Shown: in pieces, positions 1 to 64,000 of the stretch
Numbering within the stretch: position 1 is the first letter of the stretch
How the letters are laid out: every line of letters starts with the position of its first letter
NCBI RefSeq assembly: GCF_001418255.1
Contig: NZ_LIPV01000001.1
Location: forward strand, 1 to 64,000
Direction of reading: 5' to 3'
Source of the DNA: Thiomonas bhubaneswarensis
GTDB lineage: Bacteria; Pseudomonadota; Gammaproteobacteria; Burkholderiales; Burkholderiaceae_C
Length of the DNA: 64,000 nt
Program-made: the position numbers and the translations under genes
The notes under the pieces: model-generated
What the model was told of the DNA's origin: nothing
The model's database searches: none
What the model saw: only the letters and a program-made list of their open reading frames with translations

Positions 1-194
1 CGAGATAGAGGAGTTTGCTCCTCCGAGCCGGTGGCCACCCCGGGGGAGTTTGCCTGCTCCTCGGCAAAACGCCGCGCATAGGCGCGGATCGTCTTGCGAT
101 CGATGCCGGTCACCCGGGCGATCTCTCGCTGGCTGGCACTGCCCTTGAGCAGCGTCCAGATAGTGGTTTGCAAATGCGGCTTCAAGACGTTCAC
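1..194 (-). CDS. istA: IS21-family transposase IstA, N-terminal part
   Basis: Reading from a GTG at 192-194, the protein begins with LKPHLQTTIWTLLKG and continues with a helix-turn-helix (SQREIARVTGIDRKTIRAYAR), which is the usual start of IS21-type transposases. This domain binds the ends of the element; the DDE catalytic core would follow beyond the window. About 64 codons are visible. The start codon could also be the ATG-less in-frame TTG three codons later; the family often begins at the LKPHL segment. It belongs to the element that interrupts the neighbouring antitoxin gene. Confidence 0.75.
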   Translation of the reverse strand, partial: MNVLKPHLQTTIWTLLKGSASQREIARVTGIDRKTIRAYARRFAEEQANSPGVATGSEEQTPLS

Positions 195-301
195 TCCCGT
201 GCCTCTCCCTCGTCGTTGAGGGAGGGGAAGGTAACGTCCTGCCAGACCTCTGGCTGCCGGCACGCGCCGACCCGTCAGCGCCTCATCGCGCCGCGGCCAG
301 G

Positions 302-346
302 GTGGGGGAATTTAGGTGGCCAAACGTGGGGGAGTTTGGGTGGCCA
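302..346. repeat. Two tandem 21-bp end repeats of the IS21-type element
   Basis: Copies at 302-322 and 326-346 read GTGGGGG-A/G-TTT-A/G-GGTGGCCA and are spaced 24 bp apart. They lie between the start of istA and the target-site junction and are probably transposase binding sites. A related GGGGGAGTTTG string also occurs inside istA near 43. Confidence 0.65.
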
Positions 347-505
347 TCGGGGCTGCTTTGTGAGCCGCTGATACTCCTCGAAGCTCATCAGCACATGGGC
401 CGGTCGGCCTCGATCCGTGATTAATACCGGCCCGTTGTTTGCTGCCCGCTTTGCTTCGCTCGCCTTTTGGTTGAACTCGCGACTGGATAAGGTGGTAATG
501 GTCAT
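347..505 (-). pseudogene. Phd/YefM-type antitoxin interrupted by the IS21 element
   Basis: From an ATG at 505 the frame gives a 53-residue Phd-like N-terminal DNA-binding domain, with the typical pattern of a SSREFNQKASEAKRAA helix, PVLITDRGRPAHVLMS strands and an EEYQRLT segment. After the residues KQPR the frame enters the IS end and stops at 275, so the toxin-binding C-terminus is replaced by translated IS sequence. No toxin gene follows in the window; if it survived it lies on the far side of the element. The remaining fragment may still bind its operator but cannot be expected to neutralise a toxin. Confidence 0.7.
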
Positions 506-594
506 AACGGCACGTCCGAAATGTAGATTTGTAGGCACGTTACTACGTCACCAGCACAGATAAAACAGCCACGGCGAGCGCCACCACCCGAAAC

Positions 595-651
595 TCAAAT
601 CTCGGTCTCCCAGCCCTCCACACAAAGTGACTCGACGCACTCGAACTCAGT
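595..651 (-). pseudogene. Last codons of a lost VapC-type PIN toxin
   Basis: The minus strand from about 651 to a TGA at 595-597 encodes EFECVESLCVEGWETEI. This lines up with the C-terminus of the intact VapC at 877-1278 (EFARVESLRVENWEGEI), with the same stop position. Nothing of the rest of a PIN domain precedes it, and the antitoxin remnant at 669-860 lies directly upstream. The simplest reading is a second VapC gene reduced by deletion to its final ~18 codons. Confidence 0.6.
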
Positions 652-668
652 GCGGGGGGCGCCCCACT

Positions 669-860
669 TCAGCGGTCATAGAGCTGGTCGCGCTGCCAAG
701 TGCGGCTTCCAGTCAGCGCCTGGCCTTGCAAACGCTGCAACAACGCCTGGCGCGCCTTGCCACGGCCGGCTTTCGAGACCGCCACCACCCTTGCGACCGA
801 GCGCCCACGGGAGACGATGAGCACATCTTCGCCTTCTCTCACGGTGCGCATGCAAACCAT
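669..860 (-). pseudogene. Remnant of a Phd-family antitoxin
   Basis: From an ATG at 860 the 63-codon frame contains VREGEDVLIVSRGRSVARVVAV, the second half of a Phd/YefM DNA-binding fold, followed by a basic C-terminal tail ending LYDR. The first half of the domain (the initial strand and helix) is absent; upstream codons in the same frame read as unrelated sequence overlapping the end of vapC. It is followed by the tail of a deleted VapC. Together they look like a second, decayed TA pair downstream of the intact one. Confidence 0.5.
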
Positions 861-876
861 GATCGGATTCTGAGAG

Positions 877-1278
877 TCAAATTTCGCCCTCCCAGTTTTC
901 CACGCGCAGAGATTCCACGCGCGCGAACTCACGCACATTTCGGGAAACAAGAGTCAACCCGCGCGCGCTGGCCTGACCCGCGATGAGCACGTCATATCCA
1001 CCGATGGGAGTGCCCTGAGCCGCCAGCGCCGCACGAATTTCACCGGCACGGCGCGCATCGTCCTGATCGAACGGCACGACCTCGAAGCGCAACCGATCAA
1101 CAAGGGCTAGATTTCGCTCTAAGCGCTGGCTCCTGAAAGCCCCGAAATACAACTCGTGCATCACAATGGATGGCAAGCCGATGTCCGCAGGCCGGTACTG
1201 CCGGATGCGCTGCGAAACCAAACCCCCTTGCGCATTGAGCAGAGCAATGACAGCGTTGGTGTCGAGCAGGAACAACAT
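877..1278 (-). CDS. vapC: VapC-type PIN-domain ribonuclease toxin
   Basis: The 133-residue protein has the PIN-domain layout: LLDTNAVIALL at the N-terminus supplies the first acidic residue (Asp6), HELYFGA the central Glu, and YDVLIAGQA the later Asp that together bind the metal ion. The C-terminal SRNVREFARV is typical of VapC proteins related to tRNA(fMet) nucleases, but the substrate here is unknown. Its ATG overlaps the stop of the vapB gene by one base (TGATG), so the two are translationally coupled. Length and motifs are complete, so it is probably functional. Confidence 0.88.
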   Translation of the reverse strand: MLFLLDTNAVIALLNAQGGLVSQRIRQYRPADIGLPSIVMHELYFGAFRSQRLERNLALVDRLRFEVVPFDQDDARRAGEIRAALAAQGTPIGGYDVLIAGQASARGLTLVSRNVREFARVESLRVENWEGEI

Positions 1279-1523
1279 CAGGAAAACAGCGCGCTCAAAT
1301 CCTGCCTTTCCTGGGACGCAGGCTGCTGCGTTGCGGCTTGCACAAAGTCAGCATCAAGCGCACCGCAAAGCGCATCAAGCCAAGCCCAGTCCGTCGGAAC
1401 AGGTTCGAGAATCACAGACTCACCATGCCGCCGAATGCGGACCTCCTCGCCTTCAATGCGAAATGCTTTGGGAAGACGCACGGCTTGCGACCTGCCAGAC
1501 CAGAACACCTTTGCCGTTTCCAT
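1278..1523 (-). CDS. vapB: VapB-type antitoxin (AbrB/SpoVT fold)
   Basis: The 81-residue protein starts [22 protein letters not shown], the swapped-hairpin AbrB-like DNA-binding domain seen in VapB antitoxins, and ends with a variable tail that would wrap the toxin. The start at 1523 is chosen because an AGAGG ribosome-binding site lies just upstream and the homologous region begins there; the longer frame to 1562 adds non-conserved residues that overlap the promoter. It sits directly before vapC and most likely represses its own promoter at 1551-1579. Confidence 0.87.
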
Positions 1524-1550
1524 AGGGCACCTCTTTTGATAGATACCAAA

Positions 1551-1579
1551 AAGATATGACAAAAAACCAGGAAAGTCAA
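1551..1579 (-). promoter_or_regulatory. Sigma-70-type promoter of vapBC
   Basis: On the minus strand TTGACT (1579-1574) and TATCTT (1556-1551) are separated by exactly 17 bp, a good housekeeping promoter. The vapB ATG follows about 28 bp after the -10 box. The AT-rich stretch between the -10 box and the start contains repeated GATA/TATC elements that could serve as the VapB operator. Confidence 0.6.
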
Positions 1580-1698
1580 AGACAATGGCCCAAGGTGGTG
1601 CGGCAGCAGGCGGGGCGGTGGATGGACGTCGCCACTTGAGACCAATACCACTTTGTTAGTGGACTTTCAGGAGCATGAATGGGCTGCTCGCTTGAGTG

Positions 1699-1917
1699 CT
1701 ATACGCCAATGGCGCATCTCACCCGCACCATCATCTCGGTCGGCAACGGCGGGCGGCCACCGCGTTCACGCCCAGGCCTCGGCGCCGCCTCGTCGATCTC
1801 CGCGGCCAGCGCCGCGAAGTCCACATGCTCGGCCAGCTTGCTCAACGCGTCGCCGATCTTGTCCAACCTCGTCTCGCGCTCCTGCTCCGCGAACAGACTG
1901 ACCTTGATCACTGCCAT
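1699..1917 (-). pseudogene. IS5-family transposase, N-terminal fragment
   Basis: The 72-codon frame runs from a start at 1917 through KLAEHVDFAALAAEID and ends with RGGRPPLPTEMMVRV, a hallmark of the N-terminal region of IS5-type transposases. It then stops after a few unrelated residues, so the DDE catalytic domain is missing. No inverted repeats are apparent. It marks the boundary between the TA/IS scrapyard and the polysaccharide region. Confidence 0.7.
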
Positions 1918-2030
1918 GCCATCATCAACTCATGCAGTCCACATCATGCCTGCGCCGCCGCCCGTCGACCAGGTTTTTCGAGGCGCCCGTATGGCGGCAA
2001 CGTGTGCAGACGCGATCAGTCCACCATGGC

Positions 2031-3131
2031 TCAGTTCAGCCGCGCAGCATCGAATACTGCCTCCCAACTATGCCTTTTAGCAAAGGCAGTATCGAGAGCA
2101 GTGGTATCTGCCACGGCACGCGACGCAGTATCTGCCAAATTGCGGGAAACGTCTATCAGGTGAACGCCTGGCATATTTTTCCGGCTAGCCATCTCGCCAA
2201 AATCAGTCGAGAGTACTGGCACTCCGAGAGCACGATATTCGTAGTATTTGATCGGATCGACGCTATCCGTGAGTGAATTTCGTTTAAACGGAATCAAACC
2301 AACATCGAATTCATTCATAATCTGCAAAGCCAACGCGTGCGGCACGGGCGGATGTAATTCGATGTTGCTGGGCAGGCTCCTATTCGGTCCAACTTCAAGA
2401 GGACCAACCAGTCGAATGCGATCTTGTGGCCTTGCTCGTGCCAACGCGAAAATAATGTCCCAATCAAACCAGGCCGCCATTGTGCCAACATAGCCAAAAA
2501 CCACTGGCGACGCCCGAACAATCGTACGCCTTCTGGGCACTGGCAATAATGCCGGGTCTAGCCCATTCGGAACGAGTTGCACATCACTACGCTGCTTTGA
2601 CAGACGATGAACGAGTTTGCGGCTTGAAGCCCAGAGCGTATCGACTCTTGCTATCAACTGCATTTCGCGCGTACAGAGAGCTCGCTTAGCTAAGCCTCTA
2701 TGAAAAGATGGAAAGTCGTCCATCGCGTCGTACATGCTGCAATGCCGTGAGAACTTGGCCAGAATGTCCAGAGCAAGCAATGATGGCTTTCCGCACACGA
2801 TCATCGCATCGCCTGATCCAATAAACCGAGACACCTCGGCAACAATGCCAGTCCATAGCACCCGATTAAATTGAGCCAAGCCAGGTAACGGTTCGATTGG
2901 CAATGCTCTAGGGCGAATTATACTCAGCCAGGGTGGTATTTGCTCAGTGGGATAGGTGAGTGCTAACTGCTTGCGAACTCGTTCCCAATCGCTAATCCGC
3001 GGAAAACGCGCCGGATAAGGGTCGATCCAAAGCACGGGGGCTTGCGTGCGCAAGTGATACCAGCGGACGAACTTGTGGGGACGTTGTTCAAAACTAGACC
3101 AACTCACCGGAGAAAGATAAACAAGGCGCAT
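2031..3131 (-). CDS. Family 4-like glycosyltransferase (GT-B fold)
   Basis: The 366-residue protein probably adds a sugar to a surface polysaccharide in the cytoplasm. It shows a DAMDDFPSF segment in the N-terminal half, VPNGLDP near residue 188, FGYVGTMAAWFDWD at the start of the nucleotide-sugar domain, and DSVDPIKYYEYRALGVPVLST carrying the acidic/EYRALG donor-binding motif. The same AWFDWD and VDPIK-YEY signatures occur in the C-terminal half of the fusion protein at 5275-7599, so these two are paralogous. Its ATG overlaps the wecB stop by one base, placing it last in a minus-strand operon. The acceptor and sugar cannot be read from sequence. Confidence 0.8.
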   Translation of the reverse strand: MRLVYLSPVSWSSFEQRPHKFVRWYHLRTQAPVLWIDPYPARFPRISDWERVRKQLALTYPTEQIPPWLSIIRPRALPIEPLPGLAQFNRVLWTGIVAEVSRFIGSGDAMIVCGKPSLLALDILAKFSRHCSMYDAMDDFPSFHRGLAKRALCTREMQLIARVDTLWASSRKLVHRLSKQRSDVQLVPNGLDPALLPVPRRRTIVRASPVVFGYVGTMAAWFDWDIIFALARARPQDRIRLVGPLEVGPNRSLPSNIELHPPVPHALALQIMNEFDVGLIPFKRNSLTDSVDPIKYYEYRALGVPVLSTDFGEMASRKNMPGVHLIDVSRNLADTASRAVADTTALDTAFAKRHSWEAVFDAARLN

Positions 3132-4228
3132 CAGGCGAAATGCTCACGCAACGTCTTCACAATACGTTCAGCAGCACGACCATCGCCATAGGGCGACACA
3201 CCCCGTGCCATGGACTTGTAAGCGGTTTCGTCATCCAGCAAGCGCTGCGCTTCTTCGACAATGCGTTCGTAGTTTGGCCCAACCAACTTGACCACACCTT
3301 GCTCAACAGCCTCCGGCCGCTCTGTCTCGTCACGCAGCACCAGCACAGGCTTACCAAGGGCCGGGGCCTCTTCTTGCACCCCGCCTGAGTCAGTCAGGAT
3401 GAGGTAGGCGCGCTTCATCGCGGCGATGAACGGTGCGTAGTCCAGCGGTTCGCAAAGCGTGAAATTCTGCAGTCCAGCCAAGAACTCGTAGGCCACATCC
3501 TTGACGTTAGGGTTGGGATGTACCGGATAGAGGAACTGTACTGCGGGGTTACTCTCGGCGAGGGTACGCAGCGCACGACAAATGTTGCGGAACGGCTCGC
3601 CAAAATTCTCTCTACGGTGGGACGTCACCAAGACCAATCGTTTGGTGGGATCCAGCGGGACACCAAGCTCCAGATTCTTCGCAGCTGTCATCAACAATGC
3701 GTCGATGACGGTATTACCAGTCACGATAATTTCCGAATCCGGCACGCCCTCCTTCAGCAAATTCTGTCTTGAGCCTTCAGTGGGCGCAAAGTGCCAGCGT
3801 GCAAGCTTTCCTGCAATCACCCTGTTGGCTTCTTCTGGAAACGGGTTATGCATGTCCCAGGTACGCAATCCAGCCTCTACATGCCCAATTGGGATGCGGT
3901 GGTAGAAGCAAGCCAACGCAACGGTCATGACGGTGGTGGTGTCACCCTGCACCAAAACCGCATCCGGCTTCTCTGCTTGCAAGACATCATCAAGCTCAAG
4001 CAGCAACCGCGCCGTCAAAGTTGTGAGCGCCTGGTTCGGGCGCATGATGTTCAGATCGATATCAGGATCTATACCGAAGAACTCGTTTACTTGGTCCAGC
4101 ATGTGCCTGTGCTGGGCTGTTGCAAGAACCCGTACATTTGCCCAGGCCTCATTTCTTAGCGCAAGAATAACCGGCGCCATTTTGATAGCCTCTGGTCTTG
4201 TTCCGATAACAGTTAATATGTTTCTCAC
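3131..4228 (-). CDS. wecB: UDP-N-acetylglucosamine 2-epimerase (non-hydrolysing)
   Basis: This 365-residue enzyme interconverts UDP-GlcNAc and UDP-ManNAc, a precursor for O-antigen or capsule. Family landmarks are all present: GTRPEAIKMAP at residues 9-19, GDTTT at 95-99, HVEAGLR at 116-122, EEANR at 132-136, HRREN at 204-208, SGGVQEEA at 281-288 and ETERPEA at 301-307. Length matches the WecB/MnaA family. It lies between two glycosyltransferases in the same direction and overlaps the downstream one by a base. No WecC dehydrogenase is in the window, so the ManNAc product may be used directly. Confidence 0.95.
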   Translation of the reverse strand: MRNILTVIGTRPEAIKMAPVILALRNEAWANVRVLATAQHRHMLDQVNEFFGIDPDIDLNIMRPNQALTTLTARLLLELDDVLQAEKPDAVLVQGDTTTVMTVALACFYHRIPIGHVEAGLRTWDMHNPFPEEANRVIAGKLARWHFAPTEGSRQNLLKEGVPDSEIIVTGNTVIDALLMTAAKNLELGVPLDPTKRLVLVTSHRRENFGEPFRNICRALRTLAESNPAVQFLYPVHPNPNVKDVAYEFLAGLQNFTLCEPLDYAPFIAAMKRAYLILTDSGGVQEEAPALGKPVLVLRDETERPEAVEQGVVKLVGPNYERIVEEAQRLLDDETAYKSMARGVSPYGDGRAAERIVKTLREHFA

Positions 4229-4232
4229 GACT

Positions 4233-5285
4233 TTATCCCATTACTTCATTCAATAAACATTCCCAGTCTCTTACGAAGCGGTTTGCTGAAAAATCAACTC
4301 GCAGCTTCCGAAATACATCTTGTGTGTAGGAATGATTATCGATAACGTACTCGATACGGCAAGCTAGGGCGCTTACATCCCCAAGAGGGAAGGTATATAA
4401 ATCACTAAAATCTCTGAACAAATCCAAATGAGCGTCTATATTAGACAATGCTGATGGCAGTAGCGACGAAATTGCCTCGGCTGCACTAAGGCCAAACGAC
4501 TCACCCCACGATGGAGATACAAATACGCCCCCAGCCCTTCGTACGGAATCTATTAACGTTGATGCTGCGTGGAACGGTATCGGCGGCAACAAAACGGAAA
4601 TTCCAGAAAGACCTCTGTTCGCTATTTCCCGCTCAATATCTATTTCAATAGACTTAGGTCCGCAGAATAGCAACATAAACTCACCCTGGCGCCGCCTTTC
4701 GATCAATTCAAATGCGTCAAGCAACGAAATTGGGTCTTTTAGTTTATCCATTCGACCAAAAAAAAGAATTGGTCTTCGCGTCCACTCCGGGAGAAAGACG
4801 TCTTTGTCGGCTTGATACTCATCTATATCCCAAGGTACGAAATTAGCAAGCTCCAGAATAGGCGCCTGTACTGTGGGAAATTCCTTGCTTAAGAGCTCTC
4901 GAAACCGAGCGGACGGCGCAGCAACAGCCCTACACTCACCCGGCAAAGTCGAGAGATACTGTCTGTTTTCGTCATATCCCGTGTGGCACTCAACGATATA
5001 TCGCTGATTCGCCGCACTTAGCTTCCAGAGGAGCTGAGGGCAATCCACAAGGGACAGGAGATCGTATGAATCATCTAGCGAATGCACAACCGATGCAACA
5101 TCTTCGAGGTTATATTTTTTGAGCGCAGCGCTAAAACTCTTAAGGCCCCCACCGTCAGAAAGAAATAAGAAGTCTACTTGAACTCCCGGAAGATATTTTT
5201 TAAATGCCATTGCACGATTAATAAAAACTCGCTCACAGCCGCCAAATGTTGCCCAAGGGTAAGCAAAGCAAATCTTAGTATTCAT
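4233..5285 (-). CDS. Family 4-type glycosyltransferase
   Basis: The protein of about 350 residues begins NTKICFAYPWATFGGCERV, the loop typical of GT4 enzymes (a GG-x-E/R-V helix start), and contains ILFFGRMDKLKDPISLLDAF and SPSWGESFGLSAAEA, the donor-binding E-x7-E type motif. The ATG at 5285 is preferred over 5294; either overlaps the end of the upstream gene slightly. The gene is noticeably AT-rich, like the fusion gene upstream of it, which suggests recent acquisition. It is probably a polysaccharide or LPS glycosyltransferase; the sugar is unknown. Confidence 0.82.
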   Translation of the reverse strand: MNTKICFAYPWATFGGCERVFINRAMAFKKYLPGVQVDFLFLSDGGGLKSFSAALKKYNLEDVASVVHSLDDSYDLLSLVDCPQLLWKLSAANQRYIVECHTGYDENRQYLSTLPGECRAVAAPSARFRELLSKEFPTVQAPILELANFVPWDIDEYQADKDVFLPEWTRRPILFFGRMDKLKDPISLLDAFELIERRRQGEFMLLFCGPKSIEIDIEREIANRGLSGISVLLPPIPFHAASTLIDSVRRAGGVFVSPSWGESFGLSAAEAISSLLPSALSNIDAHLDLFRDFSDLYTFPLGDVSALACRIEYVIDNHSYTQDVFRKLRVDFSANRFVRDWECLLNEVMG

Positions 5286-7599
5286 ACAATACAAAAAGTC
5301 CTTTTTTTGCAGATACCAGAGTCATCAAGCTGTCAAAACGGGCTTCCCATGTCGTCTTACTTAGAAACGCCTCGAGCACATCCGCAGTTGTTGTATCAGC
5401 AAGCGCCTGAGCAATTACCTCTCGAATAGTCGAACTGGTAGCAAAATAGGTTTTTGGATAATATCTCAAGTGATCAATGCCCGTCACGACCACAGGCAGG
5501 CCGAAATATAAATACTCATAAATCTTTATTGGATCGACTGCATCCGACAAATCGCTTTGAACAAACGGAATAATGGCGACATTCCAGCGCGAGACATAAG
5601 CGTGCAAATTTGCAGGAAAAACTTTTCCAACCAGGGAAATGTTGTCAAATTGAGCAATTTTTCTTTGAACCCATTCTGGCTCGCCATATCCAATTATCTC
5701 AAAGTAATAATCGGCGGACTGTCTGGCCACGGAGAACAGAAGATCCCAGTCAAACCAAGCCTCGGTTAGATGGCCGAAATAGCCAATCACAATACAATCA
5801 TCATGCCTTTTGCCTGCAATCCCCTTATTACTTACACCCAAAGTGCTTGGGGTATATCCATTGCCAATTACAGCTATATCTGTGCGGATATGCTGAAACT
5901 TCTGCTGGAGTTTAGGTGAAACTGCCGATACGAAATCTGCCTTGAGCACCAGTTCCAGTTCAAGGCTTTTATCATACCAAGGCGCCTGTCCTGCTCTGTT
6001 AAATTCCTCCCACTCATCCATGATGTCGTAAATAACGATGCCGCCATTTGATCGCCATGCATCAACGGTATTTGTGAATTGTCGAGCAGGCATTGTTATA
6101 ATATAGTGACCGACTTTATTCTCCAAAGGAATATATCTATAACCCTTGAGAAACTCGTACAACGGCACTTGAATAACATTAGAAAAAACTTCACCCACCC
6201 CCTTTGAAAGACTTTCTTCAGGTGTCCACTGCCACGCAACATAAAGCACTAAGAACCCTTTTGCGGAATAGTGCTTTGCAGCGTTTATGGGTCGCTGATT
6301 CACCAGTTCATCAAACTCGAAGCCGCATGGAATAACTGCGATTTTGTTTTCTGCCAGTGCCCGTGCAACCCACGGCATCATATATGCGGCATCAACTGAT
6401 CTCGTTTGGTCTGAAGCAACACAATTTTCTCCAAACGCACATAGACGCCTTGCAACAAAATTATGTCTGGGCTTATTCAGTAATATGCGCAATCGTTCTG
6501 GCAACCCCCAATAAATTGACTTTAAGAGCGCGTAGCGGGCGTCTTCGCGCGTAGATGCTAGTATTAACCTTCTCACCTGTCGAACAGGGGCAGTGATGCG
6601 CCATGAAGTTGACTGCCTTATTTTCATTACTTCGTGATTAAGTATAGAAATTTGCCCGTCGCGCTCTGCCACTGCATGGTTGAGACTGGCGATCTGCCCG
6701 TCGCGCTCTGCCACTGCATGGTTGAGACTGGCGATCTGCCCGTCGCGCTCTGCCACTGCATGGTTGAGACTGGCGATCTGCCCGTCGCGCTCTGCCACTG
6801 CATGGTTGAGACTGGCGATCTGCCCGTCGCGCTCTGCCACTGCATGGTTGAGACTGGCGATCTGCCCGTCGCGCTCCGTAATAGTTTGCTGGAGGCTGCC
6901 GATTTCTGACGTGTAATCTGTCTGCTCAATAGCTAAATTTTCCAAGGTCAATCCAAAACTATCAACCCAATCCTCCTTCGCAAAAACCAATATTATTTGC
7001 TCCCCACTCCATGCAGTGTTTTTAATATTACGACAGTCAATCACTCTTGACCAGACCAATCTAAATCCGTCACCAATTTTTGAGGGAATATTTCCAGGCA
7101 AAAAAGTATAAAAGTGCTCGTGATGTCGATCTAACTCACGATAAGGAATCGCAAGAATCAGGGCCTTCGTCGCTCGATTGCAGATTTCTTTAAGTACGGC
7201 ATATGGCCTGTAGAAATGCTCGAGCGTATTAGAAGAGAACACTACATCGAAGACTGATTGTTTTTCTTCCCGGTCAGTCAGCCAATCCTCACAAAGAAAT
7301 TGAATAGCTGGATATCGCTGTGCAGCCTGCTCAATCGCAATTGAGGAAAAATCGACCCCCGCAAGTCGCTCAGAGCCTATATAGCTTGCCCAAACATCTG
7401 TTCCGTCACCTTGGGCACAACCCCAGTCACACAAAGTCAAAGATTGACGCTGTAACTGGTCAGTCAGCCACTGCGGCAGGTTTTCGATGGCCAAGCGCGC
7501 AAAGAAGCGCGACTGCGCAGGTCCTTGGAATGCTTCCCAATTCTCCTCAAATCGATGGTTCCAATATATGCCAGAATTAATATTATTTTCCGCTTTCAT
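5275..7599 (-). CDS. SAM-methyltransferase / repeat coiled coil / glycosyltransferase fusion
   Basis: The 774-residue protein has three parts. Residues ~1-200 form a class I methyltransferase with CDWGCAQGDG (57-66) as the SAM loop, GVDFSSIAIEQA and SSNTLEHFYRP. Residues ~232-316 are six 14-residue units of AERDGQIASLNHAV type, predicted to form a coiled-coil rod. After a STSWRITAPVR segment, the C-terminal half (about 400-774) is a GT-B glycosyltransferase with YFGHLTEAWFDWD and DAVDPIKIYEYLYFGLP. Such combinations resemble chain-terminating or chain-length-controlling enzymes of ABC-dependent O-antigens (a methyltransferase joined to a coiled-coil ruler). That role is inference. The gene is AT-rich and its repeat number is likely to vary. 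Confidence 0.8.
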   Translation of the reverse strand: MKAENNINSGIYWNHRFEENWEAFQGPAQSRFFARLAIENLPQWLTDQLQRQSLTLCDWGCAQGDGTDVWASYIGSERLAGVDFSSIAIEQAAQRYPAIQFLCEDWLTDREEKQSVFDVVFSSNTLEHFYRPYAVLKEICNRATKALILAIPYRELDRHHEHFYTFLPGNIPSKIGDGFRLVWSRVIDCRNIKNTAWSGEQIILVFAKEDWVDSFGLTLENLAIEQTDYTSEIGSLQQTITERDGQIASLNHAVAERDGQIASLNHAVAERDGQIASLNHAVAERDGQIASLNHAVAERDGQIASLNHAVAERDGQISILNHEVMKIRQSTSWRITAPVRQVRRLILASTREDARYALLKSIYWGLPERLRILLNKPRHNFVARRLCAFGENCVASDQTRSVDAAYMMPWVARALAENKIAVIPCGFEFDELVNQRPINAAKHYSAKGFLVLYVAWQWTPEESLSKGVGEVFSNVIQVPLYEFLKGYRYIPLENKVGHYIITMPARQFTNTVDAWRSNGGIVIYDIMDEWEEFNRAGQAPWYDKSLELELVLKADFVSAVSPKLQQKFQHIRTDIAVIGNGYTPSTLGVSNKGIAGKRHDDCIVIGYFGHLTEAWFDWDLLFSVARQSADYYFEIIGYGEPEWVQRKIAQFDNISLVGKVFPANLHAYVSRWNVAIIPFVQSDLSDAVDPIKIYEYLYFGLPVVVTGIDHLRYYPKTYFATSSTIREVIAQALADTTTADVLEAFLSKTTWEARFDSLMTLVSAKKGLFVLYEY
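6654..6905. repeat. 42-bp tandem repeat inside the fusion gene
   Basis: Five identical 42-bp units fill 6654-6863 and a sixth, degenerate unit follows at 6864-6905. Each unit encodes 14 residues, so gain or loss of units keeps the frame. The five units look base-for-base identical, which points to recent expansion by slippage or recombination. The region corresponds to the coiled-coil segment of the encoded protein. Confidence 0.95.
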
Positions 7600-7642
7600 A
7601 TATTTATCTCAAATCACATGAATTAATATAATTTCGCCACGT

Positions 7643-8416
7643 TCATATTATTCGGCGCTCACGTTTGCGCGGACACCCCAAGAGCATAAGCTTGACCCAA
7701 AGGCGCAACAAACTCATGAGGTGCAAAAACCCAAAGTTGAGCGCTGAGTGACTTCTTCGTTGAGTCAAGTGAACAACTTTAGCTGTATCTACACGCCTTA
7801 TGACCCAGCCGCTGCTCCACATACGCACCCCAAAATCCACATCCTCGCAATACAATCTAAACCCTTCGTCTAAACCACCGAGAGTTTGGTAAACGTCAGA
7901 GCGAATCAGTAGAAAGGCACCCACCAGCCATTCGGGCTCTGCAGGTGGCTTGTAGCCCGGAAGTCGGCGCCGAATAAGTTCCAGCGGCGTGACGACGCGC
8001 CGGTTGGGCTCGATATGCAGCGTGCCAGGCTGCACAAGGGCGGGCGCTACGGCGCCAATGCGCGAGTCATCGGTCAATGCCTTTAGAAGCACCGGAAGCG
8101 GATTGCCGTACTCAAATTTGATGTCGGGGTTCAGCACGCCGAAATAGGGTGTCTCGCAATGCGCGAAAGCTCGGTTGTGGTTTTCCGAGAAGCCAAGCGG
8201 CTTGACGTTTTTCAGCTGCACCAGTTCATAGCCTGCTTGATCTGGCTTGTCGAGAATCTCATCCGGCAGGTTGTGAGTGACCACCACCCGCCCCACATGC
8301 GCATCCGGAAGGTCCGCGAGCTGCCTCAGCAGCGATGCGACCATGTCCCGATGTCCATGCGAAACCACTGACACGGTGATATGCGGAAATGACAGCATTT
8401 TGTCGTGCTCGAGCAT
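7643..8416 (-). CDS. Family 2 glycosyltransferase (rhamnosyltransferase-like)
   Basis: The 257-residue GT-A enzyme opens with ITVSVVSHGHRDMV, followed by GFSENHNRAF and a NPDIKF metal-binding motif where the usual DXD lies, and ends with DEGFRLYCEDVDFGVRMW, the ED-containing catalytic segment of WbbL/RfbF-like rhamnosyltransferases. The ATG at 8416 is chosen because GAAGG lies at good distance; a GTG at 8425 is possible. It is the first glycosyltransferase downstream of the exporter genes. Substrate is not certain. Confidence 0.83.
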   Translation of the reverse strand: MLEHDKMLSFPHITVSVVSHGHRDMVASLLRQLADLPDAHVGRVVVTHNLPDEILDKPDQAGYELVQLKNVKPLGFSENHNRAFAHCETPYFGVLNPDIKFEYGNPLPVLLKALTDDSRIGAVAPALVQPGTLHIEPNRRVVTPLELIRRRLPGYKPPAEPEWLVGAFLLIRSDVYQTLGGLDEGFRLYCEDVDFGVRMWSSGWVIRRVDTAKVVHLTQRRSHSALNFGFLHLMSLLRLWVKLMLLGCPRKRERRII

Positions 8417-8488
8417 CTTTAACACCCTTCGATCCTTGTCAGGTTGGCGTGGTGGCGAACTTACTCTCGCTAGGAACAGCGATGAGCT

Positions 8489-8881
8489 TCACGCGACTAC
8501 GCGCGGATTCATGGCGACCTCGTACTCCCCAAGTACCTCGCTGACTTCCCCAAACATCCTTGCCTTTCCCTTCTCCATCCAAAGCGTCTTGTTGCAAGTC
8601 TTTCGGATCGCTTCACTACTGTGAATGGCAAGCACCACAATCTCCGCTCGGGCATGCAGGTCTTGCAGACGTTTGTTGGCTTTCTCCTGAAAGCTGGCGT
8701 CGCCCACACGGAGCACTTCGTCGAGCAGCAGGATATCGGCCTCCACGGCGGTGGAAATGGCGAAAGCCAGGCGCACGCGCATGCCGCTGGAATAGGTGCG
8801 CAGCGGCAGGTCGAGGTAGTCGCCCAGTTCGGTGTAGGCGGCGACGCTATCAGCCTTGTGTTTGAGGCCCGTTTCCGTCAT
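8489..8881 (-). pseudogene. Truncated duplicate of the O-antigen ABC exporter ATPase
   Basis: The 130 codons match the C-terminal half of the intact ATPase at 9907-10695: TELGDYLDLPLRTYSSGMRV (signature motif), the Walker B LLLDEV and the H-loop residue in LAIHSS are present. Walker A and the Q-loop are missing, so it cannot hydrolyse ATP by itself. The DNA of 8701-8833 is about 97 percent identical to 10116-10248 while flanking parts of the duplicate are nearer 77 percent. Weak homology (LLDAVNQRLR) can be traced a few codons upstream of the ATG, consistent with decay of a once longer gene copy. Confidence 0.75.
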
Positions 8882-9007
8882 GCGAAGGCGCTGGTTAACT
8901 GCATCGAGAAGTCTTGGGGTGTGCCGGGTGCTGCTCGCGCGAGACGGGCCACAAACGGGTACCCGCGCCTCCGGAGAGGATGACTGGGAGGAGTTTTTGA
9001 CAGGTCG

Positions 9008-9445
9008 TCATGATTCAGTTGGAAAAACACTCAGTCCGAGAGACTGTGCGGCAAGTGCCAGACGTTTGTCGAACACGGCGAAGACAAGGGCGTGTGATGC
9101 ACCCAGTTTATGGTGCAACGCTTCGGCGGCGGCAAGGTGTACGGCATCGTAAGCGCGCAGCGATAGAAGATCGGCCAATTCGCCGGCACGGTGTAGCAAG
9201 GTTTGCACGGCACCAACGACATCGAGCTTGGGCCAGTCTGCTTCAAAATCGCGCCGCCAGCGCTGCAGGGCGTCTGCATCGGGCGCATCTGTGGCACGTC
9301 GCCTGAACGCCGCACGGGCTTCGACATATGCAATGCCGTGGGTCACCACGCGCTCAGCGTTCTCAATGGCATGCCGCACTTGGCCTGAGCCCTGCTCTTC
9401 GACGTAGAGCTTGATCAGTGCCGAAGTGTCGAGATACAGAATCAA
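9008..9445 (-). CDS. PIN-domain toxin (VapC-like)
   Basis: The 145-residue protein starts at a TTG that overlaps the antitoxin stop as TTGA. It has YLDTSALIKLY (first Asp), AYVEARAAF (Glu), RAYDAVHLAAA (Asp) and VFAVFDKRLALAA (fourth acidic residue), the complete PIN active site for a metal-dependent ribonuclease. It is of a different subfamily from the VapC at 877-1278. The pair with the preceding Phd-type antitoxin lies between two copies of the wzt sequence inside the polysaccharide operon and reads in the same direction. Confidence 0.88.
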   Translation of the reverse strand: MILYLDTSALIKLYVEEQGSGQVRHAIENAERVVTHGIAYVEARAAFRRRATDAPDADALQRWRRDFEADWPKLDVVGAVQTLLHRAGELADLLSLRAYDAVHLAAAEALHHKLGASHALVFAVFDKRLALAAQSLGLSVFPTES

Positions 9446-9723
9446 TCGCGCAACTCGCTGATGGTTTGCGCAAGGGAGGGCGTGCCAGCGCGCAGGCTGC
9501 TGGGATTGCGTGTGCCCTGCGGTTTTCCGCCCGAGCCAAGGCGCAGCCAGGGAAGTTCTTCAAGCATTGCAAGCGCATCTTTCGGCTCCAGCGCAGCCGC
9601 TGGGGGCTCGATGCGGGCGATATGCTTGCCGTGCGAGGTGACCACCATGGCAACGCCCGCGGACACGCGTTGCAAATAGGTGGACAGATGCGCCTTGAAT
9701 TCCCTTACACCAACTTCTATCAT
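9442..9723 (-). CDS. Phd/YefM-family antitoxin
   Basis: The 93-residue protein has the canonical Phd N-terminus IEVGVREFKAHLSTYLQRV followed by VTSHGKHIARIEP, and a proline-rich flexible tail that would bind the toxin. Its stop overlaps the toxin start by four bases. It presumably represses its own transcription. It lies about 180 bp downstream of the intact wzt gene on the same strand, so it may be read from its own promoter (a TACAAT box lies near 9765) or by read-through. Confidence 0.88.
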   Translation of the reverse strand: MIEVGVREFKAHLSTYLQRVSAGVAMVVTSHGKHIARIEPPAAALEPKDALAMLEELPWLRLGSGGKPQGTRNPSSLRAGTPSLAQTISELRD

Positions 9724-9906
9724 GATTGCATCCGTTGATTGTGGTCACATTTTTGGATTGTAGACTCAAGATCGGCGCATACCCTGCAGATTGTTCACCA
9801 CGATGCGCGGGTCGAATCAAGCAACGGGCTGAGCCGACTTGGCGCGCGTTTGTTTCCGCCGGGCGAATTGTTGGTTCGCTGTACGTTTGCGCAATGGTGT
9901 TTTGGT

Positions 9907-10695
9907 CTAAGTTTGTGGCGGGTTCATGGCCTCGTCGTAGGCGTTCACCACGTCCTCTACACCGCCAAACATTCTCAGCTTGCCGCGCTCCATCCACAGC
10001 ACTTTATTGCACGTCTTGCGGATGGTGTCGCTGGAATGGATGGCAAGCACCACGATTTCCGCGCGGGCATGAAGGTCTTGCAGGCGCTTGTTGGCCTTCT
10101 CCTGAAAGCTGGCGTCGCCCACGCCGAGCACTTCGTCGAGCAGCAGGATATCGGCCTCCACGGCGGTGGAAATGGCGAAGGCCAGGCGCACGCGCATGCC
10201 GCTGGAATAGGTGCGCAGCGGCAGGTCGAGGTAGTCGCCCAATTCGGTGAACTCGGCGATGTCTTCGGTCTTGCGCTTGATCTCGGCGTCGGTCATGCCC
10301 AGTAGCAGGCCGCGCAGGCGGATGTTCTGGCGGCCGGTGGACTGGTCGTCCATGCCGAGGGCGATGTCGAGCAGCGGCACAGATTTGCCTTGCACGTCCA
10401 CCGTGCCGCTGCTGGGCGGGTAGATGCCGGCCATCACACGCAGCAGGGTGCTCTTGCCAGCGCCGTTGTGGCCGATGAGGCCCAGGCGGTCGCCACTCTC
10501 CAGCTTGATGCTGAGGTCGTCAATGGCGCGCACTACGACCACGCCGGTGTTGTCTTCGGCAATGCGGTTTCGGCGCCCCATGCGCAGCACGCGCTTCTTG
10601 AGCGAAATGGCCGACACATCGAAGATGGGCAGGTCGAGGTGGACGTTTTGGAGGGTGATGCTGGCGGGCATGGGGTTGTTTGGCTCAGGCGTCAC
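9907..10695 (-). CDS. wzt: Polysaccharide ABC exporter, ATP-binding subunit (Wzt/KpsT type)
   Basis: The protein powers export of undecaprenyl-linked polysaccharide across the inner membrane with the permease at 11514-12305. Walker A GHNGAGKST, signature YSSGMRVRLAFA, Walker B ILLLDEVLGVGD and the H-loop HSSDT are complete. At 262 residues it lacks the C-terminal carbohydrate-binding extension found in Wzt proteins that need a modified chain end. The start may be the GTG at 10695, which overlaps the stop of the PIN toxin gene as GTGA, or the ATG at 10671 where homology begins. A partial duplicate lies downstream at 8489-8881. Confidence 0.92.
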   Translation of the reverse strand: MTPEPNNPMPASITLQNVHLDLPIFDVSAISLKKRVLRMGRRNRIAEDNTGVVVVRAIDDLSIKLESGDRLGLIGHNGAGKSTLLRVMAGIYPPSSGTVDVQGKSVPLLDIALGMDDQSTGRQNIRLRGLLLGMTDAEIKRKTEDIAEFTELGDYLDLPLRTYSSGMRVRLAFAISTAVEADILLLDEVLGVGDASFQEKANKRLQDLHARAEIVVLAIHSSDTIRKTCNKVLWMERGKLRMFGGVEDVVNAYDEAMNPPQT

Positions 10696-11072
10696 ACCAG
10701 GGTGACGAGATCGCTTGAATACGCAGGCAATTGCCTATCGGCGGTGAGCAAGCGCAGCGGCTCTGAAAGGGCTTGCGCGATGAGTAGCCTGTCGAACGGA
10801 TCTTTGTGATGATTGGGCAGCGAGCCGACTTTCAGGGTGTGCTGCCAGGTGACGGGTAACTCTTGAAACCCCGCCAAATGAAGCTGCCGGGTCAACTCGG
10901 GAATCTCGATCTCGATTTTCCCCAGGCCCGCCTTGATGGCGATTTCCCACAACGAGGCGGCGCTGACATACACCGCGTCTGCGGCTTGCATCTGCTCGCG
11001 CGCTGCACCCGACAGACGGGGATCGTCTGTCATGGCCCACAGCATCACATGGGTGTCCAGAAGCAATTTCAA
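10692..11072 (-). CDS. PIN-domain toxin (VapC-like, second module)
   Basis: The 126-residue toxin starts at a TTG overlapping the antitoxin stop (TTGA). LLDTHVMLWAM, ASLWEIAIKAGLGK, HKDPFDRLLIAQA and LLTADRQL carry the four acidic positions of the PIN active site; this LLDTH/WEIAIK type is a common subgroup paired with Phd antitoxins. Its stop overlaps the possible GTG start of wzt, so the toxin gene is spliced directly between the exporter permease and ATPase genes. Confidence 0.88.
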   Translation of the reverse strand: MKLLLDTHVMLWAMTDDPRLSGAAREQMQAADAVYVSAASLWEIAIKAGLGKIEIEIPELTRQLHLAGFQELPVTWQHTLKVGSLPNHHKDPFDRLLIAQALSEPLRLLTADRQLPAYSSDLVTLV

Positions 11073-11317
11073 ATCTTCTGCCCTTCGGTGAAACCCTGCA
11101 GCACCTCGGCGGGCAAAGGATCGTCAAAGTCTTCAGCGATTTGAATTTGCCCTTTCATCAAACCGAGGCGCACGGTCGGCTTTGCTGTGGCCTGCAAGGC
11201 AGTCAGCCGAGCCACGGGCCTGCGCGCCCGGGCGATGATGACCTCTTCGCCATGCTCGACGCGCTCAATCAATTGAGACAAGGTGGTCTTGGCTTCGTGA
11301 ATGTTGACGGTCTGCAT
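11069..11317 (-). CDS. Phd/YefM-family antitoxin (second module)
   Basis: The 82-residue protein begins MQTVNIHEAKTTLSQLIERV and continues HGEEVIIARARRPVARL, the standard Phd DNA-binding domain, then an acidic tail (AEDFDDPLPAEVLQGF) expected to contact the toxin. It is coupled to the PIN toxin by a four-base overlap. It starts 196 bp after the permease gene wzm on the same strand. Confidence 0.88.
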   Translation of the reverse strand: MQTVNIHEAKTTLSQLIERVEHGEEVIIARARRPVARLTALQATAKPTVRLGLMKGQIQIAEDFDDPLPAEVLQGFTEGQKI

Positions 11318-11513
11318 GGCATTCGCAATTTTGCACGGAAATTGAGTCTAGTTTAGCCAACCTCAAATCAGATTCGAGCTTTGGAAAAAGTGGCGCACAC
11401 CCGGCAGCCCCTCGAAGTCTGCGTCCAGAGTTCGGCACTGGCTTGTTGCGCCGTTGCGTCAATGAGGCTGCCTGTCATGGGGCTTTCAAGAGCACACCTC
11501 TCTGGATCGGAAG

Positions 11514-12305
11514 TTACACCCAATACGGAATGCGCCGGTGGTAGCGCCCGGTCATGCTCAGCGCCAGCAGCCAGCCGAGCACGGCCATGCCGATGGTGAG
11601 CCCCCAGGTGAAGGGCGGCGGCACTTCGCCCACCAGGGGCTGGCGCACGATGTCGATGAGGTAGGCCAGGGGGTTGTATTCCACGATCCACTGGTGTTTG
11701 CCGCTGAGCATGCCGCCATGAAACAGAATGGGGGTGACGTAAAACGCGACTTGCAGCAAGGCGCTCACAATCTGCGGCAGGTCGCGAAAGCGCGCCGAAA
11801 CGAGGCCGACCACCGCCGCCATCCACATGGCGTTGAGCAAGAAGATCACCAAGCCCGGAATGAACAGCGGCAAGGTGGCCCAACTCTTCACGCCGAAGAT
11901 CAAAAGGGTGATCAAAACGATGATGAAGTTGTGCGCGAAGATCACCGTGTTGCGCCATGCCGCCTGCAAGATGTAGATCAGCCGCGGTGTGTGCACCTGG
12001 CGGATGTAGTTGGCGCTGTTGATGTAGGCGGTGCTGCCTTCGTTGACGATGCTCGAGAACAGCCCCCACATGACGATGCCGATGGCCAGCATGGGCAGGT
12101 AATTGCTGAGGTCTTGCCCGAAGAGCGAGCCATACACCACGCCCATGGTGCCCACGAGCACGCCCATGCTGATGGTGAGCCAGAAGGGGCCGACCTTGGA
12201 GCGCGCATAACGCTGGCGAATCTCCAGCCAGCCCAGAAGGCTCCACAAACGCCAAGCGAGGATGCTGCGGGTGAGGTCGTCGAAGGCGGTGCGGAGTGCA
12301 GACAT
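11514..12305 (-). CDS. wzm: Polysaccharide ABC exporter, permease subunit (Wzm type)
   Basis: The 263-residue membrane protein has about six hydrophobic segments and the ABC-2 permease signature IRQRYARSKVGPFWLTISMG near the N-terminus. It would form the channel that moves a lipid-linked O-antigen to the periplasm, together with Wzt. In related loci wzm is followed directly by wzt; here a complete TA module (10692-11317) lies between them. The gene is divergent from a mazF fragment. Confidence 0.92.
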   Translation of the reverse strand: MSALRTAFDDLTRSILAWRLWSLLGWLEIRQRYARSKVGPFWLTISMGVLVGTMGVVYGSLFGQDLSNYLPMLAIGIVMWGLFSSIVNEGSTAYINSANYIRQVHTPRLIYILQAAWRNTVIFAHNFIIVLITLLIFGVKSWATLPLFIPGLVIFLLNAMWMAAVVGLVSARFRDLPQIVSALLQVAFYVTPILFHGGMLSGKHQWIVEYNPLAYLIDIVRQPLVGEVPPPFTWGLTIGMAVLGWLLALSMTGRYHRRIPYWV

Positions 12306-12334
12306 GTGCGGCAGCTGAGGGCTTGGAAGCGGCG

Positions 12335-12625
12335 ATGTTACGTGACCCGTTAGGCAGTGAGATCAAGAAGCTGCGTCCGTGCGTTGTGGTCTCGCCCGCC
12401 GAGTTGAATGATCACCTGCGTACCGTCATCGTCGCGCCCATGACCTCCAAGGGTTTCGCGGCACCATTCCGGGCGCCAGTGACTCATGCAGGCAACTCAG
12501 GGCTAATCGTCCTCGATCAACTTCGTGCGGTCGACAAGGCGAGGTTGGTCAAGCGGCTGGGTGCCGTATCGGCAAGGACGCTGAGTGCCACACTGGCCAC
12601 ACTGCAGGAAGTCTTTGCGGTGTAG
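12335..12625 (+). pseudogene. MazF/PemK-type toxin lacking its N-terminus
   Basis: From 12335 the frame reads LRDPLGSEIKKLRPCVVVSP, then VIVAPMTSKG, HAGNSGLIVLDQLRAVDKARLVKRLG and a TLQEVFA tail, which is most of a MazF endoribonuclease. The first ~15 residues of the fold (the GDVW strand with part of the RNA-binding surface) are missing; upstream codons in frame overlap the start of wzm and are unrelated. No MazE antitoxin is next to it. It is best read as a deletion remnant at the edge of the exporter operon. Confidence 0.7.
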
Positions 12626-12648
12626 ACCTGCGCAAGCACCTCTCCTGC

Positions 12649-14427
12649 TCAGCCCGCACTGGATTTGGCCTCGCCCGGCCGAAACTGCATGCGGTGCAGC
12701 TGGGCATAGAGCCCGTTTTTCTGCAGCAATTCCTCCTGGGTACCGAGTTCGATCAGACGACCTTCATCAAGCACCGCGATGCGGTGGCAGTGGGCTATGG
12801 TGGCCAGCCTGTGGGCGATGACGATGGTGGTGCGGCCTTCCATCAGGCGGTTGATGGCCTGCTGCACGAGGCGCTCGCTCTCGGCGTCGAGCGCGCTGGT
12901 GGCTTCGTCGAGGATGAGCAGCGGGGCATTGCGATACAGCGCGCGCGCGATGGACAGGCGCTGGCGCTGGCCGCCCGAGAGCTGCGAGCCGTTGTGGCCC
13001 ACGGGCGCGGCAAGACCACCGGGCAGGCCGCGCACGAAATCGCCCAGCGCGGCAGCGTCGAGCGCGGCCCAGGCGCGGCTTTCGTCCACCTCGGAACCAA
13101 AGCTCACGTTGGCGCCAATACTGTCGTTGAGCAGCACCACGTCTTGCCCGACGTAGGCGATCTGTTCGCGCAGGCTGTGCAGACTCCAGTCGTGCAGCGG
13201 CACGCCGTCGAGGAGGAGTCGGCCCTGGGTGGGTTCGAGCAGACGGGGCACGAGGCGCATGAGCGTGGTCTTGCCCGCGCCTGACGGGCCAACCAGCGCC
13301 AGACTCTCGCCCGCGTGAACCTGCAGCGACACGCCGTCGAGCACGGGGCGATCCATCGCGTCGAGGGTGACGCCCACATCGTCGAAGGTCAGTTCGCCGC
13401 GCGCACGCTCGAACGCATGGGAGCCGGTGTCGCGCTCCTGCGGCGCATCGACGATGGACTGCAGCCGTTTGAGCGAGGACAGCGCCCGCACCATGGGCTG
13501 CACGATGTCGGCCACCCGGCGCAGCGGCGACAGGGTCATCATCATCGCGGTGATGAAGGCCACGAATCCACCCACGCTGTGCTGGCCCGAGACGTCGCTC
13601 TGCCACATGGCAAAGACGATGACCACCGACACCGCCAGCGCCGACAGCCACTGCGACACCGGCGTGGTGGTGGAGCCCGATACCAGCGTCTTCACCGTGG
13701 TACGGCGCAAGGCCTGGTTGATGCGGTCAAAGCGCGAGACGAACACGCCCTGGGCGTTGTGCACGCGGATGACCGGCGCCGCCAACATGCCCTCCTCCAG
13801 CGCGTAGGAGGTTTCCTCCGCCGTCTTCTGCATCTGCGCATTGAGCCGCTTGGCACGTCGGCTGATGATGCGCATGGTGAAAATCAGCGGCAACAAAATG
13901 CCCAGCGTCAGCAGCGTCAGGCTCCAGTTCACCCAGAGCAGATAACCGAACAAGGCGATGAGCGTGAAGCTGTCGCGCACCAGCGTGAGCAGCCCGGGAA
14001 AGATCATGCCCAGCGCCAGCTGCGCCTCGTACACCGAGGCGCCAATCAGGCTGCTGGCGCTCTCGCGCTGGAGTTGCGCGAGTTGCGCATGCACAATCTG
14101 CCCGTAAACCAGCTCACGCACCCGCGCGAGCACGTTCTGCGTCAACCACTGTGTGAGAAACTGCGAGGCCAGCCACGCCAGCCCACGTACCGTGAACAGC
14201 CCCATGAGAACGGCCGGCACCGCCCACAACGGAAAGTCTCGCTTCGCCGTGAAGCCGACATCGAGCACATGCTTCATCAGGGCCGGAAGTACCGGCTCGG
14301 TCGCTGCCACAATCGCGGCAAACAGCACGATGAGCAACGCCGCCGCTCGGTTGCGCGGATTGGCGTTGAACAGTTGCCTCAGCAGGCGCAACGCCGTATC
14401 TGGCGGTCTCGTATTTTTGCTGAACAT
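12649..14427 (-). CDS. msbA: Lipid A / LPS core flippase MsbA-type ABC transporter
   Basis: The 592-residue half-transporter has an N-terminal exporter membrane domain (six hydrophobic segments, residues ~25-320) and a C-terminal ATPase with Walker A GPSGAGKTT, signature LSGGQRQR, Walker B LLILDEATSALD and H-loop IAHRLAT. It flips lipid A-core across the inner membrane as a homodimer. The ATG at 14427 is preferred to 14436. It diverges from the O-antigen ligase gene with only 11 bases between start codons, and converges on the mazF fragment. Confidence 0.92.
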   Translation of the reverse strand: MFSKNTRPPDTALRLLRQLFNANPRNRAAALLIVLFAAIVAATEPVLPALMKHVLDVGFTAKRDFPLWAVPAVLMGLFTVRGLAWLASQFLTQWLTQNVLARVRELVYGQIVHAQLAQLQRESASSLIGASVYEAQLALGMIFPGLLTLVRDSFTLIALFGYLLWVNWSLTLLTLGILLPLIFTMRIISRRAKRLNAQMQKTAEETSYALEEGMLAAPVIRVHNAQGVFVSRFDRINQALRRTTVKTLVSGSTTTPVSQWLSALAVSVVIVFAMWQSDVSGQHSVGGFVAFITAMMMTLSPLRRVADIVQPMVRALSSLKRLQSIVDAPQERDTGSHAFERARGELTFDDVGVTLDAMDRPVLDGVSLQVHAGESLALVGPSGAGKTTLMRLVPRLLEPTQGRLLLDGVPLHDWSLHSLREQIAYVGQDVVLLNDSIGANVSFGSEVDESRAWAALDAAALGDFVRGLPGGLAAPVGHNGSQLSGGQRQRLSIARALYRNAPLLILDEATSALDAESERLVQQAINRLMEGRTTIVIAHRLATIAHCHRIAVLDEGRLIELGTQEELLQKNGLYAQLHRMQFRPGEAKSSAG

Positions 14428-14438
14428 ATGGACCATTC

Positions 14439-15692
14439 ATGTTTACAAAACAACGGAGCATAGCGCTCGGCAGTTCAAATGAAAATTCAACGTTTACGAC
14501 TTTTGCGATTGTATTTGCCGCTGCTTCCACCCCACTTCCGACCGCGTGGGGTTCGATCTCGTTAGTCTTGCTTCTGGTGGCCTATTTTGCGCAGGCGTTC
14601 AAAAGCAGTACCTGGCTAAACATCAGCAATAGTCCGCTTTCATGGGCGTCCCTCGGCATTATGGGAGCGCTGGCAATCGGAATGCTCTATGGCAACACGC
14701 CTTTTTCGCAAGCATTTGAATTTTGGACTAAATATTTGAAACTTCTGGTCGTTCCCCTGATCATTGGCCTAGCCCCCAACGAAAGAACGAGGCATCTGGC
14801 AATCAATGCCGCACTTCTGGCAGTCATGGCATCAATCGTCGTTTCTTATGGCCGATATTTCGGCCTTGTCGCGCCATTTCCAGACCCCAATCAATCAAAT
14901 ATTGGATTTCAAAATCGAATTACTTTCGGTCTTTACACCTCTATCGCGAGTTATATATTTGCCTACCGCGCGCTGAAGCACAAACACAAGAGCACTCGAT
15001 TGGCATATGCATTCCTTTTTATAATAACCTCATTCAATACACTGGCAATCAACAACGGGAGGACGGGCTACGTCATTTTTCTCGGCCTTGCCATTCTATT
15101 TCTTTATCGAAATGCGCGGCCCACATGGAGATTAGCCTCTATCGGCCTGACAGCATTCGCGATCATTGCGACATTACTGGTTTCCCCTGCATCACGCGAC
15201 CGACTGGAGAGAACCCTTTCCAACGCCGAAGCATTACACAAAAACGACGCAAACAATCAAAGTTCGATCGTGATTAGATGGCAATTTTTAATCAATAGCC
15301 TGAACATCATACGAACCGCACCGATTTTTGGTCATGGCACCGGAAGTTTTCAATCAGAATATGCCAAGCGCATCGTTGGCAGCAATCAGGTTGGAAGCTC
15401 CAATCCACACAACGATTACCTACTAATTGCCGCCCAGCTTGGATTATTTGGACTGATTTTTGAATTTATATTGATAGGCATTATTTATAATGAGGCAAGC
15501 AAGGCGAGTGGTGACGCAAAGGAATTTGCCTACGCATTGCTAACTGCATTTATTTTATATTCCGCCCTGAACTCCACTTTACTGAATGCAGGCGAAGGGA
15601 GGTTTTTTCTTATCCTATTGGCGATCATTTTATCGACCAACACAAAGAGGGCAACCCACCCAGATGCCGCAGAACAATTTTCCCGCAAATGA
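14439..15692 (+). CDS. waaL: O-antigen ligase / polymerase family protein
   Basis: The 417-residue protein has some ten hydrophobic segments and a large loop near residues 285-325 with GHGTGSFQSEY and NPHNDYLLIAAQLG, the Wzy_C signature of O-antigen ligases. It would transfer the exported polysaccharide to lipid A-core in the periplasm. The N-terminus is unusually polar for ~17 residues, so the true start is uncertain. The stop overlaps the next gene by four bases (ATGA). Base composition is AT-rich. Confidence 0.83.
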   Translation: MFTKQRSIALGSSNENSTFTTFAIVFAAASTPLPTAWGSISLVLLLVAYFAQAFKSSTWLNISNSPLSWASLGIMGALAIGMLYGNTPFSQAFEFWTKYLKLLVVPLIIGLAPNERTRHLAINAALLAVMASIVVSYGRYFGLVAPFPDPNQSNIGFQNRITFGLYTSIASYIFAYRALKHKHKSTRLAYAFLFIITSFNTLAINNGRTGYVIFLGLAILFLYRNARPTWRLASIGLTAFAIIATLLVSPASRDRLERTLSNAEALHKNDANNQSSIVIRWQFLINSLNIIRTAPIFGHGTGSFQSEYAKRIVGSNQVGSSNPHNDYLLIAAQLGLFGLIFEFILIGIIYNEASKASGDAKEFAYALLTAFILYSALNSTLLNAGEGRFFLILLAIILSTNTKRATHPDAAEQFSRK

Positions 15693-16471
15693 AAAAATCA
15701 GAAAAATTGAGCCTTATAATAATCACAAAAAACGAGGCAAGAAATATTAGAAACTGCATTCATTCCGCAAGCGGCTTGGTTGATGAAATCATTGTATTTG
15801 ATTCCGGCAGCACAGACGGCACACAGCTGATTTGCCGCGAAATGGGCGCATCAGTTTATGAGACCGACTGGCCCGGATTTGGCGTACAAAAAAACCGCGC
15901 ACTAGAAAAGGCGACAGGTAATTGGGTATTATCGCTTGACGCAGATGAACAACTCAGTCAAGAATTGAAGAACGAAATCGAGAAAATACTATCCATCGAC
16001 TCCGACGCCGCAGATTCATATTCAATTCCTCGAAAATCAAGCTACTGCGGTCAGTTCATGAAGCACAGCGGGTGGTGGCCCGACAGGGTTGTACGCCTCT
16101 TCAAAAAATCATCTGGAAGATTTAGCGACGACATAGTCCATGAAAAATTCATCTCCCCAGGAAAAACTGGCAGACTGAATAGCCCCATCATACACCACGC
16201 CATAACCAGCGTTGAGCAGTCCATTCAGAAAATGAATGCGTACTCCACAGCAGGGGCCGAAAGAATTTTTGCACGTGGTGAGCGTACATCCGTTACGAGG
16301 GCTTTCCTCAAGGGACTTTGGTCTTTTTTAAGAACCTATATTCTACGACTTGGCATTTTAGATGGCCGCATGGGATTGATACTAGCCATTGCCAACGCGG
16401 AAGGAACGTATTATCGCCACATCAAATTGTGGCTTAAACAGCGTGGTGAACATGGCGCCGATAAAACATAA
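15689..16471 (+). CDS. Family 2 glycosyltransferase, WaaE/KdtX-like
   Basis: The 260-residue protein begins LSLIIITKNEARNIRNC, with DSGSTDGT and LDADEQLS (metal-binding DAD) and a HSGWWPDRVVRLF segment, a combination typical of LPS core beta-glucosyltransferases of the WaaE/KdtX family. It would add a sugar to the inner core. It is coupled to the ligase gene upstream by ATGA and overlaps the next glycosyltransferase gene by 20 bases. AT-rich. Confidence 0.85.
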   Translation: MKKSEKLSLIIITKNEARNIRNCIHSASGLVDEIIVFDSGSTDGTQLICREMGASVYETDWPGFGVQKNRALEKATGNWVLSLDADEQLSQELKNEIEKILSIDSDAADSYSIPRKSSYCGQFMKHSGWWPDRVVRLFKKSSGRFSDDIVHEKFISPGKTGRLNSPIIHHAITSVEQSIQKMNAYSTAGAERIFARGERTSVTRAFLKGLWSFLRTYILRLGILDGRMGLILAIANAEGTYYRHIKLWLKQRGEHGADKT

Positions 16472-17318
16472 GGCGAGCATCATTGTATTGACCTACAACC
16501 GCCCTGATGCACTTTTTGCTGTACTTTATGGTTTGGCACATCAGATCTTGCTCCCATGGGAAGTAATCATATCCGATGATGGCTCAACATCTGAAAACAA
16601 ACAAGCGACCCTGACGCACCTTCAGAAACATCAATGGCCTTTCAAGATCAAATATCTTTGGCACCCTGATATCGGCTTCACAGCCTCCCGCGCCAGAAAC
16701 CAAGGGGTTTTTTATTCGTCCGGCAACTATATCATTTTATTGGACGGAGATTGCGTACCAAGGCGCGATTTCATTTTCCAGCATCTACACATAGCAAGAG
16801 GCGGGGCCTTTGTCAACGGCAGCAGGATTTTATTAAATGCCAATCTGTCAAATATAGTCATTTCTTCGCCCCAGATCGTTGAAAATCATTCATTTTATTG
16901 GATGCTCCAAAAAGTCATGGGCAAAGCGAACAAATGGCCGATTCCACTTGTTAAAATCCCTAATCGCCTTCGCAAGGCTTCAGCTTCATTCCACTGGAAG
17001 GGCATCAGAAGCTGCAACTTCTCTCTCTGGCGAAGCGATTTCGACAAGATCAATGGATTTGATGAGTCATTCGTTGGATGGGGGCACGAAGATGCGGACT
17101 TCGTCTGGCGATTGCAACGAACCGGTTGTCGGCGTATCAACGGGTTCTGGGCAACAGAAGTGTTCCATCTTTGGCACCAAGAGGCCAGTCGAGATCGGGA
17201 ATCTGCCAATGCATCTCGCTTGCATGAGCGCATGACCCGGCCTGATTCAAGCTACCTGGCTGCCAGGGGGATCAAGGATTCGACTTACGACGACTGTGAA
17301 CTGGTCTACGCCAACTGA
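16452..17318 (+). CDS. Family 2 glycosyltransferase with GT7-like C-terminal segment
   Basis: The 288-residue protein starts at an ATG inside the end of the preceding gene. It reads ASIIVLTYNRPDALFAVL, SDDGSTSENKQ, GFTASRARNQG and LLDGDCVPRRDF (DxD-type metal site), then GWGHEDADFVWRLQ, the galactosyltransferase-like motif often found in LPS and chondroitin-type enzymes. It ends the plus-strand polysaccharide operon. The donor sugar is not determined. Confidence 0.83.
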   Translation: MAPIKHKASIIVLTYNRPDALFAVLYGLAHQILLPWEVIISDDGSTSENKQATLTHLQKHQWPFKIKYLWHPDIGFTASRARNQGVFYSSGNYIILLDGDCVPRRDFIFQHLHIARGGAFVNGSRILLNANLSNIVISSPQIVENHSFYWMLQKVMGKANKWPIPLVKIPNRLRKASASFHWKGIRSCNFSLWRSDFDKINGFDESFVGWGHEDADFVWRLQRTGCRRINGFWATEVFHLWHQEASRDRESANASRLHERMTRPDSSYLAARGIKDSTYDDCELVYAN

Positions 17319-17501
17319 AGTGAGCAGGAACCAATCCCCCATTTGCAACTCAGTCTTCTCGTCGTCAAGTTCTGCTTCAATTGCGCAATGCAGCAAGACT
17401 TGCGAATTTTTACTCCGGCTGGGCACCTGCCCTTCTTAGAATTTCAACGCTGTGAACGCTTCGGCTGTGCTGAAGCGGCGCGGCCTTTCTCTTGAGACTC
17501 C

Positions 17502-18818
17502 ATGCAGCGACGCCGATTCGTTTTAGGTTCTCTCTCTGCTCCGCTTCTGCGCGGGGCGGGTTCATTGGTCGGGCTTGCGGCGCTCTCCGAGTCGGCGCAG
17601 GCGCAGTTCAAGGTGGATGTCTCGGGCATCGGCGCCACGCAGATTCCGGTGGGCATCGGGGCGTTTCAAGACCCGAACCACTGCCCGCAGCCCATTGCCG
17701 ACATCGTGCGCGCCGACCTGACGCGAAGCGGGCTGTTCGCCGTGAGCAACCTCGGCGGGCAGACGCTCACCCAGCAGGGTCCGCCCAACTTTGCGGCGTG
17801 GCGTTCGCAGAATCTGGAAGCTGCGGCCGGGGGCAGCGTGGTGCAGGTGGCCGGTGGACGCTGGCAGATTCAGTTCCGCCTGTGGGACGCGGTGAAGCAG
17901 GCCGACCTCGGCGGTCTGGCGCTGACGGTGATGCCGGGCGATCTGCGATTGGCAGCGCACAAGATCAGCGACTACATCTACCAGAAGCTCACCGGACAGC
18001 GCGGGGTGTTCGCCACGCGCATCGCCTACATCACCAAGGCCGGGCAGCACAATTTTTCGCTCAACATCGCCGACAGCGATGGCGCCAATCCGCAGTACGC
18101 GCTGCGCAGCCGCGAGCCGCTGCTGTCGCCGGTGTGGTCGCCCAACGGGCAGGATCTGGCCTATGTGTCGTTCGAGACGGGCAAGCCCGTGGTGTTCGTG
18201 CAGAACGTGCGCACTGGCGCGCGGCGCGCGGTGGCGAACTTCAAGGGCAGCAACAGCGCCCCGGCCTATTCGCCCGACGGCGGTACGCTGGCCGTGGTGC
18301 TCACGCTCACCGGGCGTTCGCAGATTTATCTGATGCCCAGCTCCGGTGGCACGCCGCGGCAACTGATGCGTTCGTATTCCATCGACACCGAGCCCGTGTT
18401 CGCGCCCGATGGCCAGAGCCTTTATTTCGTCAGCGACCGCGATGGCGGCCCGCAGGTTTACAAAGTGGGCCTCAACGGCGGCGGTGTGCAGCGCATCACC
18501 TACAGCGGCGGCTACAACGTCAGCCCCGCCATCAGCCCCGACGGCAAGACCCTGGCATACATCTCGCAGCAGGGCAACAGCTACCAGCTTTGGTCGATCA
18601 ACCTCGCCAGCAATGCCACCCAGGTACTCGACGACGGCAGCGACTGCGGCCACCCCAGTTTCGCCCCGAACGGGCAGATCGTGCTTTATTCTGCGGGCGG
18701 GCGTGGCGGCGAAGTGCTCAAGACCGTGTCCATCGACGGTCGCGTGCGTTCCACCTTGTCGCAGGCCGGTGTGCAGGTGCGCGAGCCCAGTTGGGGGCCA
18801 TGGACACCGGATCGCTGA
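17502..18818 (+). CDS. tolB: Tol-Pal system periplasmic protein TolB
   Basis: The 438-residue protein has a signal peptide with three arginines (MQRRRFVLGS) ending near SAQA, possibly Tat-dependent, an N-terminal alpha/beta domain and a six-bladed propeller seen in repeats such as YSPDGGTLAV, FAPDGQSLYF and ISPDGKTLAY. It links Pal to TolA and helps outer-membrane constriction at division. tolQ, tolR and tolA, which normally precede it, are not in the window; the polysaccharide genes lie directly upstream with a 183-bp gap. Confidence 0.96.
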   Translation: MQRRRFVLGSLSAPLLRGAGSLVGLAALSESAQAQFKVDVSGIGATQIPVGIGAFQDPNHCPQPIADIVRADLTRSGLFAVSNLGGQTLTQQGPPNFAAWRSQNLEAAAGGSVVQVAGGRWQIQFRLWDAVKQADLGGLALTVMPGDLRLAAHKISDYIYQKLTGQRGVFATRIAYITKAGQHNFSLNIADSDGANPQYALRSREPLLSPVWSPNGQDLAYVSFETGKPVVFVQNVRTGARRAVANFKGSNSAPAYSPDGGTLAVVLTLTGRSQIYLMPSSGGTPRQLMRSYSIDTEPVFAPDGQSLYFVSDRDGGPQVYKVGLNGGGVQRITYSGGYNVSPAISPDGKTLAYISQQGNSYQLWSINLASNATQVLDDGSDCGHPSFAPNGQIVLYSAGGRGGEVLKTVSIDGRVRSTLSQAGVQVREPSWGPWTPDR

Positions 18819-18899
18819 TCCGAACCGCCTCGCTGGTGCCACTCTTTCTTTCTTGTTTGAACCCTTTTTCCCACAACCACGTTTCGATCGGAGAAACTC

Positions 18900-19448
18900 G
18901 TGAACATGCGCTCAACCCTGGTTTTCACCGCTCTCGCCGCCGCCCTGGCTCTTGGTGGCTGCGCTTCACCCGTTCCTGTCAAGCAGGCGCCGGTCGAGTC
19001 CAAGGCGCCGACTGCCGTGGAGGGCAGCACCGCGGGCGCCAATGCCAATGGCGCCGGTCAGAATCAGGTCGCCGCGGTGCAGGCGCCTGCCGAAACCAAC
19101 GCCGGTCCGGGCCCTGACGTACCCAAGAGCGTCTATTTCGCCTTCAACAGCTACACCGTCGAGAGCCAGTACACCCCGGTGCTCAACGCCAACGCCACCT
19201 ACCTGACGCAACATCCCCAGGCCCATGTGCAACTGCAGGGCAATACCGATGCGCGCGGCAGCCGCGAGTACAACCTCGCCCTCGGCCAGAAGCGTGCCGA
19301 CGCGGTGATGAAGGGCATGGAACTGCTCGGCGTGAAGCCCTCGCAGATGGAGGCCATCAGCTTCGGCAAGGAAAAGCCCAAGGCGTTGGGCAACACCGAG
19401 GCTGACTACGCCGAAAACCGCCGCGTCGACATCGTGTATCAGCGATGA
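18900..19448 (+). CDS. pal: Peptidoglycan-associated lipoprotein Pal
   Basis: The 182-residue outer-membrane lipoprotein has a lipobox ending LALGGC and an OmpA-like domain: VYFAFNSYTVES, the LQGNTDARGSREYNLALGQKRADAV peptidoglycan-binding segment and the [10 protein letters not shown] end. A GTG at 18900 or the ATG at 18906 can start it. It interacts with TolB. A low-complexity Ala/Gly linker separates the lipid anchor from the domain. The stop overlaps cpoB by four bases. Confidence 0.96.
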   Translation: MNMRSTLVFTALAAALALGGCASPVPVKQAPVESKAPTAVEGSTAGANANGAGQNQVAAVQAPAETNAGPGPDVPKSVYFAFNSYTVESQYTPVLNANATYLTQHPQAHVQLQGNTDARGSREYNLALGQKRADAVMKGMELLGVKPSQMEAISFGKEKPKALGNTEADYAENRRVDIVYQR

Positions 19449-20236
19449 GCGTGGGCCAGAAACCTCTGCGCGCCCTGCTGCCGGCCTCGCTGCTGGCGGC
19501 GGGTCTTGCCATCGGCCTAGCCGCGCCGGCCAGGGCTGACATGTTCCCGGACAACGAGGCGCGCCGTGCCATACTGGATCTGCGCGCGCAAGTGACGCAA
19601 AACCAGCAGAGCACGCAGAACCAGCTCGCGCAGCAGGCCCAGCAGATCCAGCAGATCCGCAATTCGCTGCTCGATCTGTCCACCCAGATCGAGCAGATGC
19701 GCAGCGAAATGGCGCAGCTGCGCGGCAAGCAGGACGCGGCCACGCAGCAGCTCAACGATGCGCTGAGCAAGCTGCAGACCAGCCAGCAGCAGCTCACCCA
19801 GCGCCTCAAGCCGCTGGAGCCGGTGCAGGTGCAGATCAACGGCCAGACCTACACGGTGCAACCCGCCGAGAAGGCCGCGTTCGATCAGGCGCTGGCCACG
19901 TTCCGCAACGGCGACTTTGCGGGCAGCGCCACGCAGCTCAAGGCGTTTCTGGCGCAATATCCGGCCAGCCCCTATGACGCCGATGCCCAGTATTGGCTGG
20001 CCAACGCCCAGTATGCGCAAAAGCAGTACAAGGACGCGATCGCCACGTTTCAGGGCCTGATCCAGAACAGCCCGAACAACCCGCGTCTGCCTGAAGCCAT
20101 GCTGGGGCTGGCGAACTGCCAGATCGAAGTGCGGCAGATTTCCGCCGCGCGCAAGACCCTCAACACCTTGGTGCAGACCTATCCGCAGTCTGAAGCGGCC
20201 CAAGCCGGCCGCGACCGGCTGGCCAAGCTGAAGTGA
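19445..20236 (+). CDS. cpoB: Cell division coordinator CpoB (YbgF)
   Basis: The 263-residue periplasmic protein has a signal peptide ending near APARA, a glutamine-rich trimerising coiled coil (about residues 45-125) and three TPR repeats in the C-terminal half ([40 protein letters not shown]). It coordinates peptidoglycan synthesis with Tol-driven constriction. It overlaps pal and queC by four bases each, so it is in the same transcript. Confidence 0.94.
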
Positions 20237-20931
20237 ACCCGGCTCACACCACGGCGGCACCTGCGGCCGTGGTGTTGCTTTCGGGCGGGCTGGACTCGGC
20301 CACGGTGCTGGCCCTGGCCCGCGAACAAGGTTTGCGCTGCTACGCCCTGTCGCTCGATTACGGCCAGCGCCACCGCGCCGAACTCGACGCGGCACGGCGG
20401 GTGGCCGCAGCCCTGGGCGCCGCCGGGCACGAGATCGTGCGGCTGGATCTGAGCCGCTTCGGCGGCTCGGCCCTCACCGATCATGCGCTGGACGTGCCCA
20501 CGGACGGCGGCCACGATGGCATTCCGATCACCTATGTTCCGGCGCGCAATACCGTCATGCTTTCGCTCGCGCTGAGCTGGGCGGAAGTGCTGGGCGCGCA
20601 GCATTTGTTTTACGGCGCCAATGCGGTCGATTACTCCGGTTACCCCGACTGCCGACCGGAGTATGTGGCGGCGTTCGAGCGCATGGCCAATCTGGCGACG
20701 AAGGCAGCCATCGAAGGACGGCCAATCCGGGTGCAGGCGCCCATCATCGCGCTCCGCAAAGCCGAGATCATCCGCACCGGCCTGCGCCTCGGTGTGGACT
20801 ACGCCATGACGGTGAGCTGCTATCAGGCCGACTCGCAAGGCCGTGCCTGCGGGCGCTGTGACGCCTGCCGCATCCGCGCCCAAGGCTTTACCGAAGCCGG
20901 GGTGCCCGACCCTACGCCTTATCAGCCATAA
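20233..20931 (+). CDS. queC: 7-cyano-7-deazaguanine synthase QueC
   Basis: The 232-residue ATP-dependent enzyme converts 7-carboxy-7-deazaguanine to preQ0 in queuosine synthesis. The PP-loop [10 protein letters not shown] lies near residue 15, and the zinc-binding cysteines appear at the end in [21 protein letters not shown]. The [13 protein letters not shown] and [17 protein letters not shown] segments are typical. queC after ybgF is the usual order in Burkholderiales. Confidence 0.96.
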
Positions 20932-21022
20932 CGAGCCATTACGCTGAGCAAGCGCGGGCTGCCGTGGAACAATAGCGCGTTGGCGAAGGACAAACGAGTC
21001 CCGCCCTTTTCCCGCAGCCTCC

Positions 21023-22138
21023 ATGCCCTCCGTTTCCATTCCCGCCATCAACGCCACGGTTCTGTGGGGCGGCTTCGCCCTGAGCCTGGTGTTCGGCGCC
21101 ATCATGCAGCGCACGCGCTTTTGCACCATGGGTTCGGTGAGCGACATCGTCAACATGGGCTCGTGGATGCGCATGCGCATGTGGGTGCTGGCCATCGCCA
21201 CGGCCACCATAGGTTTCAACCTGCTGGCGGCCGGGGGCGTGATCGATGCGTCCCAGACCATCTACACCACCTCCAGGGTGCTGTGGCTCTCGGCCCTGGT
21301 GGGGGGATTGCTGTTCGGCTTCGGCATGGTGCTGGCGTCGGGCTGTGGCAGCAAGACGCTGGTGCGCATCGGCGAGGGCAATCTGAAGGCCGTGGTCGTG
21401 TTCGTGATGATCGCGGTGTTTGCCTACATCACCCTGCGCGGCATCACCGCCGAGGTGCGGGTGCGGCTGTTCGACAAAGTGGCGGTCAACCTCTCGGGCC
21501 CGCAGGATCTGCCTGCCATCGTCGCCCACGCCACCGGCCTGCCGCTGCCGGGCCTGCAGTTGGCGCTCGGTCTGGGCGTTGGGCTGTTGCTGGGCATCTG
21601 GGCCCTGAGCGCGCGCGAGTTTCGCACCGCGAACAACCTGCTGGCGGGCTTCGGGCTGGGCGCCGTGATCGTGGGCGTGTGGTTCGTGTCGGGCAAGCTT
21701 GGCTTCCTGGCTGAAGACCCGCATACGCTGCAGGCTGCCTACATCGGCACGCAGAACAACAAGATGGAATCGCTGAGTTTCGTCGCCCCGCTGGCCTACA
21801 CCCTCTTCTGGTTCATGATGTACAGCGATGCGAGCAATGTGCTCACTCTGGGCATCGTCTCGGTGTTCGGGGTGATTGCGGGCTCGGCCGGCATGGCGCT
21901 GATCACCCGGCAGTTCCGCTGGGAGGGTTTTCGTGGTGCGGAAGACACGGCCAATCATATGGTCGGCGGGGCGTTGATGGGCATAGGCGGCGTCACGGCG
22001 CTGGGCTGCACCATCGGCCAGGGCATGAGCGGCGTGTCCACGCTGTCCATCACCAGTTGGATCGCCTTTCTCTCCATCGTCGGCGGCGCGGTGCTGGGGG
22101 TGAAGTACCAGGCCTGGCGTGTCGAACGCTCGGCCTGA
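21023..22138 (+). CDS. YeeE/YedE-family sulfur (thiosulfate-type) transporter
   Basis: The 371-residue membrane protein has about nine hydrophobic segments and the conserved cysteine motifs of the family: TRFCTMGS near residue 37, ASGCGSKT near 111 and ALGCTIGQG near 333. In characterised members such cysteines relay thiosulfate through the membrane. It is adjacent to tcdA, and sorAB lie elsewhere in the window, in keeping with sulfur metabolism. Upstream 91 bp show no obvious regulatory element. Confidence 0.87.
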   Translation: MPSVSIPAINATVLWGGFALSLVFGAIMQRTRFCTMGSVSDIVNMGSWMRMRMWVLAIATATIGFNLLAAGGVIDASQTIYTTSRVLWLSALVGGLLFGFGMVLASGCGSKTLVRIGEGNLKAVVVFVMIAVFAYITLRGITAEVRVRLFDKVAVNLSGPQDLPAIVAHATGLPLPGLQLALGLGVGLLLGIWALSAREFRTANNLLAGFGLGAVIVGVWFVSGKLGFLAEDPHTLQAAYIGTQNNKMESLSFVAPLAYTLFWFMMYSDASNVLTLGIVSVFGVIAGSAGMALITRQFRWEGFRGAEDTANHMVGGALMGIGGVTALGCTIGQGMSGVSTLSITSWIAFLSIVGGAVLGVKYQAWRVERSA

Positions 22139-22151
22139 AGCCTTCGGCCCG

Positions 22152-22955
22152 ATGTCCACTTCCGCCCCATCCATTTCCGCGGCTGAACCCGAAGCTCCCG
22201 ACCTGAGCCGACGCTTCGGTGGCGTGGCCCGCCTTTACGGCGACGATGGCGCAGAGCGCATCGCCCGCTCGCATGCGGTCGTTGTCGGCGTCGGTGGCGT
22301 GGGGTCGTGGGCGGCAGAGGCCCTCGCCCGCTGCGGTGTGGGGCGGCTCACCCTGATCGATCTCGATCATGTCGCCGAATCCAACATCAACCGGCAGATC
22401 CAAGCGCTGGACGGCACCCTGGGCCAGTCCAAGGTCATCGCACTCGGGCAGCGGTTCGCGCAGATCAACCCGGCCTGCCACATCACCTGCGTGGAAGAAT
22501 TCGTCGATGCCGACAACGCAGACACGCTGATTCCGCCGCAGGCCCAACTGGTGCTCGACTGCTGCGATCAGGTGCGCGCCAAGGCAGCCATCGCCGCGCT
22601 GTGTCTGCAACGCCGACAGCCCTTGTTCATGGCCGGGGCAGCCGGCGGCAAGCGGCACGCCGACGCCCTGCAATGCGCGGATCTCTCCGAGGTCACGCAT
22701 GACCCGCTGCTGGCCAATGTGCGCTACCAGCTGCGGCGCCAGCATGGCGCGCCCCGCAGCGGCCACATCGGCGTGCTCTGCGCCTTCAGCAAGGAAGTCA
22801 TCGTCCGCCCGAAATCGCAAGCCTGCTCCGCGCCGGGGGAGGCTAGCACCCAGCCCGACAACAGCCTGAACTGCGCAGGCTTCGGCTCCAGTGTGATGGT
22901 GACCGCCTCCATGGGCATGACCTTGGTCGCCCGCGCGCTCGACGCCGTGCTATGA
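22152..22955 (+). CDS. tcdA: tRNA threonylcarbamoyladenosine dehydratase TcdA
   Basis: The 267-residue E1-like enzyme makes the cyclic form of t6A37 in ANN-decoding tRNAs. It has the ATP-binding VVGVGGVGSWAAEAL and LIDLDHVAESNINRQ, the arginine finger region, and the CsdL-type GSSVMVTASMG ending. An ATG at 22152 is chosen; a GTG at 22119 would overlap the transporter gene. The tRNA-Lys gene immediately downstream decodes AAA, one of the codons whose tRNA carries this modification. Confidence 0.92.
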   Translation: MSTSAPSISAAEPEAPDLSRRFGGVARLYGDDGAERIARSHAVVVGVGGVGSWAAEALARCGVGRLTLIDLDHVAESNINRQIQALDGTLGQSKVIALGQRFAQINPACHITCVEEFVDADNADTLIPPQAQLVLDCCDQVRAKAAIAALCLQRRQPLFMAGAAGGKRHADALQCADLSEVTHDPLLANVRYQLRRQHGAPRSGHIGVLCAFSKEVIVRPKSQACSAPGEASTQPDNSLNCAGFGSSVMVTASMGMTLVARALDAVL

Positions 22956-22976
22956 TTTTGGGCTTGATTTCTGTGG

Positions 22977-23052
22977 GGGTCGTTAGCTCAGTCGGTAGAG
23001 CAGCGGACTTTTAATCCGTTGGTCGCGTGTTCGAGTCACGCACGACCCACCA
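22977..23052 (+). tRNA. tRNA-Lys (anticodon TTT)
   Basis: The 76-nt sequence folds as a cloverleaf: acceptor GGGTCGT/ACGACCC, D arm with AGCTCAGTCGGTAGAGC, anticodon loop CTTTTAA in a CGGA/TCCG stem, T arm with GTTCGAGTC, and an encoded CCA end. Confidence 0.97.
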
Positions 23053-23112
23053 AAATGGGGTTTGCGCGGCGTCAGCTAAGATCACCCCAGTGACGAAATC
23101 GTAGCCAATACC

Positions 23113-23188
23113 GGGTTGTTAGCTCAGTTGGTAGAGCAGCGGACTCTTAATCCGTAGGTCGACAGTTCGAGCCTGTCACAACCCACCA
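23113..23188 (+). tRNA. tRNA-Lys (anticodon CTT)
   Basis: A 76-nt cloverleaf with acceptor GGGTTGT/ACAACCC, anticodon loop CTCTTAA in a CGGA/TCCG stem, T loop GTTCGAGCC and encoded CCA. It lies 60 bp after the TTT isoacceptor and is very similar through the D and anticodon arms, so the two arose by duplication. It decodes AAG, the common lysine codon in a GC-rich genome. Confidence 0.97.
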
Positions 23189-23195
23189 ATTCATG

Positions 23196-23221
23196 AAAAA
23201 GCCCGCTGCAGCGGGCTTTTT
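23196..23221 (+). terminator. Rho-independent terminator after the tRNA-Lys pair
   Basis: AAAAAGCCCGCTGC and GCAGCGGGCTTTTT form a perfect GC-rich hairpin followed by a T run, eight bases after the second tRNA. As it is symmetrical it may also work for the convergent gene ending at 23254. Confidence 0.9.
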
Positions 23222-23253
23222 CATTCTCGGCGCGGCTTTCCCGCCAAGGTCAT

Positions 23254-23631
23254 TCAGCGGGCGCGATCCCGGGTCAGGTATTGCCGGATACCGTACACGG
23301 CCCCGCCAATCAAGCCCATTTTCAGCAGGCGGGCGAAAAGCGAGCGCGCCAGGCGCTTGCGCAACAGCAGCGAGAACACAGACCCCATCAGTGAGCCGAG
23401 GTAGGGGTGACCGCGGGAGAAGTCGAGCAAGCGCAGCACCACGCTTGCGGGGTTGAGCGAGCCCAGCATCGAGCGCGATACGGCCTTGCGCACCATGCTC
23501 GCGGGGCGGATGTTGTCGCGGAATTGTTCGACGGCCTGCACGAACTCGACCCGCTCGACGGCGATGCGCGCCACCAGCAATTGCTTGCGTACCGAGGGCG
23601 GCAAGGTGCGGGAGAATTCGGAGGAAGGCAT
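23254..23631 (-). CDS. Small membrane-associated protein of the YqjK type
   Basis: The 125-residue protein starts at 23631 (GAGGAAGG just upstream). It has no domain I can name with certainty; residues ~70-125 include two amphipathic to hydrophobic stretches (LMGSVFSLLLRKRL and LLKMGLIGGAVYGIRQYL). It follows the YqjE- and YqjD-like genes in the same direction with 19-bp spacing, and its position suggests the third member of that membrane-stress trio. Confidence 0.6.
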   Translation of the reverse strand: MPSSEFSRTLPPSVRKQLLVARIAVERVEFVQAVEQFRDNIRPASMVRKAVSRSMLGSLNPASVVLRLLDFSRGHPYLGSLMGSVFSLLLRKRLARSLFARLLKMGLIGGAVYGIRQYLTRDRAR

Positions 23632-23650
23632 GATCTTGTAGGCGAGAGCC

Positions 23651-24046
23651 TCAGGAACGGGAGCGCCACACGGCCGCATCCTTCGCCAGTTCGGCCCGGG
23701 TGGTGGCAAACGGCACGGGCGCGTGCAGGGTGGCCTGGCGGATGCGATACAGACAATAGGCCGCCACGCCAAAGTAAAGCACGCAGAGCGCCGTGAGCAC
23801 CGCCCAGTGGCTGCGATCCCAAAAGAGGATGACCAGCAGCGCTGTCAGACTGCCCACGGCGAGCAGGCCGAACAGCACGGCAACCGCGCCGAGCACAGCC
23901 AAGGCAAGCAGCCGCTGGCGCTCCTCAGCCAGCTCGATGCTGGCCAGCTCGATGCGGCTTTGCAGCAACGACGCCGCGCTTGCCGTCAGGCGCTGCCATG
24001 CCGCGCCCAGGCCATCGGGCTGGCTGCTGTGCTCGTCGTTGGACAT
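23651..24046 (-). CDS. Phage-holin-superfamily membrane protein (YqjE-like)
   Basis: The 131-residue protein has an N-terminal amphipathic helix (LLQSRIELASIELAEERQR) and two transmembrane segments (LALAVLGAVAVLFGLLAVG and HWAVLTALCVLYFGVAAYCL), the layout of the YqjE/DUF1469 family. Despite the family name no phage genes are near. It lies between the DUF883 protein and the YqjK-like protein and is probably co-transcribed with both. Confidence 0.8.
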   Translation of the reverse strand: MSNDEHSSQPDGLGAAWQRLTASAASLLQSRIELASIELAEERQRLLALAVLGAVAVLFGLLAVGSLTALLVILFWDRSHWAVLTALCVLYFGVAAYCLYRIRQATLHAPVPFATTRAELAKDAAVWRSRS

Positions 24047-24058
24047 GGCCTCGCGAGG

Positions 24059-24361
24059 TCAGCGGCCGCGGTTGATCAGCAGGCCCACAGCCAGGCCGAT
24101 GGCTGCCGCCATGCCGATGGCTTTCCACGGATGGTCGTGGACATAGTCGTCGGTGGCCTGAGCGGCGGCCTTGCTGCGCTCGACGACGGCATCCTGCAGA
24201 TCCTGGGCCTTCTCGGCGGCCTGGCGCAGCAGATTCATGCCGCGACGCTGCAGTTCGGCAGCCTGCTCACCGGTCGTTGCCGCAGCCTGTTTGAGCAGAT
24301 CTTCGGCATGGTCGATCACGAGGGCGACGTCGGATTTGATCTCTTTGGCGGACTTGGTCAT
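24059..24361 (-). CDS. DUF883 (ElaB/YqjD) membrane-anchored protein
   Basis: The 100-residue protein consists of a long amphipathic helix with AEDLLKQAAATTGEQAAELQ and ends in a hydrophobic C-terminal anchor preceded by DDYVHDHPWKAIGMAAAIGL, the signature of the ElaB/YqjD family. Members associate with the inner membrane and, in E. coli, with stationary-phase ribosomes. An AAGGAG site supports the ATG at 24361. First gene of a three-gene minus-strand operon. Confidence 0.87.
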   Translation of the reverse strand: MTKSAKEIKSDVALVIDHAEDLLKQAAATTGEQAAELQRRGMNLLRQAAEKAQDLQDAVVERSKAAAQATDDYVHDHPWKAIGMAAAIGLAVGLLINRGR

Positions 24362-24449
24362 GGTGAGCTCCTTGAAAGGGTGAAAAAACGCGTCTTGCTG
24401 CAAACATGGTAAACCGCAATGCAACCAAGGGCATGATCCACGGCAAGAC

Positions 24450-24926
24450 TCACGGCCGCAGTGCGGCAACCAGTCTTTGGGGATGCAGGAACAGGTCGAG
24501 CGCGGCTCGAATATCTGGCACGACGATCTGCGCCGCCGTCAGCGCCTGGGCGTGGGCGCCCTCCGGCCCGAGCACGGCCACCCCGAGGGTGGCCAGGCCG
24601 AGCATGTCCACATCGTTGCGGCCGTTGCCCACGGCCGCCACCCCGGACGCCACCAAGGCGCGAGTGCGCGCGGCCTTGTCGGCACCGGAGACCACCACGG
24701 TGTGACGCACCGGCAGGCCCGCGAGCGCGCGCTCGACCGTGCCGTAGGTGTCGCCCGTGAGCACCTCGATGTCGAGCGTCGCACTGAGCGCGATCAGGCG
24801 CTCGGAGACGCCGTCGATCAGGGCGCCGTCATAAGCCAGCGTGCCGTTGAAATCGAGCAGCAGATGCCGCAAACCCAATGTCGCCGCTCCAGGAACGGCA
24901 ATGGTCAAACCTGCGCGCGTCATCAT
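24450..24926 (-). CDS. HAD-superfamily hydrolase
   Basis: The 158-residue protein has LLLDFNGTLAYDG, a DxN variant of HAD motif I in which the second Asp is replaced by Asn, and GNGRNDVDMLGLA as motif IV. There is no cap domain, so it may act on a large or soluble phosphorylated substrate; the D-to-N change could lower phosphatase activity. It overlaps the rfaE2-like gene upstream by four bases, which suggests a link to heptose or nucleotide-sugar metabolism, but this is inference. Confidence 0.75.
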   Translation of the reverse strand: MMTRAGLTIAVPGAATLGLRHLLLDFNGTLAYDGALIDGVSERLIALSATLDIEVLTGDTYGTVERALAGLPVRHTVVVSGADKAARTRALVASGVAAVGNGRNDVDMLGLATLGVAVLGPEGAHAQALTAAQIVVPDIRAALDLFLHPQRLVAALRP

Positions 24927-25402
24927 GCCGACCCGCCGCGAATGCGCTCGACCAGCGCGGTGGTGGAGCGGCCTTCGACAAAGGGAATGGCCACGGCACG
25001 CCCGCCCCAGGTCTGCACCAGCGCGGTTTCGGCCAGGGTGGCCATGTCGTAGTCGCCGCCCTTGACGTAGATGTCGGGTCGCACGCGCTCGATCAGCGCC
25101 AGCGGCATGCGCTCGTCGAACAGGGTGACGAGGCTCACGCTCTCCAGCGCGGCGAGCACGGCGGCGCGGTCGTCCTGCGTGTTGAGCGGTCGCTCGGGCC
25201 CCTTGCCGAGCAGGCGCACCGAGGCATCGGTGTTCAGCCCGAGCACCAGACTGGCACCGAGCGCGCGGGCTGCAGCCAGATAAACCACATGGCCCCGGTG
25301 CAGGATGTCGAATACCCCGTTGGTGAACACCATCGGACGCGGCAGGGCTGCAAGCCGGGTGTCGAGTTGGTCTGCGGAAACGATGTTGTCGAGAAAGTGC
25401 AT
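24923..25402 (-). CDS. rfaE2: D-glycero-beta-D-manno-heptose 1-phosphate adenylyltransferase
   Basis: The 159-residue nucleotidyltransferase has the HxGH motif in FTNGVFDILHRGHVVYL and the VKGGDYDMATL and GRSTTALVERIR segments. It makes ADP-heptose for the LPS inner core. In enterobacteria it is fused to the HldE kinase; here the kinase is a separate gene outside the window, as usual in Betaproteobacteria. It is coupled to the downstream HAD gene. Confidence 0.92.
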   Translation of the reverse strand: MHFLDNIVSADQLDTRLAALPRPMVFTNGVFDILHRGHVVYLAAARALGASLVLGLNTDASVRLLGKGPERPLNTQDDRAAVLAALESVSLVTLFDERMPLALIERVRPDIYVKGGDYDMATLAETALVQTWGGRAVAIPFVEGRSTTALVERIRGGSA

Positions 25403-25561
25403 GGCACGAAGCTTAGCCGCAGCCCGTCCAGTCGGTCGAAAGCCCCGTCACGATTGTTCACGCCTGCGCGGGGTGGATGCCGATATGATTTTGATCGATC
25501 CATATGTCATCATCCATCGACAGGCCTGCAAGTCAGGCCCATCGGGAAAGTGAGTCCCCCT

Positions 25562-26989
25562 GTGACGTCCGCCTTGCTCGGCCGCCTGCGTCTGTTCTGG
25601 CACAACCTCGATCCCATGGTGCCCATGACCCTGGTCGGCGCGCTGGTCGGGTTCATCAGCGCCATCGCAGTCGAGGGCTTCCGCCAGGCGATGTACGCCA
25701 TCATGCGGCTCTATTCGGAGCAGGAGCATCTGGTGGCCGCCGCAACCGGCCTGCCGCTATGGGCGCGGGTGGTCATCCCCACGGTGGGCGCCACGCTGGG
25801 CGGACTGGTGATGTGGGCCGGACATCGCTGGATCAAGCGGCCGCGCGGGCCTGAATACATGGAGGCGGTGCTGGTGGGCGACGGAAGGCTGCCGCTGGGG
25901 CCGAACCTCACGCGCACGCTGTCGTCGCTGGTGGGGGTGAGCAGTGGCATCACCATCGGCCGCGAGGGCACCATGATCCAGTTCGCGGCGTTGGTGTCGT
26001 CGCTGCTCGGGCGCATCGGCAAGACCGATGCCGCGCACCGCCGCCTCATCGTCGCCTGTGGCGCGGCTGCGGGTTTTGCCGGCGCTTATCACGCCCCGAT
26101 CGCCGGCACCCTGTTCGTCGCCGAGATCATTCTGGGCGGGCTGGCGCTGCGCGAGATCGCCGCGGTGCTGGTGGCCGCGGTGATGGGCGAACTCACCACG
26201 CAGGCACTGTTCGCCACCGGGCCGCTGTACCTGTCGCACACCATTCCCGTGGTGGGCTTTTCTGATCTGCTCGATGCGGTGTTCATCGGCCTGATCGCCG
26301 GCCTGCTAGGCCCGGCGTTTCTGTGGCTGCTCGACAACGCGCGCCGTCGCTACCAGCCGCTGATCGGCTTTCTGCCGCTGCGCATGGGACTGGCCGGACT
26401 GCTCATCGGCCTGCTGTCGATGATTCGCCCCGAGGTCTGGGGCAACGGCTACAGCGTGGTGCAGTCCATGCTGGTCGATCACTGGGCGCTGTCCACCCTG
26501 GCTCTGGTGTTCGTGCTGCGCATCATCGCGGTGACGGCGGCCAGCGCGGCGGGCATTCCCGGCGGCGTGCTCACCCCCACCCTGATGCTTGGCGGCGCCA
26601 TCGGCCTGATGGTGCAGCACACCCTGCTGCTGGGCGATGCCACGCATGCGCAGGCGCTGTGGGTGCTGGTGGGCATGGGCAGTCTGCTGGCGGCCACCAC
26701 GCATGCGCCGGCCATGTCGGCCATCATGGTGTTCGAGATCACCCGCAACTACAACGTGGTGCTCGCGGCCATGCCGGCCTGCGTGGTGGCCTCGGTCATC
26801 GGCAGCCTGCTGCACGAGCGCTCGGTGTATGCCGAGGCGCTGGGGCTGAAGGAGGAGCAGGGCGGATCGAAGACGTCGCTGTTCCAGGCCATCACCGGAC
26901 GCAAGCCCGCACCGCAAGCGCCGGACGACGCGGCCGAAGGCCCACCGTCGGGCCTCGACCCGCAGCGGCCCGTTCAATCGCGCGACTGA
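25562..26989 (+). CDS. ClC-type voltage-gated chloride channel/antiporter
   Basis: The ~475-residue membrane protein carries ClC motifs: GREGT (the glutamate gate with Thr in place of the usual Pro), HAPIAGTLFVAEI and GIPGGVLTPTLMLGG. About a dozen hydrophobic segments are present. It likely moves chloride, coupled or not to protons. No ATG opens the frame near the conserved part; GTG codons at 25550 and 25562 are the candidates. The stop lies 16 bases inside the convergent regulator gene. Confidence 0.88.
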   Translation: MTSALLGRLRLFWHNLDPMVPMTLVGALVGFISAIAVEGFRQAMYAIMRLYSEQEHLVAAATGLPLWARVVIPTVGATLGGLVMWAGHRWIKRPRGPEYMEAVLVGDGRLPLGPNLTRTLSSLVGVSSGITIGREGTMIQFAALVSSLLGRIGKTDAAHRRLIVACGAAAGFAGAYHAPIAGTLFVAEIILGGLALREIAAVLVAAVMGELTTQALFATGPLYLSHTIPVVGFSDLLDAVFIGLIAGLLGPAFLWLLDNARRRYQPLIGFLPLRMGLAGLLIGLLSMIRPEVWGNGYSVVQSMLVDHWALSTLALVFVLRIIAVTAASAAGIPGGVLTPTLMLGGAIGLMVQHTLLLGDATHAQALWVLVGMGSLLAATTHAPAMSAIMVFEITRNYNVVLAAMPACVVASVIGSLLHERSVYAEALGLKEEQGGSKTSLFQAITGRKPAPQAPDDAAEGPPSGLDPQRPVQSRD

Positions 26990-27984
26990 GGCGGCAGCAG
27001 CAGATCGGTGGTGGACGGGCTGCGGTGGCGCTCGCGCCAGTCGTGCACCGCGGGCGCCAGATCGCTCAGCGACGCCGTGACTCGCACCCCTTCGGGCAGG
27101 CGCTTGCGCAGCGCCGGGTTGGAGCCGCCCACCCAGAGCTCCACCTGCTGCGGCAGACGGCTGCGCAGATCGGCCACGGCGTCGAGCACCTGCGCGGGCT
27201 GCAGCAGGGACGAAAAGCTGAGCACCAGCACGTCCGCCGCATGGGCGCGCACCGCCCTCGCGATGTCGCTGAGCGGAAGCTGCGCGCCGAGTTGCACGCA
27301 GCGGCAGCCCTCCAGCGCCAGCATCGCCTCGGCCATCAGCAGGCCCAGAACATGCGGCTCCTGCGGCACCGTGGTCATCAGCACCCTGGGGCGTGACTGC
27401 GCGGCATCGGCCAGCGGTATGGCGCTGATGGCGGTGCGCATCGCGCGCTGGATCACCTCGGAATACAGATGCTCTTCGAAGACTTCGAGCGTTCCGCGCA
27501 TCCACGCCTGGCCGACGCCGGTGTTGAGCGGGGCCACGATGTCGGTGACGAAGCGGTCGAGGCCCATGCGCATGACGTCCTGCTGCAGGGCGCGGCGCAG
27601 GCGCTCGGCGTCGTGCTGCTTGATCAGCGCGATGTAGGCGCTGACCAGTGGGCTGTCGGCGGGTTCGGCCGTGAGCGCGCCGGTTGCGGCAGCCGAGCTG
27701 GCCTCGGTCAGCAGCCCGGCGCCGCGCGTCAGCACGTCGAGCCTCTCGAACGGCAAGGACACGACCTGCGCCGGACGGTGCCCGGCATCGAGCAGACGCT
27801 TGATCAGCCGCAGCCGCTCCACCTGCTCCGCCGGATAGAGGCGGTCGCCCGCAGCGTCGCGCTCGGGCTGCGGGAAGCCGTAGCGTCGCTCCCACACCCG
27901 CAGCGTGTCCTTGCCGATGCCGGTCTCCCGCTCGACGGCGGCAATGCCCAGCGGCTTCGCTGGGTTGAGGGTGAGGTCATTCAT
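26974..27984 (-). CDS. litR: MerR-family regulator with B12-binding domain (LitR/CarH-type photoreceptor)
   Basis: The 336-residue protein has an N-terminal MerR helix-turn-helix (residues ~12-75, with KDTLRVWERRYGFPQPERD), a helical cap and a cobalamin-binding Rossmann domain (~197-320). Residues that define light-sensing CarH/LitR are all present: W161, then E171-H172 at the same spacing as CarH, and E209-x-H211-x-x-G as the lower axial ligand motif. In the known family, adenosylcobalamin keeps the tetramer on DNA in the dark and light releases it. It is divergent from the lipid-modification operon at 28217-36460 and the intervening region has three matching palindromes. Confidence 0.85.
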   Translation of the reverse strand: MNDLTLNPAKPLGIAAVERETGIGKDTLRVWERRYGFPQPERDAAGDRLYPAEQVERLRLIKRLLDAGHRPAQVVSLPFERLDVLTRGAGLLTEASSAAATGALTAEPADSPLVSAYIALIKQHDAERLRRALQQDVMRMGLDRFVTDIVAPLNTGVGQAWMRGTLEVFEEHLYSEVIQRAMRTAISAIPLADAAQSRPRVLMTTVPQEPHVLGLLMAEAMLALEGCRCVQLGAQLPLSDIARAVRAHAADVLVLSFSSLLQPAQVLDAVADLRSRLPQQVELWVGGSNPALRKRLPEGVRVTASLSDLAPAVHDWRERHRSPSTTDLLLPPQSRD

Positions 27985-27992
27985 AAAAAGTC

Positions 27993-28005
27993 ATGTCTTG
28001 GACAA
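27993..28005. promoter_or_regulatory. Palindrome copy 1, proposed operator near the regulator start
   Basis: ATGTCttgGACAA matches the consensus TTGTCN3GACAA at 9 of 10 arm positions. It lies 8 bp upstream of the regulator ATG, where binding would block its own translation-start region or promoter. Confidence 0.45.
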
Positions 28006-28125
28006 GAACGGATTGAATTGCAGAGCCCGGCCTCACCAGGCCCTTGAAAACCCGCTGAATCCGCTCTGCGTCGCTTGTCGTATGACTATGTTAAGCGGCC
28101 CGCTGAAAATCTGATAACCCTGATG

Positions 28126-28138
28126 TTGTCCAGGACAA
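28126..28138. promoter_or_regulatory. Palindrome copy 2, proposed operator
   Basis: TTGTCcagGACAA is a perfect 5-3-5 inverted repeat located 79 bp before the start of the peroxidase-like gene and 142 bp before the regulator start. Same consensus as copies 1 and 3. Confidence 0.5.
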
Positions 28139-28178
28139 ACAGGGCGATGCTTGGTCTGTTCATGGAACTCAAGCATCA

Positions 28179-28191
28179 TTGTCCTAGACAA
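28179..28191. promoter_or_regulatory. Palindrome copy 3, proposed operator
   Basis: TTGTCctaGACAA, perfect arms, 53 bp (about five helical turns) from copy 2. A further half site TTGTC at 28211-28215 directly precedes the ATG of the peroxidase-like gene. Confidence 0.5.
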
Positions 28192-28216
28192 ACCGAAATC
28201 ACTACTGGAGTTGTCC

Positions 28217-28813
28217 ATGTCTCTCTTTGCCTCCTTCCGCCCCTTCCCCGCAGCGCTGTTTGCGGCCGTGTCGTTCACTCTGGCGCCCGCAGTCAAGGCC
28301 GCCGAGCCTGCACCCGCGGCGCCAGCCACCTGCCCCTCGCTGCTCAACAAGACCTTCCCCCGGCTGCAGGACGACAAGCCCGAAAGCCTTTGCCAATACG
28401 CGGGCAAGGTCATCCTGGTGGTGAATACAGCAAGCTATTGTGGCTTCACGCCGCAATACAAGGGACTCGAGGCGCTGTACCGCGAGTACGGCAAGCAGGG
28501 CCTGGTGGTGCTGGGCTTTCCGTCGAACGACTTTCACCAGGAGATGGACAACAACGCCAAAATCGCCGCGTTCTGCAAGGACACCTACAACGTTCAATTT
28601 CCGATGTTCGCGCCCTCGCATGTAACCGAGCCCAAGCCCAACGCGCTATATGAAAAGCTCATCCTGGCCACCGGCGATCAGCCCAAGTGGAATTTCTACA
28701 AATACCTGATCGGGCGCGATGGCAAGGTTGTCGGCGTCTATCCCAGCCTGGTCACGCCGGACAACAAAGACTTCGTCGCCAAGATCAAGACCCTGCTCGC
28801 GCAGAAGCCCTGA
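28217..28813 (+). CDS. Secreted glutathione peroxidase-family protein
   Basis: The 198-residue protein starts at 28217 after a GGAG site and has a Sec signal peptide ending near VKAAEP. The thioredoxin-like fold shows NTASYCGFTPQYKGLE with the peroxidatic Cys, GFPSNDFHQEMDNN, and WNFYKYLIGRDG with the conserved Trp. The Gln of the classical catalytic tetrad is replaced by Asp (SND-F). It would reduce peroxides, perhaps lipid peroxides, in the periplasm using thioredoxin-like donors. First gene of the putative light/oxidative-stress operon. Confidence 0.87.
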   Translation: MSLFASFRPFPAALFAAVSFTLAPAVKAAEPAPAAPATCPSLLNKTFPRLQDDKPESLCQYAGKVILVVNTASYCGFTPQYKGLEALYREYGKQGLVVLGFPSNDFHQEMDNNAKIAAFCKDTYNVQFPMFAPSHVTEPKPNALYEKLILATGDQPKWNFYKYLIGRDGKVVGVYPSLVTPDNKDFVAKIKTLLAQKP

Positions 28814-28864
28814 GAGTTTCGCCCCCCGCCGCATCTCCTCCTCACCCCGCCTGAAAGGTCCGCC

Positions 28865-29683
28865 ATGAACGCCCCGGAAAAACTGTTTACCCAGGCCGCA
28901 GCCGCCGCCATCCTTCCCGACGTGCAAGCCACGCCCGATCTGCGCCACATCGCTATTCAGCAGGTCGGGGTGCGCGATGTGCGTTACCCGGTGCAGATCC
29001 GTTCCGCGCAGGGCGCGCAGCCCAGCGTGGGCACCTTCGAGATGACGGTGGCGCTGCCGCCCGAGGTGAAGGGCACGCACATGTCGCGCTTCATCGAAAT
29101 GCTCGAAGCCCACCCCGAGCCGCTCGACGCCCGGCAACTCGGCGTCTTGCTGCAGCACATGCTGGTGCGCCTGCAGGCCACCGAGGGCGCCATCACGGCG
29201 AGGTTCACCTACTTCGCCCGCAAGGCTGCTCCGGTCTCGGGCGTGGAGAGTCTGATGGACTATGAAGTCACGCTGCGCGCCGAACAAAAAGCCGGGGCGA
29301 CGACGCTGGTGCAGAAGGTGCAGGTACCGGTCACCAGCCTGTGCCCGTGCTCGAAGGAAATCTCCAACTACGGCGCGCACAACCAGCGCTCGCACGTCAC
29401 CATAGGCGCCACGCTGCGCGGCGACCTGGGGCTGGACGAGCAGATCCGCATCGCCGAGACCGCGGCCTCGTGCGAGCTGTGGGGCCTGCTCAAGCGGCCC
29501 GACGAAAAGTACGTCACCGAGCGGGCCTACGACCATCCCAAATTCGTCGAAGACCTGGTGCGCGACGTCGCGGTGGCGCTGGAGCGCGACGACCGCGTGG
29601 CCGCCTACACCGTGGAATCGGAGAACTTTGAATCCATCCACAACCATTCGGCGTATGCCTTGGTGGAAGGCCGCAAACTCTGA
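28865..29683 (+). CDS. folE2: GTP cyclohydrolase FolE2 (type IB)
   Basis: The 272-residue enzyme opens GTP to dihydroneopterin triphosphate for folate or other pterins. [32 protein letters not shown] (zinc/manganese-binding Cys and His) and the [15 protein letters not shown] segment identify the COG1469 family. Its place behind a LitR-type regulator is notable because folE genes are light-induced in other LitR systems; pterins are also the antenna cofactors of photolyases. Confidence 0.95.
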
Positions 29684-29707
29684 CGACGCGGCCCGGGAGC
29701 CAAGATC

Positions 29708-31012
29708 ATGCGCATTGCCATCATCGGAACCGGTATTTCAGGCCTTGGGGCGGCGTGGGCGCTGCGCCATCGTGCGCAGATCACGCTGTTCGAGGCCGGC
29801 TCGCATTTCGGCGGCCACACTCACACGGTGGATGTCGACCTGCCCGGCGAGTTGCCCTTCGCCGTGGACACGGGCTTTCTGGTGCTCAACGAGCGCACTT
29901 ACCCCAGGCTACAGGCGCTGTTCGCCGAGTTGAATATTCCACTGGCAACGTCCGACATGTCGTTCTCGGTGCAGACCCCGCTGGCGGGCGGTGACACGCT
30001 GGAGTGGAGTGGGTCGAATCTGGACACGGTGTTCGCCCAGCGGCGCAACCTGGCGCGGCCTGCCTTCTGGCGCATGCTACGCGACATCCTGCGCTTCAAC
30101 CGCGAGGCCACGGCGCTGGCGCGGCGTCCCGACGCCGAACTCGACGCCGATCTCACCGTGGGGCAGTACCTGCGGCGCGAAGGCTACGGCGACACCTTTC
30201 TGCACTGGTATCTGCTGCCGATGACCGCGTGCATCTGGTCGTGCCCCCCGGGGCAGATGCTCGACTTTCCGCTGGCCACCCTGGTGCGCTTCTGCGACAA
30301 CCACGGCCTGCTGCAGGTCAACGACCGGCCGCAGTGGTTCACCGTGCGCGGCGGCGCCCGGCAGTATGTGCAGGCCATGCTCGCCCAACTGCCCGACGCG
30401 CGGCTGAACACGCCCGTCCACCGGGTGACGCGGCATGACGACGGCGTCGAGGTCCACACCCATGAAGGCCCGATCTGGTTCGACCGGGTGATCTTCGCCT
30501 GCCACAGCGATCAGGCGCTGGCCCTGCTCGATGCGCCCAGCCCGGCCGAGCAGGAGGTTCTGGGCACCATACGCTACCAGCCCAACCGCGCCCTGCTGCA
30601 CACTGACACCCGCCTGCTGCCGCGAGCGCGTCGCGCCTGGGCCTCGTGGAATTACGAAAGCGGCGCCGCCACGGGCGCGCAGGCGCCCACCGTGTGCCTG
30701 CACTATCTGCTCAACAAGCTGCAACCGCTGCCCACCCAGCGCCCCATCGTCGTCTCGCTCAACCCGCTGCGCGAACCGGCGCCGCACACCGTGCTGCGCG
30801 AGATTAGTTACGCCCATCCGATCTTTGACCGGGCCGCGATCACCGCGCAGCGGCGCGTGCCCGAGCTGCAAGGCCGACAGCACAGCTATTTCTGCGGCGC
30901 CTGGTGCGGCTACGGCTTCCATGAAGACGGCCTGAAATCGGGCTTCGAAGCCGCGCAGGCCTTGCTTTCCGACCTGGATGCGCAGGGCGCGTACCGGGCT
31001 CTTGCAGCGTGA
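29708..31012 (+). CDS. FAD-dependent amine-oxidase-like oxidoreductase (COG2907)
   Basis: The 434-residue flavoprotein starts with IAIIGTGISGLGAAWAL (dinucleotide fold), followed by LFEAGSHFGGHTHTVDVD and VDTGFLVLNERTYPRL, and ends YFCGAWCGYGFHEDGLKSG. Homologues sit next to DUF1365 and Cfa-like genes in singlet-oxygen and light-response loci of other Proteobacteria. It probably oxidises or desaturates a lipid intermediate; the reaction is not proven from sequence. The stop overlaps the next gene as GTGA. Confidence 0.88.
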   Translation: MRIAIIGTGISGLGAAWALRHRAQITLFEAGSHFGGHTHTVDVDLPGELPFAVDTGFLVLNERTYPRLQALFAELNIPLATSDMSFSVQTPLAGGDTLEWSGSNLDTVFAQRRNLARPAFWRMLRDILRFNREATALARRPDAELDADLTVGQYLRREGYGDTFLHWYLLPMTACIWSCPPGQMLDFPLATLVRFCDNHGLLQVNDRPQWFTVRGGARQYVQAMLAQLPDARLNTPVHRVTRHDDGVEVHTHEGPIWFDRVIFACHSDQALALLDAPSPAEQEVLGTIRYQPNRALLHTDTRLLPRARRAWASWNYESGAATGAQAPTVCLHYLLNKLQPLPTQRPIVVSLNPLREPAPHTVLREISYAHPIFDRAAITAQRRVPELQGRQHSYFCGAWCGYGFHEDGLKSGFEAAQALLSDLDAQGAYRALAA

Positions 31013-31896
31013 GGGCAGCCGCCATGATCTCGGCCAGGACCATGCGCAGCGGGCTGGAAACCAGGCCTGCGCCCAGCCGTTTGAGCAACGATGAGCCCAC
31101 GCCGCTGCGCCAGGACATCGCGTTGAACCGGCCGCTGCTGGGCAGCGGGCCGGTGCGGCACCGTCGGCTGCGGCCGGTGGAGCATGCGTTCAGCTATCGC
31201 GCGATGTTCCTGTTGTTGCCCATGCGCAGTCTGGCCCGCGATGCAGGCCTGCTGCCCATCGCCCGCAACCGCTTCGGCGCCATGAGTTTTTACGACGCCG
31301 ATCACGGCGATGGACGCAGCGACAGTCTTGCGTGGATCGAGTCGCTGCTGGCCGCCGAAGGCATCACCGACGCCGACGGCGAGATCTGGCTGCAGACCTT
31401 TCCGCGCGTCTGGGGCTATGTCTTCAAGCCCGTGAGCCTGTGGTACTGCGAGCGCGCCGATGGCAGCCTGCGTTGCGCGGTGGCCGAGGTGAATAACACC
31501 TTCGGCGAACGCCATTGCTACCTCCTCACCCCCGAGCCGGGCAGCGACCGGCTGCAATGGGGCGCGTCCTACACGGCCCGCAAGGTGTTTCACGTGTCGC
31601 CGTTTTGCACAGTGGAAGGCGCCTATCGCTTTCGCTTCCTGCGCAGCACCACGACCACGCCGCCGCGTCTCATCCTGCGCATCGACCATGACGACGACGC
31701 AAGCCCGCTCATCGAGACCAGCCTCAGCGGCGAGCTGACGCCGCTTACCAAAGCGAGCGCCCGCAAGGCCCTGCTGCGCCACCCGCTGCACAGCTTCGGG
31801 GTCATCGCCCGCATCCACTGGCAGGCGCTCAAGCTGTGGCGCAGCCGCGTGCCCTTTCATGCCAAGCCTCTCCCTCCAGACTCCTTCACGACCTGA
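31009..31896 (+). CDS. DUF1365 family protein
   Basis: The 295-residue protein has the family landmarks RHRRLRPVEHAFSYRAMFLL, FPRVWGYVFKPVSLWYC and EVNNTFGERHCYLL, then TARKVFHVSPFCTVEGAYRF. It has no known catalytic assignment. Start is a GTG overlapping the upstream stop by four bases; the conserved part begins only near residue 40. It is always seen with the COG2907 flavoprotein and a Cfa-like enzyme, so they are thought to act on membrane fatty acids together. Confidence 0.88.
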   Translation: MRAAAMISARTMRSGLETRPAPSRLSNDEPTPLRQDIALNRPLLGSGPVRHRRLRPVEHAFSYRAMFLLLPMRSLARDAGLLPIARNRFGAMSFYDADHGDGRSDSLAWIESLLAAEGITDADGEIWLQTFPRVWGYVFKPVSLWYCERADGSLRCAVAEVNNTFGERHCYLLTPEPGSDRLQWGASYTARKVFHVSPFCTVEGAYRFRFLRSTTTTPPRLILRIDHDDDASPLIETSLSGELTPLTKASARKALLRHPLHSFGVIARIHWQALKLWRSRVPFHAKPLPPDSFTT

Positions 31897-31898
31897 TC

Positions 31899-33170
31899 AT
31901 GAGCGCCAGCGACCGCACCCTCTCTTCGCTTTCCCCAGCCCCCGCGGGCATGTCCGCCGCGAGCCGCAGAAGGCCGAAGCCGCCGCTTGCCGCGCGGGGT
32001 GTGCTGCGTCTGCTCGAACGCCTGCAGATCGGTCGGCTCGACCTGTTCGGGCCCGACGGCGTCTGGCGTCACTACGGCCACGACACAGGCGGGCTGCATG
32101 CCCAAGTCACGCTGCACGACTGGCGGGTGATGGCCGAGGTGCTTCGCCGCGGCGACATCGCTTTCGCCGAAGCCTGGATGCGCCGCGCCTGGGACACGCC
32201 CGACCTACCCGCCCTGCTCGAATTGCTGGTGGCCAACCGCGACATCATCGCCCGCGCCCTGCACGGCAGCGCACTCGCGCGGCTGCCCGACCGTATTCGC
32301 CACCTTCTGCGCCGTAACAGCCGCGCCGGCAGCCGCGACAACATCCACGCGCATTACGACATCGGTAACGCCTTCTACCGTCTCTGGCTCGATCCGAGCA
32401 TGACCTATTCCAGCGCCCTGTTCAGCGGCAACGCCGCGCAGACGCTGGAACAGGCCCAGACCGCCAAATACGAGCGCGTGCTCGACCAGCTGCAACTGCA
32501 GCCCGGCGCGCGCGTGCTCGAAATCGGTTGCGGCTGGGGCGGGCTGGCCGAGGTCGGCCAGCAGCACGGGCTGCACATGGACGGTATCACCCTGTCCACC
32601 GAACAGTTGGCCTACGCACGCGACCGGCTCGCTGGCGGCAGCCCCAGGCCGCGCCTGGAACTGTGCGACTACCGCGACCTTGACAGGCTCGCGCCGCCCG
32701 AGGGATATGACGGCATCGCCTCCATCGAGATGTTCGAGGCTGTGGGCGAGGCCTATTGGCCGGGTTTTTTCCGCGCCTTGTCGCGCCATCTCAAGCCCGG
32801 AGGGCGCGCCTGCATTCAGACCATCACCATCGCTGACGACCTGTTCGCCGACTACCGTCGCGGCACCGATTTCATCCAGCGCTACATCTTTCCTGGCGGC
32901 ATGCTGCCCTCGCGCATGGCCTTCATCGCCCAGGCCGAGGCGGCGGGGCTGGAAGTCGTCGAGGAACTGGCCTTCGGCACCGACTATGCGCGTACCCTGG
33001 CCTTGTGGCGCGAGCGCTTCACCGCCCAGCTCGACGCGGTGCGCGCCCAGGGTTTCGACGATCGCTTCGTGCGGCTGTGGACCTTTTACCTCGCCTACTG
33101 CGAGGCCGGTTTCAGCCGGGGCTCGACCAATGTCTGGCAGTTCACCCTGCGCCATGCCCGGCCGCAATGA
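31899..33170 (+). CDS. Cyclopropane-fatty-acid-synthase-like SAM methyltransferase
   Basis: The 423-residue protein contains HAHYDIGNAFYRLWLDPSMTYSSALF, the SAM loop VLEIGCGWGGLAEVG, IEMFEAVGEAYWP and RGTDFIQRYIFPGGMLPS, the standard Cfa/mycolic-acid methyltransferase set. It acts on unsaturated acyl chains of membrane phospholipids. In this gene context the nearest described relatives are UfaM-type enzymes that methylate an acyl chain on the way to furan fatty acids, so true cyclopropanation is not assured. Its ATG follows the DUF1365 stop by two bases, and its end overlaps the next gene. Confidence 0.88.
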   Translation: MSASDRTLSSLSPAPAGMSAASRRRPKPPLAARGVLRLLERLQIGRLDLFGPDGVWRHYGHDTGGLHAQVTLHDWRVMAEVLRRGDIAFAEAWMRRAWDTPDLPALLELLVANRDIIARALHGSALARLPDRIRHLLRRNSRAGSRDNIHAHYDIGNAFYRLWLDPSMTYSSALFSGNAAQTLEQAQTAKYERVLDQLQLQPGARVLEIGCGWGGLAEVGQQHGLHMDGITLSTEQLAYARDRLAGGSPRPRLELCDYRDLDRLAPPEGYDGIASIEMFEAVGEAYWPGFFRALSRHLKPGGRACIQTITIADDLFADYRRGTDFIQRYIFPGGMLPSRMAFIAQAEAAGLEVVEELAFGTDYARTLALWRERFTAQLDAVRAQGFDDRFVRLWTFYLAYCEAGFSRGSTNVWQFTLRHARPQ

Positions 33171-33771
33171 GTCTCATCGCCTGAACCTGACGCGCCGCGG
33201 TCTGCTGCAGGCCGCTGCCGCGTGCGCGCTGGCCTTGCCCAGCCTGTCGCGCGCCGCGACCGACATCCCCGCCGAGGTTCTTGCCGCGATGCCCGACGCC
33301 CGGCTTTCGGGCAGTGGCGAGTTTCGCTACTTCGGCTTTCTGGTTTACCGCGCCACCCTCTGGGTCGGGCCGCAAGGGCTGGGCTCACGCCTGGGCGAGA
33401 CGCCCTTCGCCCTGCAACTGCGCTACGCCCGCAGCCTCGACGGTGGCGACATAGCCGCGCGCTCGGAAGAAGAGATGCGCAAGCTCGACGAAGGCAGCCC
33501 GCAGCAGCGCAGCGCCTGGCTGGCCGCCATGCAACGCATCTTCCCCGACGTGACCGACGGCGACACCTTGACCGGCGTGTTCACCCCCGGCGGTGATGGC
33601 GCGGCGTCGGCACAGACCCGCTTTTACTTCAACGGCAAGCTGCGCGGATCGGTGCCCGGCACCGCTTTCGCCCGGGCGTTTTTCGCCATCTGGCTCTCGC
33701 CCCGCACACCCGCGCCCGGGCTGCGCGACGACCTCCTCGCCAAGGCCTTCAGCGCGGCCAGCACCCCATGA
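33154..33771 (+). CDS. Chalcone-isomerase-like exported protein
   Basis: The 205-residue protein starts at an ATG 17 bases before the end of the methyltransferase gene. It has a signal sequence with RRGLLQAAAACALALPSLSRA, possibly Tat-type, and the bacterial chalcone isomerase-like domain: GSGEFRYFGFLVYRATLW, FALQLRYARSL, and FYFNGKLRGSVPGTAFARAFFAIWLSP. In bacteria such proteins are often found with lipid genes; a fatty-acid binding role is plausible and the plant reaction is unlikely. Confidence 0.83.
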   Translation: MPGRNESHRLNLTRRGLLQAAAACALALPSLSRAATDIPAEVLAAMPDARLSGSGEFRYFGFLVYRATLWVGPQGLGSRLGETPFALQLRYARSLDGGDIAARSEEEMRKLDEGSPQQRSAWLAAMQRIFPDVTDGDTLTGVFTPGGDGAASAQTRFYFNGKLRGSVPGTAFARAFFAIWLSPRTPAPGLRDDLLAKAFSAASTP

Positions 33772-35102
33772 ACCCGCCGCCCTGCAGCCTTCCCGCCAAC
33801 GTAATGGGCGCAGCCGGTTCCGCCCCGCTGCATGCCCTGGCGCTGCTGCGCTACGGGGCGCCGAGTCTGGCGTTTGCCTTCGTCGCGCTGCCGCTTTATG
33901 TCTACCTGCCCGAGCACTACGCCACGCGCTATGCGGTGCCGCTGGGCTATCTGGGCGCGGTGCTGCTCATCACCCGGTTTGCCGATGCGCTGTTCGACCC
34001 CTGGCTGGGACGGCTGGCCGATCATCTGCTGCGCCACGGCCTGGCCAAGCCCGCGCTCACCGCCGCCAGCGTGCTGATGTTCACCGGGTTTGCCGCGCTG
34101 TTCGCCCTGCCCGCGCTGCTGCCCTTCGAGGCCGATCCGGCGAGATTCACCCTGGGTTTCGTCGGCGCGCTGCTGCTCACCTATCTGGGCTTCAGCGCCG
34201 CGTCCATCGTGCATCAGGCCTGGGGCGCCATGCTGGGCAGAAACGAGACCGAGCTTGCCCGCACCGTGGCCTGGCGCGAGGGTCTGGGGCTGGCCGGGGT
34301 GCTGCTGGCGGCCCTCGTGCCGCAACTGGGCGGAGCCCCCGCGCTGGTCGTGGTGTTCGCCTTCGCGCTGCTGGCCGGGCTGGTGCTGTTGTGGCGCGCG
34401 CCCGATCCGGCACCGCACCGCGCGGCAACGCATGCGCTGCACTGGCGCAGCCTGCTTGCGCCGCTGCACAACCCGCGCTTCGTCGCGCTGCTCGCGGTGT
34501 TCGTCACCAGCGGCATCGCGGCGGCGATTCCGGCCACGCTGGTGCTGTTCTTCATCCGCGACCGGCTCGATGCGGCGGCGCTGGCCGGCGTCTATCTGTT
34601 TGCCTATTTCGCCGCGGCCGGGCTGCTGGTGCCGCTCTGGTTGCGCGCCGTGCCCCGCCTGGGCGCGGCGCGCTGCTGGCTGCTGGGCATGGCAATGGCG
34701 GTGGCGGCCTTCGTCTGGGCCGCGCTGCTGCAGCCGGGCGACCGCTGGGGCTATGCGCTGGTGGTGGTGCTGTCGGGCGCGGCGCTCGGCCCCGATCTGG
34801 TGATGCCGCCTGCGCTGCTGGCCGGGGTCATTCGCGCGGGTGGCCACGGCAACCGGTTCGAAGGCGCCTACTTCGGGCTGTGGAACTTTGCGACCAAGCT
34901 CAACCTCGCACTGGCTGCGGGGCTGGCGCTGCCGCTGCTGGCGCTGTTCGGCTACAGGCCAGGCACGCTGGAGACCGGCGCGCTGCCGCCGCTGGTGGTG
35001 GCGTACTGCCTGCTGCCGTCGCTGCTCAAGCTGGTTTCTGCCGGTCTGCTCTGGCATTTTTTCGTCCGCGGTCGGCCGGGTCTGGCCGCGTCCGCTTCCT
35101 GA
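33768..35102 (+). CDS. MFS transporter, GPH/MelB-like
   Basis: The 444-residue protein has 11-12 hydrophobic segments and the GPH-family elements ADALFDPWLGRLADHLL in the first cytoplasmic loop and NRFEGAYFGLWNFATKLNLALA in the C-terminal half. It overlaps the upstream stop by four bases. Its cargo is unknown; in related light or oxidative-stress clusters a transporter of this type is associated with the lipid-modifying genes, so a lipid or its precursor is possible. Confidence 0.83.
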   Translation: MNPPPCSLPANVMGAAGSAPLHALALLRYGAPSLAFAFVALPLYVYLPEHYATRYAVPLGYLGAVLLITRFADALFDPWLGRLADHLLRHGLAKPALTAASVLMFTGFAALFALPALLPFEADPARFTLGFVGALLLTYLGFSAASIVHQAWGAMLGRNETELARTVAWREGLGLAGVLLAALVPQLGGAPALVVVFAFALLAGLVLLWRAPDPAPHRAATHALHWRSLLAPLHNPRFVALLAVFVTSGIAAAIPATLVLFFIRDRLDAAALAGVYLFAYFAAAGLLVPLWLRAVPRLGAARCWLLGMAMAVAAFVWAALLQPGDRWGYALVVVLSGAALGPDLVMPPALLAGVIRAGGHGNRFEGAYFGLWNFATKLNLALAAGLALPLLALFGYRPGTLETGALPPLVVAYCLLPSLLKLVSAGLLWHFFVRGRPGLAASAS

Positions 35103-35117
35103 ATGGAGAGTGTTCCC

Positions 35118-35693
35118 ATGTTGTCGTCCACCTTGCGTTCCTGGCTGTCCTTTCGCCGTGGCTGGCTGCTCGCCGCCGTTCTGGGCATCAGCCTGCTGTC
35201 GGGCTGCGCCAGCGTCACGCCGCTGGACTACCGCGGACAGACGCCCACCTTCGATCTCAAGCAGTATTTCAACGGGCGGCTCACCGCGGTGGGCATCGTG
35301 TTCGACCGCTCGGGCAAGATGACGCGGCGCTTTCACGTCACCATCGACGCATCCTGGAAGGGCGATGTCGGCACGCTCGACGAGCATTTCGTCTACCACG
35401 ACGGCGCCAAGCAGGAGCGCATCTGGACCATCCGCGAGCTGCCCGAGAAAGACGGCGAGAAGCGCTACGTGGGCACCGCGGGTGACGTGATCGGCGAGGC
35501 CATCGGCCGCGCCGCCGGCAATGCGCTGAACTGGCACTACACCCTGGCGCTGCCGGTCGATGGCACGATCTATCACGTGCAGTTCGACGACTGGATGTAC
35601 CTGATGGACGACCACACCCTGCTCAACCATTCGGTCATCACCAAGTTCGGCTTCAAGGTGGGCAGCGTATTCCTGTCCTTCCACAAATCCTGA
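35118..35693 (+). CDS. DUF3833 lipoprotein
   Basis: The 191-residue lipoprotein has a signal ending LGISLLSGC and a lipocalin-like DUF3833 domain (FDLKQYFNGRLTAVGIVFDR, WKGDVGTLDEHFVYHDG, DDWMYLMDDHTLLN). The ATG at 35118 is preferred because GGAGAG lies at good distance; an ATG at 35103 is directly after the previous stop. It may carry lipids at the inner face of the outer membrane. It belongs to the same tight operon. Confidence 0.85.
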   Translation: MLSSTLRSWLSFRRGWLLAAVLGISLLSGCASVTPLDYRGQTPTFDLKQYFNGRLTAVGIVFDRSGKMTRRFHVTIDASWKGDVGTLDEHFVYHDGAKQERIWTIRELPEKDGEKRYVGTAGDVIGEAIGRAAGNALNWHYTLALPVDGTIYHVQFDDWMYLMDDHTLLNHSVITKFGFKVGSVFLSFHKS

Positions 35694-35698
35694 GCGCC

Positions 35699-36460
35699 AT
35701 GCCGCTGAACCCGCGCATCGAGGGCTGGAAAGGGCGGAGGGTCTGGGTGATCGGCGCCTCCACCGGCATAGGCCGCGCCTGCGCGGTGGCGCTGCTGCAG
35801 CGTGGCGCCCAGGTGGCCGTCTCAGCGCGCGATGCGCAGGCCCTGCAGACCGTAGGCGGCGCATTGGCCTTGCCGCTGGACGTCACTGATACCGCGGCGC
35901 TGCAGGCCGGCATGCAGACCCTGCAGCAGCAATGGGGCGGACTCGACCTGCTGCTCTATTGCGCCGGCACCTACCGCCCCATGCGCGCCACCGCCTTCGA
36001 CCTGGCCTCGGCCCTGCAGCATGACGAGGTCAACTACCGTGGCGCGCTGCGCGCCCTCGGTGCGGCGCTGCCGGTGTTCAACGCGCAGCGAGCGGGCCAT
36101 GTCGCCCTGGTCAGCAGCGTGGCGGGCTTCGGCGGATTGCCGCAAGCGCTGGCCTACGGCCCGACCAAGGCGGCGCTCATCAACCTGGCCGAAACGCTTT
36201 ACCTCGATCTGCGCCCCATGGGCATCGGCGTGAGCGTCATCAACCCCGGCTTCGTCGAAACCCCGCTCACCCGCCAGAACACCTTCGCCATGCCCGCGCT
36301 CATCACCCCGGAGCAGGCAGCTGGCGCCATCGTCTCCGGCCTGGAAGCGGGACGCTTCGACATCCACTTCCCCCGCCGCTTCACCCTGTGGCTCAAGCTG
36401 CTGCGCCTGCTGCCGCGCGGACTGTATTTCCACATCGTCAGCCGCTTCACCGGGATGTGA
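35699..36460 (+). CDS. Short-chain dehydrogenase/reductase
   Basis: The 253-residue enzyme has the cofactor loop [16 protein letters not shown], a [10 protein letters not shown] replacement of NNAG, VSSVAG and the catalytic YGPTK. It reduces or oxidises an unknown carbonyl or alcohol. As last gene of the operon, five bases after the lipoprotein stop, it is likely to work on the same lipid product. The C-terminus ([16 protein letters not shown]) is basic and hydrophobic and could touch the membrane. Confidence 0.87.
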
Positions 36461-36587
36461 GGCGGCATACCCTTGGCTGTATGCGATCCCCAATGGGGCG
36501 TCATGTAGGTTTTCATTAGTCTTTGTTGCACAACGTAACGGGCCGCGACCCCAGGCGACGGCCTTTCCATCCCGAGGAGGAAGACCC

Positions 36588-37865
36588 ATGAACCTACGCA
36601 TGCATCGCCGCGAGTGGCTGGCGCTTTCCGCTGCAGGCGCTGCGGCCTGGATGACCCGCCCGGCCTGGGCCGTGGTGGCCGCACAGGCCGAAGACCCACT
36701 CGTTTCGTTCACTGGGCCGCAGGCCAATCCGTACTGGAACAATGTCGGGCCTTACGTCACCTACCCGCAGAAGGCACCACTGCTGCGGCTGACCGATCGC
36801 CCCATTCAGCTCGAAACCCCGCGGTATTACTTTCGCACCGCGCTCACGCCCAACGAGGCGTTCTATGTGCGGTACCACCTGCCCGACATTCCCAACGCCA
36901 TCGACCTGAAGCAGTGGCGGCTGATGCTGTCGGGCAACTTCAAGAAGCCACTGGAGCTGAGTTTCGATCAGCTCCAGCGCGAATTCCACCCGGTCACGCT
37001 GGCCGCGGTGAATCAATGCTCGGGCAATTCGCGCAGCCGCTTTCAGCCGCGGGTTCCGGGCGGGCAATGGGGCAATGGCGCGATGGGCTGCGCCGAGTGG
37101 ACGGGAGTCAGGCTGCGCGACGTGCTCGATCGCGCGGGCATAGCCCCCGGCACGGTACAGATCCAGTTCGAGGGACTCGATCACGGGCCTGGCCCGCAGG
37201 GCAAGGGCTCGCACCGTTTTCTCAAGTCGTGGGAGTTGCATGAGGCGATTCTGAACGAATCCATCATCGCGTACGCGATGAATGGCCAGCCCCTGCCCAT
37301 GCTCAACGGCTTTCCGGTGCGGCTGGTCATGCCGGGCAAGTTCGCTACTTACTGGACCAAGCATCTCACGCACATCCGCGCCCTGACCGAGCCCGACACC
37401 AATTTCTGGATGAAACCGGCTTATCAAGTTCCGGACACGCCGGGCGGCAACACCACGCCCGAAGCGCTCAAGGAGGGCAAGGTGAAGATGGTGCCCATCG
37501 GCCATGTGAACATGCCGGTGCGCAGTTTCATCGTCGATCCCGACGACAGTGTGGCGGTGATGCGCGGTCACCCCATGGTCGTCCGTGGCATTGCGTTCAG
37601 CGGCATGGGCGGCATCCGCAAGGTGGAGGTTTCCACCGACGACGGCCAGACCTGGAAGCCGGCGCGGCTGGGCCGCGACCTCGGCCGACACGCGTTTCGC
37701 GAGTTTCAGTTTGTCTGGACGCCCACCTTGGCGGGCTTGCAGACCATCGCCGTGCGCGCCACCGACTCCACCGGACACACCCAGCCGGATGCCGGGGTCT
37801 GGAACCCCGGCGGCTACCTGTGGAACAAGATCGAGCGCCAGCAGGTTCTGGTGCTCTCGGCCTGA
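36588..37865 (+). CDS. sorA: Sulfite dehydrogenase molybdenum subunit SorA
   Basis: The 425-residue periplasmic enzyme oxidises sulfite to sulfate. A Tat-type signal with [16 protein letters not shown] is followed by the oxidoreductase molybdopterin domain, with the Mo-ligand Cys144 in VNQCSGNSR and [11 protein letters not shown], and the C-terminal dimerisation domain ([22 protein letters not shown]). A strong GAGGAGGAAG site precedes the ATG. It is followed 14 bases later by the cytochrome subunit gene. Confidence 0.93.
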
Positions 37866-37879
37866 GAGGAGACAGCATC

Positions 37880-38299
37880 ATGCGCAAATTTCTCGTCCTC
37901 ACGCTGACCGCCCTGGCCGCGCTGGTCGGCTCCGTTCAGGCCGACACGCCACGCCCCGGCCTACTCGATTCAGGAGACTACGCCGGTGGGCCGCTGGGCA
38001 GTGCGCTGCAACCGGCGCGCGTCATCCCCGGCAACGGCGATGTGTACAAAGTGGGCAAATGGCCGACCTACACCGCCGAGTTGGCCGCAGGCCCCGGCCG
38101 GGATACCGTGCTGGGTCACTGCAGCATGTGCCACAGCGTCACCTACATCACCATGCAGCCGCCATTGCCTGCGGCCACATGGGACGCCGAAGTCCACAAG
38201 ATGATCAAGACCTTTGGCGCCCCCATCGACGAGGCCACGGCCAAGGACATCATCGCCTATCTGCAAGCGCACTACACCCCGCAGACGCGCAAGCAATAA
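37880..38299 (+). CDS. sorB: Sulfite dehydrogenase cytochrome c subunit SorB
   Basis: The 139-residue protein has a Sec signal peptide ending SVQADT and a single c-type heme site HCSMCHS (CxxCH at residues 81-85), with a methionine ligand possible in TMQPP. It accepts electrons from SorA. GAGAGGAGA precedes the ATG. It converges with the isocitrate dehydrogenase gene with a 23-bp gap and no clear terminator. Confidence 0.92.
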   Translation: MRKFLVLTLTALAALVGSVQADTPRPGLLDSGDYAGGPLGSALQPARVIPGNGDVYKVGKWPTYTAELAAGPGRDTVLGHCSMCHSVTYITMQPPLPAATWDAEVHKMIKTFGAPIDEATAKDIIAYLQAHYTPQTRKQ

Positions 38300-38322
38300 A
38301 GAGCCTCGGCCCGCCGCTGCGA

Positions 38323-39354
38323 TCAGCCGTTGTTGATGCGGCTGACCACCGCGGCGGTGAAGGCCTCTGTATTGGCCCGGCCGCCCAGATCGCCGGTGCG
38401 GATGTTGTCGATGTTCAGGGTGTCCGATAGGGCCTGGCGCAGGCGGCCCGCCTTGTCGTGCTCGCCGACGTGGTCGAGCATAAGGGCTGCGGCCAGCATC
38501 AGCGCCGTGGGGTTGGCGATGCCCTTGCCTGCGATGTCGGGCGCGCTGCCGTGCACGGCCTCGAAGATGGCAGCATCCTGGCCGATGTTGGCGCCGGGCG
38601 CCATGCCCAGGCCGCCCACCAGCCCGGCGGCCAGATCCGACAGAATGTCGCCGAACAGATTGGTCGTCACCAGGGTGTCGAACTGCCACGGGTTGATGAC
38701 CAGCTTCATGCAGCAGGCATCGACGATCACGTCGTTGAGTTCGATCTGATCGGCGTACTTTTCCTTGTGCAGCAGATAGGCGGTTTCGAGGAAGATGCCG
38801 GTGAGCGCCTTCATGATGTTGGCCTTGTGCACCACCGTGACCTTCTTGCGCCCCAGCGCGATGGCGGTGCGGAAGGTGTAGTCGAGGATGTTGCGCGCGC
38901 CCTGCCGCGTGTTCACCCCCGTGGCGATGGCCACGGCGTGCGGATCGCCGTCGATGGGGATGTAATGTTCATAGCCCATGTACAGACCTTCGACGTTCTC
39001 GCGGAACACCAGCAGATCGATGTCGTCATAGCGCCCGCCGGGGATCAGCGTCTTGGTCGGGCGCATATTGGCATAGAGCTTGAACGCCTCACGCAGCCGC
39101 ACGTTGCTGGAGCGGTAGCCGCCGCCTGAGGGCGTTTCCAGCGGCCCCTTAAGCGCCAGCCGGGTGGTGCGGATGCTTGCCAGCGTGGCCGCGGGCAGCG
39201 GGTCGCCCGCAGTCTTCACCCCACCCAGCCCGGCGACCTGCGAATCCCACTCGAAGGGCGCGTCGAGCGCGTCGAGCACCTCCAGGGTGGCGTCCATGAT
39301 TTCGGGGCCGATGCCGTCTCCGGCGATCAGGGTGGCGGGAATGCGCATGCTCAT
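38323..39354 (-). CDS. NAD-type isocitrate dehydrogenase
   Basis: The 343-residue enzyme belongs to the isocitrate/isopropylmalate dehydrogenase family: [54 protein letters not shown] and [20 protein letters not shown], then [15 protein letters not shown]. The short length and the absence of the NADP-type extension argue for the NAD-dependent mitochondrial-like form that oxidises isocitrate to 2-oxoglutarate. The first ATG of MSMRIP (39354) is taken as start. Confidence 0.88.
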
Positions 39355-39459
39355 CGAAGTCTCCGGTCGAGGGGGGTCATCCCATCTAGCAAGGGTCGTG
39401 CCGTGTGGCGTGTGATTCCCTAAACTGTAGCGAACCCAAATCGACAAAAGGGAGCCGAC

Positions 39460-39918
39460 ATGAATCTGCGAAGTGGCCTGGTCATTCTGGTGATGGTGCT
39501 CATCGCCGCGTTCTCTGCACTGAACTGGAGCGTGTTGATGGCGCCCACCGATCTATCGCTGGGCTTTGCTCCGGTCAAAGCCCCGCTGGGGCTGATCATG
39601 CTCGCGCTCATCGTGGCACTGGCCGCCGTGTTCCTGATCTACATCGTGGTGCTGCAGGCGGGGATGATGAGTGAATCGCGCCGCGTGGCCAAGGAACTCA
39701 AGGCGCAGCGCGAACTTGCCGACAAGGCCGAAGCCTCGCGCTTCGACGAGTTGCGCCAGTTGCACAGCGCCGACATGCAAAAGCTGCTGGACCGCATCGA
39801 CCAGCTCGACCGCGAAATGCGCAGCGCCATCGAGGCCAACGCCAACGGCATCAACGCCACCCTGGGCGAGCTCGACGACCGGATTCAGCGCGCAGGCACG
39901 CCGCGGCTGATGGGCTGA
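39460..39918 (+). CDS. LapA-domain membrane protein
   Basis: The 152-residue protein has two transmembrane helices (residues ~5-25 and ~45-68) that form a LapA/DUF1049-like hairpin, followed by a cytoplasmic coiled coil (ESRRVAKELKAQRELADKAEA). Some relatives act with LapB in LPS assembly control, but here neither LapB nor other LPS genes are adjacent, so the role is open. Confidence 0.72.
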   Translation: MNLRSGLVILVMVLIAAFSALNWSVLMAPTDLSLGFAPVKAPLGLIMLALIVALAAVFLIYIVVLQAGMMSESRRVAKELKAQRELADKAEASRFDELRQLHSADMQKLLDRIDQLDREMRSAIEANANGINATLGELDDRIQRAGTPRLMG

Positions 39919-39939
39919 CGGGGCTGGGGCCTGTTAACG

Positions 39940-42264
39940 CTATGGAGTGGTTTGGGGTGGAGCAACGGCAGGCGCGGCCAGCGACATCACGCTTGGCGCC
40001 AGGCAAGTCATGGCGTTGCAGGCCTGCACCCGCAGCGCCAGCTTGTTGCGTTGTGCGGGCGACAGGGCGGGTAACTCCAGGCTCACCTGCCCTTCCCACA
40101 CCGCGATGCCCTGCGGCGCGAAAGCGGGGCGAAACGACTGCGGCGACGGGTAACGCACCCCAGCCAGCGACTGCCCCTCGGCCAGCACGGTGGTGGCGAT
40201 CAGATTCGGCGCCGAAGCCGGGTTGGCGTTGATGTGAAAATCCGGTGCGATACGCAGTTGCAGCACCCAGCCCGTCGCGGTTCGCCTCCACTGGGTCTGC
40301 ACACGGTCTGCAGAGCATGCACCCTGCGGCAGGTCGGCACAGTCGGCTGGCCGTACCGGTGACGCGGCAGGCGGCTGCGACCAGACCGCATGTCCGGCAG
40401 CACTGTCCAACGTCTGCAGCAGATCGGGCCAGTCCAGCGGGCGGGTGGAGACCTGCAGGGCCATGGGCCGCAACGCGCGCCGCGCCGCGTCGGCCCAATG
40501 CGGCTGCCCCGTTTGCTGCGCCAGATCGACCAGCACCGCGATGGCCGCGCTCTGCCCGGACGGCCGGTGCACATCGCCCTGCAGCGGCGTGGGAAAGGGC
40601 AAGGCATCGGACGTCGGCGCAGACCGCAGGCTGCCGTCGGGTGCGGCAAAGCGCGCCAGCATCGCCTCGGCGAGTTCGCGGGCGCGCTGGCTCCAGCGGG
40701 CGTCATGCTGGGTGCTCGCCAGCACGAGGTAGGCGCGGGCGAGTTCGGCGTAGTCGTCGAGAAAGCCGGGGTTGCCTGCGCGCCCGCCGGCCCACTGGTG
40801 CAGCAGCAGGCGCTGCTGTGGATTCCAGGCATGCTGCCAGACCCAATCGGCCGCGCGCACCGCGGCTTGGGTCAGAGCCGTATCGTCCAGCACCATGCCG
40901 GCCTGTGCCAGCGCGCGAATGCCCAGGGCGTTGTCGGCAATGACGATCTTGTCGTCGCGCCGGGGCTGCGTGCGACGCTGGCGTGCGGCCAGCAGGGCGC
41001 GGCGCTGCGGGGCGAGCTCCTGCAGCCGCGCGGCCAGACGCCCTTCGCGCAGCAGCGCCTCGGCCACGTCGCGCCGCTGCCGCAGCACGCCCTCGGCGCC
41101 GCCCGGATGCAGCGGGGTGAGGGCATAGAGCGCAAACCATGCGTCGGCCCCGCGCTTGCCGAGCACGCTGTCGATCTGCGCGCGCGTCCACAGATCGGTG
41201 GCGCCTTCGACCCCGCCGGTTTCGGCGGCGATGGACGTGGCGAACACGCCCTGAGGCAGGCGCAGATCGCGCAGCAGGGAGTCGGCGGTGCGCTGCGCGG
41301 TCCAGCGCAGATCGGGCAGCCGGGTCTGCGCGTAGGCCCGGGCGTAGGCCGCGAGCAGCTGGGCGTTGTCGGCCAGCATCATCTCGAAATGCGGCACCGA
41401 CCAAGCGGGATCGACGGCATAACGACGGAAGCCGCCGCCGAGTTGGTCCATGATGCCCCCCTGCGCCATGGCCTGCAGCGTGAACACCGCCGCATGCTGC
41501 GCCTGAGGGTGCCCAGCCGCACCGCGCGCCAGCAGCCAGGCCAGCAGCGGCGGCTGTGGAAAGCGCGCAGCCGAGGTGGCCGGGGAGAACCCGCCGTCGA
41601 GGGCATCGAAGCGCCGCAGGGCTTCGGTCTGCGCGGTCTGCGTCCAGGCGGCAACGTCGATCGGCACCTGGGCATCCGACCCGATCGCCGCCGACTGCAT
41701 GGCCTGCGCGATCTGCGAGGCGATGCGCTTGACCTCGGCCGGATGCTCGGTCCAGTTCTTGTGCAGCGTGGCCAGCAGAGTGGGAAAGCCCTCCTGCTGC
41801 GCCGTGGCTTTGGGCGGGAAGTAACTGCCGATGTAGAAGGGCTGAAGATCGGGAGTGAGAAAGACGTTGTTCGGCCAGCCGCTGTCGCGCGTCATGATCT
41901 GCCGCGCCAGCATGTAGATGTGGTCGATGTCGGGCCGCTGTTCGCGGTCGACCAGCACATTGACGAACCAGCGGTTCATCAGCGCGGCGATTTTCGGGTC
42001 GCGGTAGAGCTCGCGCTGCGCCACATGGCACCAGTAGCAGGCGGAGTAGCCGATGGACAGATAGATGGGCTTGTTCTCGCGCCGCGCCCTATCCAGCGCC
42101 TGCGGGCCCCACGGATACCAGTCCACCGGGTCGTGGGCGTGTTCGAGCAGATAGGGGTCGTGCGTTTCGGCCAGACGGTTCGCGGCAACGGCCTGCTGGC
42201 TCGCAAGAGTGCCGCAGCCTGCAAGACCCAGCAGCAGCGCTGCCAGCCGCAGCAAGTTGCGCAT
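39940..42264 (-). CDS. YyaL/DUF255 thioredoxin-fold lipoprotein with DsbD-like C-terminal domain
   Basis: The 774-residue protein has a lipobox (LLGLAGCG), then a DUF255 thioredoxin-like domain ([24 protein letters not shown], with [16 protein letters not shown] giving a CxxC pair) and an (alpha/alpha) barrel region ([40 protein letters not shown]). The last ~110 residues ([10 protein letters not shown], and [13 protein letters not shown] with two Cys) resemble the N-terminal domain of DsbD. Ordinary YyaL proteins are cytoplasmic and lack this tail, so this one is probably an exported reductase-coupled protein. It overlaps cca by one base. Confidence 0.78.
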
Positions 42265-43532
42265 CAGCCTTGCTCCGCGGCCGCGAGCTGGTGCGCAATG
42301 GCCTGTTCGCGCGCAGCCTGCACCGCCTGCGCAATGGCTGCGGCCTTGCCGCCCGATCGCGCGACCTGCTGCGCGATCGCCCCGGCATCCACGCGCTGTG
42401 CCGCCGCCAGCGCGTCGAGCAGCCGCGCGCGTTGCGGATAGGGCTGCTGCGGAAAATCGCCGCCGCGTCCGCGATGATCGGCTTCGCAGGCCAGCAGCGT
42501 CAGGGCGAAGCGCTCAGGTCGGCGCAGCGCGTCGCAGCGCTGCAGCAGGCGCAGCGTGGCCTCAGCGCTGAAATCCAGGCAGCGGTGGATGTTGCCGTGT
42601 TCGGCGGCGACGACCGCGGCCAGCTCGGCGCAGTCGGTCGGCACCCGCAGCCTACGCGCCACCGCCGCCGCCAGCGCCACGCTGCGCTGCTCGTGACCAA
42701 TGTGGCGCGGCAGAACCTCCGGCGGCGTGGAGCCCTTGCCCAGATCGTGCATCAGGCAAGCCCAGCGCACCGCCAGAGGTGCATCGAGGCCCACTGCGGC
42801 CTGCAACACCATCATGACGTGCACGCCGGTGTCGATCTCAGGGTGATAGTCGGCGCGCTGCGGCACGCCCCACAGGCGGTCGAGTTCCGGCAGCAGCCGC
42901 GCCAGCGCGCCGCAGTCGCGCAGCACCGCGAACAGGCGCTGCGGCTGCGGCTCCATCAGGCCGCGCGCCAGCTCCTGCCAGACCCGCTCGGGCACCAGCG
43001 CGTCCACCTCGCCGACCTGCACCATGTGGCGCATCAGCTCCAGCGTTTCCGGGGCGACGGAAAAATCGGGCAAGCGTGCGGCGAACCGCGCCAGCCGCAG
43101 AATGCGCACCGGATCTTCGGCAAAGGCCGACGACACATGGCGCAACACCTTCGCCTGCAGATCGCGCTGACCGCCGTAGGGATCGATCAGCGTGCCGTCG
43201 GCCGAGCGCGCCATGGCGTTGATGGTCAGATCGCGGCGCAGCAGATCGTCTTCGAGCGTGACCTCCGGCGCCGCATGCACCACAAAGCCCCGATACCCCG
43301 GCGCCGTCTTGCGCTCGGTACGCGCCAGGGCGTATTCCTCGTGGGTCTGCGGGTGCAGAAACACCGGAAAGTCGCGCCCCACCGGCAGGAACCCCGCATC
43401 GAGCATCTGCTGCGCCGTCGCCCCCACCACGACCCAGTCGCGGTCGCCATGCGAGCGCCCAAGCAAGGCATCACGCACCGCCCCGCCGACGACGTAGGGC
43501 TGACCGGGGGGATGAACGGCAGAAGAAGTCAT
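42264..43532 (-). CDS. cca: CCA-adding tRNA nucleotidyltransferase with HD domain
   Basis: The 422-residue enzyme repairs tRNA 3' CCA ends. [20 protein letters not shown] carries the nucleotidyltransferase signature, [16 protein letters not shown] the B-type motif, and HDLGKGSTP shows the HD phosphohydrolase domain of multifunctional class II enzymes. It is followed by the YyaL-like gene in the same transcript. Confidence 0.95.
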
Positions 43533-43566
43533 GACGTTCAGTGTAAGAGCCGACGCCGAAAACGAC

Positions 43567-43589
43567 GCAGGCCGCGCGAGGCGGCCTGC
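43567..43589 (-). terminator. Hairpin terminator after the small lipoprotein gene
   Basis: GCAGGCCGC and GCGGCCTGC pair around a GCGAG loop. On the minus strand the stem is followed by GTCGTTTTC, a short T run, 22 bp after the lipoprotein stop. It also separates this gene from cca. Confidence 0.6.
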
Positions 43590-43611
43590 ATCAATTCAAG
43601 TCAGGCAGACA

Positions 43612-44301
43612 TCACGGCAAGGTAGCATCCCACTTCCCGAAGTCCGTATTCTGGCTGTTCTGCCACGTCCCCGCAGCAGACTTGTTCGTGGCATCAAATT
43701 TGCCGATGTAAGTCGCGCCGGTATTCGTCGTTCCAACGAAATACCCTTGGTCGTTCAAGGCACCGGTCAGTGTGAATGATCCCGACAGATTCGACTTGCA
43801 GTTGTCCAAATTCTGCGAGGGGTCGATCACCCCGGACGTATTCACCACAACTGTGCAACTGCCTGAGTCTCCCCCTGTCAACGGCGATGTGTACGTCGCC
43901 GACCAGGTTCCCGCGAAAGCAGCAATCGACGAAGTGGTCCCGGGATTCAGATTCACTCCGGTCGCGGGCTGACCGGGTGTCCAGCTGTTGACCACGGTGC
44001 TACCGCCCGCCGGGGCTGTGACGACCACGGCGCCTCCCCCGCACGAACTGGTCGACAAGCTGTAACTGCCGTCGCTGCCGGTGACGCTCGTCGACGTGGA
44101 ACACACCTGACCTGTGGTCGGATTGGTGGCCGTGACATACACCCCTGACACACCGCCGCCAGATCCGTCCGAGACCTGACCTGAAATGCAATCCGCCGTG
44201 CATGTCGCAGCAGTCGATCCGCCGCCCCCACCGCACCCCGCCAGCAAGGCCACCAGGCCCAGCGCGGCTGCGTGTCGGTAACGCCATAGTCCGTTGTTCA
44301 T
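43612..44301 (-). CDS. Secreted Gly/Ser/Thr-rich lipoprotein of unknown function
   Basis: I do not recognise the family. The 229-residue protein starts at 44301 after GGAGGGG, has a lipobox LVALLAGC followed by a glycine run, a short domain like a carboxypeptidase-regulatory (beta-sandwich) repeat (CISGQVSDGSGGGVSGVYVTATNP), and a C-terminal half with AFAGTWSATYTSPLTGGDSGSC and GSFTLTGALNDQGYFVGT, which looks like a small beta barrel or lipocalin-like sheet. Six cysteines beyond the lipidated one suggest disulfides and a periplasmic or surface location. It stands alone with its own terminator. Confidence 0.7.
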   Translation of the reverse strand: MNNGLWRYRHAAALGLVALLAGCGGGGGSTAATCTADCISGQVSDGSGGGVSGVYVTATNPTTGQVCSTSTSVTGSDGSYSLSTSSCGGGAVVVTAPAGGSTVVNSWTPGQPATGVNLNPGTTSSIAAFAGTWSATYTSPLTGGDSGSCTVVVNTSGVIDPSQNLDNCKSNLSGSFTLTGALNDQGYFVGTTNTGATYIGKFDATNKSAAGTWQNSQNTDFGKWDATLP

Positions 44302-44574
44302 ATTCCCCTCCGAGAGTGTTTGGGTCTTTGTTGCATCATCCCCGAGCGAATCGGGGACGTTGTGCTGAGCATTGTCCAACTTTGATCCAGGCTGTTTTTC
44401 GGCCGTTTCAAAAATTGACACTTTTTTGTGAAATCGTGCGCAATAAGCCCGCTGCGGTGTGGCTTGCTTTAGACTTTACAAATGCACATCTGCTTATATG
44501 AATGAAGTTGATGCTCGCGCCGCCGAGCCATCAGCCGTCTCACTTCCGCACCTTTCAACAGGACATTACGGCGC

Positions 44575-47097
44575 ATGGCATCCGACAACCCGTCTATGAA
44601 GGCTCAATCCTGGTGTCATGACATTGCTCGGTGGGCGGAACATTTGCCGTTGATGGCGGCCTGCTTCGATGCGCAGAGCAGCCTGTTGTATTGCAACACC
44701 GCCTATGCCCACTGGCTGGGGCGTTCGCCCGATGCTCTGCATGGCCAGTCGCTGGAACAGTTGGTGCCGGCGGCGGAGATGCCATCCATCGCGCCGCACG
44801 TCGAAGCGGTGCTGCGTGGCCAGATCAGCCAGTACGAGCGTCAGTCGGCTCTGACCGGTCTCCAAGGTGGCGCCTGGCTGCAGGTGCGGCTGGTGCCCTT
44901 TCCGCCCGATGAACACGGGGCGGTGGACGGCTATTTCTGCTTCATGCAGGACACCACCCGCCTGCATGCCAGCGATTCTTCGCTCGACCTGCTTCGCACC
45001 AGCCCGGGCCTGACCATCTGGGATCTCGATCTGCTGAGCGGGCAGCTGCACGCCGAGCAGAACTGGCTCGACGAAGCGCACCGCTACCAGCCCAAGACCT
45101 TCACCATCCCCGAATGGATGGGCCATGTGGTGCCCGCCGACCTGCCGGCGCTGGAGCAGGCCATCGCCCGCATCAGCGCGCCCGGCGGATTTGCACAGAC
45201 GGTGGAGACGCGCTTCATCCGCGTCGATGGTCAGATGGTGACGACGATGAACCACGGCATGGTGCGCGAGCGCAACGCCGACGGCGTGGCCACGCGCATC
45301 TTCGGCCTGACCTGGGACATCACCGAACTGCGGCAGACGCAGAAGCGCCTGCACCGCAGCGAGAGCCGTTTTCGCATGCTGGCCGAGCTGTCGAACGAAT
45401 GGTTCTGGGAGTCGGACGCCGAGGGCGTGCTCAGCTATATCTCGCGCAGTTCCCGGCGCTCCGAAGCATCGCCCCTGGCCCGCCTGAACCTGATCGGTGC
45501 CAACCTCGCTGCGCTCTACCCAGGCCAGGAGTTCTCGCCCGAGTGGGCGCAGTTGCGTTTTCTGATGGAGGAGCGCGAGGAGATCCGCGATCTGATCGTG
45601 CCCTTCCGACTGGAGACTGACGCCGCTCTGCTGTGGTGGCGCATCGACGCCGCGCCCATCATCGATTCCCTCGGCTTGTTCCAGGGCTACCGGGGTGTGG
45701 TGCGCGACGTCACGCAGGCGCATCAGGCTGAGGAGAAACTCGAACTCGCCGCCTACCGCGACGCCCTCACCGGCCTGGCCAATCGCACCCTGTTCGAGAA
45801 GCACGTCGAAGACGCCATCGCCGTCACCCCGCCGGGACAGAGCTTCGCGGTGCTGTTCATCGGCCTCGATCGTTTCAAGCTGATCAACGACGCCCTGGGC
45901 CATGCGGTGGGCGATCAGACCTTGATCGAGACGGCCAAGCGCCTGGTGCAGCTCGCCCGCCCCAACAACACGGCCGCCCGCTTTGGCGGCGATGAATTTC
46001 TCATTCTGGCGCGGGACGCGCACGATGCGGCGCAAGCCATGCAACTGGCGAAATGGGTGCAGGACACACTTAGCGAGCCCATCGAGCAAGGCGGACGTAC
46101 TCTGCAGTTCAGCGTCAGCATCGGCGTGGCGGTGTTTCCGCAGCATGGCACGACCACCGCCGAGTTGCTGGGCCGGGCCGACGCGGCGCTGCACGAGTCG
46201 AAGACGCTGGGGCGCAATCGCGTGGAGTCGTTTTCGCTTGCGCTGCAACTGCGCAGCGAGCGGCGCTCGCAGCTCGAAGAGGAATTGCGCGCCGCCATCG
46301 CCCATCATCGTTTCGAGGTTCACTTCCAGCCGATCTGGTCACGCAAGCAGAGTGTGCTGCTGCACGACGAGTCGGCCAGTGTCGAGGTCCTGCGCGGCGC
46401 TTATCAGATCACCAGCTTCGAGGCCCTGGCCCGATGGACGCGCGGCAACGGCGAGCGCGTGCAGCCCGATGAGTTCATCTCCATCCTTACCGACAGCGGC
46501 ATGCTCGACAGCTTCGGCCCGGTGATGATGGAGATCGCGCTGGAAGGTTTCGCCCGGCTGCGCAAGGAGCAGGGCTTCGAGGGCACGATGGCGTACAACG
46601 TGTCGCCGCGTCAGTTGCACGTCAACGCCTGCGTGCCATGCTTGTCGGGGGCGGCAGAGGGTCTAGGCATCCCCGCGGACAGGCTGGTGCTCGAACTCAC
46701 CGAAAACGTGGAGATCGAGCACAACCCCGACCTGCTAGCCGTGCTCGATGCGTTCCGGGGCCTGGGCGTGCAGCTCGCGCTCGACGACTTCGGCGCGGGC
46801 TATTCCAACCTGGGCTATCTCACCCGCCTACCGGTCAACCAGATCAAGCTCGACCGAGCCATTGCCGCCGGGGTGAGCACCGACCGTTTCAAGGCGGCGA
46901 TCGCGCGCGCCACGCTCACTATGGCCAAGACGCTGAGTCTGGAAGTCGTGGCCGAAGGCGTGGAGACCCTGGCCGATCTGCTGTGGCTGGAGCGCGCCGG
47001 TTGCCCCTTGATTCAGGGCTGGGTGTTTTCGCGCGCGCTCAACGTGCAGCAGGCGCTGAACCTGCTGCGCGAGCTGCGCGAACCCAAGTCGCTCTGA
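44575..47097 (+). CDS. PAS-GGDEF-EAL cyclic-di-GMP signalling protein
   Basis: The 840-residue protein has two or three PAS sensor domains (residues ~15-390), a diguanylate cyclase domain with intact FGGDEF near 470, and a phosphodiesterase domain with FEALARW near 614, LELTENVEIE and DDFGAGYSNLGYL near 737. No transmembrane segment is visible, so the sensing is cytoplasmic. Both catalytic motifs are intact, so net activity cannot be predicted. It is preceded by 273 bp with the promoters of this gene and the divergent lipoprotein. Confidence 0.93.
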   Translation: MASDNPSMKAQSWCHDIARWAEHLPLMAACFDAQSSLLYCNTAYAHWLGRSPDALHGQSLEQLVPAAEMPSIAPHVEAVLRGQISQYERQSALTGLQGGAWLQVRLVPFPPDEHGAVDGYFCFMQDTTRLHASDSSLDLLRTSPGLTIWDLDLLSGQLHAEQNWLDEAHRYQPKTFTIPEWMGHVVPADLPALEQAIARISAPGGFAQTVETRFIRVDGQMVTTMNHGMVRERNADGVATRIFGLTWDITELRQTQKRLHRSESRFRMLAELSNEWFWESDAEGVLSYISRSSRRSEASPLARLNLIGANLAALYPGQEFSPEWAQLRFLMEEREEIRDLIVPFRLETDAALLWWRIDAAPIIDSLGLFQGYRGVVRDVTQAHQAEEKLELAAYRDALTGLANRTLFEKHVEDAIAVTPPGQSFAVLFIGLDRFKLINDALGHAVGDQTLIETAKRLVQLARPNNTAARFGGDEFLILARDAHDAAQAMQLAKWVQDTLSEPIEQGGRTLQFSVSIGVAVFPQHGTTTAELLGRADAALHESKTLGRNRVESFSLALQLRSERRSQLEEELRAAIAHHRFEVHFQPIWSRKQSVLLHDESASVEVLRGAYQITSFEALARWTRGNGERVQPDEFISILTDSGMLDSFGPVMMEIALEGFARLRKEQGFEGTMAYNVSPRQLHVNACVPCLSGAAEGLGIPADRLVLELTENVEIEHNPDLLAVLDAFRGLGVQLALDDFGAGYSNLGYLTRLPVNQIKLDRAIAAGVSTDRFKAAIARATLTMAKTLSLEVVAEGVETLADLLWLERAGCPLIQGWVFSRALNVQQALNLLRELREPKSL

Positions 47098-47099
47098 GT

Positions 47100-47255
47100 G
47101 CCCCCAGGGTCGGCTCTCCGACCCGCCCCCCGTGGGGGATGAGGCCCGCGGCTCCAAGCTGCCCTGCGGCAGCTTGGACGGAGCCGAATCCGAGCGGCTT
47201 GCAAGCCGCGAGGTGGACAAGGAAACTTGGGGCGGCCCTGCGTTTTCTTCAGAGA
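47100..47255. repeat. Intergenic palindromic repeat, long copy
   Basis: A left block (47100-47139) with GGGTCGGC / CCGACCC and a right block (47218-47255) with CAAGGAAACTTGGGGCGGCC are shared nearly base for base with 61697-61774. Between the blocks this copy has an extra ~78 bp containing two further palindromes, one around 47150-47185 (CCAAGCTGCC/GGCAGCTTGG) and GCGGCTTGCAAGCCGC at 47194-47209. It lies between the convergent signalling gene and fadD. Confidence 0.8.
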
Positions 47256-47284
47256 GGTTATGACCACCGAGCGACCTGCCCGGT

Positions 47285-48952
47285 TCACGGACGCAGTTCT
47301 CGCCGCAGGATCTTGCCCACCGGCGTCTTGGGCAAATCGCCGCGGAATTCGATGAATTTCGGCCGCTTGTAGCCGGTAAGCTGGTCGTGCAGAAAGTCGC
47401 GCAGCTGCTGTTCGGTCAGCGCGGGGTCTTTCTTCACCACGAACAGCTTCACCGCCTCGCCGGAATTCGCATCGGGCACGCCCACGGCGGCAGCTTCGAG
47501 CACGCCCGGGTGCATCACCGCCACGCCCTCGACCTCGTTGGGATAGACGTTGAAACCCGACACCAGAATCATGTCCTTCTTGCGGTCGATGATCTTCACA
47601 TAACCCTGGGCATCGACCTCGCCGATATCGCCGGTGCGCAGAAAACCGTCGGCAGTGAAGGTCGCGGCAGTCTCGTCAGGGCGGTTCCAGTAGCCGCGCA
47701 TGACCTGCGGTCCGCGCAGCGCGATCTCGCCGGGCAGGCCCGGAGCCACTTCTCGACCAGAGTCGTCCACCAGTTGCAGCTCGGTGGACGGGATCGGCAT
47801 GCCGATGGTGCCGCTGTAGCGGTCGGTGTCGGTGGGGTTGCAGATCGCCGAGGGCGAGGTCTCCGACAGGCCGTAGCCCTCGCAGATCGGGCATCCGGTG
47901 CGCTGCAGCCAGCGCTGGGCCACGGCTTCCTGCACCGCCATGCCGCCGCCCACGCTGAGCATCAGCGTGCGCCAGTTCACCTTGTCGAAGTCGGGGTGGT
48001 TGAGCAGGCCGTTGAACAGGGTGTTCACCGCGGGGAAGGAATGCACCTCGTATTTCGCCAGTTCCTTGAGCGTGGCCGGAAGGTCGCGCGGATTGGGGAT
48101 CAGAATCATCATGCCGCCCTCATAGGCACTGAGCATCATGATGACGGTGAAGGCGAAGATGTGATAGAGCGGCAGCGCGCAGATGGTGTTGAGCTGCTGT
48201 CCCTTGGGCAGCTTACCCAGCGCCGGGCCATACCAGGCCGCCGACTGGACGATGTTGGCGACGATGTTGCGGTGCGTCAGCGTCGCCCCCTTGGCCACGC
48301 CGGTGGTGCCGCCGGTGTATTGCAGCAGCGCCACGTCGTCCGCACTTATCAAAGGAGGGTTGAACGGCCGTTGTGCGCCCGCTTTGAGCGCCGCTTTCCA
48401 CATCACATGGCCGGGCAGCGACCAGGATGGCACCAGCTTCTTCTTGTGTCGCACCACATAGTTGACGATGGCCCCCAGAGGAAAGCCCAGCGTTTCACCC
48501 ATGCTCGCCACTATCACATGCCGCACCGAAGTGCGTGCGATGACCTGCTGCAGGGTGTGGGCGAAGTTCTCCAGGATGACGATGGCCACCGCGCCGCTGT
48601 CCTTGAGCTGGTGTTCGAGTTCGCGCGGAGTGTAGAGCGGGTTGACGTTGACCACCACGAAGCCCGCACGCAACACCGCCGCCACCGCCGCGGGGTATTG
48701 CGGCACGTTGGGCATCATCAGCGCCACGCGGTCGCCCTTGTTCAGGCCGAGCGACTGGAAATACGCCGCCAGCGCCCTGCTCTGCTGATCCCACTGCGCA
48801 TAACTGGTTTTGTGCCCCATGAAGGCGTAGGCAGGTCGATCGGCATAGGCCTTGAAGCTGCGCTCGAGCAGCGCACCGACATTGGAAAAAAGGTCGGGAT
48901 CGATGTCCGCAGGCACGCCTGCGGGATAGTTCGCCAGCCAGATCCGCTCCAT
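47285..48952 (-). CDS. fadD: Long-chain-fatty-acid--CoA ligase
   Basis: The 555-residue AMP-forming enzyme has YTGGTTGVAKGATLTHRN (phosphate loop), GYGLSETSP, GFLRTGDIG and DRKKDMILVSGFNVYPNEVE, and the C-terminal lysine in KTPVGKILRRELR. It activates fatty acids for oxidation or lipid synthesis. The ATG at 48952 with AGGAGA upstream is chosen; longer in-frame extension is not conserved. Monocistronic appearance. Confidence 0.93.
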   Translation of the reverse strand: MERIWLANYPAGVPADIDPDLFSNVGALLERSFKAYADRPAYAFMGHKTSYAQWDQQSRALAAYFQSLGLNKGDRVALMMPNVPQYPAAVAAVLRAGFVVVNVNPLYTPRELEHQLKDSGAVAIVILENFAHTLQQVIARTSVRHVIVASMGETLGFPLGAIVNYVVRHKKKLVPSWSLPGHVMWKAALKAGAQRPFNPPLISADDVALLQYTGGTTGVAKGATLTHRNIVANIVQSAAWYGPALGKLPKGQQLNTICALPLYHIFAFTVIMMLSAYEGGMMILIPNPRDLPATLKELAKYEVHSFPAVNTLFNGLLNHPDFDKVNWRTLMLSVGGGMAVQEAVAQRWLQRTGCPICEGYGLSETSPSAICNPTDTDRYSGTIGMPIPSTELQLVDDSGREVAPGLPGEIALRGPQVMRGYWNRPDETAATFTADGFLRTGDIGEVDAQGYVKIIDRKKDMILVSGFNVYPNEVEGVAVMHPGVLEAAAVGVPDANSGEAVKLFVVKKDPALTEQQLRDFLHDQLTGYKRPKFIEFRGDLPKTPVGKILRRELRP

Positions 48953-49064
48953 GAAGAGTCTCCTGCGTTTTGTGGATTGCAGCGTAACGGGAAAAAGCAC
49001 GCCCGTTCGTTTTTTCGGAACATAGCCGATTCGGGGCGTTTCGGCTAGGTCTGGCCCGCACCGA

Positions 49065-51056
49065 TCAGGGTTTCGCCTCAGCACTCTCCTCGGCAGCCGC
49101 CCCCAGACGACTGCGCAGGGCGGCGATGCGGGCCATCGCGGCATCCTTGTTGCTCACCTTGGGCTGGCCGGTCTGCATTTCGTCGATGAAGCGGCTGGGC
49201 GTGCGCCCCGCGGCGCCGCGGCCCTGCTTGCGCTTCTGGCACCAGCTCAGCACCAGGGTCTGGCGAGCCCGGGTCACGCCCACATACATCAGGCGGCGCT
49301 CCTCTTCCAATGCCGCAGGCGTGAGCGGGCGATCCTCGGTGAAAAACGGCAGCAAGCCTTCCTCGCATCCAGCCAGCACCACGTGCGGCCACTCCAGCCC
49401 TTTGGCAGCGTGCAGGGTGCACAGGGTCACGGCGTCGCGCTGGTCGCCGCGCTCCTGCAACTGGGTGATGAGCGACACGGTCTGGGCGATCTGCGTCAGG
49501 CCGACCTTGTCTTCTTCGGCCTTGCGCTCGATCCAGCCGCAGAAGTCGTCGACGTTCTTCCAGCGCTGCTCGGCCTCGCGCGGGTTGTCGCTGTGCTCCT
49601 CCAGCCAGGCGCGAAAGCCGATGGTCTCGAGCATTTCGCGCAGCAGTTCACCGGCCGGCGCGGTGCGGGCACGCCACTCGATGTCGTGCAGCAGACGCCC
49701 GAACTCGCGCAGATGATCGGACGGGCGCGCACCTACCGCAGCGGGCATGGAATCGCGGGACAGCGCCTCGAACAGCGAGATCTTCCATTGCCCGGCAAAG
49801 CTGCTCAGCGCCGCCAGGGTCTGCGGCCCGATACCCCGGCGCGGCGTGGTGACGGCGCGCAGAAAGGCGGGATCGTCGTCGGGATTGGCCAGCAGCCGCA
49901 GATAGGCGCAGACATCCTTGATCTCGGCGCGGTCGAAAAAGCTCTGCCCGCCGCTGACCACATACGGAATGTTGGCACGGCGCAGCGCCTGCTCCAGCGG
50001 GCGCGACTGGTGATTGGCGCGGTAGAGCACGGCGATGTGCGCCAACTCGGCGTTGCGCCCGCTGCGCAGCGCCTGGATGCGCGCGGCCACCATCTGCGCC
50101 TCTTCGTCTTCGTTCTGCGCGGCGCGCACCTCCACCGCCTCGCCCTCGCCGTGCTCGCTCCACAGACTCTTGGGATAGAGCTTGGGGTTGCTCTGGATGA
50201 TGGCGTTGGCCGCCCGCAGAATGGCGTTGGTCGAGCGGTAGTTCTGCTCCAGCTTGATGACTTCGAGCGTGGGCCAGTCCGTCTCCAGACGGCGCAGGTT
50301 GTCCAGCGTGGCGCCGCGCCAGCCGTAGATGCTCTGGTCGTCGTCGCCCACCGCGGTGAAGCGCCCCTTGTCGCCCACCAACAGCCGCAGCAGGTCGTAC
50401 TGCGCGGCGTTGGTGTCCTGGTATTCGTCCACCAGCAGGTAGCGCAGCTTGCTCTGCCAATGCTCGCGCACCTCGGCATGCTGCTGCAGCAGGGTGACAG
50501 GCAGCCAGATCAGATCGTCGAAATCGACTGCCTGATAGGCCTGGAGCATGTCGGCATAGCGCGCGTAGACCTTGGCGGCCACGCGCTCGTCGTCGTTCTC
50601 GGCCACGCGCGCCGCCGCCTCGGGCGTGAGCATGGCGTTTTTCCACAGGCTGATGGTCCACTGCCAGCGACGAGCCTGGGCGTTGTCGGTGGTGGCGCCG
50701 GCATCGCGCAGCAGACCGGTGACGTCGTCGGCGGCGAGGATGGAAAAGCGAGGCTTGAGCCCCAGCGCCTCGCCGCTTTCGCGCAGCATGCGTACGCCCA
50801 GGGCGTGGAAGGTGGAAATGGCGAGCTTGCCGGCCACGCCGCGCTTGTCCACCAGTTGCGCCGCACGCTCGCGCATTTCGGCCGCGGCCTTGTTGGTGAA
50901 GGTGATCGCCGCGATCTGCTCGGGCTCAAGCCCGGCGCGCAGCAGCCGCGCAATCTTGTGCGTGATCACCCGCGTCTTGCCGCTGCCCGCCCCGGCGATG
51001 ACGAGGCAAGGCCCGGAAAGATGGGCGACGGCACGTTCCTGGGCGGCGTTGAGCAT
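49065..51056 (-). CDS. rep: ATP-dependent DNA helicase Rep (UvrD/PcrA superfamily)
   Basis: The 663-residue SF1A helicase has Walker A AGAGSGKTRV at residues 21-30, TFTNKAAAEM, LLVDEYQDTN, GDDDQSIYGWRGA, LEQNYRST, TLHAAKGLEW and VGVTRARQ, i.e. all SF1 motifs. Length and the QSIYGWRGA form fit Rep more than UvrD. It removes proteins from DNA ahead of the replisome. It lies downstream of a glutathione transferase gene on the same strand, 80 bp apart. Confidence 0.92.
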   Translation of the reverse strand: MLNAAQERAVAHLSGPCLVIAGAGSGKTRVITHKIARLLRAGLEPEQIAAITFTNKAAAEMRERAAQLVDKRGVAGKLAISTFHALGVRMLRESGEALGLKPRFSILAADDVTGLLRDAGATTDNAQARRWQWTISLWKNAMLTPEAAARVAENDDERVAAKVYARYADMLQAYQAVDFDDLIWLPVTLLQQHAEVREHWQSKLRYLLVDEYQDTNAAQYDLLRLLVGDKGRFTAVGDDDQSIYGWRGATLDNLRRLETDWPTLEVIKLEQNYRSTNAILRAANAIIQSNPKLYPKSLWSEHGEGEAVEVRAAQNEDEEAQMVAARIQALRSGRNAELAHIAVLYRANHQSRPLEQALRRANIPYVVSGGQSFFDRAEIKDVCAYLRLLANPDDDPAFLRAVTTPRRGIGPQTLAALSSFAGQWKISLFEALSRDSMPAAVGARPSDHLREFGRLLHDIEWRARTAPAGELLREMLETIGFRAWLEEHSDNPREAEQRWKNVDDFCGWIERKAEEDKVGLTQIAQTVSLITQLQERGDQRDAVTLCTLHAAKGLEWPHVVLAGCEEGLLPFFTEDRPLTPAALEEERRLMYVGVTRARQTLVLSWCQKRKQGRGAAGRTPSRFIDEMQTGQPKVSNKDAAMARIAALRSRLGAAAEESAEAKP

Positions 51057-51136
51057 GGGGCTGTGGGTGAGGCAAAGCGCAGAAGTCTAGTCGCAGCCTC
51101 TTCCCCTCACCGCCTCCCCTGCGGGGTGGGGCGTCT

Positions 51137-51790
51137 TTAGCTTTGGCGGTAAGGCTCGTGCTCAGGCAGAAACACCCGCTCGGCCTTGCCCTGTTGCACC
51201 CAGGCATCCACCGCCGGATGGGCCGCCACGGCCTGCACATAGGCCCATGCCCAGTCCGGCAACTCGGGCCGGTAGGTGAGAAAACGCATGCACACCGGGG
51301 CGTAGAACGCATCGGCCAGACCGAAGGCGCCGAACAGGAAGGGGCCGCCGCTGGTCTGCAAGGCGTCGTGCCACATGCGCAGGATGACCTCGATGTCGCG
51401 CTGCACCTCGGGATTCCAGCCTCGTCCGGGCAGCTCGGCCTCGATGTTCATGTTCATGCGCTCGCGCAGCGCCATGAAGCCGCTGTGCATGCTGGCGCAC
51501 AGGCTGCGCGCACGGGCGCGGGCCGCGGTCTCGCGCGGCCAAAGAGCGTGCTGCGGGGATTGCTCGGCCAGATGTTCGACGATGGCCAGTGAATCCCAGA
51601 TGCGCAGTGCGCCGTCTTCCAGAATGGGCACCCGAGCCACCGGAGAGAGCGGCGCCAGCCCGGCGGCGAACCCAGGCGTATCGAGCCAATGCAGGCGCTC
51701 CTCGAAGGGAATGCCAAAGGCGGTCATCGCCACCCAGGGGCGCATGGACCAGGACGAGTAATTCTTGTTGCCGATGTGGAGAATGAGCAT
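51137..51790 (-). CDS. Glutathione S-transferase family protein
   Basis: The 217-residue protein starts LILHIGNKNYSSWSMRPWVAM, the thioredoxin-like N-domain with a Ser-rich catalytic loop (YSSWS), followed by VARVPILEDGALRIWDSLAIVEHLAE (glutathione-binding cis-Pro and ESxAI-like loop) and an all-helical C-domain. It would conjugate or reduce small electrophiles. The start at 51790 matches family length. Confidence 0.88.
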   Translation of the reverse strand: MLILHIGNKNYSSWSMRPWVAMTAFGIPFEERLHWLDTPGFAAGLAPLSPVARVPILEDGALRIWDSLAIVEHLAEQSPQHALWPRETAARARARSLCASMHSGFMALRERMNMNIEAELPGRGWNPEVQRDIEVILRMWHDALQTSGGPFLFGAFGLADAFYAPVCMRFLTYRPELPDWAWAYVQAVAAHPAVDAWVQQGKAERVFLPEHEPYRQS

Positions 51791-51901
51791 GACGATCTGC
51801 TGCTGACGTGAGAGGCCGCCATTCTCCCGCGACGCCGAACGGTTGCCAAACCGGTTTTTTGCATGGCCGCCATGAGGACGGCGCATGCTTCGGTGTCGGC
51901 T

Positions 51902-52891
51902 TCAGCGCCCGGCGCTCGCCCTCATCTGGCCGTATTCCGACTCCTGACGCCTCGGGTCGATGTAGGTGGGGGCGATGGCTTCCAGCGACTCGGGGTGCGG
52001 CACGCCAAGCGCGGGCACGAAGCCGGGCAAGGCGCCGTTGCACACGCTGTCGACCTTCATGGAGTCGAGGTTGTCGCGGCTCATGAGCGGCTCGCCGGGA
52101 GCCAGCTCCATCAACATGGCCTGCAGACGCCCGAGCGCGTCGGGCAGGGCGATGACCGGCCGGCCGCAGCCCCCGTCCACCCGGGCCCAATGACCCGCCA
52201 GACGCACCAGTTCGGCCAGGGTGTAGGTCTTGGGGCCGCACAGCTCGTAGGTCTGACCCAACGTGTCGCGCACCTGCGGCCCGACCAGACTGTTGACGAA
52301 GGCCGTGACCACGTCGCCCACATAGACCGGGGCGAAGCGGGTTTTCGCCCCGGCCAGCGGCACGATGGGAAACACGCGCTGCAGGCGGGCGAAGGTGTTG
52401 AGGAAGTTGTCTTCAGGGCCGAACACCACCGAGGGCCTGAACACCGTGAGGTCCAGCCCCGATTGCGCGCGCAGCGCGGCCTCACCCGCGCCCTTGGAGC
52501 GCAGATACATCGACGGTCCATCGACATCTGCGCCCAGCGCGCTCATGTGTACCAGCCTGCGCACACCGTGCTGCGCGCAGGCTGCGGCGAGGCGGCGCGG
52601 CAAGTCCACATGCGCGCGGGCGAAGTCTGGGCCGTAGGGCTGGCCGCGCCTGCCGTGCAGAATGCCCACGAGGTTGACCACGGCATCGCGCCCGGCGACC
52701 AGTTTGGACAGCTTGACGTCGTCGTGCACATCGCACTCGACCACATCGACCAGCGGCAGTTGCACCAGATGGCGTGCACGCTGGCGGCGGCGCGTGGGCA
52801 CGGTGACGAAATGATTGGCCAGCGACAGGGCGTTGACCAGACGGCTGCCGATGAAGCCGCTGCCGCCGATGACGAGGATGTTCCGTTGCAT
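51902..52891 (-). CDS. NDUFA9-like atypical SDR
   Basis: The 329-residue protein reads NILVIGGSGFIGSRLVNALS, AVVNLVGILHG, HMSALGAD and YLRSKGAGE (catalytic Tyr and Lys), FRPSVVFGPEDNFLN, the pattern of SDRs related to the complex I subunit NDUFA9. In bacteria these may use NADPH in quinone or membrane metabolism; the substrate is unknown. The ATG at 52891 is chosen because the Rossmann motif follows at residue 6. Confidence 0.85.
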   Translation of the reverse strand: MQRNILVIGGSGFIGSRLVNALSLANHFVTVPTRRRQRARHLVQLPLVDVVECDVHDDVKLSKLVAGRDAVVNLVGILHGRRGQPYGPDFARAHVDLPRRLAAACAQHGVRRLVHMSALGADVDGPSMYLRSKGAGEAALRAQSGLDLTVFRPSVVFGPEDNFLNTFARLQRVFPIVPLAGAKTRFAPVYVGDVVTAFVNSLVGPQVRDTLGQTYELCGPKTYTLAELVRLAGHWARVDGGCGRPVIALPDALGRLQAMLMELAPGEPLMSRDNLDSMKVDSVCNGALPGFVPALGVPHPESLEAIAPTYIDPRRQESEYGQMRASAGR

Positions 52892-52973
52892 GAGAGAAGT
52901 CCGGGAATTCAACGACAGCCCAAGTTTGCCAGAAGCAAGCCGCAAAATACCTGTCTAGGCTCAGACAGTCCGT

Positions 52974-55070
52974 TCATCGCTGATTGCTCGCCAGCATGGC
53001 GTCGGGCGATCCGACATCGCCCAGGCGGGCCTTGAGCGACTGCGGCTTGCCGCTGAGGATGGCCGCATACACCGTGGCATTGGCCAGCACCCTTTTGACG
53101 TAATCGCGGGTTTCGGGAATGGGGATGTTCTCGGCAAAGACGGCCCCCGGCAACAGCGGCCGATCAGGCAGGCCCATATTGCGCCAGCGCAGGGGCCGCC
53201 CCGGCCCGGCGTTGTAGCCCGCCGCGGCGAGCGCCTCGGAACCGTCGAACTGTCGCAGCAAACCGCCGAGGTAGGCGCTGCCGAGCTGCACGTTCACGCC
53301 CACGTCGGCGATCTGGTCATGGCTGTAGTCGGTCAGGCCGATCTTGCGCGCCACCAGTTTGGCCGTGGCCGGCATGAGCTGCATCAGCCCCGAAGCGCCC
53401 ACCCACGACTTGATGTTGGCGATGAAACGCGACTCCTGGCGGATCAGGCCGTAGAGGAAAGCCTCGTTCACGTCCTCGGCCTTGGAGGCCTTGCCGATGG
53501 CCTCTCGATACGGCATGACGTAGCGCTGGGCGATATCGACCCCGCCCTTGACCCGCTCGCTGGTGTTGATGCAGCGATCCCAGACCTGCTGCTGGCAGGC
53601 CAGTTCGGCGGCCGCCTGCATCTGGTTGTTGTCGAGCCCGCGCAGCGAAAAATTCCACTCACGCACGGCATCGAAACGCAGATCGAGGCCGAACAGTGCC
53701 AGCGAACGCTGCAGCCCCGGACGCGAGGCCTGCTGCGCCACAGCAGCCATCGGCGCGGGCGGCAGCGAGGCGGGCAGGCTGACCTTCATGCCCAGGGCGT
53801 CGGTGGCGAGCTGGCCGTAGAAATCCCAGGGGTTGGCGATCTCGGCCAGCAGCGCGCGGCCCTCGATGGGATGTCCCAGTTTTTCCAGCGCCATGGCATG
53901 CCAGTAGGGCCAGGCCGGATCGGAGTCGCCCCGGTCGATCAGGGTGCGGGTGGCGCTACGCACTTGCGCCCAGTCTTGCGCCCGCAGCGCGGCGCGGGCC
54001 TGCCATTGCAGCACCGTGTCTGAGGGCGCGTAGGTCGGATCGGCCTGAGCCATGCGGGCAAACCAGCCGACCGCCTCGGGCTGCAGACTGAGCGCGGCCG
54101 ACAGACCGATGCGGCCCCAGATCTGCGCCCGGTCCGGCGCGGGCAGTGCGGAGAAGCTGTCCTGCAGCAGCCGCGCGGCCTGACCCGGGTCTTGCCGCGC
54201 CATGCTCAGCAGCGCCAGCACCAGGTATTGACGCTGATCGGCGTTGGCGATGGCTGCCTGTGGGCCGCGGCGCACCAGGTCGAGCAGATAGCGCACTGAA
54301 TCGGTGTCGGTCTGCGCCAGGATGCGCCAGCTCCCGGGCGGCAGGAAGGGTGCGAGCAGATCGCGCGCCTGCTTGGCGCGGCCGTCGTCGTAGAACCGCC
54401 GCATGCGCTGCCACAGCATGTCGCGCGGCATGGCGCCGTCCTCCAGCAGGGCAGAGGCCGCGCTGTTGCAGCCGGGGCCGCCGGTGCGCTGATCCATCCA
54501 CAGCTTGAACACCTGCGCGGTCACGTCGGCATGCTGGGTCACGTACTGGCTCTGCAGGTCGTAGCACTGCACCTGCGGATCGTCGCGCATGATGAAGTGC
54601 GGATAGACGCGGTTGAAGTCGGCCCAGTCCTGGCGCCTGCCCAGTTCGAGCAGCCAGTCGTTGCGCAGGCGGTCGAGCACATAGGTATGCGGGTAGGCGC
54701 GGGCGAAGGCGTCGAAATCCTGCTGCGTGGCCTTGGTCAGCGTGGGCTTGATCGCCCAGTAGGCCACCCACGGTTCGAGCAGCGTGCCCTTGAGCTGCGG
54801 CAGGGCGTCGAGCGCGGGCTGCGGGTCGCCGCGCTGCGATGCCTTTTGCGCTGCCACGATCAACTGTGCCTGATCGACGGGAATGACCGGCATCGTCGGC
54901 ATGACCACCGGCCGCATCGCCACACTGGCCTGCGCCACCGGAGCCGCGCCACTGGCAGCGACCGGTGCCGACTGCGCCCGCGCCAGCGGCGCCGACAGAC
55001 TCAAACCCAAGACCAAGCCCGCGCTGCCACAGCGGCGCAAAATAAGCGGCAACAACCCGTTGATTCTCAT
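52974..55070 (-). CDS. slt: Soluble lytic murein transglycosylase
   Basis: The 698-residue periplasmic enzyme has a signal peptide ending APLARAQ, a long superhelical U-domain of helical repeats, and the C-terminal lysozyme-like SLT domain with the catalytic Glu in RQESRFIANIKSWVGASGLMQLMPATAK and AYLGGLLRQFDGSEALAAAGYNAGP. It cleaves peptidoglycan glycan strands to anhydro-muropeptides. It is divergent from the cyclo-ligase gene with only 15 bases between start codons. Confidence 0.93.
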   Translation of the reverse strand: MRINGLLPLILRRCGSAGLVLGLSLSAPLARAQSAPVAASGAAPVAQASVAMRPVVMPTMPVIPVDQAQLIVAAQKASQRGDPQPALDALPQLKGTLLEPWVAYWAIKPTLTKATQQDFDAFARAYPHTYVLDRLRNDWLLELGRRQDWADFNRVYPHFIMRDDPQVQCYDLQSQYVTQHADVTAQVFKLWMDQRTGGPGCNSAASALLEDGAMPRDMLWQRMRRFYDDGRAKQARDLLAPFLPPGSWRILAQTDTDSVRYLLDLVRRGPQAAIANADQRQYLVLALLSMARQDPGQAARLLQDSFSALPAPDRAQIWGRIGLSAALSLQPEAVGWFARMAQADPTYAPSDTVLQWQARAALRAQDWAQVRSATRTLIDRGDSDPAWPYWHAMALEKLGHPIEGRALLAEIANPWDFYGQLATDALGMKVSLPASLPPAPMAAVAQQASRPGLQRSLALFGLDLRFDAVREWNFSLRGLDNNQMQAAAELACQQQVWDRCINTSERVKGGVDIAQRYVMPYREAIGKASKAEDVNEAFLYGLIRQESRFIANIKSWVGASGLMQLMPATAKLVARKIGLTDYSHDQIADVGVNVQLGSAYLGGLLRQFDGSEALAAAGYNAGPGRPLRWRNMGLPDRPLLPGAVFAENIPIPETRDYVKRVLANATVYAAILSGKPQSLKARLGDVGSPDAMLASNQR

Positions 55071-55085
55071 AGGACGCAGCTTACC

Positions 55086-55706
55086 GTGAACACACCCCTT
55101 TACGACCCATTGTCCCCAGAACTCCCTCAGCATTTGCGCGCCGATCTGCGCCGCGAGCTCATCGCCCGGCGTCAGGCTCTGCCCGACCTGCCGCGACGCC
55201 AGACCGAGCTGGCCGAGCGCCTGTTGCAGGTGCTTGACGCCCTGGAGCCCGAAACCCTCGGCGCCTACTGTGCCACGCGCGGCGAATTCGACCCCCTGCC
55301 CACCCTGGAGAAGTGGCTGGCTGCGCACCCCGAATGCACCCTCGCCCTGCCCCGCGTCGACGAGGCGACCAAGACCATGACCTTCATCGCCTGGAAGCCC
55401 GGCGAGCCGCTGCGCCCTGGCCCCTACGACATCGCCGAGCCCGTCGGCGACGCGGTGATCGAGCCGACCACCCTGCTGGTGCCCTGCGTGGGCTTTGCCG
55501 ATGTCGGCCTGCGCCTGGGCTACGGCGGCGGCTATTACGACCGCTACCTCTCCGGGCGCGAAGAGGTCTACACCGTCGGCCTGAGCTGGGCCTGCTGCGA
55601 GCTGCAGCAGCTCGACATGCAGCCGCACGACCAGCTCATGGATCTGGTGCTCACCGAAGACGGACTCTACGGCCTGGATGCCCTCTCGCTGACCTTGGTC
55701 GATTGA
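55086..55706 (+). CDS. 5-formyltetrahydrofolate cyclo-ligase
   Basis: The 206-residue enzyme converts 5-formyl-THF to methenyl-THF. It shows LRADLRRELIARRQAL at the N-terminus, GEFDPLPTLEKWL, LLVPCVGFADVGLRLGYGGGYYDRYL with the phosphate-binding GYGGGYYDR motif. A GTG at 55086 appears to be the start; no ATG fits. Another one-carbon gene, folE2, is in the window, but they are not linked. Confidence 0.92.
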   Translation: MNTPLYDPLSPELPQHLRADLRRELIARRQALPDLPRRQTELAERLLQVLDALEPETLGAYCATRGEFDPLPTLEKWLAAHPECTLALPRVDEATKTMTFIAWKPGEPLRPGPYDIAEPVGDAVIEPTTLLVPCVGFADVGLRLGYGGGYYDRYLSGREEVYTVGLSWACCELQQLDMQPHDQLMDLVLTEDGLYGLDALSLTLVD

Positions 55707-55725
55707 ACCACCGATTGAGCGCCGC

Positions 55726-57729
55726 TTGAAGCCGTCTTCCAGCCCGCTTCTCGAACCCGCCGATCTCGCCCTGGACGCCAGCGGCCAGCCCGCCAGCCCC
55801 CGCTACGGCGACGTTTACGCCAGCCGCGCAGGTGCCCTGGGCCAGGCCCGCGCGGTGTATCTGGGCGGCTGCGGCCTGCTCGACACCCCCGCGCGCTGGG
55901 CAGGCCGTCAGCAGTTCACCCTTCTCGAAACCGGCTTCGGTCTGGGCGTCAATTTCCTCGCCACCTGGGCGGCATGGCGCGCCGACCCACAGCGCTGCGA
56001 GCGGCTGCACTACGTCAGCCTGGAGCTGCACCCGGTACGCGCCGCCGATCTGACGGCGCATGCCCCGGCGGAACTGCAGCCCTTCGCCGCCGAACTCGCC
56101 GCCCAATGGCCGCCCGCTGTGCGCGGACTGCACCGCATCGAACTCGACGCAGGCCGCGTGCACCTGCTGCTGGCCTTCGGCGACGCCACCGACCTGGCGC
56201 CGCGTCTGAGGCTGGCGGCCGACGCCCTCTATCTCGACGGCTTCTCCCCTGCGCGCAATCCCGAGATGTGGACGCCCGAACTGTTCCGCGCCCTGGCCCG
56301 GTTGACCCGGCCCGGCGCCCGCGCCGCCAGCTACACCGTGGCCCACGCGGTGCAAAAGGGCATGAGCCAGGCCGGTTTCGATCTAGACCTGCAACCCGGC
56401 TGGGGCGGCAAGCGCCAGCGTCTGCAGGCCACTTTCAACCCGCGCTGGAAGCGCACCCGCCACACCCTGCCCGAGCCCTGGCCCGCTGCCACGCCGCGGC
56501 ATGCCGTGGTCATCGGCGCCGGCATCGCCGGTGCTGCCTGCGCCCAGGCGCTGGCGCGCAACGGCTGGACGGTCGAGGTGCTCGACGCCGCTGCCCAGGC
56601 GGCCAGCGGCGGCTCGGCCATGCCCGCGGGCCTTGCCCACCTGCAGCCCTCGGCCGACGACAACCTGCTGTCGCGCCTCACCCGCGCCGGCATGGCCGCG
56701 CTGCGCCGCGCCCTGCCGCCCGATGCCGCATCGCTGGCGAGGTTTCAGCCCGCCACCCTCACCGCGGCCAACGCCGCCGAAGCCCGACGCATGCAGCACT
56801 GGCAGCACAAGGTGAATCTCCCCCCGGAACTGGCGCAAGGGGCCGAGCATGGCTGGCAGGTGGACAGCGCCGTGCTCGCCAACCAGACCGTCTGCGCCGC
56901 ATGGCTGGATGCCCCGTGCATCACCCTGCGCTGCAACGCCACCGCCGCCCGGCTGCAACGCGACGGCTCGGCCTGGAGCGTGCTCGACGCCGCCGGGCAG
57001 ACCCTCGCCCGCGCCCCGCAGATCGTGCTTGCCACCGCCCACCAAACGCCCGAGCTGCTCGCCGCCAGTGGCCTGATCCCCGGCCCCGAGTGGCTGCCTC
57101 TGCAAACCCTGCGCGGCCAGGCCCAGGCGCTGCCCGCGCGGTTTTGGCCCGCCCTGCAACATCTTCGGCAGCCTTGGATGGGCAGCGGCTATGTGCTGCG
57201 CCTGCCCGAAGCCGCCGCGGGCCGCTTGCAACAAACCGACCCTCCTAACCCCCAGACCGCCCGCGACAACGACTGGCTGCTCATCGGCGCCACCTTCGAG
57301 CCGGCCGAGCAGCCCCTCACGTCCGAGCAAGCCTGGGCGCACAACCGCGCCGGTCTGCAAGCCCTCACCACCACGGCCCCGCTGCCCGACCACGCCGGAG
57401 CGCTGCGCCACTTCGCAGGCATCCGCGCCTACGCGCCCGACCGCCTGCCCTATTGCGGCCCGCTGCCCGACCTGCGGCCGCTGCTGGCCGCGCCGCAGCG
57501 CGCGGCGGGCAAGCAGTTGCACGAACTGCCCCGCCTGCCCGGCATCGCCCTCTGCGCCGGTCTGGGTTCGCGCGGCCTCACCCTGGCCGCCCTGCTGGCT
57601 GAAACCCTCGTGGCCGGCCTGGAAGGCACGCCCCTGCCGATCGAAACCGATCTGGCCGACGCCCTCGACCCCGCCCGAATCCCGCTCAAACGCCTGCGGC
57701 ACCCCCCTTTACCGGGGCACGCCGTATAG
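55726..57729 (+). CDS. mnmC: Bifunctional tRNA U34 modification enzyme MnmC
   Basis: The 667-residue protein has an N-terminal methyltransferase (LLETGFGLGVNFLATW SAM loop, LYLDGFSPARNPEMW) and a C-terminal FAD-dependent oxidase (AVVIGAGIAGAACAQAL, GGSAMPAGLAHLQPS). It finishes mnm5s2U in the wobble position of tRNAs, including tRNA-Lys(TTT). The start is a TTG at 55726, 19 bp after the upstream gene; no ATG is available. Confidence 0.93.
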   Translation: MKPSSSPLLEPADLALDASGQPASPRYGDVYASRAGALGQARAVYLGGCGLLDTPARWAGRQQFTLLETGFGLGVNFLATWAAWRADPQRCERLHYVSLELHPVRAADLTAHAPAELQPFAAELAAQWPPAVRGLHRIELDAGRVHLLLAFGDATDLAPRLRLAADALYLDGFSPARNPEMWTPELFRALARLTRPGARAASYTVAHAVQKGMSQAGFDLDLQPGWGGKRQRLQATFNPRWKRTRHTLPEPWPAATPRHAVVIGAGIAGAACAQALARNGWTVEVLDAAAQAASGGSAMPAGLAHLQPSADDNLLSRLTRAGMAALRRALPPDAASLARFQPATLTAANAAEARRMQHWQHKVNLPPELAQGAEHGWQVDSAVLANQTVCAAWLDAPCITLRCNATAARLQRDGSAWSVLDAAGQTLARAPQIVLATAHQTPELLAASGLIPGPEWLPLQTLRGQAQALPARFWPALQHLRQPWMGSGYVLRLPEAAAGRLQQTDPPNPQTARDNDWLLIGATFEPAEQPLTSEQAWAHNRAGLQALTTTAPLPDHAGALRHFAGIRAYAPDRLPYCGPLPDLRPLLAAPQRAAGKQLHELPRLPGIALCAGLGSRGLTLAALLAETLVAGLEGTPLPIETDLADALDPARIPLKRLRHPPLPGHAV

Positions 57730-57794
57730 ACAACGGTCGGCAAAACTGTAAAGTGGGCCGAACAAACACAAAAACCCACTCCCTGGAGGTCGTC

Positions 57795-58727
57795 ATGCTG
57801 GGTGAATTCCTTTCCAACGCGCAGTACGCCAGCCTGTTGCAGCGCGGGCGCCAAGCCGGTGAGGGCTGGCTGCAGTTCGATGCGGCCACGCTGCAGAGCC
57901 ACTACAACCGCCGCCCGTTCCTGCTGGAGCACCGGCTGCAGGAGCATCCCCTGTTCGACATCGACTCGCTGTTCGAGCTGGCGCGACGCATGCCTGAAAG
58001 GAAGGTGAGTTTCCGGCGCGGCGACATCGCGCCCGACGCCGACTTCGAGGCCACTTTCCGCGCCCCGCAGGATGGGCTCACGCTCGACCACCTGCTGACG
58101 CACTTCGAGTCGCTGAAGGGCTACATCTGCATCAGCAACCCCGAGGTGGACGCGCAGTACCGGCCGGAGATGGAGGGCCTGCTCGCCGAGATCGCCGCGC
58201 ACGTCCACCCGCTCGACCCGCACATCACCTGGTATTCGACCTACTTTTTCCTCTCGGCCCAAGGCGCGGTGACGCCCTATCACATGGACCGCGAAATGAA
58301 CTTCCTGCTGCAGATTCGCGGCGAGAAGACCGCCGATCTGTGGAATCAGGCCGACCCGGTCATCATGAGCCCGGCGCAGAAAGACCGGTTGCTGGCCTAC
58401 GAAGGCACGCGCCCGCCTTACCGGCCCGAATTCGAGCAGCGCGCCGTGCATTTCGCGCTGCGACCGGGGCTAGGTGTGCATCACCCCTTCATCGCGCCGC
58501 ATCGGGTGTGGACCCATTCGAATCTTTCGGTGTCGCTGGCCTTCACCTTCCGCACCCGCCAGTCCGACCGGCTGACCGCCGCCCACCAGTTCAACAACCG
58601 CTTGCGCCGCCTCGGCCTGCAAAACCCAAGACCCGTAGGCGAAAGCGTCTGGGTGGACGGCACCAAGGCACGCGCATTGAAAGTGCTGCAACGCCTGCGC
58701 CACCCGCTGCACAACGCGATGCAGTGA
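57795..58727 (+). CDS. Cupin/JmjC-like protein
   Basis: The 310-residue protein starts at 57795 after TGGAGGTCGTC. It contains TWYSTYFFLSAQGAVTPYHMDREMNFLLQIRGEK with an H-x-D iron-binding pair and GLGVHHPFIAPHRVWTHSN supplying the distal His, as in 2-oxoglutarate/Fe(II) oxygenases of the cupin-8/JmjC type. A hydroxylase of a protein or small molecule is the best guess; the substrate is unknown. Converges with the LysR gene. Confidence 0.78.
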   Translation: MLGEFLSNAQYASLLQRGRQAGEGWLQFDAATLQSHYNRRPFLLEHRLQEHPLFDIDSLFELARRMPERKVSFRRGDIAPDADFEATFRAPQDGLTLDHLLTHFESLKGYICISNPEVDAQYRPEMEGLLAEIAAHVHPLDPHITWYSTYFFLSAQGAVTPYHMDREMNFLLQIRGEKTADLWNQADPVIMSPAQKDRLLAYEGTRPPYRPEFEQRAVHFALRPGLGVHHPFIAPHRVWTHSNLSVSLAFTFRTRQSDRLTAAHQFNNRLRRLGLQNPRPVGESVWVDGTKARALKVLQRLRHPLHNAMQ

Positions 58728-58734
58728 TTCAATC

Positions 58735-59739
58735 TCAATCGACGGCGATGGCCTGCCAGGCGGCGAACTGGCGCTGCAGCCAGTCGAGCATGGCCTGCAC
58801 CTCGGGGCGCGGCTGCGTGTCTGGGCGGGTGGCCAGGTAATAGCCATACCCGGCATCGACCCGGCGCCCCACCGGGGCGATCAGCGTGCCTGCGGCGAGC
58901 AGGTCGCGGATCAGGCCGATCTGCCCCATCGCCACCCCCTGCCCGGCCACCGCGGCCTGAATGACCTGATAGGTGTAGTTGAACCGCAGCCAGCGCAGCG
59001 GCTCGGGCTGCGGCAGGCCCAGACCCGCATACCAGCCACCCCACGACAGCGCCTGCATGTTGGCGCGGGCGATGGGCGGGGCACCATGCACGCGCACGTC
59101 GTCGATCCAGACGCAGCGCGGCAGCGCCTCCAGGCTGGTGGGTGCGCGGTCGGCGAGCACGGGGCTGCACACCGGGGTGATCTCCTCGCCGAACAGAAAG
59201 GTGGTGCCCGGCGCGTGCGCCTGGGGGTTGTCGTGGCGCAGGCGGCGAATGGCGATATCGATGTCGCCATGCTCCAGATCGCTGAGGCTGTCGAAGGTTT
59301 CGACCGCAATGTCGATGTCGGGATGAGTGGCCTGAAACTCGCCCAGCCGCGGAATCAACCACTGGCTGGCCAATGAGGCGAAGGTGGTCAGCCGCACCCG
59401 CGGCCGTCCCTGCCCGGCGCGCAGGGTGTCAACCATGGCGTCCAGGCTGTGCAGCGCCTGCCGCACCACCGCGGCGAACTGCTCGCCCGCGGGCGATAGC
59501 CGCACCCTCGGCCCCTCGCGGGTGAACAGCGGCACCCCCACCTGCGCCTCCAGGGTCTGGATCTGACGGCTCAGCGCCGATTGGGTCAGCGCCAACTCGT
59601 CCGCCGCAGCGGTGAAGCTGCCCAGCCGCGCCGCGGCCTCGAATCCGCGCAGGTGTCCGGCGTCGATCTGGCGGCTGCGCGGCGTGGCACGCGCGACGTG
59701 CGGTGCCGACCTGGCGCTTGCAACATCACTTTTTTGCAT
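58735..59739 (-). CDS. LysR-family transcriptional regulator (GcvA-like)
   Basis: The 334-residue protein has a winged helix (HLRGFEAAARLGSFTAAADELALTQSALSRQIQTLE, residues ~29-64) and a periplasmic-binding-like effector domain with RLTTFASLASQWLIPRLGEF and GDIDIAIRR, typical of the GcvA/AmpR branch. It is divergent from the DUF2917 gene, a common pairing in Burkholderiales, and probably controls it through the 139-bp intergenic region. Confidence 0.9.
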   Translation of the reverse strand: MQKSDVASARSAPHVARATPRSRQIDAGHLRGFEAAARLGSFTAAADELALTQSALSRQIQTLEAQVGVPLFTREGPRVRLSPAGEQFAAVVRQALHSLDAMVDTLRAGQGRPRVRLTTFASLASQWLIPRLGEFQATHPDIDIAVETFDSLSDLEHGDIDIAIRRLRHDNPQAHAPGTTFLFGEEITPVCSPVLADRAPTSLEALPRCVWIDDVRVHGAPPIARANMQALSWGGWYAGLGLPQPEPLRWLRFNYTYQVIQAAVAGQGVAMGQIGLIRDLLAAGTLIAPVGRRVDAGYGYYLATRPDTQPRPEVQAMLDWLQRQFAAWQAIAVD

Positions 59740-59878
59740 GATGATCCTTCGAGATTTGCGCTTTTTTCAAAGGGATCCGTTGCCTAGACTTCCCAATCAC
59801 AAGGAGCAACGGAACGATTCATCGCTCTTTTGTACCCGGCTGACTTCATGCCTTTTTTACATGCTAGCGGAGAGCATC

Positions 59879-60262
59879 ATGTCGCATACCGAAGTATCCA
59901 TCCAGCGTGACTGGATCGAATTGCAACTCGGCGACTCGCTGTCGCTCAAGGACGCTGCGGGCCTGAGCCTGCGCATCGAACCGCCGCGCGGCGAGGCCTT
60001 ACACGGCAGCGCCTGTTGCGTCTGGCTCACCGAAGAAGGCGAGCCCGACGATGTGTTTCTGTGCGAAGGCGATGCGTACCGGGTACGCGGCACGGGCCGG
60101 GTGGTGCTCACCGTCTGGCGCGGTGCGGCGCGCTTGCGGCTGACGCCGCCGACCGTCATGCCTGCTCAAGCCGCGAGGCCCAGGAGTCTGTCGGGCTTGG
60201 GGCGCGGAAAGCGAAAAATGGGCATGCGGATGCCATGCGGCGGCGGATTTGCAGCCCCATAG
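59879..60262 (+). CDS. DUF2917 protein
   Basis: The protein of 127 residues has a DUF2917 core (IQRDWIELQLGDSLSLKDAAGLSL, residues ~6-95, ending in VWRGAARLRL), predicted to be all-beta. The last 30 residues (GLGRGKRKMGMRMPCGGGFAAP) are basic, glycine-rich and look like read-through into intergenic sequence; the TAG stop lies within a hairpin. Start at the ATG 59879, with an upstream ATG at 59861 possible. Function unknown; divergence from the LysR gene suggests regulation by it. Confidence 0.7.
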   Translation: MSHTEVSIQRDWIELQLGDSLSLKDAAGLSLRIEPPRGEALHGSACCVWLTEEGEPDDVFLCEGDAYRVRGTGRVVLTVWRGAARLRLTPPTVMPAQAARPRSLSGLGRGKRKMGMRMPCGGGFAAP

Positions 60263-60277
60263 CCGTAGCTATGGGGC
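60254..60277. other. Perfect intergenic hairpin
   Basis: GCCCCATAGC and GCTATGGGGC form a 10-bp perfect stem with a CGTA loop between the convergent DUF2917 and hydrolase genes. It has no T run on either side in the right orientation, so it is not a canonical terminator. It may stabilise the 3' ends of both transcripts. Confidence 0.55.
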
Positions 60278-60328
60278 AAAAAGCCGCTGCCGCAGGGCGC
60301 CGCAGGGCGATTTTGCAGCCCGCGATCC

Positions 60329-61105
60329 TCAAGTCCGACAGACTCCCAGGTCGCGCTCCATCCAGTCGGCCAGCGCGTGGGCCACGGCGTGCGGCGCTTC
60401 GGCCATGAGGTTGTGACCGCAGTCGAGCAACACCGTGCGCTGGCGCGGCAAGGCGGCGCGCAGGGTTTCGGCCTGGGCCACCGGGGTCATGCGGTCGTGT
60501 TCGCCGAGCAAAAACAGGGTGGGGCCGCCCCATGAGCGCGCGGCGGCTTCACCCCCCTCGTAGCGATCACACGCCCTCAGGTCGGTGGCGAGCAGGCTGC
60601 CCTCGGCCCAGTGCGCCTGCTGCCGCAGCAGCAGCTCGCGATAGGCCTGCGGCGACTGAAAACCCGGCGCCGGGGTGAGCGGTTCGGCCTGGGCATAAGA
60701 CCAGCGCACCACGTTGTCGATCGCCTCCTCCGGCTCCTGCTCGGCCTGCGCCAGCAGCCGACGCGAAACGCGCATGGGAAACGCCGAGCCGAGCAAGGCC
60801 AGGCCGCGCAACTGACCCGGACGCTGCCCGGCGGCGTGCAGCGCGATCAGCGAGCCCATGCTGTGCCCGGCCAGCACCACGGGGCCGATCTGCCGGGCGT
60901 CGAGCTGCGTCCACACCCAGTCGGCCATGCGTTCGATGCCGGTCAGCGGCGGCCCGGGCGTGTCGCCGTGCGCGGGCAGTTCCAGCGTCACGCACTGCCA
61001 GCCGCGAGCCGTAAGCCAATCGGTCTGCACCGACCAGACGCTGGCGTCACCTCCAGCGCCGTGCAGCAGGACAAGGGGAAGAGAAGAAGGATGATGGGCG
61101 GACAT
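60329..61105 (-). CDS. Alpha/beta-hydrolase
   Basis: The 258-residue protein has LVLLHGAGGDASVWSVQ (oxyanion region), VLAGHSMGSLIALHAAG with the nucleophilic serine, GEHDRMTP with the acid and DCGHNLMAEAP with the histidine of the triad. No signal peptide. It is of the esterase/carboxylesterase type; substrate unknown. ATG at 61105 is taken since homology begins right after it. Confidence 0.85.
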   Translation of the reverse strand: MSAHHPSSLPLVLLHGAGGDASVWSVQTDWLTARGWQCVTLELPAHGDTPGPPLTGIERMADWVWTQLDARQIGPVVLAGHSMGSLIALHAAGQRPGQLRGLALLGSAFPMRVSRRLLAQAEQEPEEAIDNVVRWSYAQAEPLTPAPGFQSPQAYRELLLRQQAHWAEGSLLATDLRACDRYEGGEAAARSWGGPTLFLLGEHDRMTPVAQAETLRAALPRQRTVLLDCGHNLMAEAPHAVAHALADWMERDLGVCRT

Positions 61106-61176
61106 GGCGATCGGGCGTTCCACAAAGCAGGAACCTGCGGGAATGACCTCTGGTGGGCAGCAGATGCACTGACTAT

Positions 61177-61193
61177 ATTTCACCTATTGAAAT
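61177..61193. promoter_or_regulatory. Palindrome upstream of the CBS-domain gene
   Basis: ATTTCA-N5-TGAAAT overlaps a possible TATATT -10 box (61174-61179) and lies 14 bp before the start codon of the CBS gene. Such a position suits a repressor site. No protein is suggested by context. Confidence 0.3.
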
Positions 61194-61207
61194 CAAGAGG
61201 AGATGCC

Positions 61208-61690
61208 ATGAAAGTCAGCGACATTCTGCGCGTGAAAGGCCATGTGCTCTTCACCGTTCCCCCTCAGGCCAGTCTGTTGCAGGCGGTGCAGACCATGGCG
61301 CAGCACGACATCGGCTCGCTGGTGGTCATGGAGCACGGCAAACTCGTCGGTCTGCTGACCTTCTCCGAGGTCATGGCCGCCGTGGCCGAGGGCGGGGGCG
61401 TGCTGGGCGATCAGGCCGTGTCCGAACGCATGGACGTGCACTACGAGGTCTGCGGCCCCGAGACCACCCTCGACACCCTGCGCCGCACCATGCTCGACAG
61501 CGGCACGCGCTACATCCCGGTGATGCAGGACGACGCGCTTCTGGGCGTGATTTCCTTCCACGACGTGGCCATGGCCGTGGTGCGCGAGCAGGACTTCGAG
61601 AACCAGATGCTCAAGGCCTACATTCGCGACTGGCCCGAGGAAGACACCCGCGCCGACTCGGCCTCCGCTTCCGCGCCCGCACGGAACTGA
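61208..61690 (+). CDS. CBS-domain pair protein
   Basis: The 160-residue protein is made of two CBS domains (residues ~7-62 and ~75-130), seen in VKGHVLFTVPPQASLLQAVQTMAQHDIGSLVVM and DTLRRTMLDSGTRYIPVMQDDALLGVISFHD. Such Bateman modules bind adenosine nucleotides. There is no catalytic domain. AGAGGAG precedes the start. The C-terminal tail is Ala/Ser-rich and probably disordered. Confidence 0.88.
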   Translation: MKVSDILRVKGHVLFTVPPQASLLQAVQTMAQHDIGSLVVMEHGKLVGLLTFSEVMAAVAEGGGVLGDQAVSERMDVHYEVCGPETTLDTLRRTMLDSGTRYIPVMQDDALLGVISFHDVAMAVVREQDFENQMLKAYIRDWPEEDTRADSASASAPARN

Positions 61691-61696
61691 GATAGA

Positions 61697-61774
61697 GCCC
61701 CCAGGGTCGGCTCGCCGACCCGCCCCCCGTGGGGGTCAAGGAAACTTGGGGCGGCCCTGCGTTTCCTTGAGAAG
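61697..61774. repeat. Intergenic palindromic repeat, short copy
   Basis: It begins 7 bp after the CBS gene and contains GGGTCGGC-TC-GCCGACCC as a perfect hairpin and the CAAGGAAACTTGGGGCGGCCCTGCG block. It equals the long copy at 47100-47255 without the ~78-bp middle insertion. Confidence 0.8.
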
Positions 61775-61825
61775 TCGCGGCAGGTAGCATTCGGGGGCGG
61801 CGACCGCTCGCGCCGCAGCCTCCCC

Positions 61826-62443
61826 ATGCCCACCCTGCTCTACCTCCACGGCTTTCGTTCCTCGCCGCAGTCCGCCAAGGCGCGCGCCACGGGGCGGCGC
61901 GTGGCCGCGCTCAACGCGCAACGGGCGCAACAGGGGCAGGAGGCGGTGCGCTGGCTCTGCCCGCAGCTCCCGCCCTCGCCGCGCGAGGCCATGCAGCTCT
62001 GCGCCGAGCTGCTGGGCGACACGGAAGGTGAAGATCTCGCGCTCATCGGCAGCTCGCTCGGCGGGTTTTATGCCACGCATCTGGCGCATACCCTGGGTAG
62101 CCGCGCGGCGCTGCTCAACCCTGCGGTCGATCCGGCGCGCGATCTGCGCACGCAGATCGGCACGCTAACCGCCTGGCACGACCCGTCGCTGTCGTTCACC
62201 TTTACCGCCGCGCATGTCGAGGAACTGCACGCGCTGGAAGTCGGCGACCTGAGCCAGCCCGTCCCGAACCCGCAACACTACTTTGTGATCATCGCCCAGG
62301 GCGACGAAGTGCTCGACTGGCGCGAGATGGCCGCCCGCTACCGGGGCGCACACTGCACCGTGCTGCCTGGTGGCGACCACGCTCTTTCCGACTACGCCGA
62401 GCACCATCTCGACGCCGTGTTGCGCTGGTGCCTGGGAACCTGA
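61826..62443 (+). CDS. YqiA/YcfP-type alpha/beta esterase
   Basis: The 205-residue protein begins [17 protein letters not shown], has the nucleophile in [23 protein letters not shown] with the acid and GGDHALSDY with the His, and so belongs to the UPF0227/YqiA esterase family. Start at 61826 has no strong ribosome-binding site. It is followed by the SDR gene 25 bp later and the RNase gene, forming a probable operon. Confidence 0.88.
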
Positions 62444-62468
62444 TCAACGCCTTTCAAGCCAACTCATC

Positions 62469-63209
62469 ATGCGACTTCAAGACCACATCGCTCTCATCAC
62501 CGGCGCGGCGCAAGGCATCGGCCTGGCCACCGCGCGAAAATTCGCCGCCGAAGGCGCCAGCCTGGTGCTGTGCGACCGCAACGCTGACACGCTGGAACCG
62601 GTCGCCGCCGAGCTGCGAGCTGGCGGCACCCAGGTGCTGACACAGGCGCTGGACGTGGGCGATCGCGCCGCGTTCACCGCGCTGGTCGATGCCGCCATTG
62701 CCCGCTTCGGCCGCATCGACACCCTGATCAACAACGCCGGCATTACCCGCGACGCCCGGCTGGTAAAAATGACCGACGAGCAGTTCGACGCCGTGATCGA
62801 TGTCAACCTGCGCGCGGTGTTCCGCTGCACCCAGATCGTCTCTCCGCACATGATCGAGCGCGGCAGCGGCTGCATCCTCAGCGCCTCCAGCGTGGTCGGG
62901 CTCTACGGCAATTTCGGCCAGACCAACTACGCCGCCACCAAGGCTGGCATCATCGCCATGACCAAGACATGGGCGCGCGAGCTCGGGCCCAAGGGCGTTC
63001 GCGTCAACGCCGTGGCGCCGGGCTTCATCCAGACGCCCATGCTCGCCACCATTCCCGACAAGGTGATGACGCAAATGGCCGAGCGCGTGCCGCTGCGCCG
63101 CCTCGGCCAGGCCGGAGAAATTGCCAGTGTCTACGCCTTTCTCGCCAGCAGGGATGCCAGCTACATCAGCGGCGCGGTGATCGAAGTCGACGGCGGCATG
63201 ACTCTATGA
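62469..63209 (+). CDS. FabG-like 3-oxoacyl-ACP reductase (SDR)
   Basis: The 246-residue enzyme has [13 protein letters not shown] (cofactor loop), [19 protein letters not shown] and YAATKAG with the Ser-Tyr-Lys triad, and [16 protein letters not shown] at the end. It is likely a NADPH-dependent 3-oxoacyl-ACP or related reductase. The stop overlaps the RNase gene by four bases (ATGA). It is not with other fab genes, so it may be a specialised paralogue. Confidence 0.88.
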
Positions 63210-64000
63210 ACGTGCTGTTCGAAGACGGCGGCAAGTTTCACGCCGGGCGCATCATGAGCGAGGCCGAGGCCAGCCTTCAGGTCGAGCTCGACTCGGGCAA
63301 GCGGCAGAAGATCAAGTCGGCGCAGGCGCTGGTGCGCTTCGACAAGCCGACGCCCGCCGAGCTGATGGCCTGGGCCCAGGCCCAGCAGGAAGAGCTCGAC
63401 CTGGACCTGCTCTGGGAATTCGCGCCAGAAGACGAGTTCGCCTTCGACCAGGTCGCCGCCGATTACTACGGCGGCACGCCCGACGCCGGGCAGCGCGCGG
63501 CCATCCTGCTGCGGCTGTTCGGAGCGCCGCATTATTTCCAGCGGCGCGGCCGCGGCGGGCAGTTTCGCAAGGCTCCCGCGGCGCAGGTGCAGGCGGCGCT
63601 GGCGGCCATCGCCCGCAAGCAGGAGCAGTTGCGCCAGATCGACGCCTTCGCTGCCGAGCTTGCTGCCGGGCGCTGCCCGAGCGACATCGCCGACAAGCTC
63701 TATGCCATTCTGTTCCGCCCCGACAAGAACAGCGTGGAGTTCAAGGCCGTGGCGCAGGCGGTCAAGAACACCGGACGCGGCGCCCTCACCCTGCTGCGCG
63801 ATGCCGGGGCCATCACCTCGGCATGGCGCTTCCACATGCAGCGCTTCCTGATGGAGCGCTTTCCCAAGGGCACCGCGTTTCCCGAGCTGCCCATTCCGCC
63901 TGTCAGCGACCTGCTGCCGCTGGCCGCGGCGCCTGCTTTCAGCATCGACGACTCGGCCACCACCGAGATCGACGACGCCTTCTCGCTGCAATGGCTCGAC
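63206..64000 (+). CDS. RNase II/RNase R family exoribonuclease, N-terminal part
   Basis: The frame is open to the right edge (265 codons). It begins [30 protein letters not shown] and reaches [21 protein letters not shown], the start of the RNB catalytic domain with its metal-binding aspartates. The region in between ([19 protein letters not shown]) is the N-terminal part seen in beta-proteobacterial RNase II-like proteins. It is translated with the SDR by a four-base overlap. The C-terminus and S1 domain lie beyond the window. Confidence 0.88.

What the first reader, a model, noticed from the sequence alone, without database searches (positions are those of the whole stretch)
26974..36460. 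Photoreceptor-type regulator divergent from a nine-gene lipid-modification operon
Seen: a MerR/B12 protein with W161, E171-H172 and E209-x-H211 at CarH-like spacing, divergent from nine same-strand genes, most of them with overlaps or gaps of a few bases: secreted GPx, folE2, COG2907 flavoprotein, DUF1365, Cfa-like, chalcone-isomerase-like, GPH transporter, DUF3833 lipoprotein and SDR. Known: COG2907/DUF1365/Cfa-like genes occur in singlet-oxygen or light regulons, and LitR-type proteins are reported to control folE and a furan-fatty-acid synthase. Inference: light or singlet oxygen releases LitR and the operon changes membrane fatty acids, possibly to furan fatty acids, with GPx protecting against lipid peroxides. 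The added chalcone-isomerase-like, transporter, lipoprotein and SDR genes suggest steps beyond the described pathway, such as moving the product to the outer membrane. No photolyase is in the cluster.
Basis: partly seen in the sequence, partly recalled or inferred. Interest (0 to 1): 0.82.

Follow-up and report, generated by a model that had tools for sequence, protein, structure and literature searches.

The report
Light-sensor-controlled furan fatty acid operon
A repressor of the vitamin-B12 light-sensing type sits back to back with a nine-gene operon that probably makes furan-type membrane lipids and perhaps moves them across the cell envelope; nearly all the genes are known from the singlet-oxygen response, but this switch, its predicted operator and the lipid-handling reading of the extra genes look new.

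Summary
In detail: a MerR/B12 protein (26974-27984, -) diverges from GPx, folE2, ufaD, ufaO, a Cfa-like gene, Chalcone_3, an MFS_2 transporter, DUF3833 and an SDR, in a Thiomonas-like genome. Transporter, lipoprotein and SDR are no additions: the Rhodobacter RSP1091-1087 operon has a GPH symporter, a hypothetical protein (DUF3833 by synteny) and an SDR, and deleting each left the furan fatty acid profile unchanged. New here, all computational: (1) a predicted LitR operator, TTGTCCWGGACAA, three times between the divergent genes, upstream of 64 of 82 ufa-linked litR genes, mostly paired near whole helical turns; (2) related operons sit next to LitR, a TetR protein or, in another class, an ECF sigma gene; LitR and that TetR never co-occurred in 140 loci; (3) the Cfa-like enzyme has Ser and Gln at cyclopropane synthase positions Cys139 and His266; 143 of 146 rows have Ser, Ala or Gly at 139 and 143 have Gln at 266; (4) the extra proteins look lipid-handling: a transporter nearer the lysolipid carrier MFSD2A than the sugar carrier MelB, a CHI-fold exported protein and a lipocalin-like lipoprotein. 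Light response, products and transport are untested.

The parts
26974..27984 (-). LitR/CarH-type MerR + B12-binding regulator (336 aa)
   Evidence: Pfam MerR_1, B12-binding_2, B12-binding; CarH in PDB search; W161, E171, H172, H211 kept in 79-81 of 81 homologues
27993..28005 (.). Predicted LitR operator site 1 (one mismatch), 8 bp upstream of the litR start
28126..28138 (.). Predicted LitR operator site 2, TTGTCCAGGACAA
   Evidence: one of the only two exact TTGTCNNNGACAA sites in the 3.2 Mb genome; kind conserved in related loci
28179..28191 (.). Predicted LitR operator site 3, TTGTCCTAGACAA, 53 bp from site 2
28217..28813 (+). Glutathione peroxidase with an apparent signal peptide (judged by eye)
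   Evidence: GSHPx
28865..29683 (+). folE2-type GTP cyclohydrolase
   Evidence: GCHY-1
29708..31012 (+). ufaD-like flavoprotein (COG2907, label recalled)
   Evidence: Pfam; syntenic with ECF-linked loci of another class
31024..31896 (+). ufaO-like DUF1365 protein (start 31024 or 31042)
   Evidence: DUF1365; start read from sequence
31899..33170 (+). ufaM-like methyltransferase (Cfa family) with Ser and Gln at E. coli Cfa positions 139 and 266
   Evidence: CMAS; residue check; start read from sequence
33154..33771 (+). Chalcone_3 protein with a twin-arginine-like N-terminus (by eye); CHI fold
   Evidence: Pfam; start; model pLDDT 89.4 and PDB fold matches
33768..35102 (+). MFS_2 (GPH-family) transporter, family profile nearer MFSD2A than MelB
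   Evidence: control
35103..35693 (+). DUF3833 lipoprotein (lipobox LSGC by eye), lipocalin-like barrel
35699..36460 (+). Short-chain dehydrogenase/reductase
   Evidence: adh_short

Best explanation
A light-controlled furan-fatty-acid operon. In the dark, adenosyl-B12-bound LitR (inferred to be a CarH-like oligomer) sits on paired 13-bp palindromes between litR and the operon and represses it, and probably itself. Light breaks the Co-C bond, LitR lets go, and the operon is transcribed. UfaM methylates unsaturated phospholipid acyl chains, UfaD desaturates the product, and UfaO adds O2-derived oxygen to give a methylated furan fatty acid, which reacts with singlet oxygen; the exported GPx would reduce lipid peroxides. 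The transporter, the CHI-fold exported protein and the lipocalin-like lipoprotein probably handle lipids or their oxidation products across the envelope. Shown by computation: genes, order, conservation, operator enrichment and spacing, residues, folds. Inferred: light/B12 response, repression, reaction products, lipid transport.
For: Genes and families. B12-photoreceptor motifs GxxW, EH, GxxxP and the His ligand near-invariant in 81 LitR homologues (motifs from passages of PMC11796333). Operator: the only two exact TTGTCNNNGACAA sites in the genome lie here; 46 of 80 related LitR loci have an exact site in a 430-bp stretch at the litR start, against 3 sites in 1,174,311 bp of the rest of those loci and 3 in 860,162 bp of 60 LitR-less loci; 64 of 82 have a site of at least 11/13 to TTGTCCWGGACAA, against a mean of 1.0 and at most 3 of 82 for random windows in 20 repeats. 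Of 42 site pairs closer than 110 bp, 38 are spaced 31-33, 52-55, 62-64 or 74 bp; phasing vector of all 42 at 10.5 bp: 0.82. Cfa-like rows: position 139 Ser/Ala/Gly in 143 of 146, position 266 Gln in 143 of 146. UfaM/D/O chemistry shown in R. sphaeroides and R. palustris (passages of PMC7380195). PduO-type adenosyltransferase. Transporter profile: MFSD2A 2.5e-17, MelB 2.8e-11, while single-sequence YagG prefers MelB, 1.3e-47 against 2.6e-20. Folds of Chalcone_3 and DUF3833.
Against: No expression, binding or lipid data. The palindrome is not the tandem 11-bp direct repeat (nnnnTnnACAn) known for CarH, although a palindrome of this consensus holds one TnnACA on one strand. 18 of 82 LitR loci lack a site of 11/13 or better and 19 of 80 lack the 11-bp core in the stretch searched. 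A simple scan found no sigma-70-like promoter in 27900-28260. The GxxH motif is QxxH here, and the NCBIfam CarH model is matched far under its cut-off. RSP1087-1089 deletions had no effect on the fatty acid profile, so a transport role is unproven. Site spacings are not independent among close relatives.
Confidence: 0.72

Rival explanations
1. LitR gauges B12 status or oxidation rather than light in nature; the operon answers B12 shortage or oxidants.
For: Apo-CarH of Thermus is a monomer like the lit form, so loss of B12 could also derepress (passages). Nothing here shows that the host meets light; that Thiomonas often lives in mine drainage is recalled.
Against: W161, E171 and H172, equivalents of photoreceptor residues, are kept in 79-81 of 81 homologues; the gene set is a photo-oxidative one.
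Confidence: 0.15
2. The operon makes branched or cyclopropane fatty acids, not furans: the Cfa-like enzyme is a cyclopropane synthase and UfaD/UfaO do other redox chemistry.
For: The best NCBIfam match is a cyclopropane synthase model, though under its cut-off (244.7 against 400 bits); I have no product data for this lineage.
Against: His266 and Cys139 of E. coli Cfa are each replaced in 143 of 146 rows; of 74 LitR loci with enough sequence, 74 have UfaO and 70 the Cfa-like gene downstream of ufaD.
Confidence: 0.13
3. The palindromes are bound by another regulator, and LitR acts elsewhere.
For: They differ from the published class II LitR site (TGTACA-N12-TGTACA) and CarH repeats.
Against: They follow litR: 46 of 80 LitR loci have an exact site beside it, against 3 exact sites in all the sequence of 60 LitR-less loci; this is the only clear litR in the genome (other match 33% over 70 residues, E 9.9e-4).
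Confidence: 0.08

Closest known systems
R. sphaeroides RSP1091-1087 operon and RSP2144 (sigmaE-ChrR regulon)
   Same: ufaD, ufaO, GPH symporter, hypothetical protein and SDR in one operon; RSP2144 (cfaS/ufaM), folE2 and a photolyase in the same 1O2-response table. Unnamed loci of another class of the phylum show ECF next to UfaD-UfaO-GPH-DUF3833-SDR (L177, L178).
   Different: There an ECF sigma factor and ChrR respond to singlet oxygen, and ufaM and folE2 lie elsewhere. Here LitR is the neighbour; Cfa-like gene, folE2, GPx and Chalcone_3 are in the same operon; no photolyase is.
Pseudomonas PplR/PmlR (class II LitR) light regulon
   Same: LitR-family repressor near an SDR, FAD oxidoreductase, UfaM and hypotheticals, with folE in the light-inducible set.
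   Different: Class II LitR is held unable to bind B12 and is driven by a LOV protein; site TGTACA-N12-TGTACA. Here the B12 residues are complete and the predicted operator differs.
Thermus/Bacillus/Myxococcus CarH carotenoid switch
   Same: MerR-B12 architecture and ligand residues; dark repressor.
   Different: Controls carotenoid genes through tandem 11-bp direct repeats; here lipid genes and phased palindromes (predicted).
Vibrio cholerae MerR/ChrR blue-light response and Shewanella RpoE2-ChrR regulon
   Same: A cfa-annotated gene is induced by blue light in V. cholerae; periplasmic GPx and a phrB-cfa operon are in the Shewanella RpoE2 regulon.
   Different: In Shewanella ECF sigma control and separate units; a B12-type LitR is not mentioned in the passages seen.

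Membership tests
B12-dependent LitR/CarH photoreceptor | MerR HTH + two B12-binding domains | tested here: met
   CarH in PDB hits
B12-dependent LitR/CarH photoreceptor | W131, E141, H142, H177 equivalents; motifs GxxW, EH, GxxxP | tested here: met
B12-dependent LitR/CarH photoreceptor | GxxH motif in full | tested here: not met
   QxxH here; His kept in 79, Gly in 22 of 81 homologues
B12-dependent LitR/CarH photoreceptor | NCBIfam CarH equivalog above its cut-off | tested here: not met
   117.8 bits against 400: a relative, not an equivalog of that model
B12-dependent LitR/CarH photoreceptor | Tandem 11-bp direct-repeat operator | tested here: inconclusive
   phased 13-bp palindromes predicted instead; the direct repeat was not scanned for by itself
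B12-dependent LitR/CarH photoreceptor | AdoB12 binding and light-driven loss of DNA binding | not testable with these tools
   -
Ufa furan fatty acid pathway | UfaM-, UfaD- and UfaO-type (DUF1365) homologues together | tested here: met
   no named Rhodobacter sequence was compared
Ufa furan fatty acid pathway | Furan fatty acid product | not testable with these tools
   -
Cyclopropane fatty acid synthase | Bicarbonate ligands Glu239, His266, Tyr317 (and Cys139) | tested here: not met
   Glu and Tyr kept; His266->Gln, Cys139->Ser (three ligands from PMC11387697; Cys139 recalled)
sigmaE-ChrR (ECF11) regulon | TGATC-N15-19-CGT(A/C) promoter | tested here: not met
   none in the window; in 9 of 20 loci (8 of them L178-L185); in LitR loci 3 of 79, TetR 2 of 27, neither 0 of 29
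MelB-type sugar symporter | Sugar-site Asp19 and Asp124 (recalled) | tested here: not met
   replaced in the profile alignment, read by eye; cation-site Asp pair kept

The most novel reading that the evidence does not exclude
A B12-based light sensor drives both the synthesis of furan-type lipids and a trans-envelope route for them: an MFSD2A-like inner-membrane lysolipid carrier, an exported CHI-fold fatty-acid carrier and a lipocalin-like lipoprotein place the singlet-oxygen quencher, or clear its oxidised form, at the outer membrane. The operon has changed its switch several times among a light sensor, a TetR repressor and a singlet-oxygen sigma factor.
Probability: 0.3. Interest if true: 0.78.

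Novelty: new variant of a known kind. Interest (0 to 1): 0.58.

Why it matters
It would join three separate lines: B12 light sensing, furan fatty acid chemistry and bacterial lipid transport. It offers a concrete operator for a B12-type LitR outside carotenoid control, a two-residue signature that may tell UfaM from cyclopropane synthase, and testable roles for three protein groups (Chalcone_3, DUF3833 and this MFS_2 clade) that travel with the pathway. The regulator exchange suggests that one photoprotective operon has been placed under different sensors.

Tried and rejected
Rejected or without result: (1) A wider LitR regulon. One-mismatch sites genome-wide equal the reversed control (82 against 83). 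In 300 genomes of the order 36 have the strict palindrome, at 40 places by my count of the table, 10 of them within 2.5 kb of ufaD, against 23 for the reversed control. (2) Direct sigmaE-ChrR control here: no ECF11-type promoter; the one Cupin_7 protein of the genome has no sigma factor that I could recognise by eye among the ORFs of at least 130 aa in 9 kb around it. (3) A CobA/BtuR-type adenosyltransferase: no match, but a PduO type is present. (4) A PDB sequence match for Chalcone_3: none with the profile. (5) An ECF11-type promoter as explanation for the 29 loci with neither LitR nor TetR: 0 of 29; their regulator is unknown. (6) NCBIfam names: no row shown is above its cut-off; nine of the ten proteins were given (not folE2) and 25 of 211 SDR rows were shown. 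(7) A cobalamin riboswitch or other RNA element: Rfam found only the two tRNAs in the window. (8) The plasmid search: 123 records, all under 60% identity, not followed.

The two sets may overlap (one contig length occurs in both; 135 different ufaD proteins of 136). The ufaD tree is a FastTree run with some long branches. LitR hits of 60 bits or less were dropped, LitR frames under 200 aa, and Cfa hits of 80 bits or less or under 250 aa. 'Rhodobacterales' is my guess for family f92, which is unnamed.
Full report
1. What is there. Ten genes lie as described and belong to the stated families: litR on the minus strand, then GPx, folE2, ufaD, ufaO, a Cfa-like gene, a Chalcone_3 gene, an MFS_2 transporter, a DUF3833 lipoprotein and an SDR on the plus strand. 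The nearest named records are Thiomonas and unclassified proteobacterial MAGs (the closest ufaD protein is 92% identical). In 140 related loci (20, 40, 80; annotated by tblastn) the order recurs: of 74 LitR loci with enough downstream sequence, UfaO is found in 74, the Cfa-like gene in 70, Chalcone_3 in 65, the transporter in 65, DUF3833 in 68 and the SDR in 69.

2. The sensor. LitR matches CarH in the PDB. W161, E171, H172, E209, H211 and G214 are kept in 81, 80, 79, 80, 79 and 80 of 81 homologues. Of the four motifs of the published B12-photoreceptor signature (passages of PMC11796333), GxxW, EH and GxxxP are met and GxxH is QxxH. The genome has one clear litR; the other match is 33% over 70 residues at E 9.9e-4. 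A PduO-type adenosyltransferase is present. Class II LitR of Pseudomonas is held unable to bind B12 (passages of PMC9758184); this one has the residues of the B12 type. It is far under the cut-off of NCBIfam's CarH model (117.8 against 400 bits), so it is a relative and not an equivalog of that model.

3. The predicted operator. Three palindromes TTGTC-NNN-GACAA lie between litR and GPx: exact at 28126 and 28179, with one mismatch at 27993 (the window as a whole has four sites with up to one mismatch, where shuffles give 1.13 on average). The two exact ones are the only exact sites in 3.2 Mb; the reversed control pattern has one. Of 80 related LitR loci, 46 have an exact site and 61 the 11-bp core in a 430-bp stretch at the litR start, against 3 and 16 sites in 1,174,311 bp of the rest of those loci and 3 and 5 sites in 860,162 bp of 60 LitR-less loci. 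With the consensus TTGTCCWGGACAA, 64 of 82 loci have a site of at least 11/13 in 540 bp; 20 sets of random windows of the same loci give a mean of 1.0 and a maximum of 3 (at 10/13: 71 against 8.2). Of the 42 site pairs closer than 110 bp, 38 are spaced 31-33, 52-55, 62-64 or 74 bp; the others are 23 (twice), 89 and 102. The phasing vector of all 42 at 10.5 bp is 0.82. Close relatives share spacings, so the printed p value overstates the case, but several distinct spacings near whole turns suggest binding on one DNA face, as for a CarH-like oligomer. Known CarH operators are tandem 11-bp direct repeats (passages of PMC9304148), and the class II site is TGTACA-N12-TGTACA. I saw no paper on an operator like this in the listings; most subscription papers are not held, and the Pseudomonas and Burkholderia LitR papers themselves were not available.

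4. The enzymes. In R. sphaeroides and R. palustris, UfaM, UfaD and UfaO make a methylated furan fatty acid (passages of PMC7380195). Against E. coli Cfa the Cfa-like protein has Ser for Cys139 and Gln for His266 but keeps Glu239, Ile268 and Tyr317. Of 146 rows from the loci, window included, position 139 is Ser in 111, Ala in 29, Gly in 3, Cys in 2 and a gap in 1; position 266 is Gln in 143. The one row with both Cys and His, in L189, lies on the other strand upstream of ufaD and is only 32% identical, so I take it for a true Cfa. Glu239, His266 and Tyr317 bind the bicarbonate of E. coli Cfa (passages of PMC11387697). I infer methyl transfer without ring closure, which fits UfaM.

5. The extra genes. 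RSP1089 is a GPH symporter and RSP1087 an SDR, and folE2 responds with them (passages of PMC7074977); deleting RSP1087, 1088 or 1089 did not alter the fatty acid profile. RSP1088 as DUF3833 is my inference from unnamed loci with UfaD-UfaO-GPH-DUF3833-SDR next to an ECF sigma gene (L177, L178); its best P. syringae hit is a lipoprotein (passages of PMC5507510). One paper held RSP1089-1087 to be restricted to Rhodobacteraceae (passages of PMC3818230); the Burkholderiales loci here show the same three families in the same order. A periplasmic GPx under RpoE2-ChrR is known from Shewanella (passages of PMC4336711). For Chalcone_3 I saw no precedent in the passages read; it also occurs in one ECF-linked locus (L179) and near a gammaproteobacterial one (L192). 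Chalcone_3 folds (pLDDT 89.4) as a chalcone isomerase; matches include the fatty-acid-binding protein AtFAP1, TM 0.60, but isomerases rank as high. DUF3833 folds (pLDDT 93.3) as a lipocalin-like barrel; an FABP-like protein, a CpeS-type lyase, a spirocyclase, designed barrels and nitrobindins are among weak matches (E 2e-5 to 5e-3, TM about 0.4-0.6). The transporter's only PDB match by single sequence is MFSD2A (E 0.0087); its family profile prefers MFSD2A (2.5e-17) to MelB (2.8e-11), whereas E. coli YagG, as a single sequence, prefers MelB (1.3e-47 against 2.6e-20). MelB's sugar-site aspartates are replaced and the cation pair is kept (by eye; roles recalled). I infer lipid handling across the envelope.

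6. Regulator exchange. Of 140 loci, 79 carry LitR, 27 a TetR protein, 29 neither, and 5 are cut (TetR family). None of 80 LitR loci has that TetR protein, while 28 of the 60 without LitR have it. On a ufaD tree (FastTree) the LitR/TetR label needs 4 changes among 107 rows and the three states 14 among 136. FolE2 stands upstream in 35 of 77 LitR loci, 0 of 27 TetR loci and 1 of 28 others; GPx in 35, 2 and 10. Of the 20 loci, 9 have a TGATC-N-CGT(A/C) promoter before ufaD, 8 of them L178-L185, where one search also finds an ECF sigma gene; the motif is published for Shewanella RpoE2. The window has none, and of the Burkholderiales loci 3 of 79, 2 of 27 and 0 of 29 have it.

7. Verdict. The finding is real and conserved. 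The pathway and the light control of ufaM are known; the B12-type switch on it, the predicted operator, the exchange of regulators, the UfaM residues and the lipid-carrier reading are what is new, as far as I could search, and all are computational. Passages of PMC5241685, PMC12089945 and PMC6852236 were also seen. No paper was read whole.

Noticed in passing
window 36588-38299: A sulfite dehydrogenase-like pair (molybdopterin protein and small cytochrome, named by eye from the sequence) follows the SDR on the same strand.
   Followed up: no
window 24878-26989: A CLC-type chloride channel (by eye) converges on litR; their 3' ends overlap by 16 bp.
   Followed up: no
L035, L073, L153 and other LitR-less loci: A divergent TetR-family protein takes LitR's place at the same operon; its ligand and operator are unknown.
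   Followed up: partly
29 loci with neither LitR nor TetR: The operon is present with neither regulator beside it and no ECF11-type promoter.
   Followed up: partly
L062:761 and L161:8558 (oriented as): Exact operator-like palindromes outside the stretch searched, within or near litR; perhaps further LitR sites.
   Followed up: no
L199 (G000:C9:97000-106000), 4137-4808: A Cupin_7 protein beside an amine oxidase-like flavoprotein (by eye); no sigma factor recognised among the ORFs listed.
   Followed up: partly
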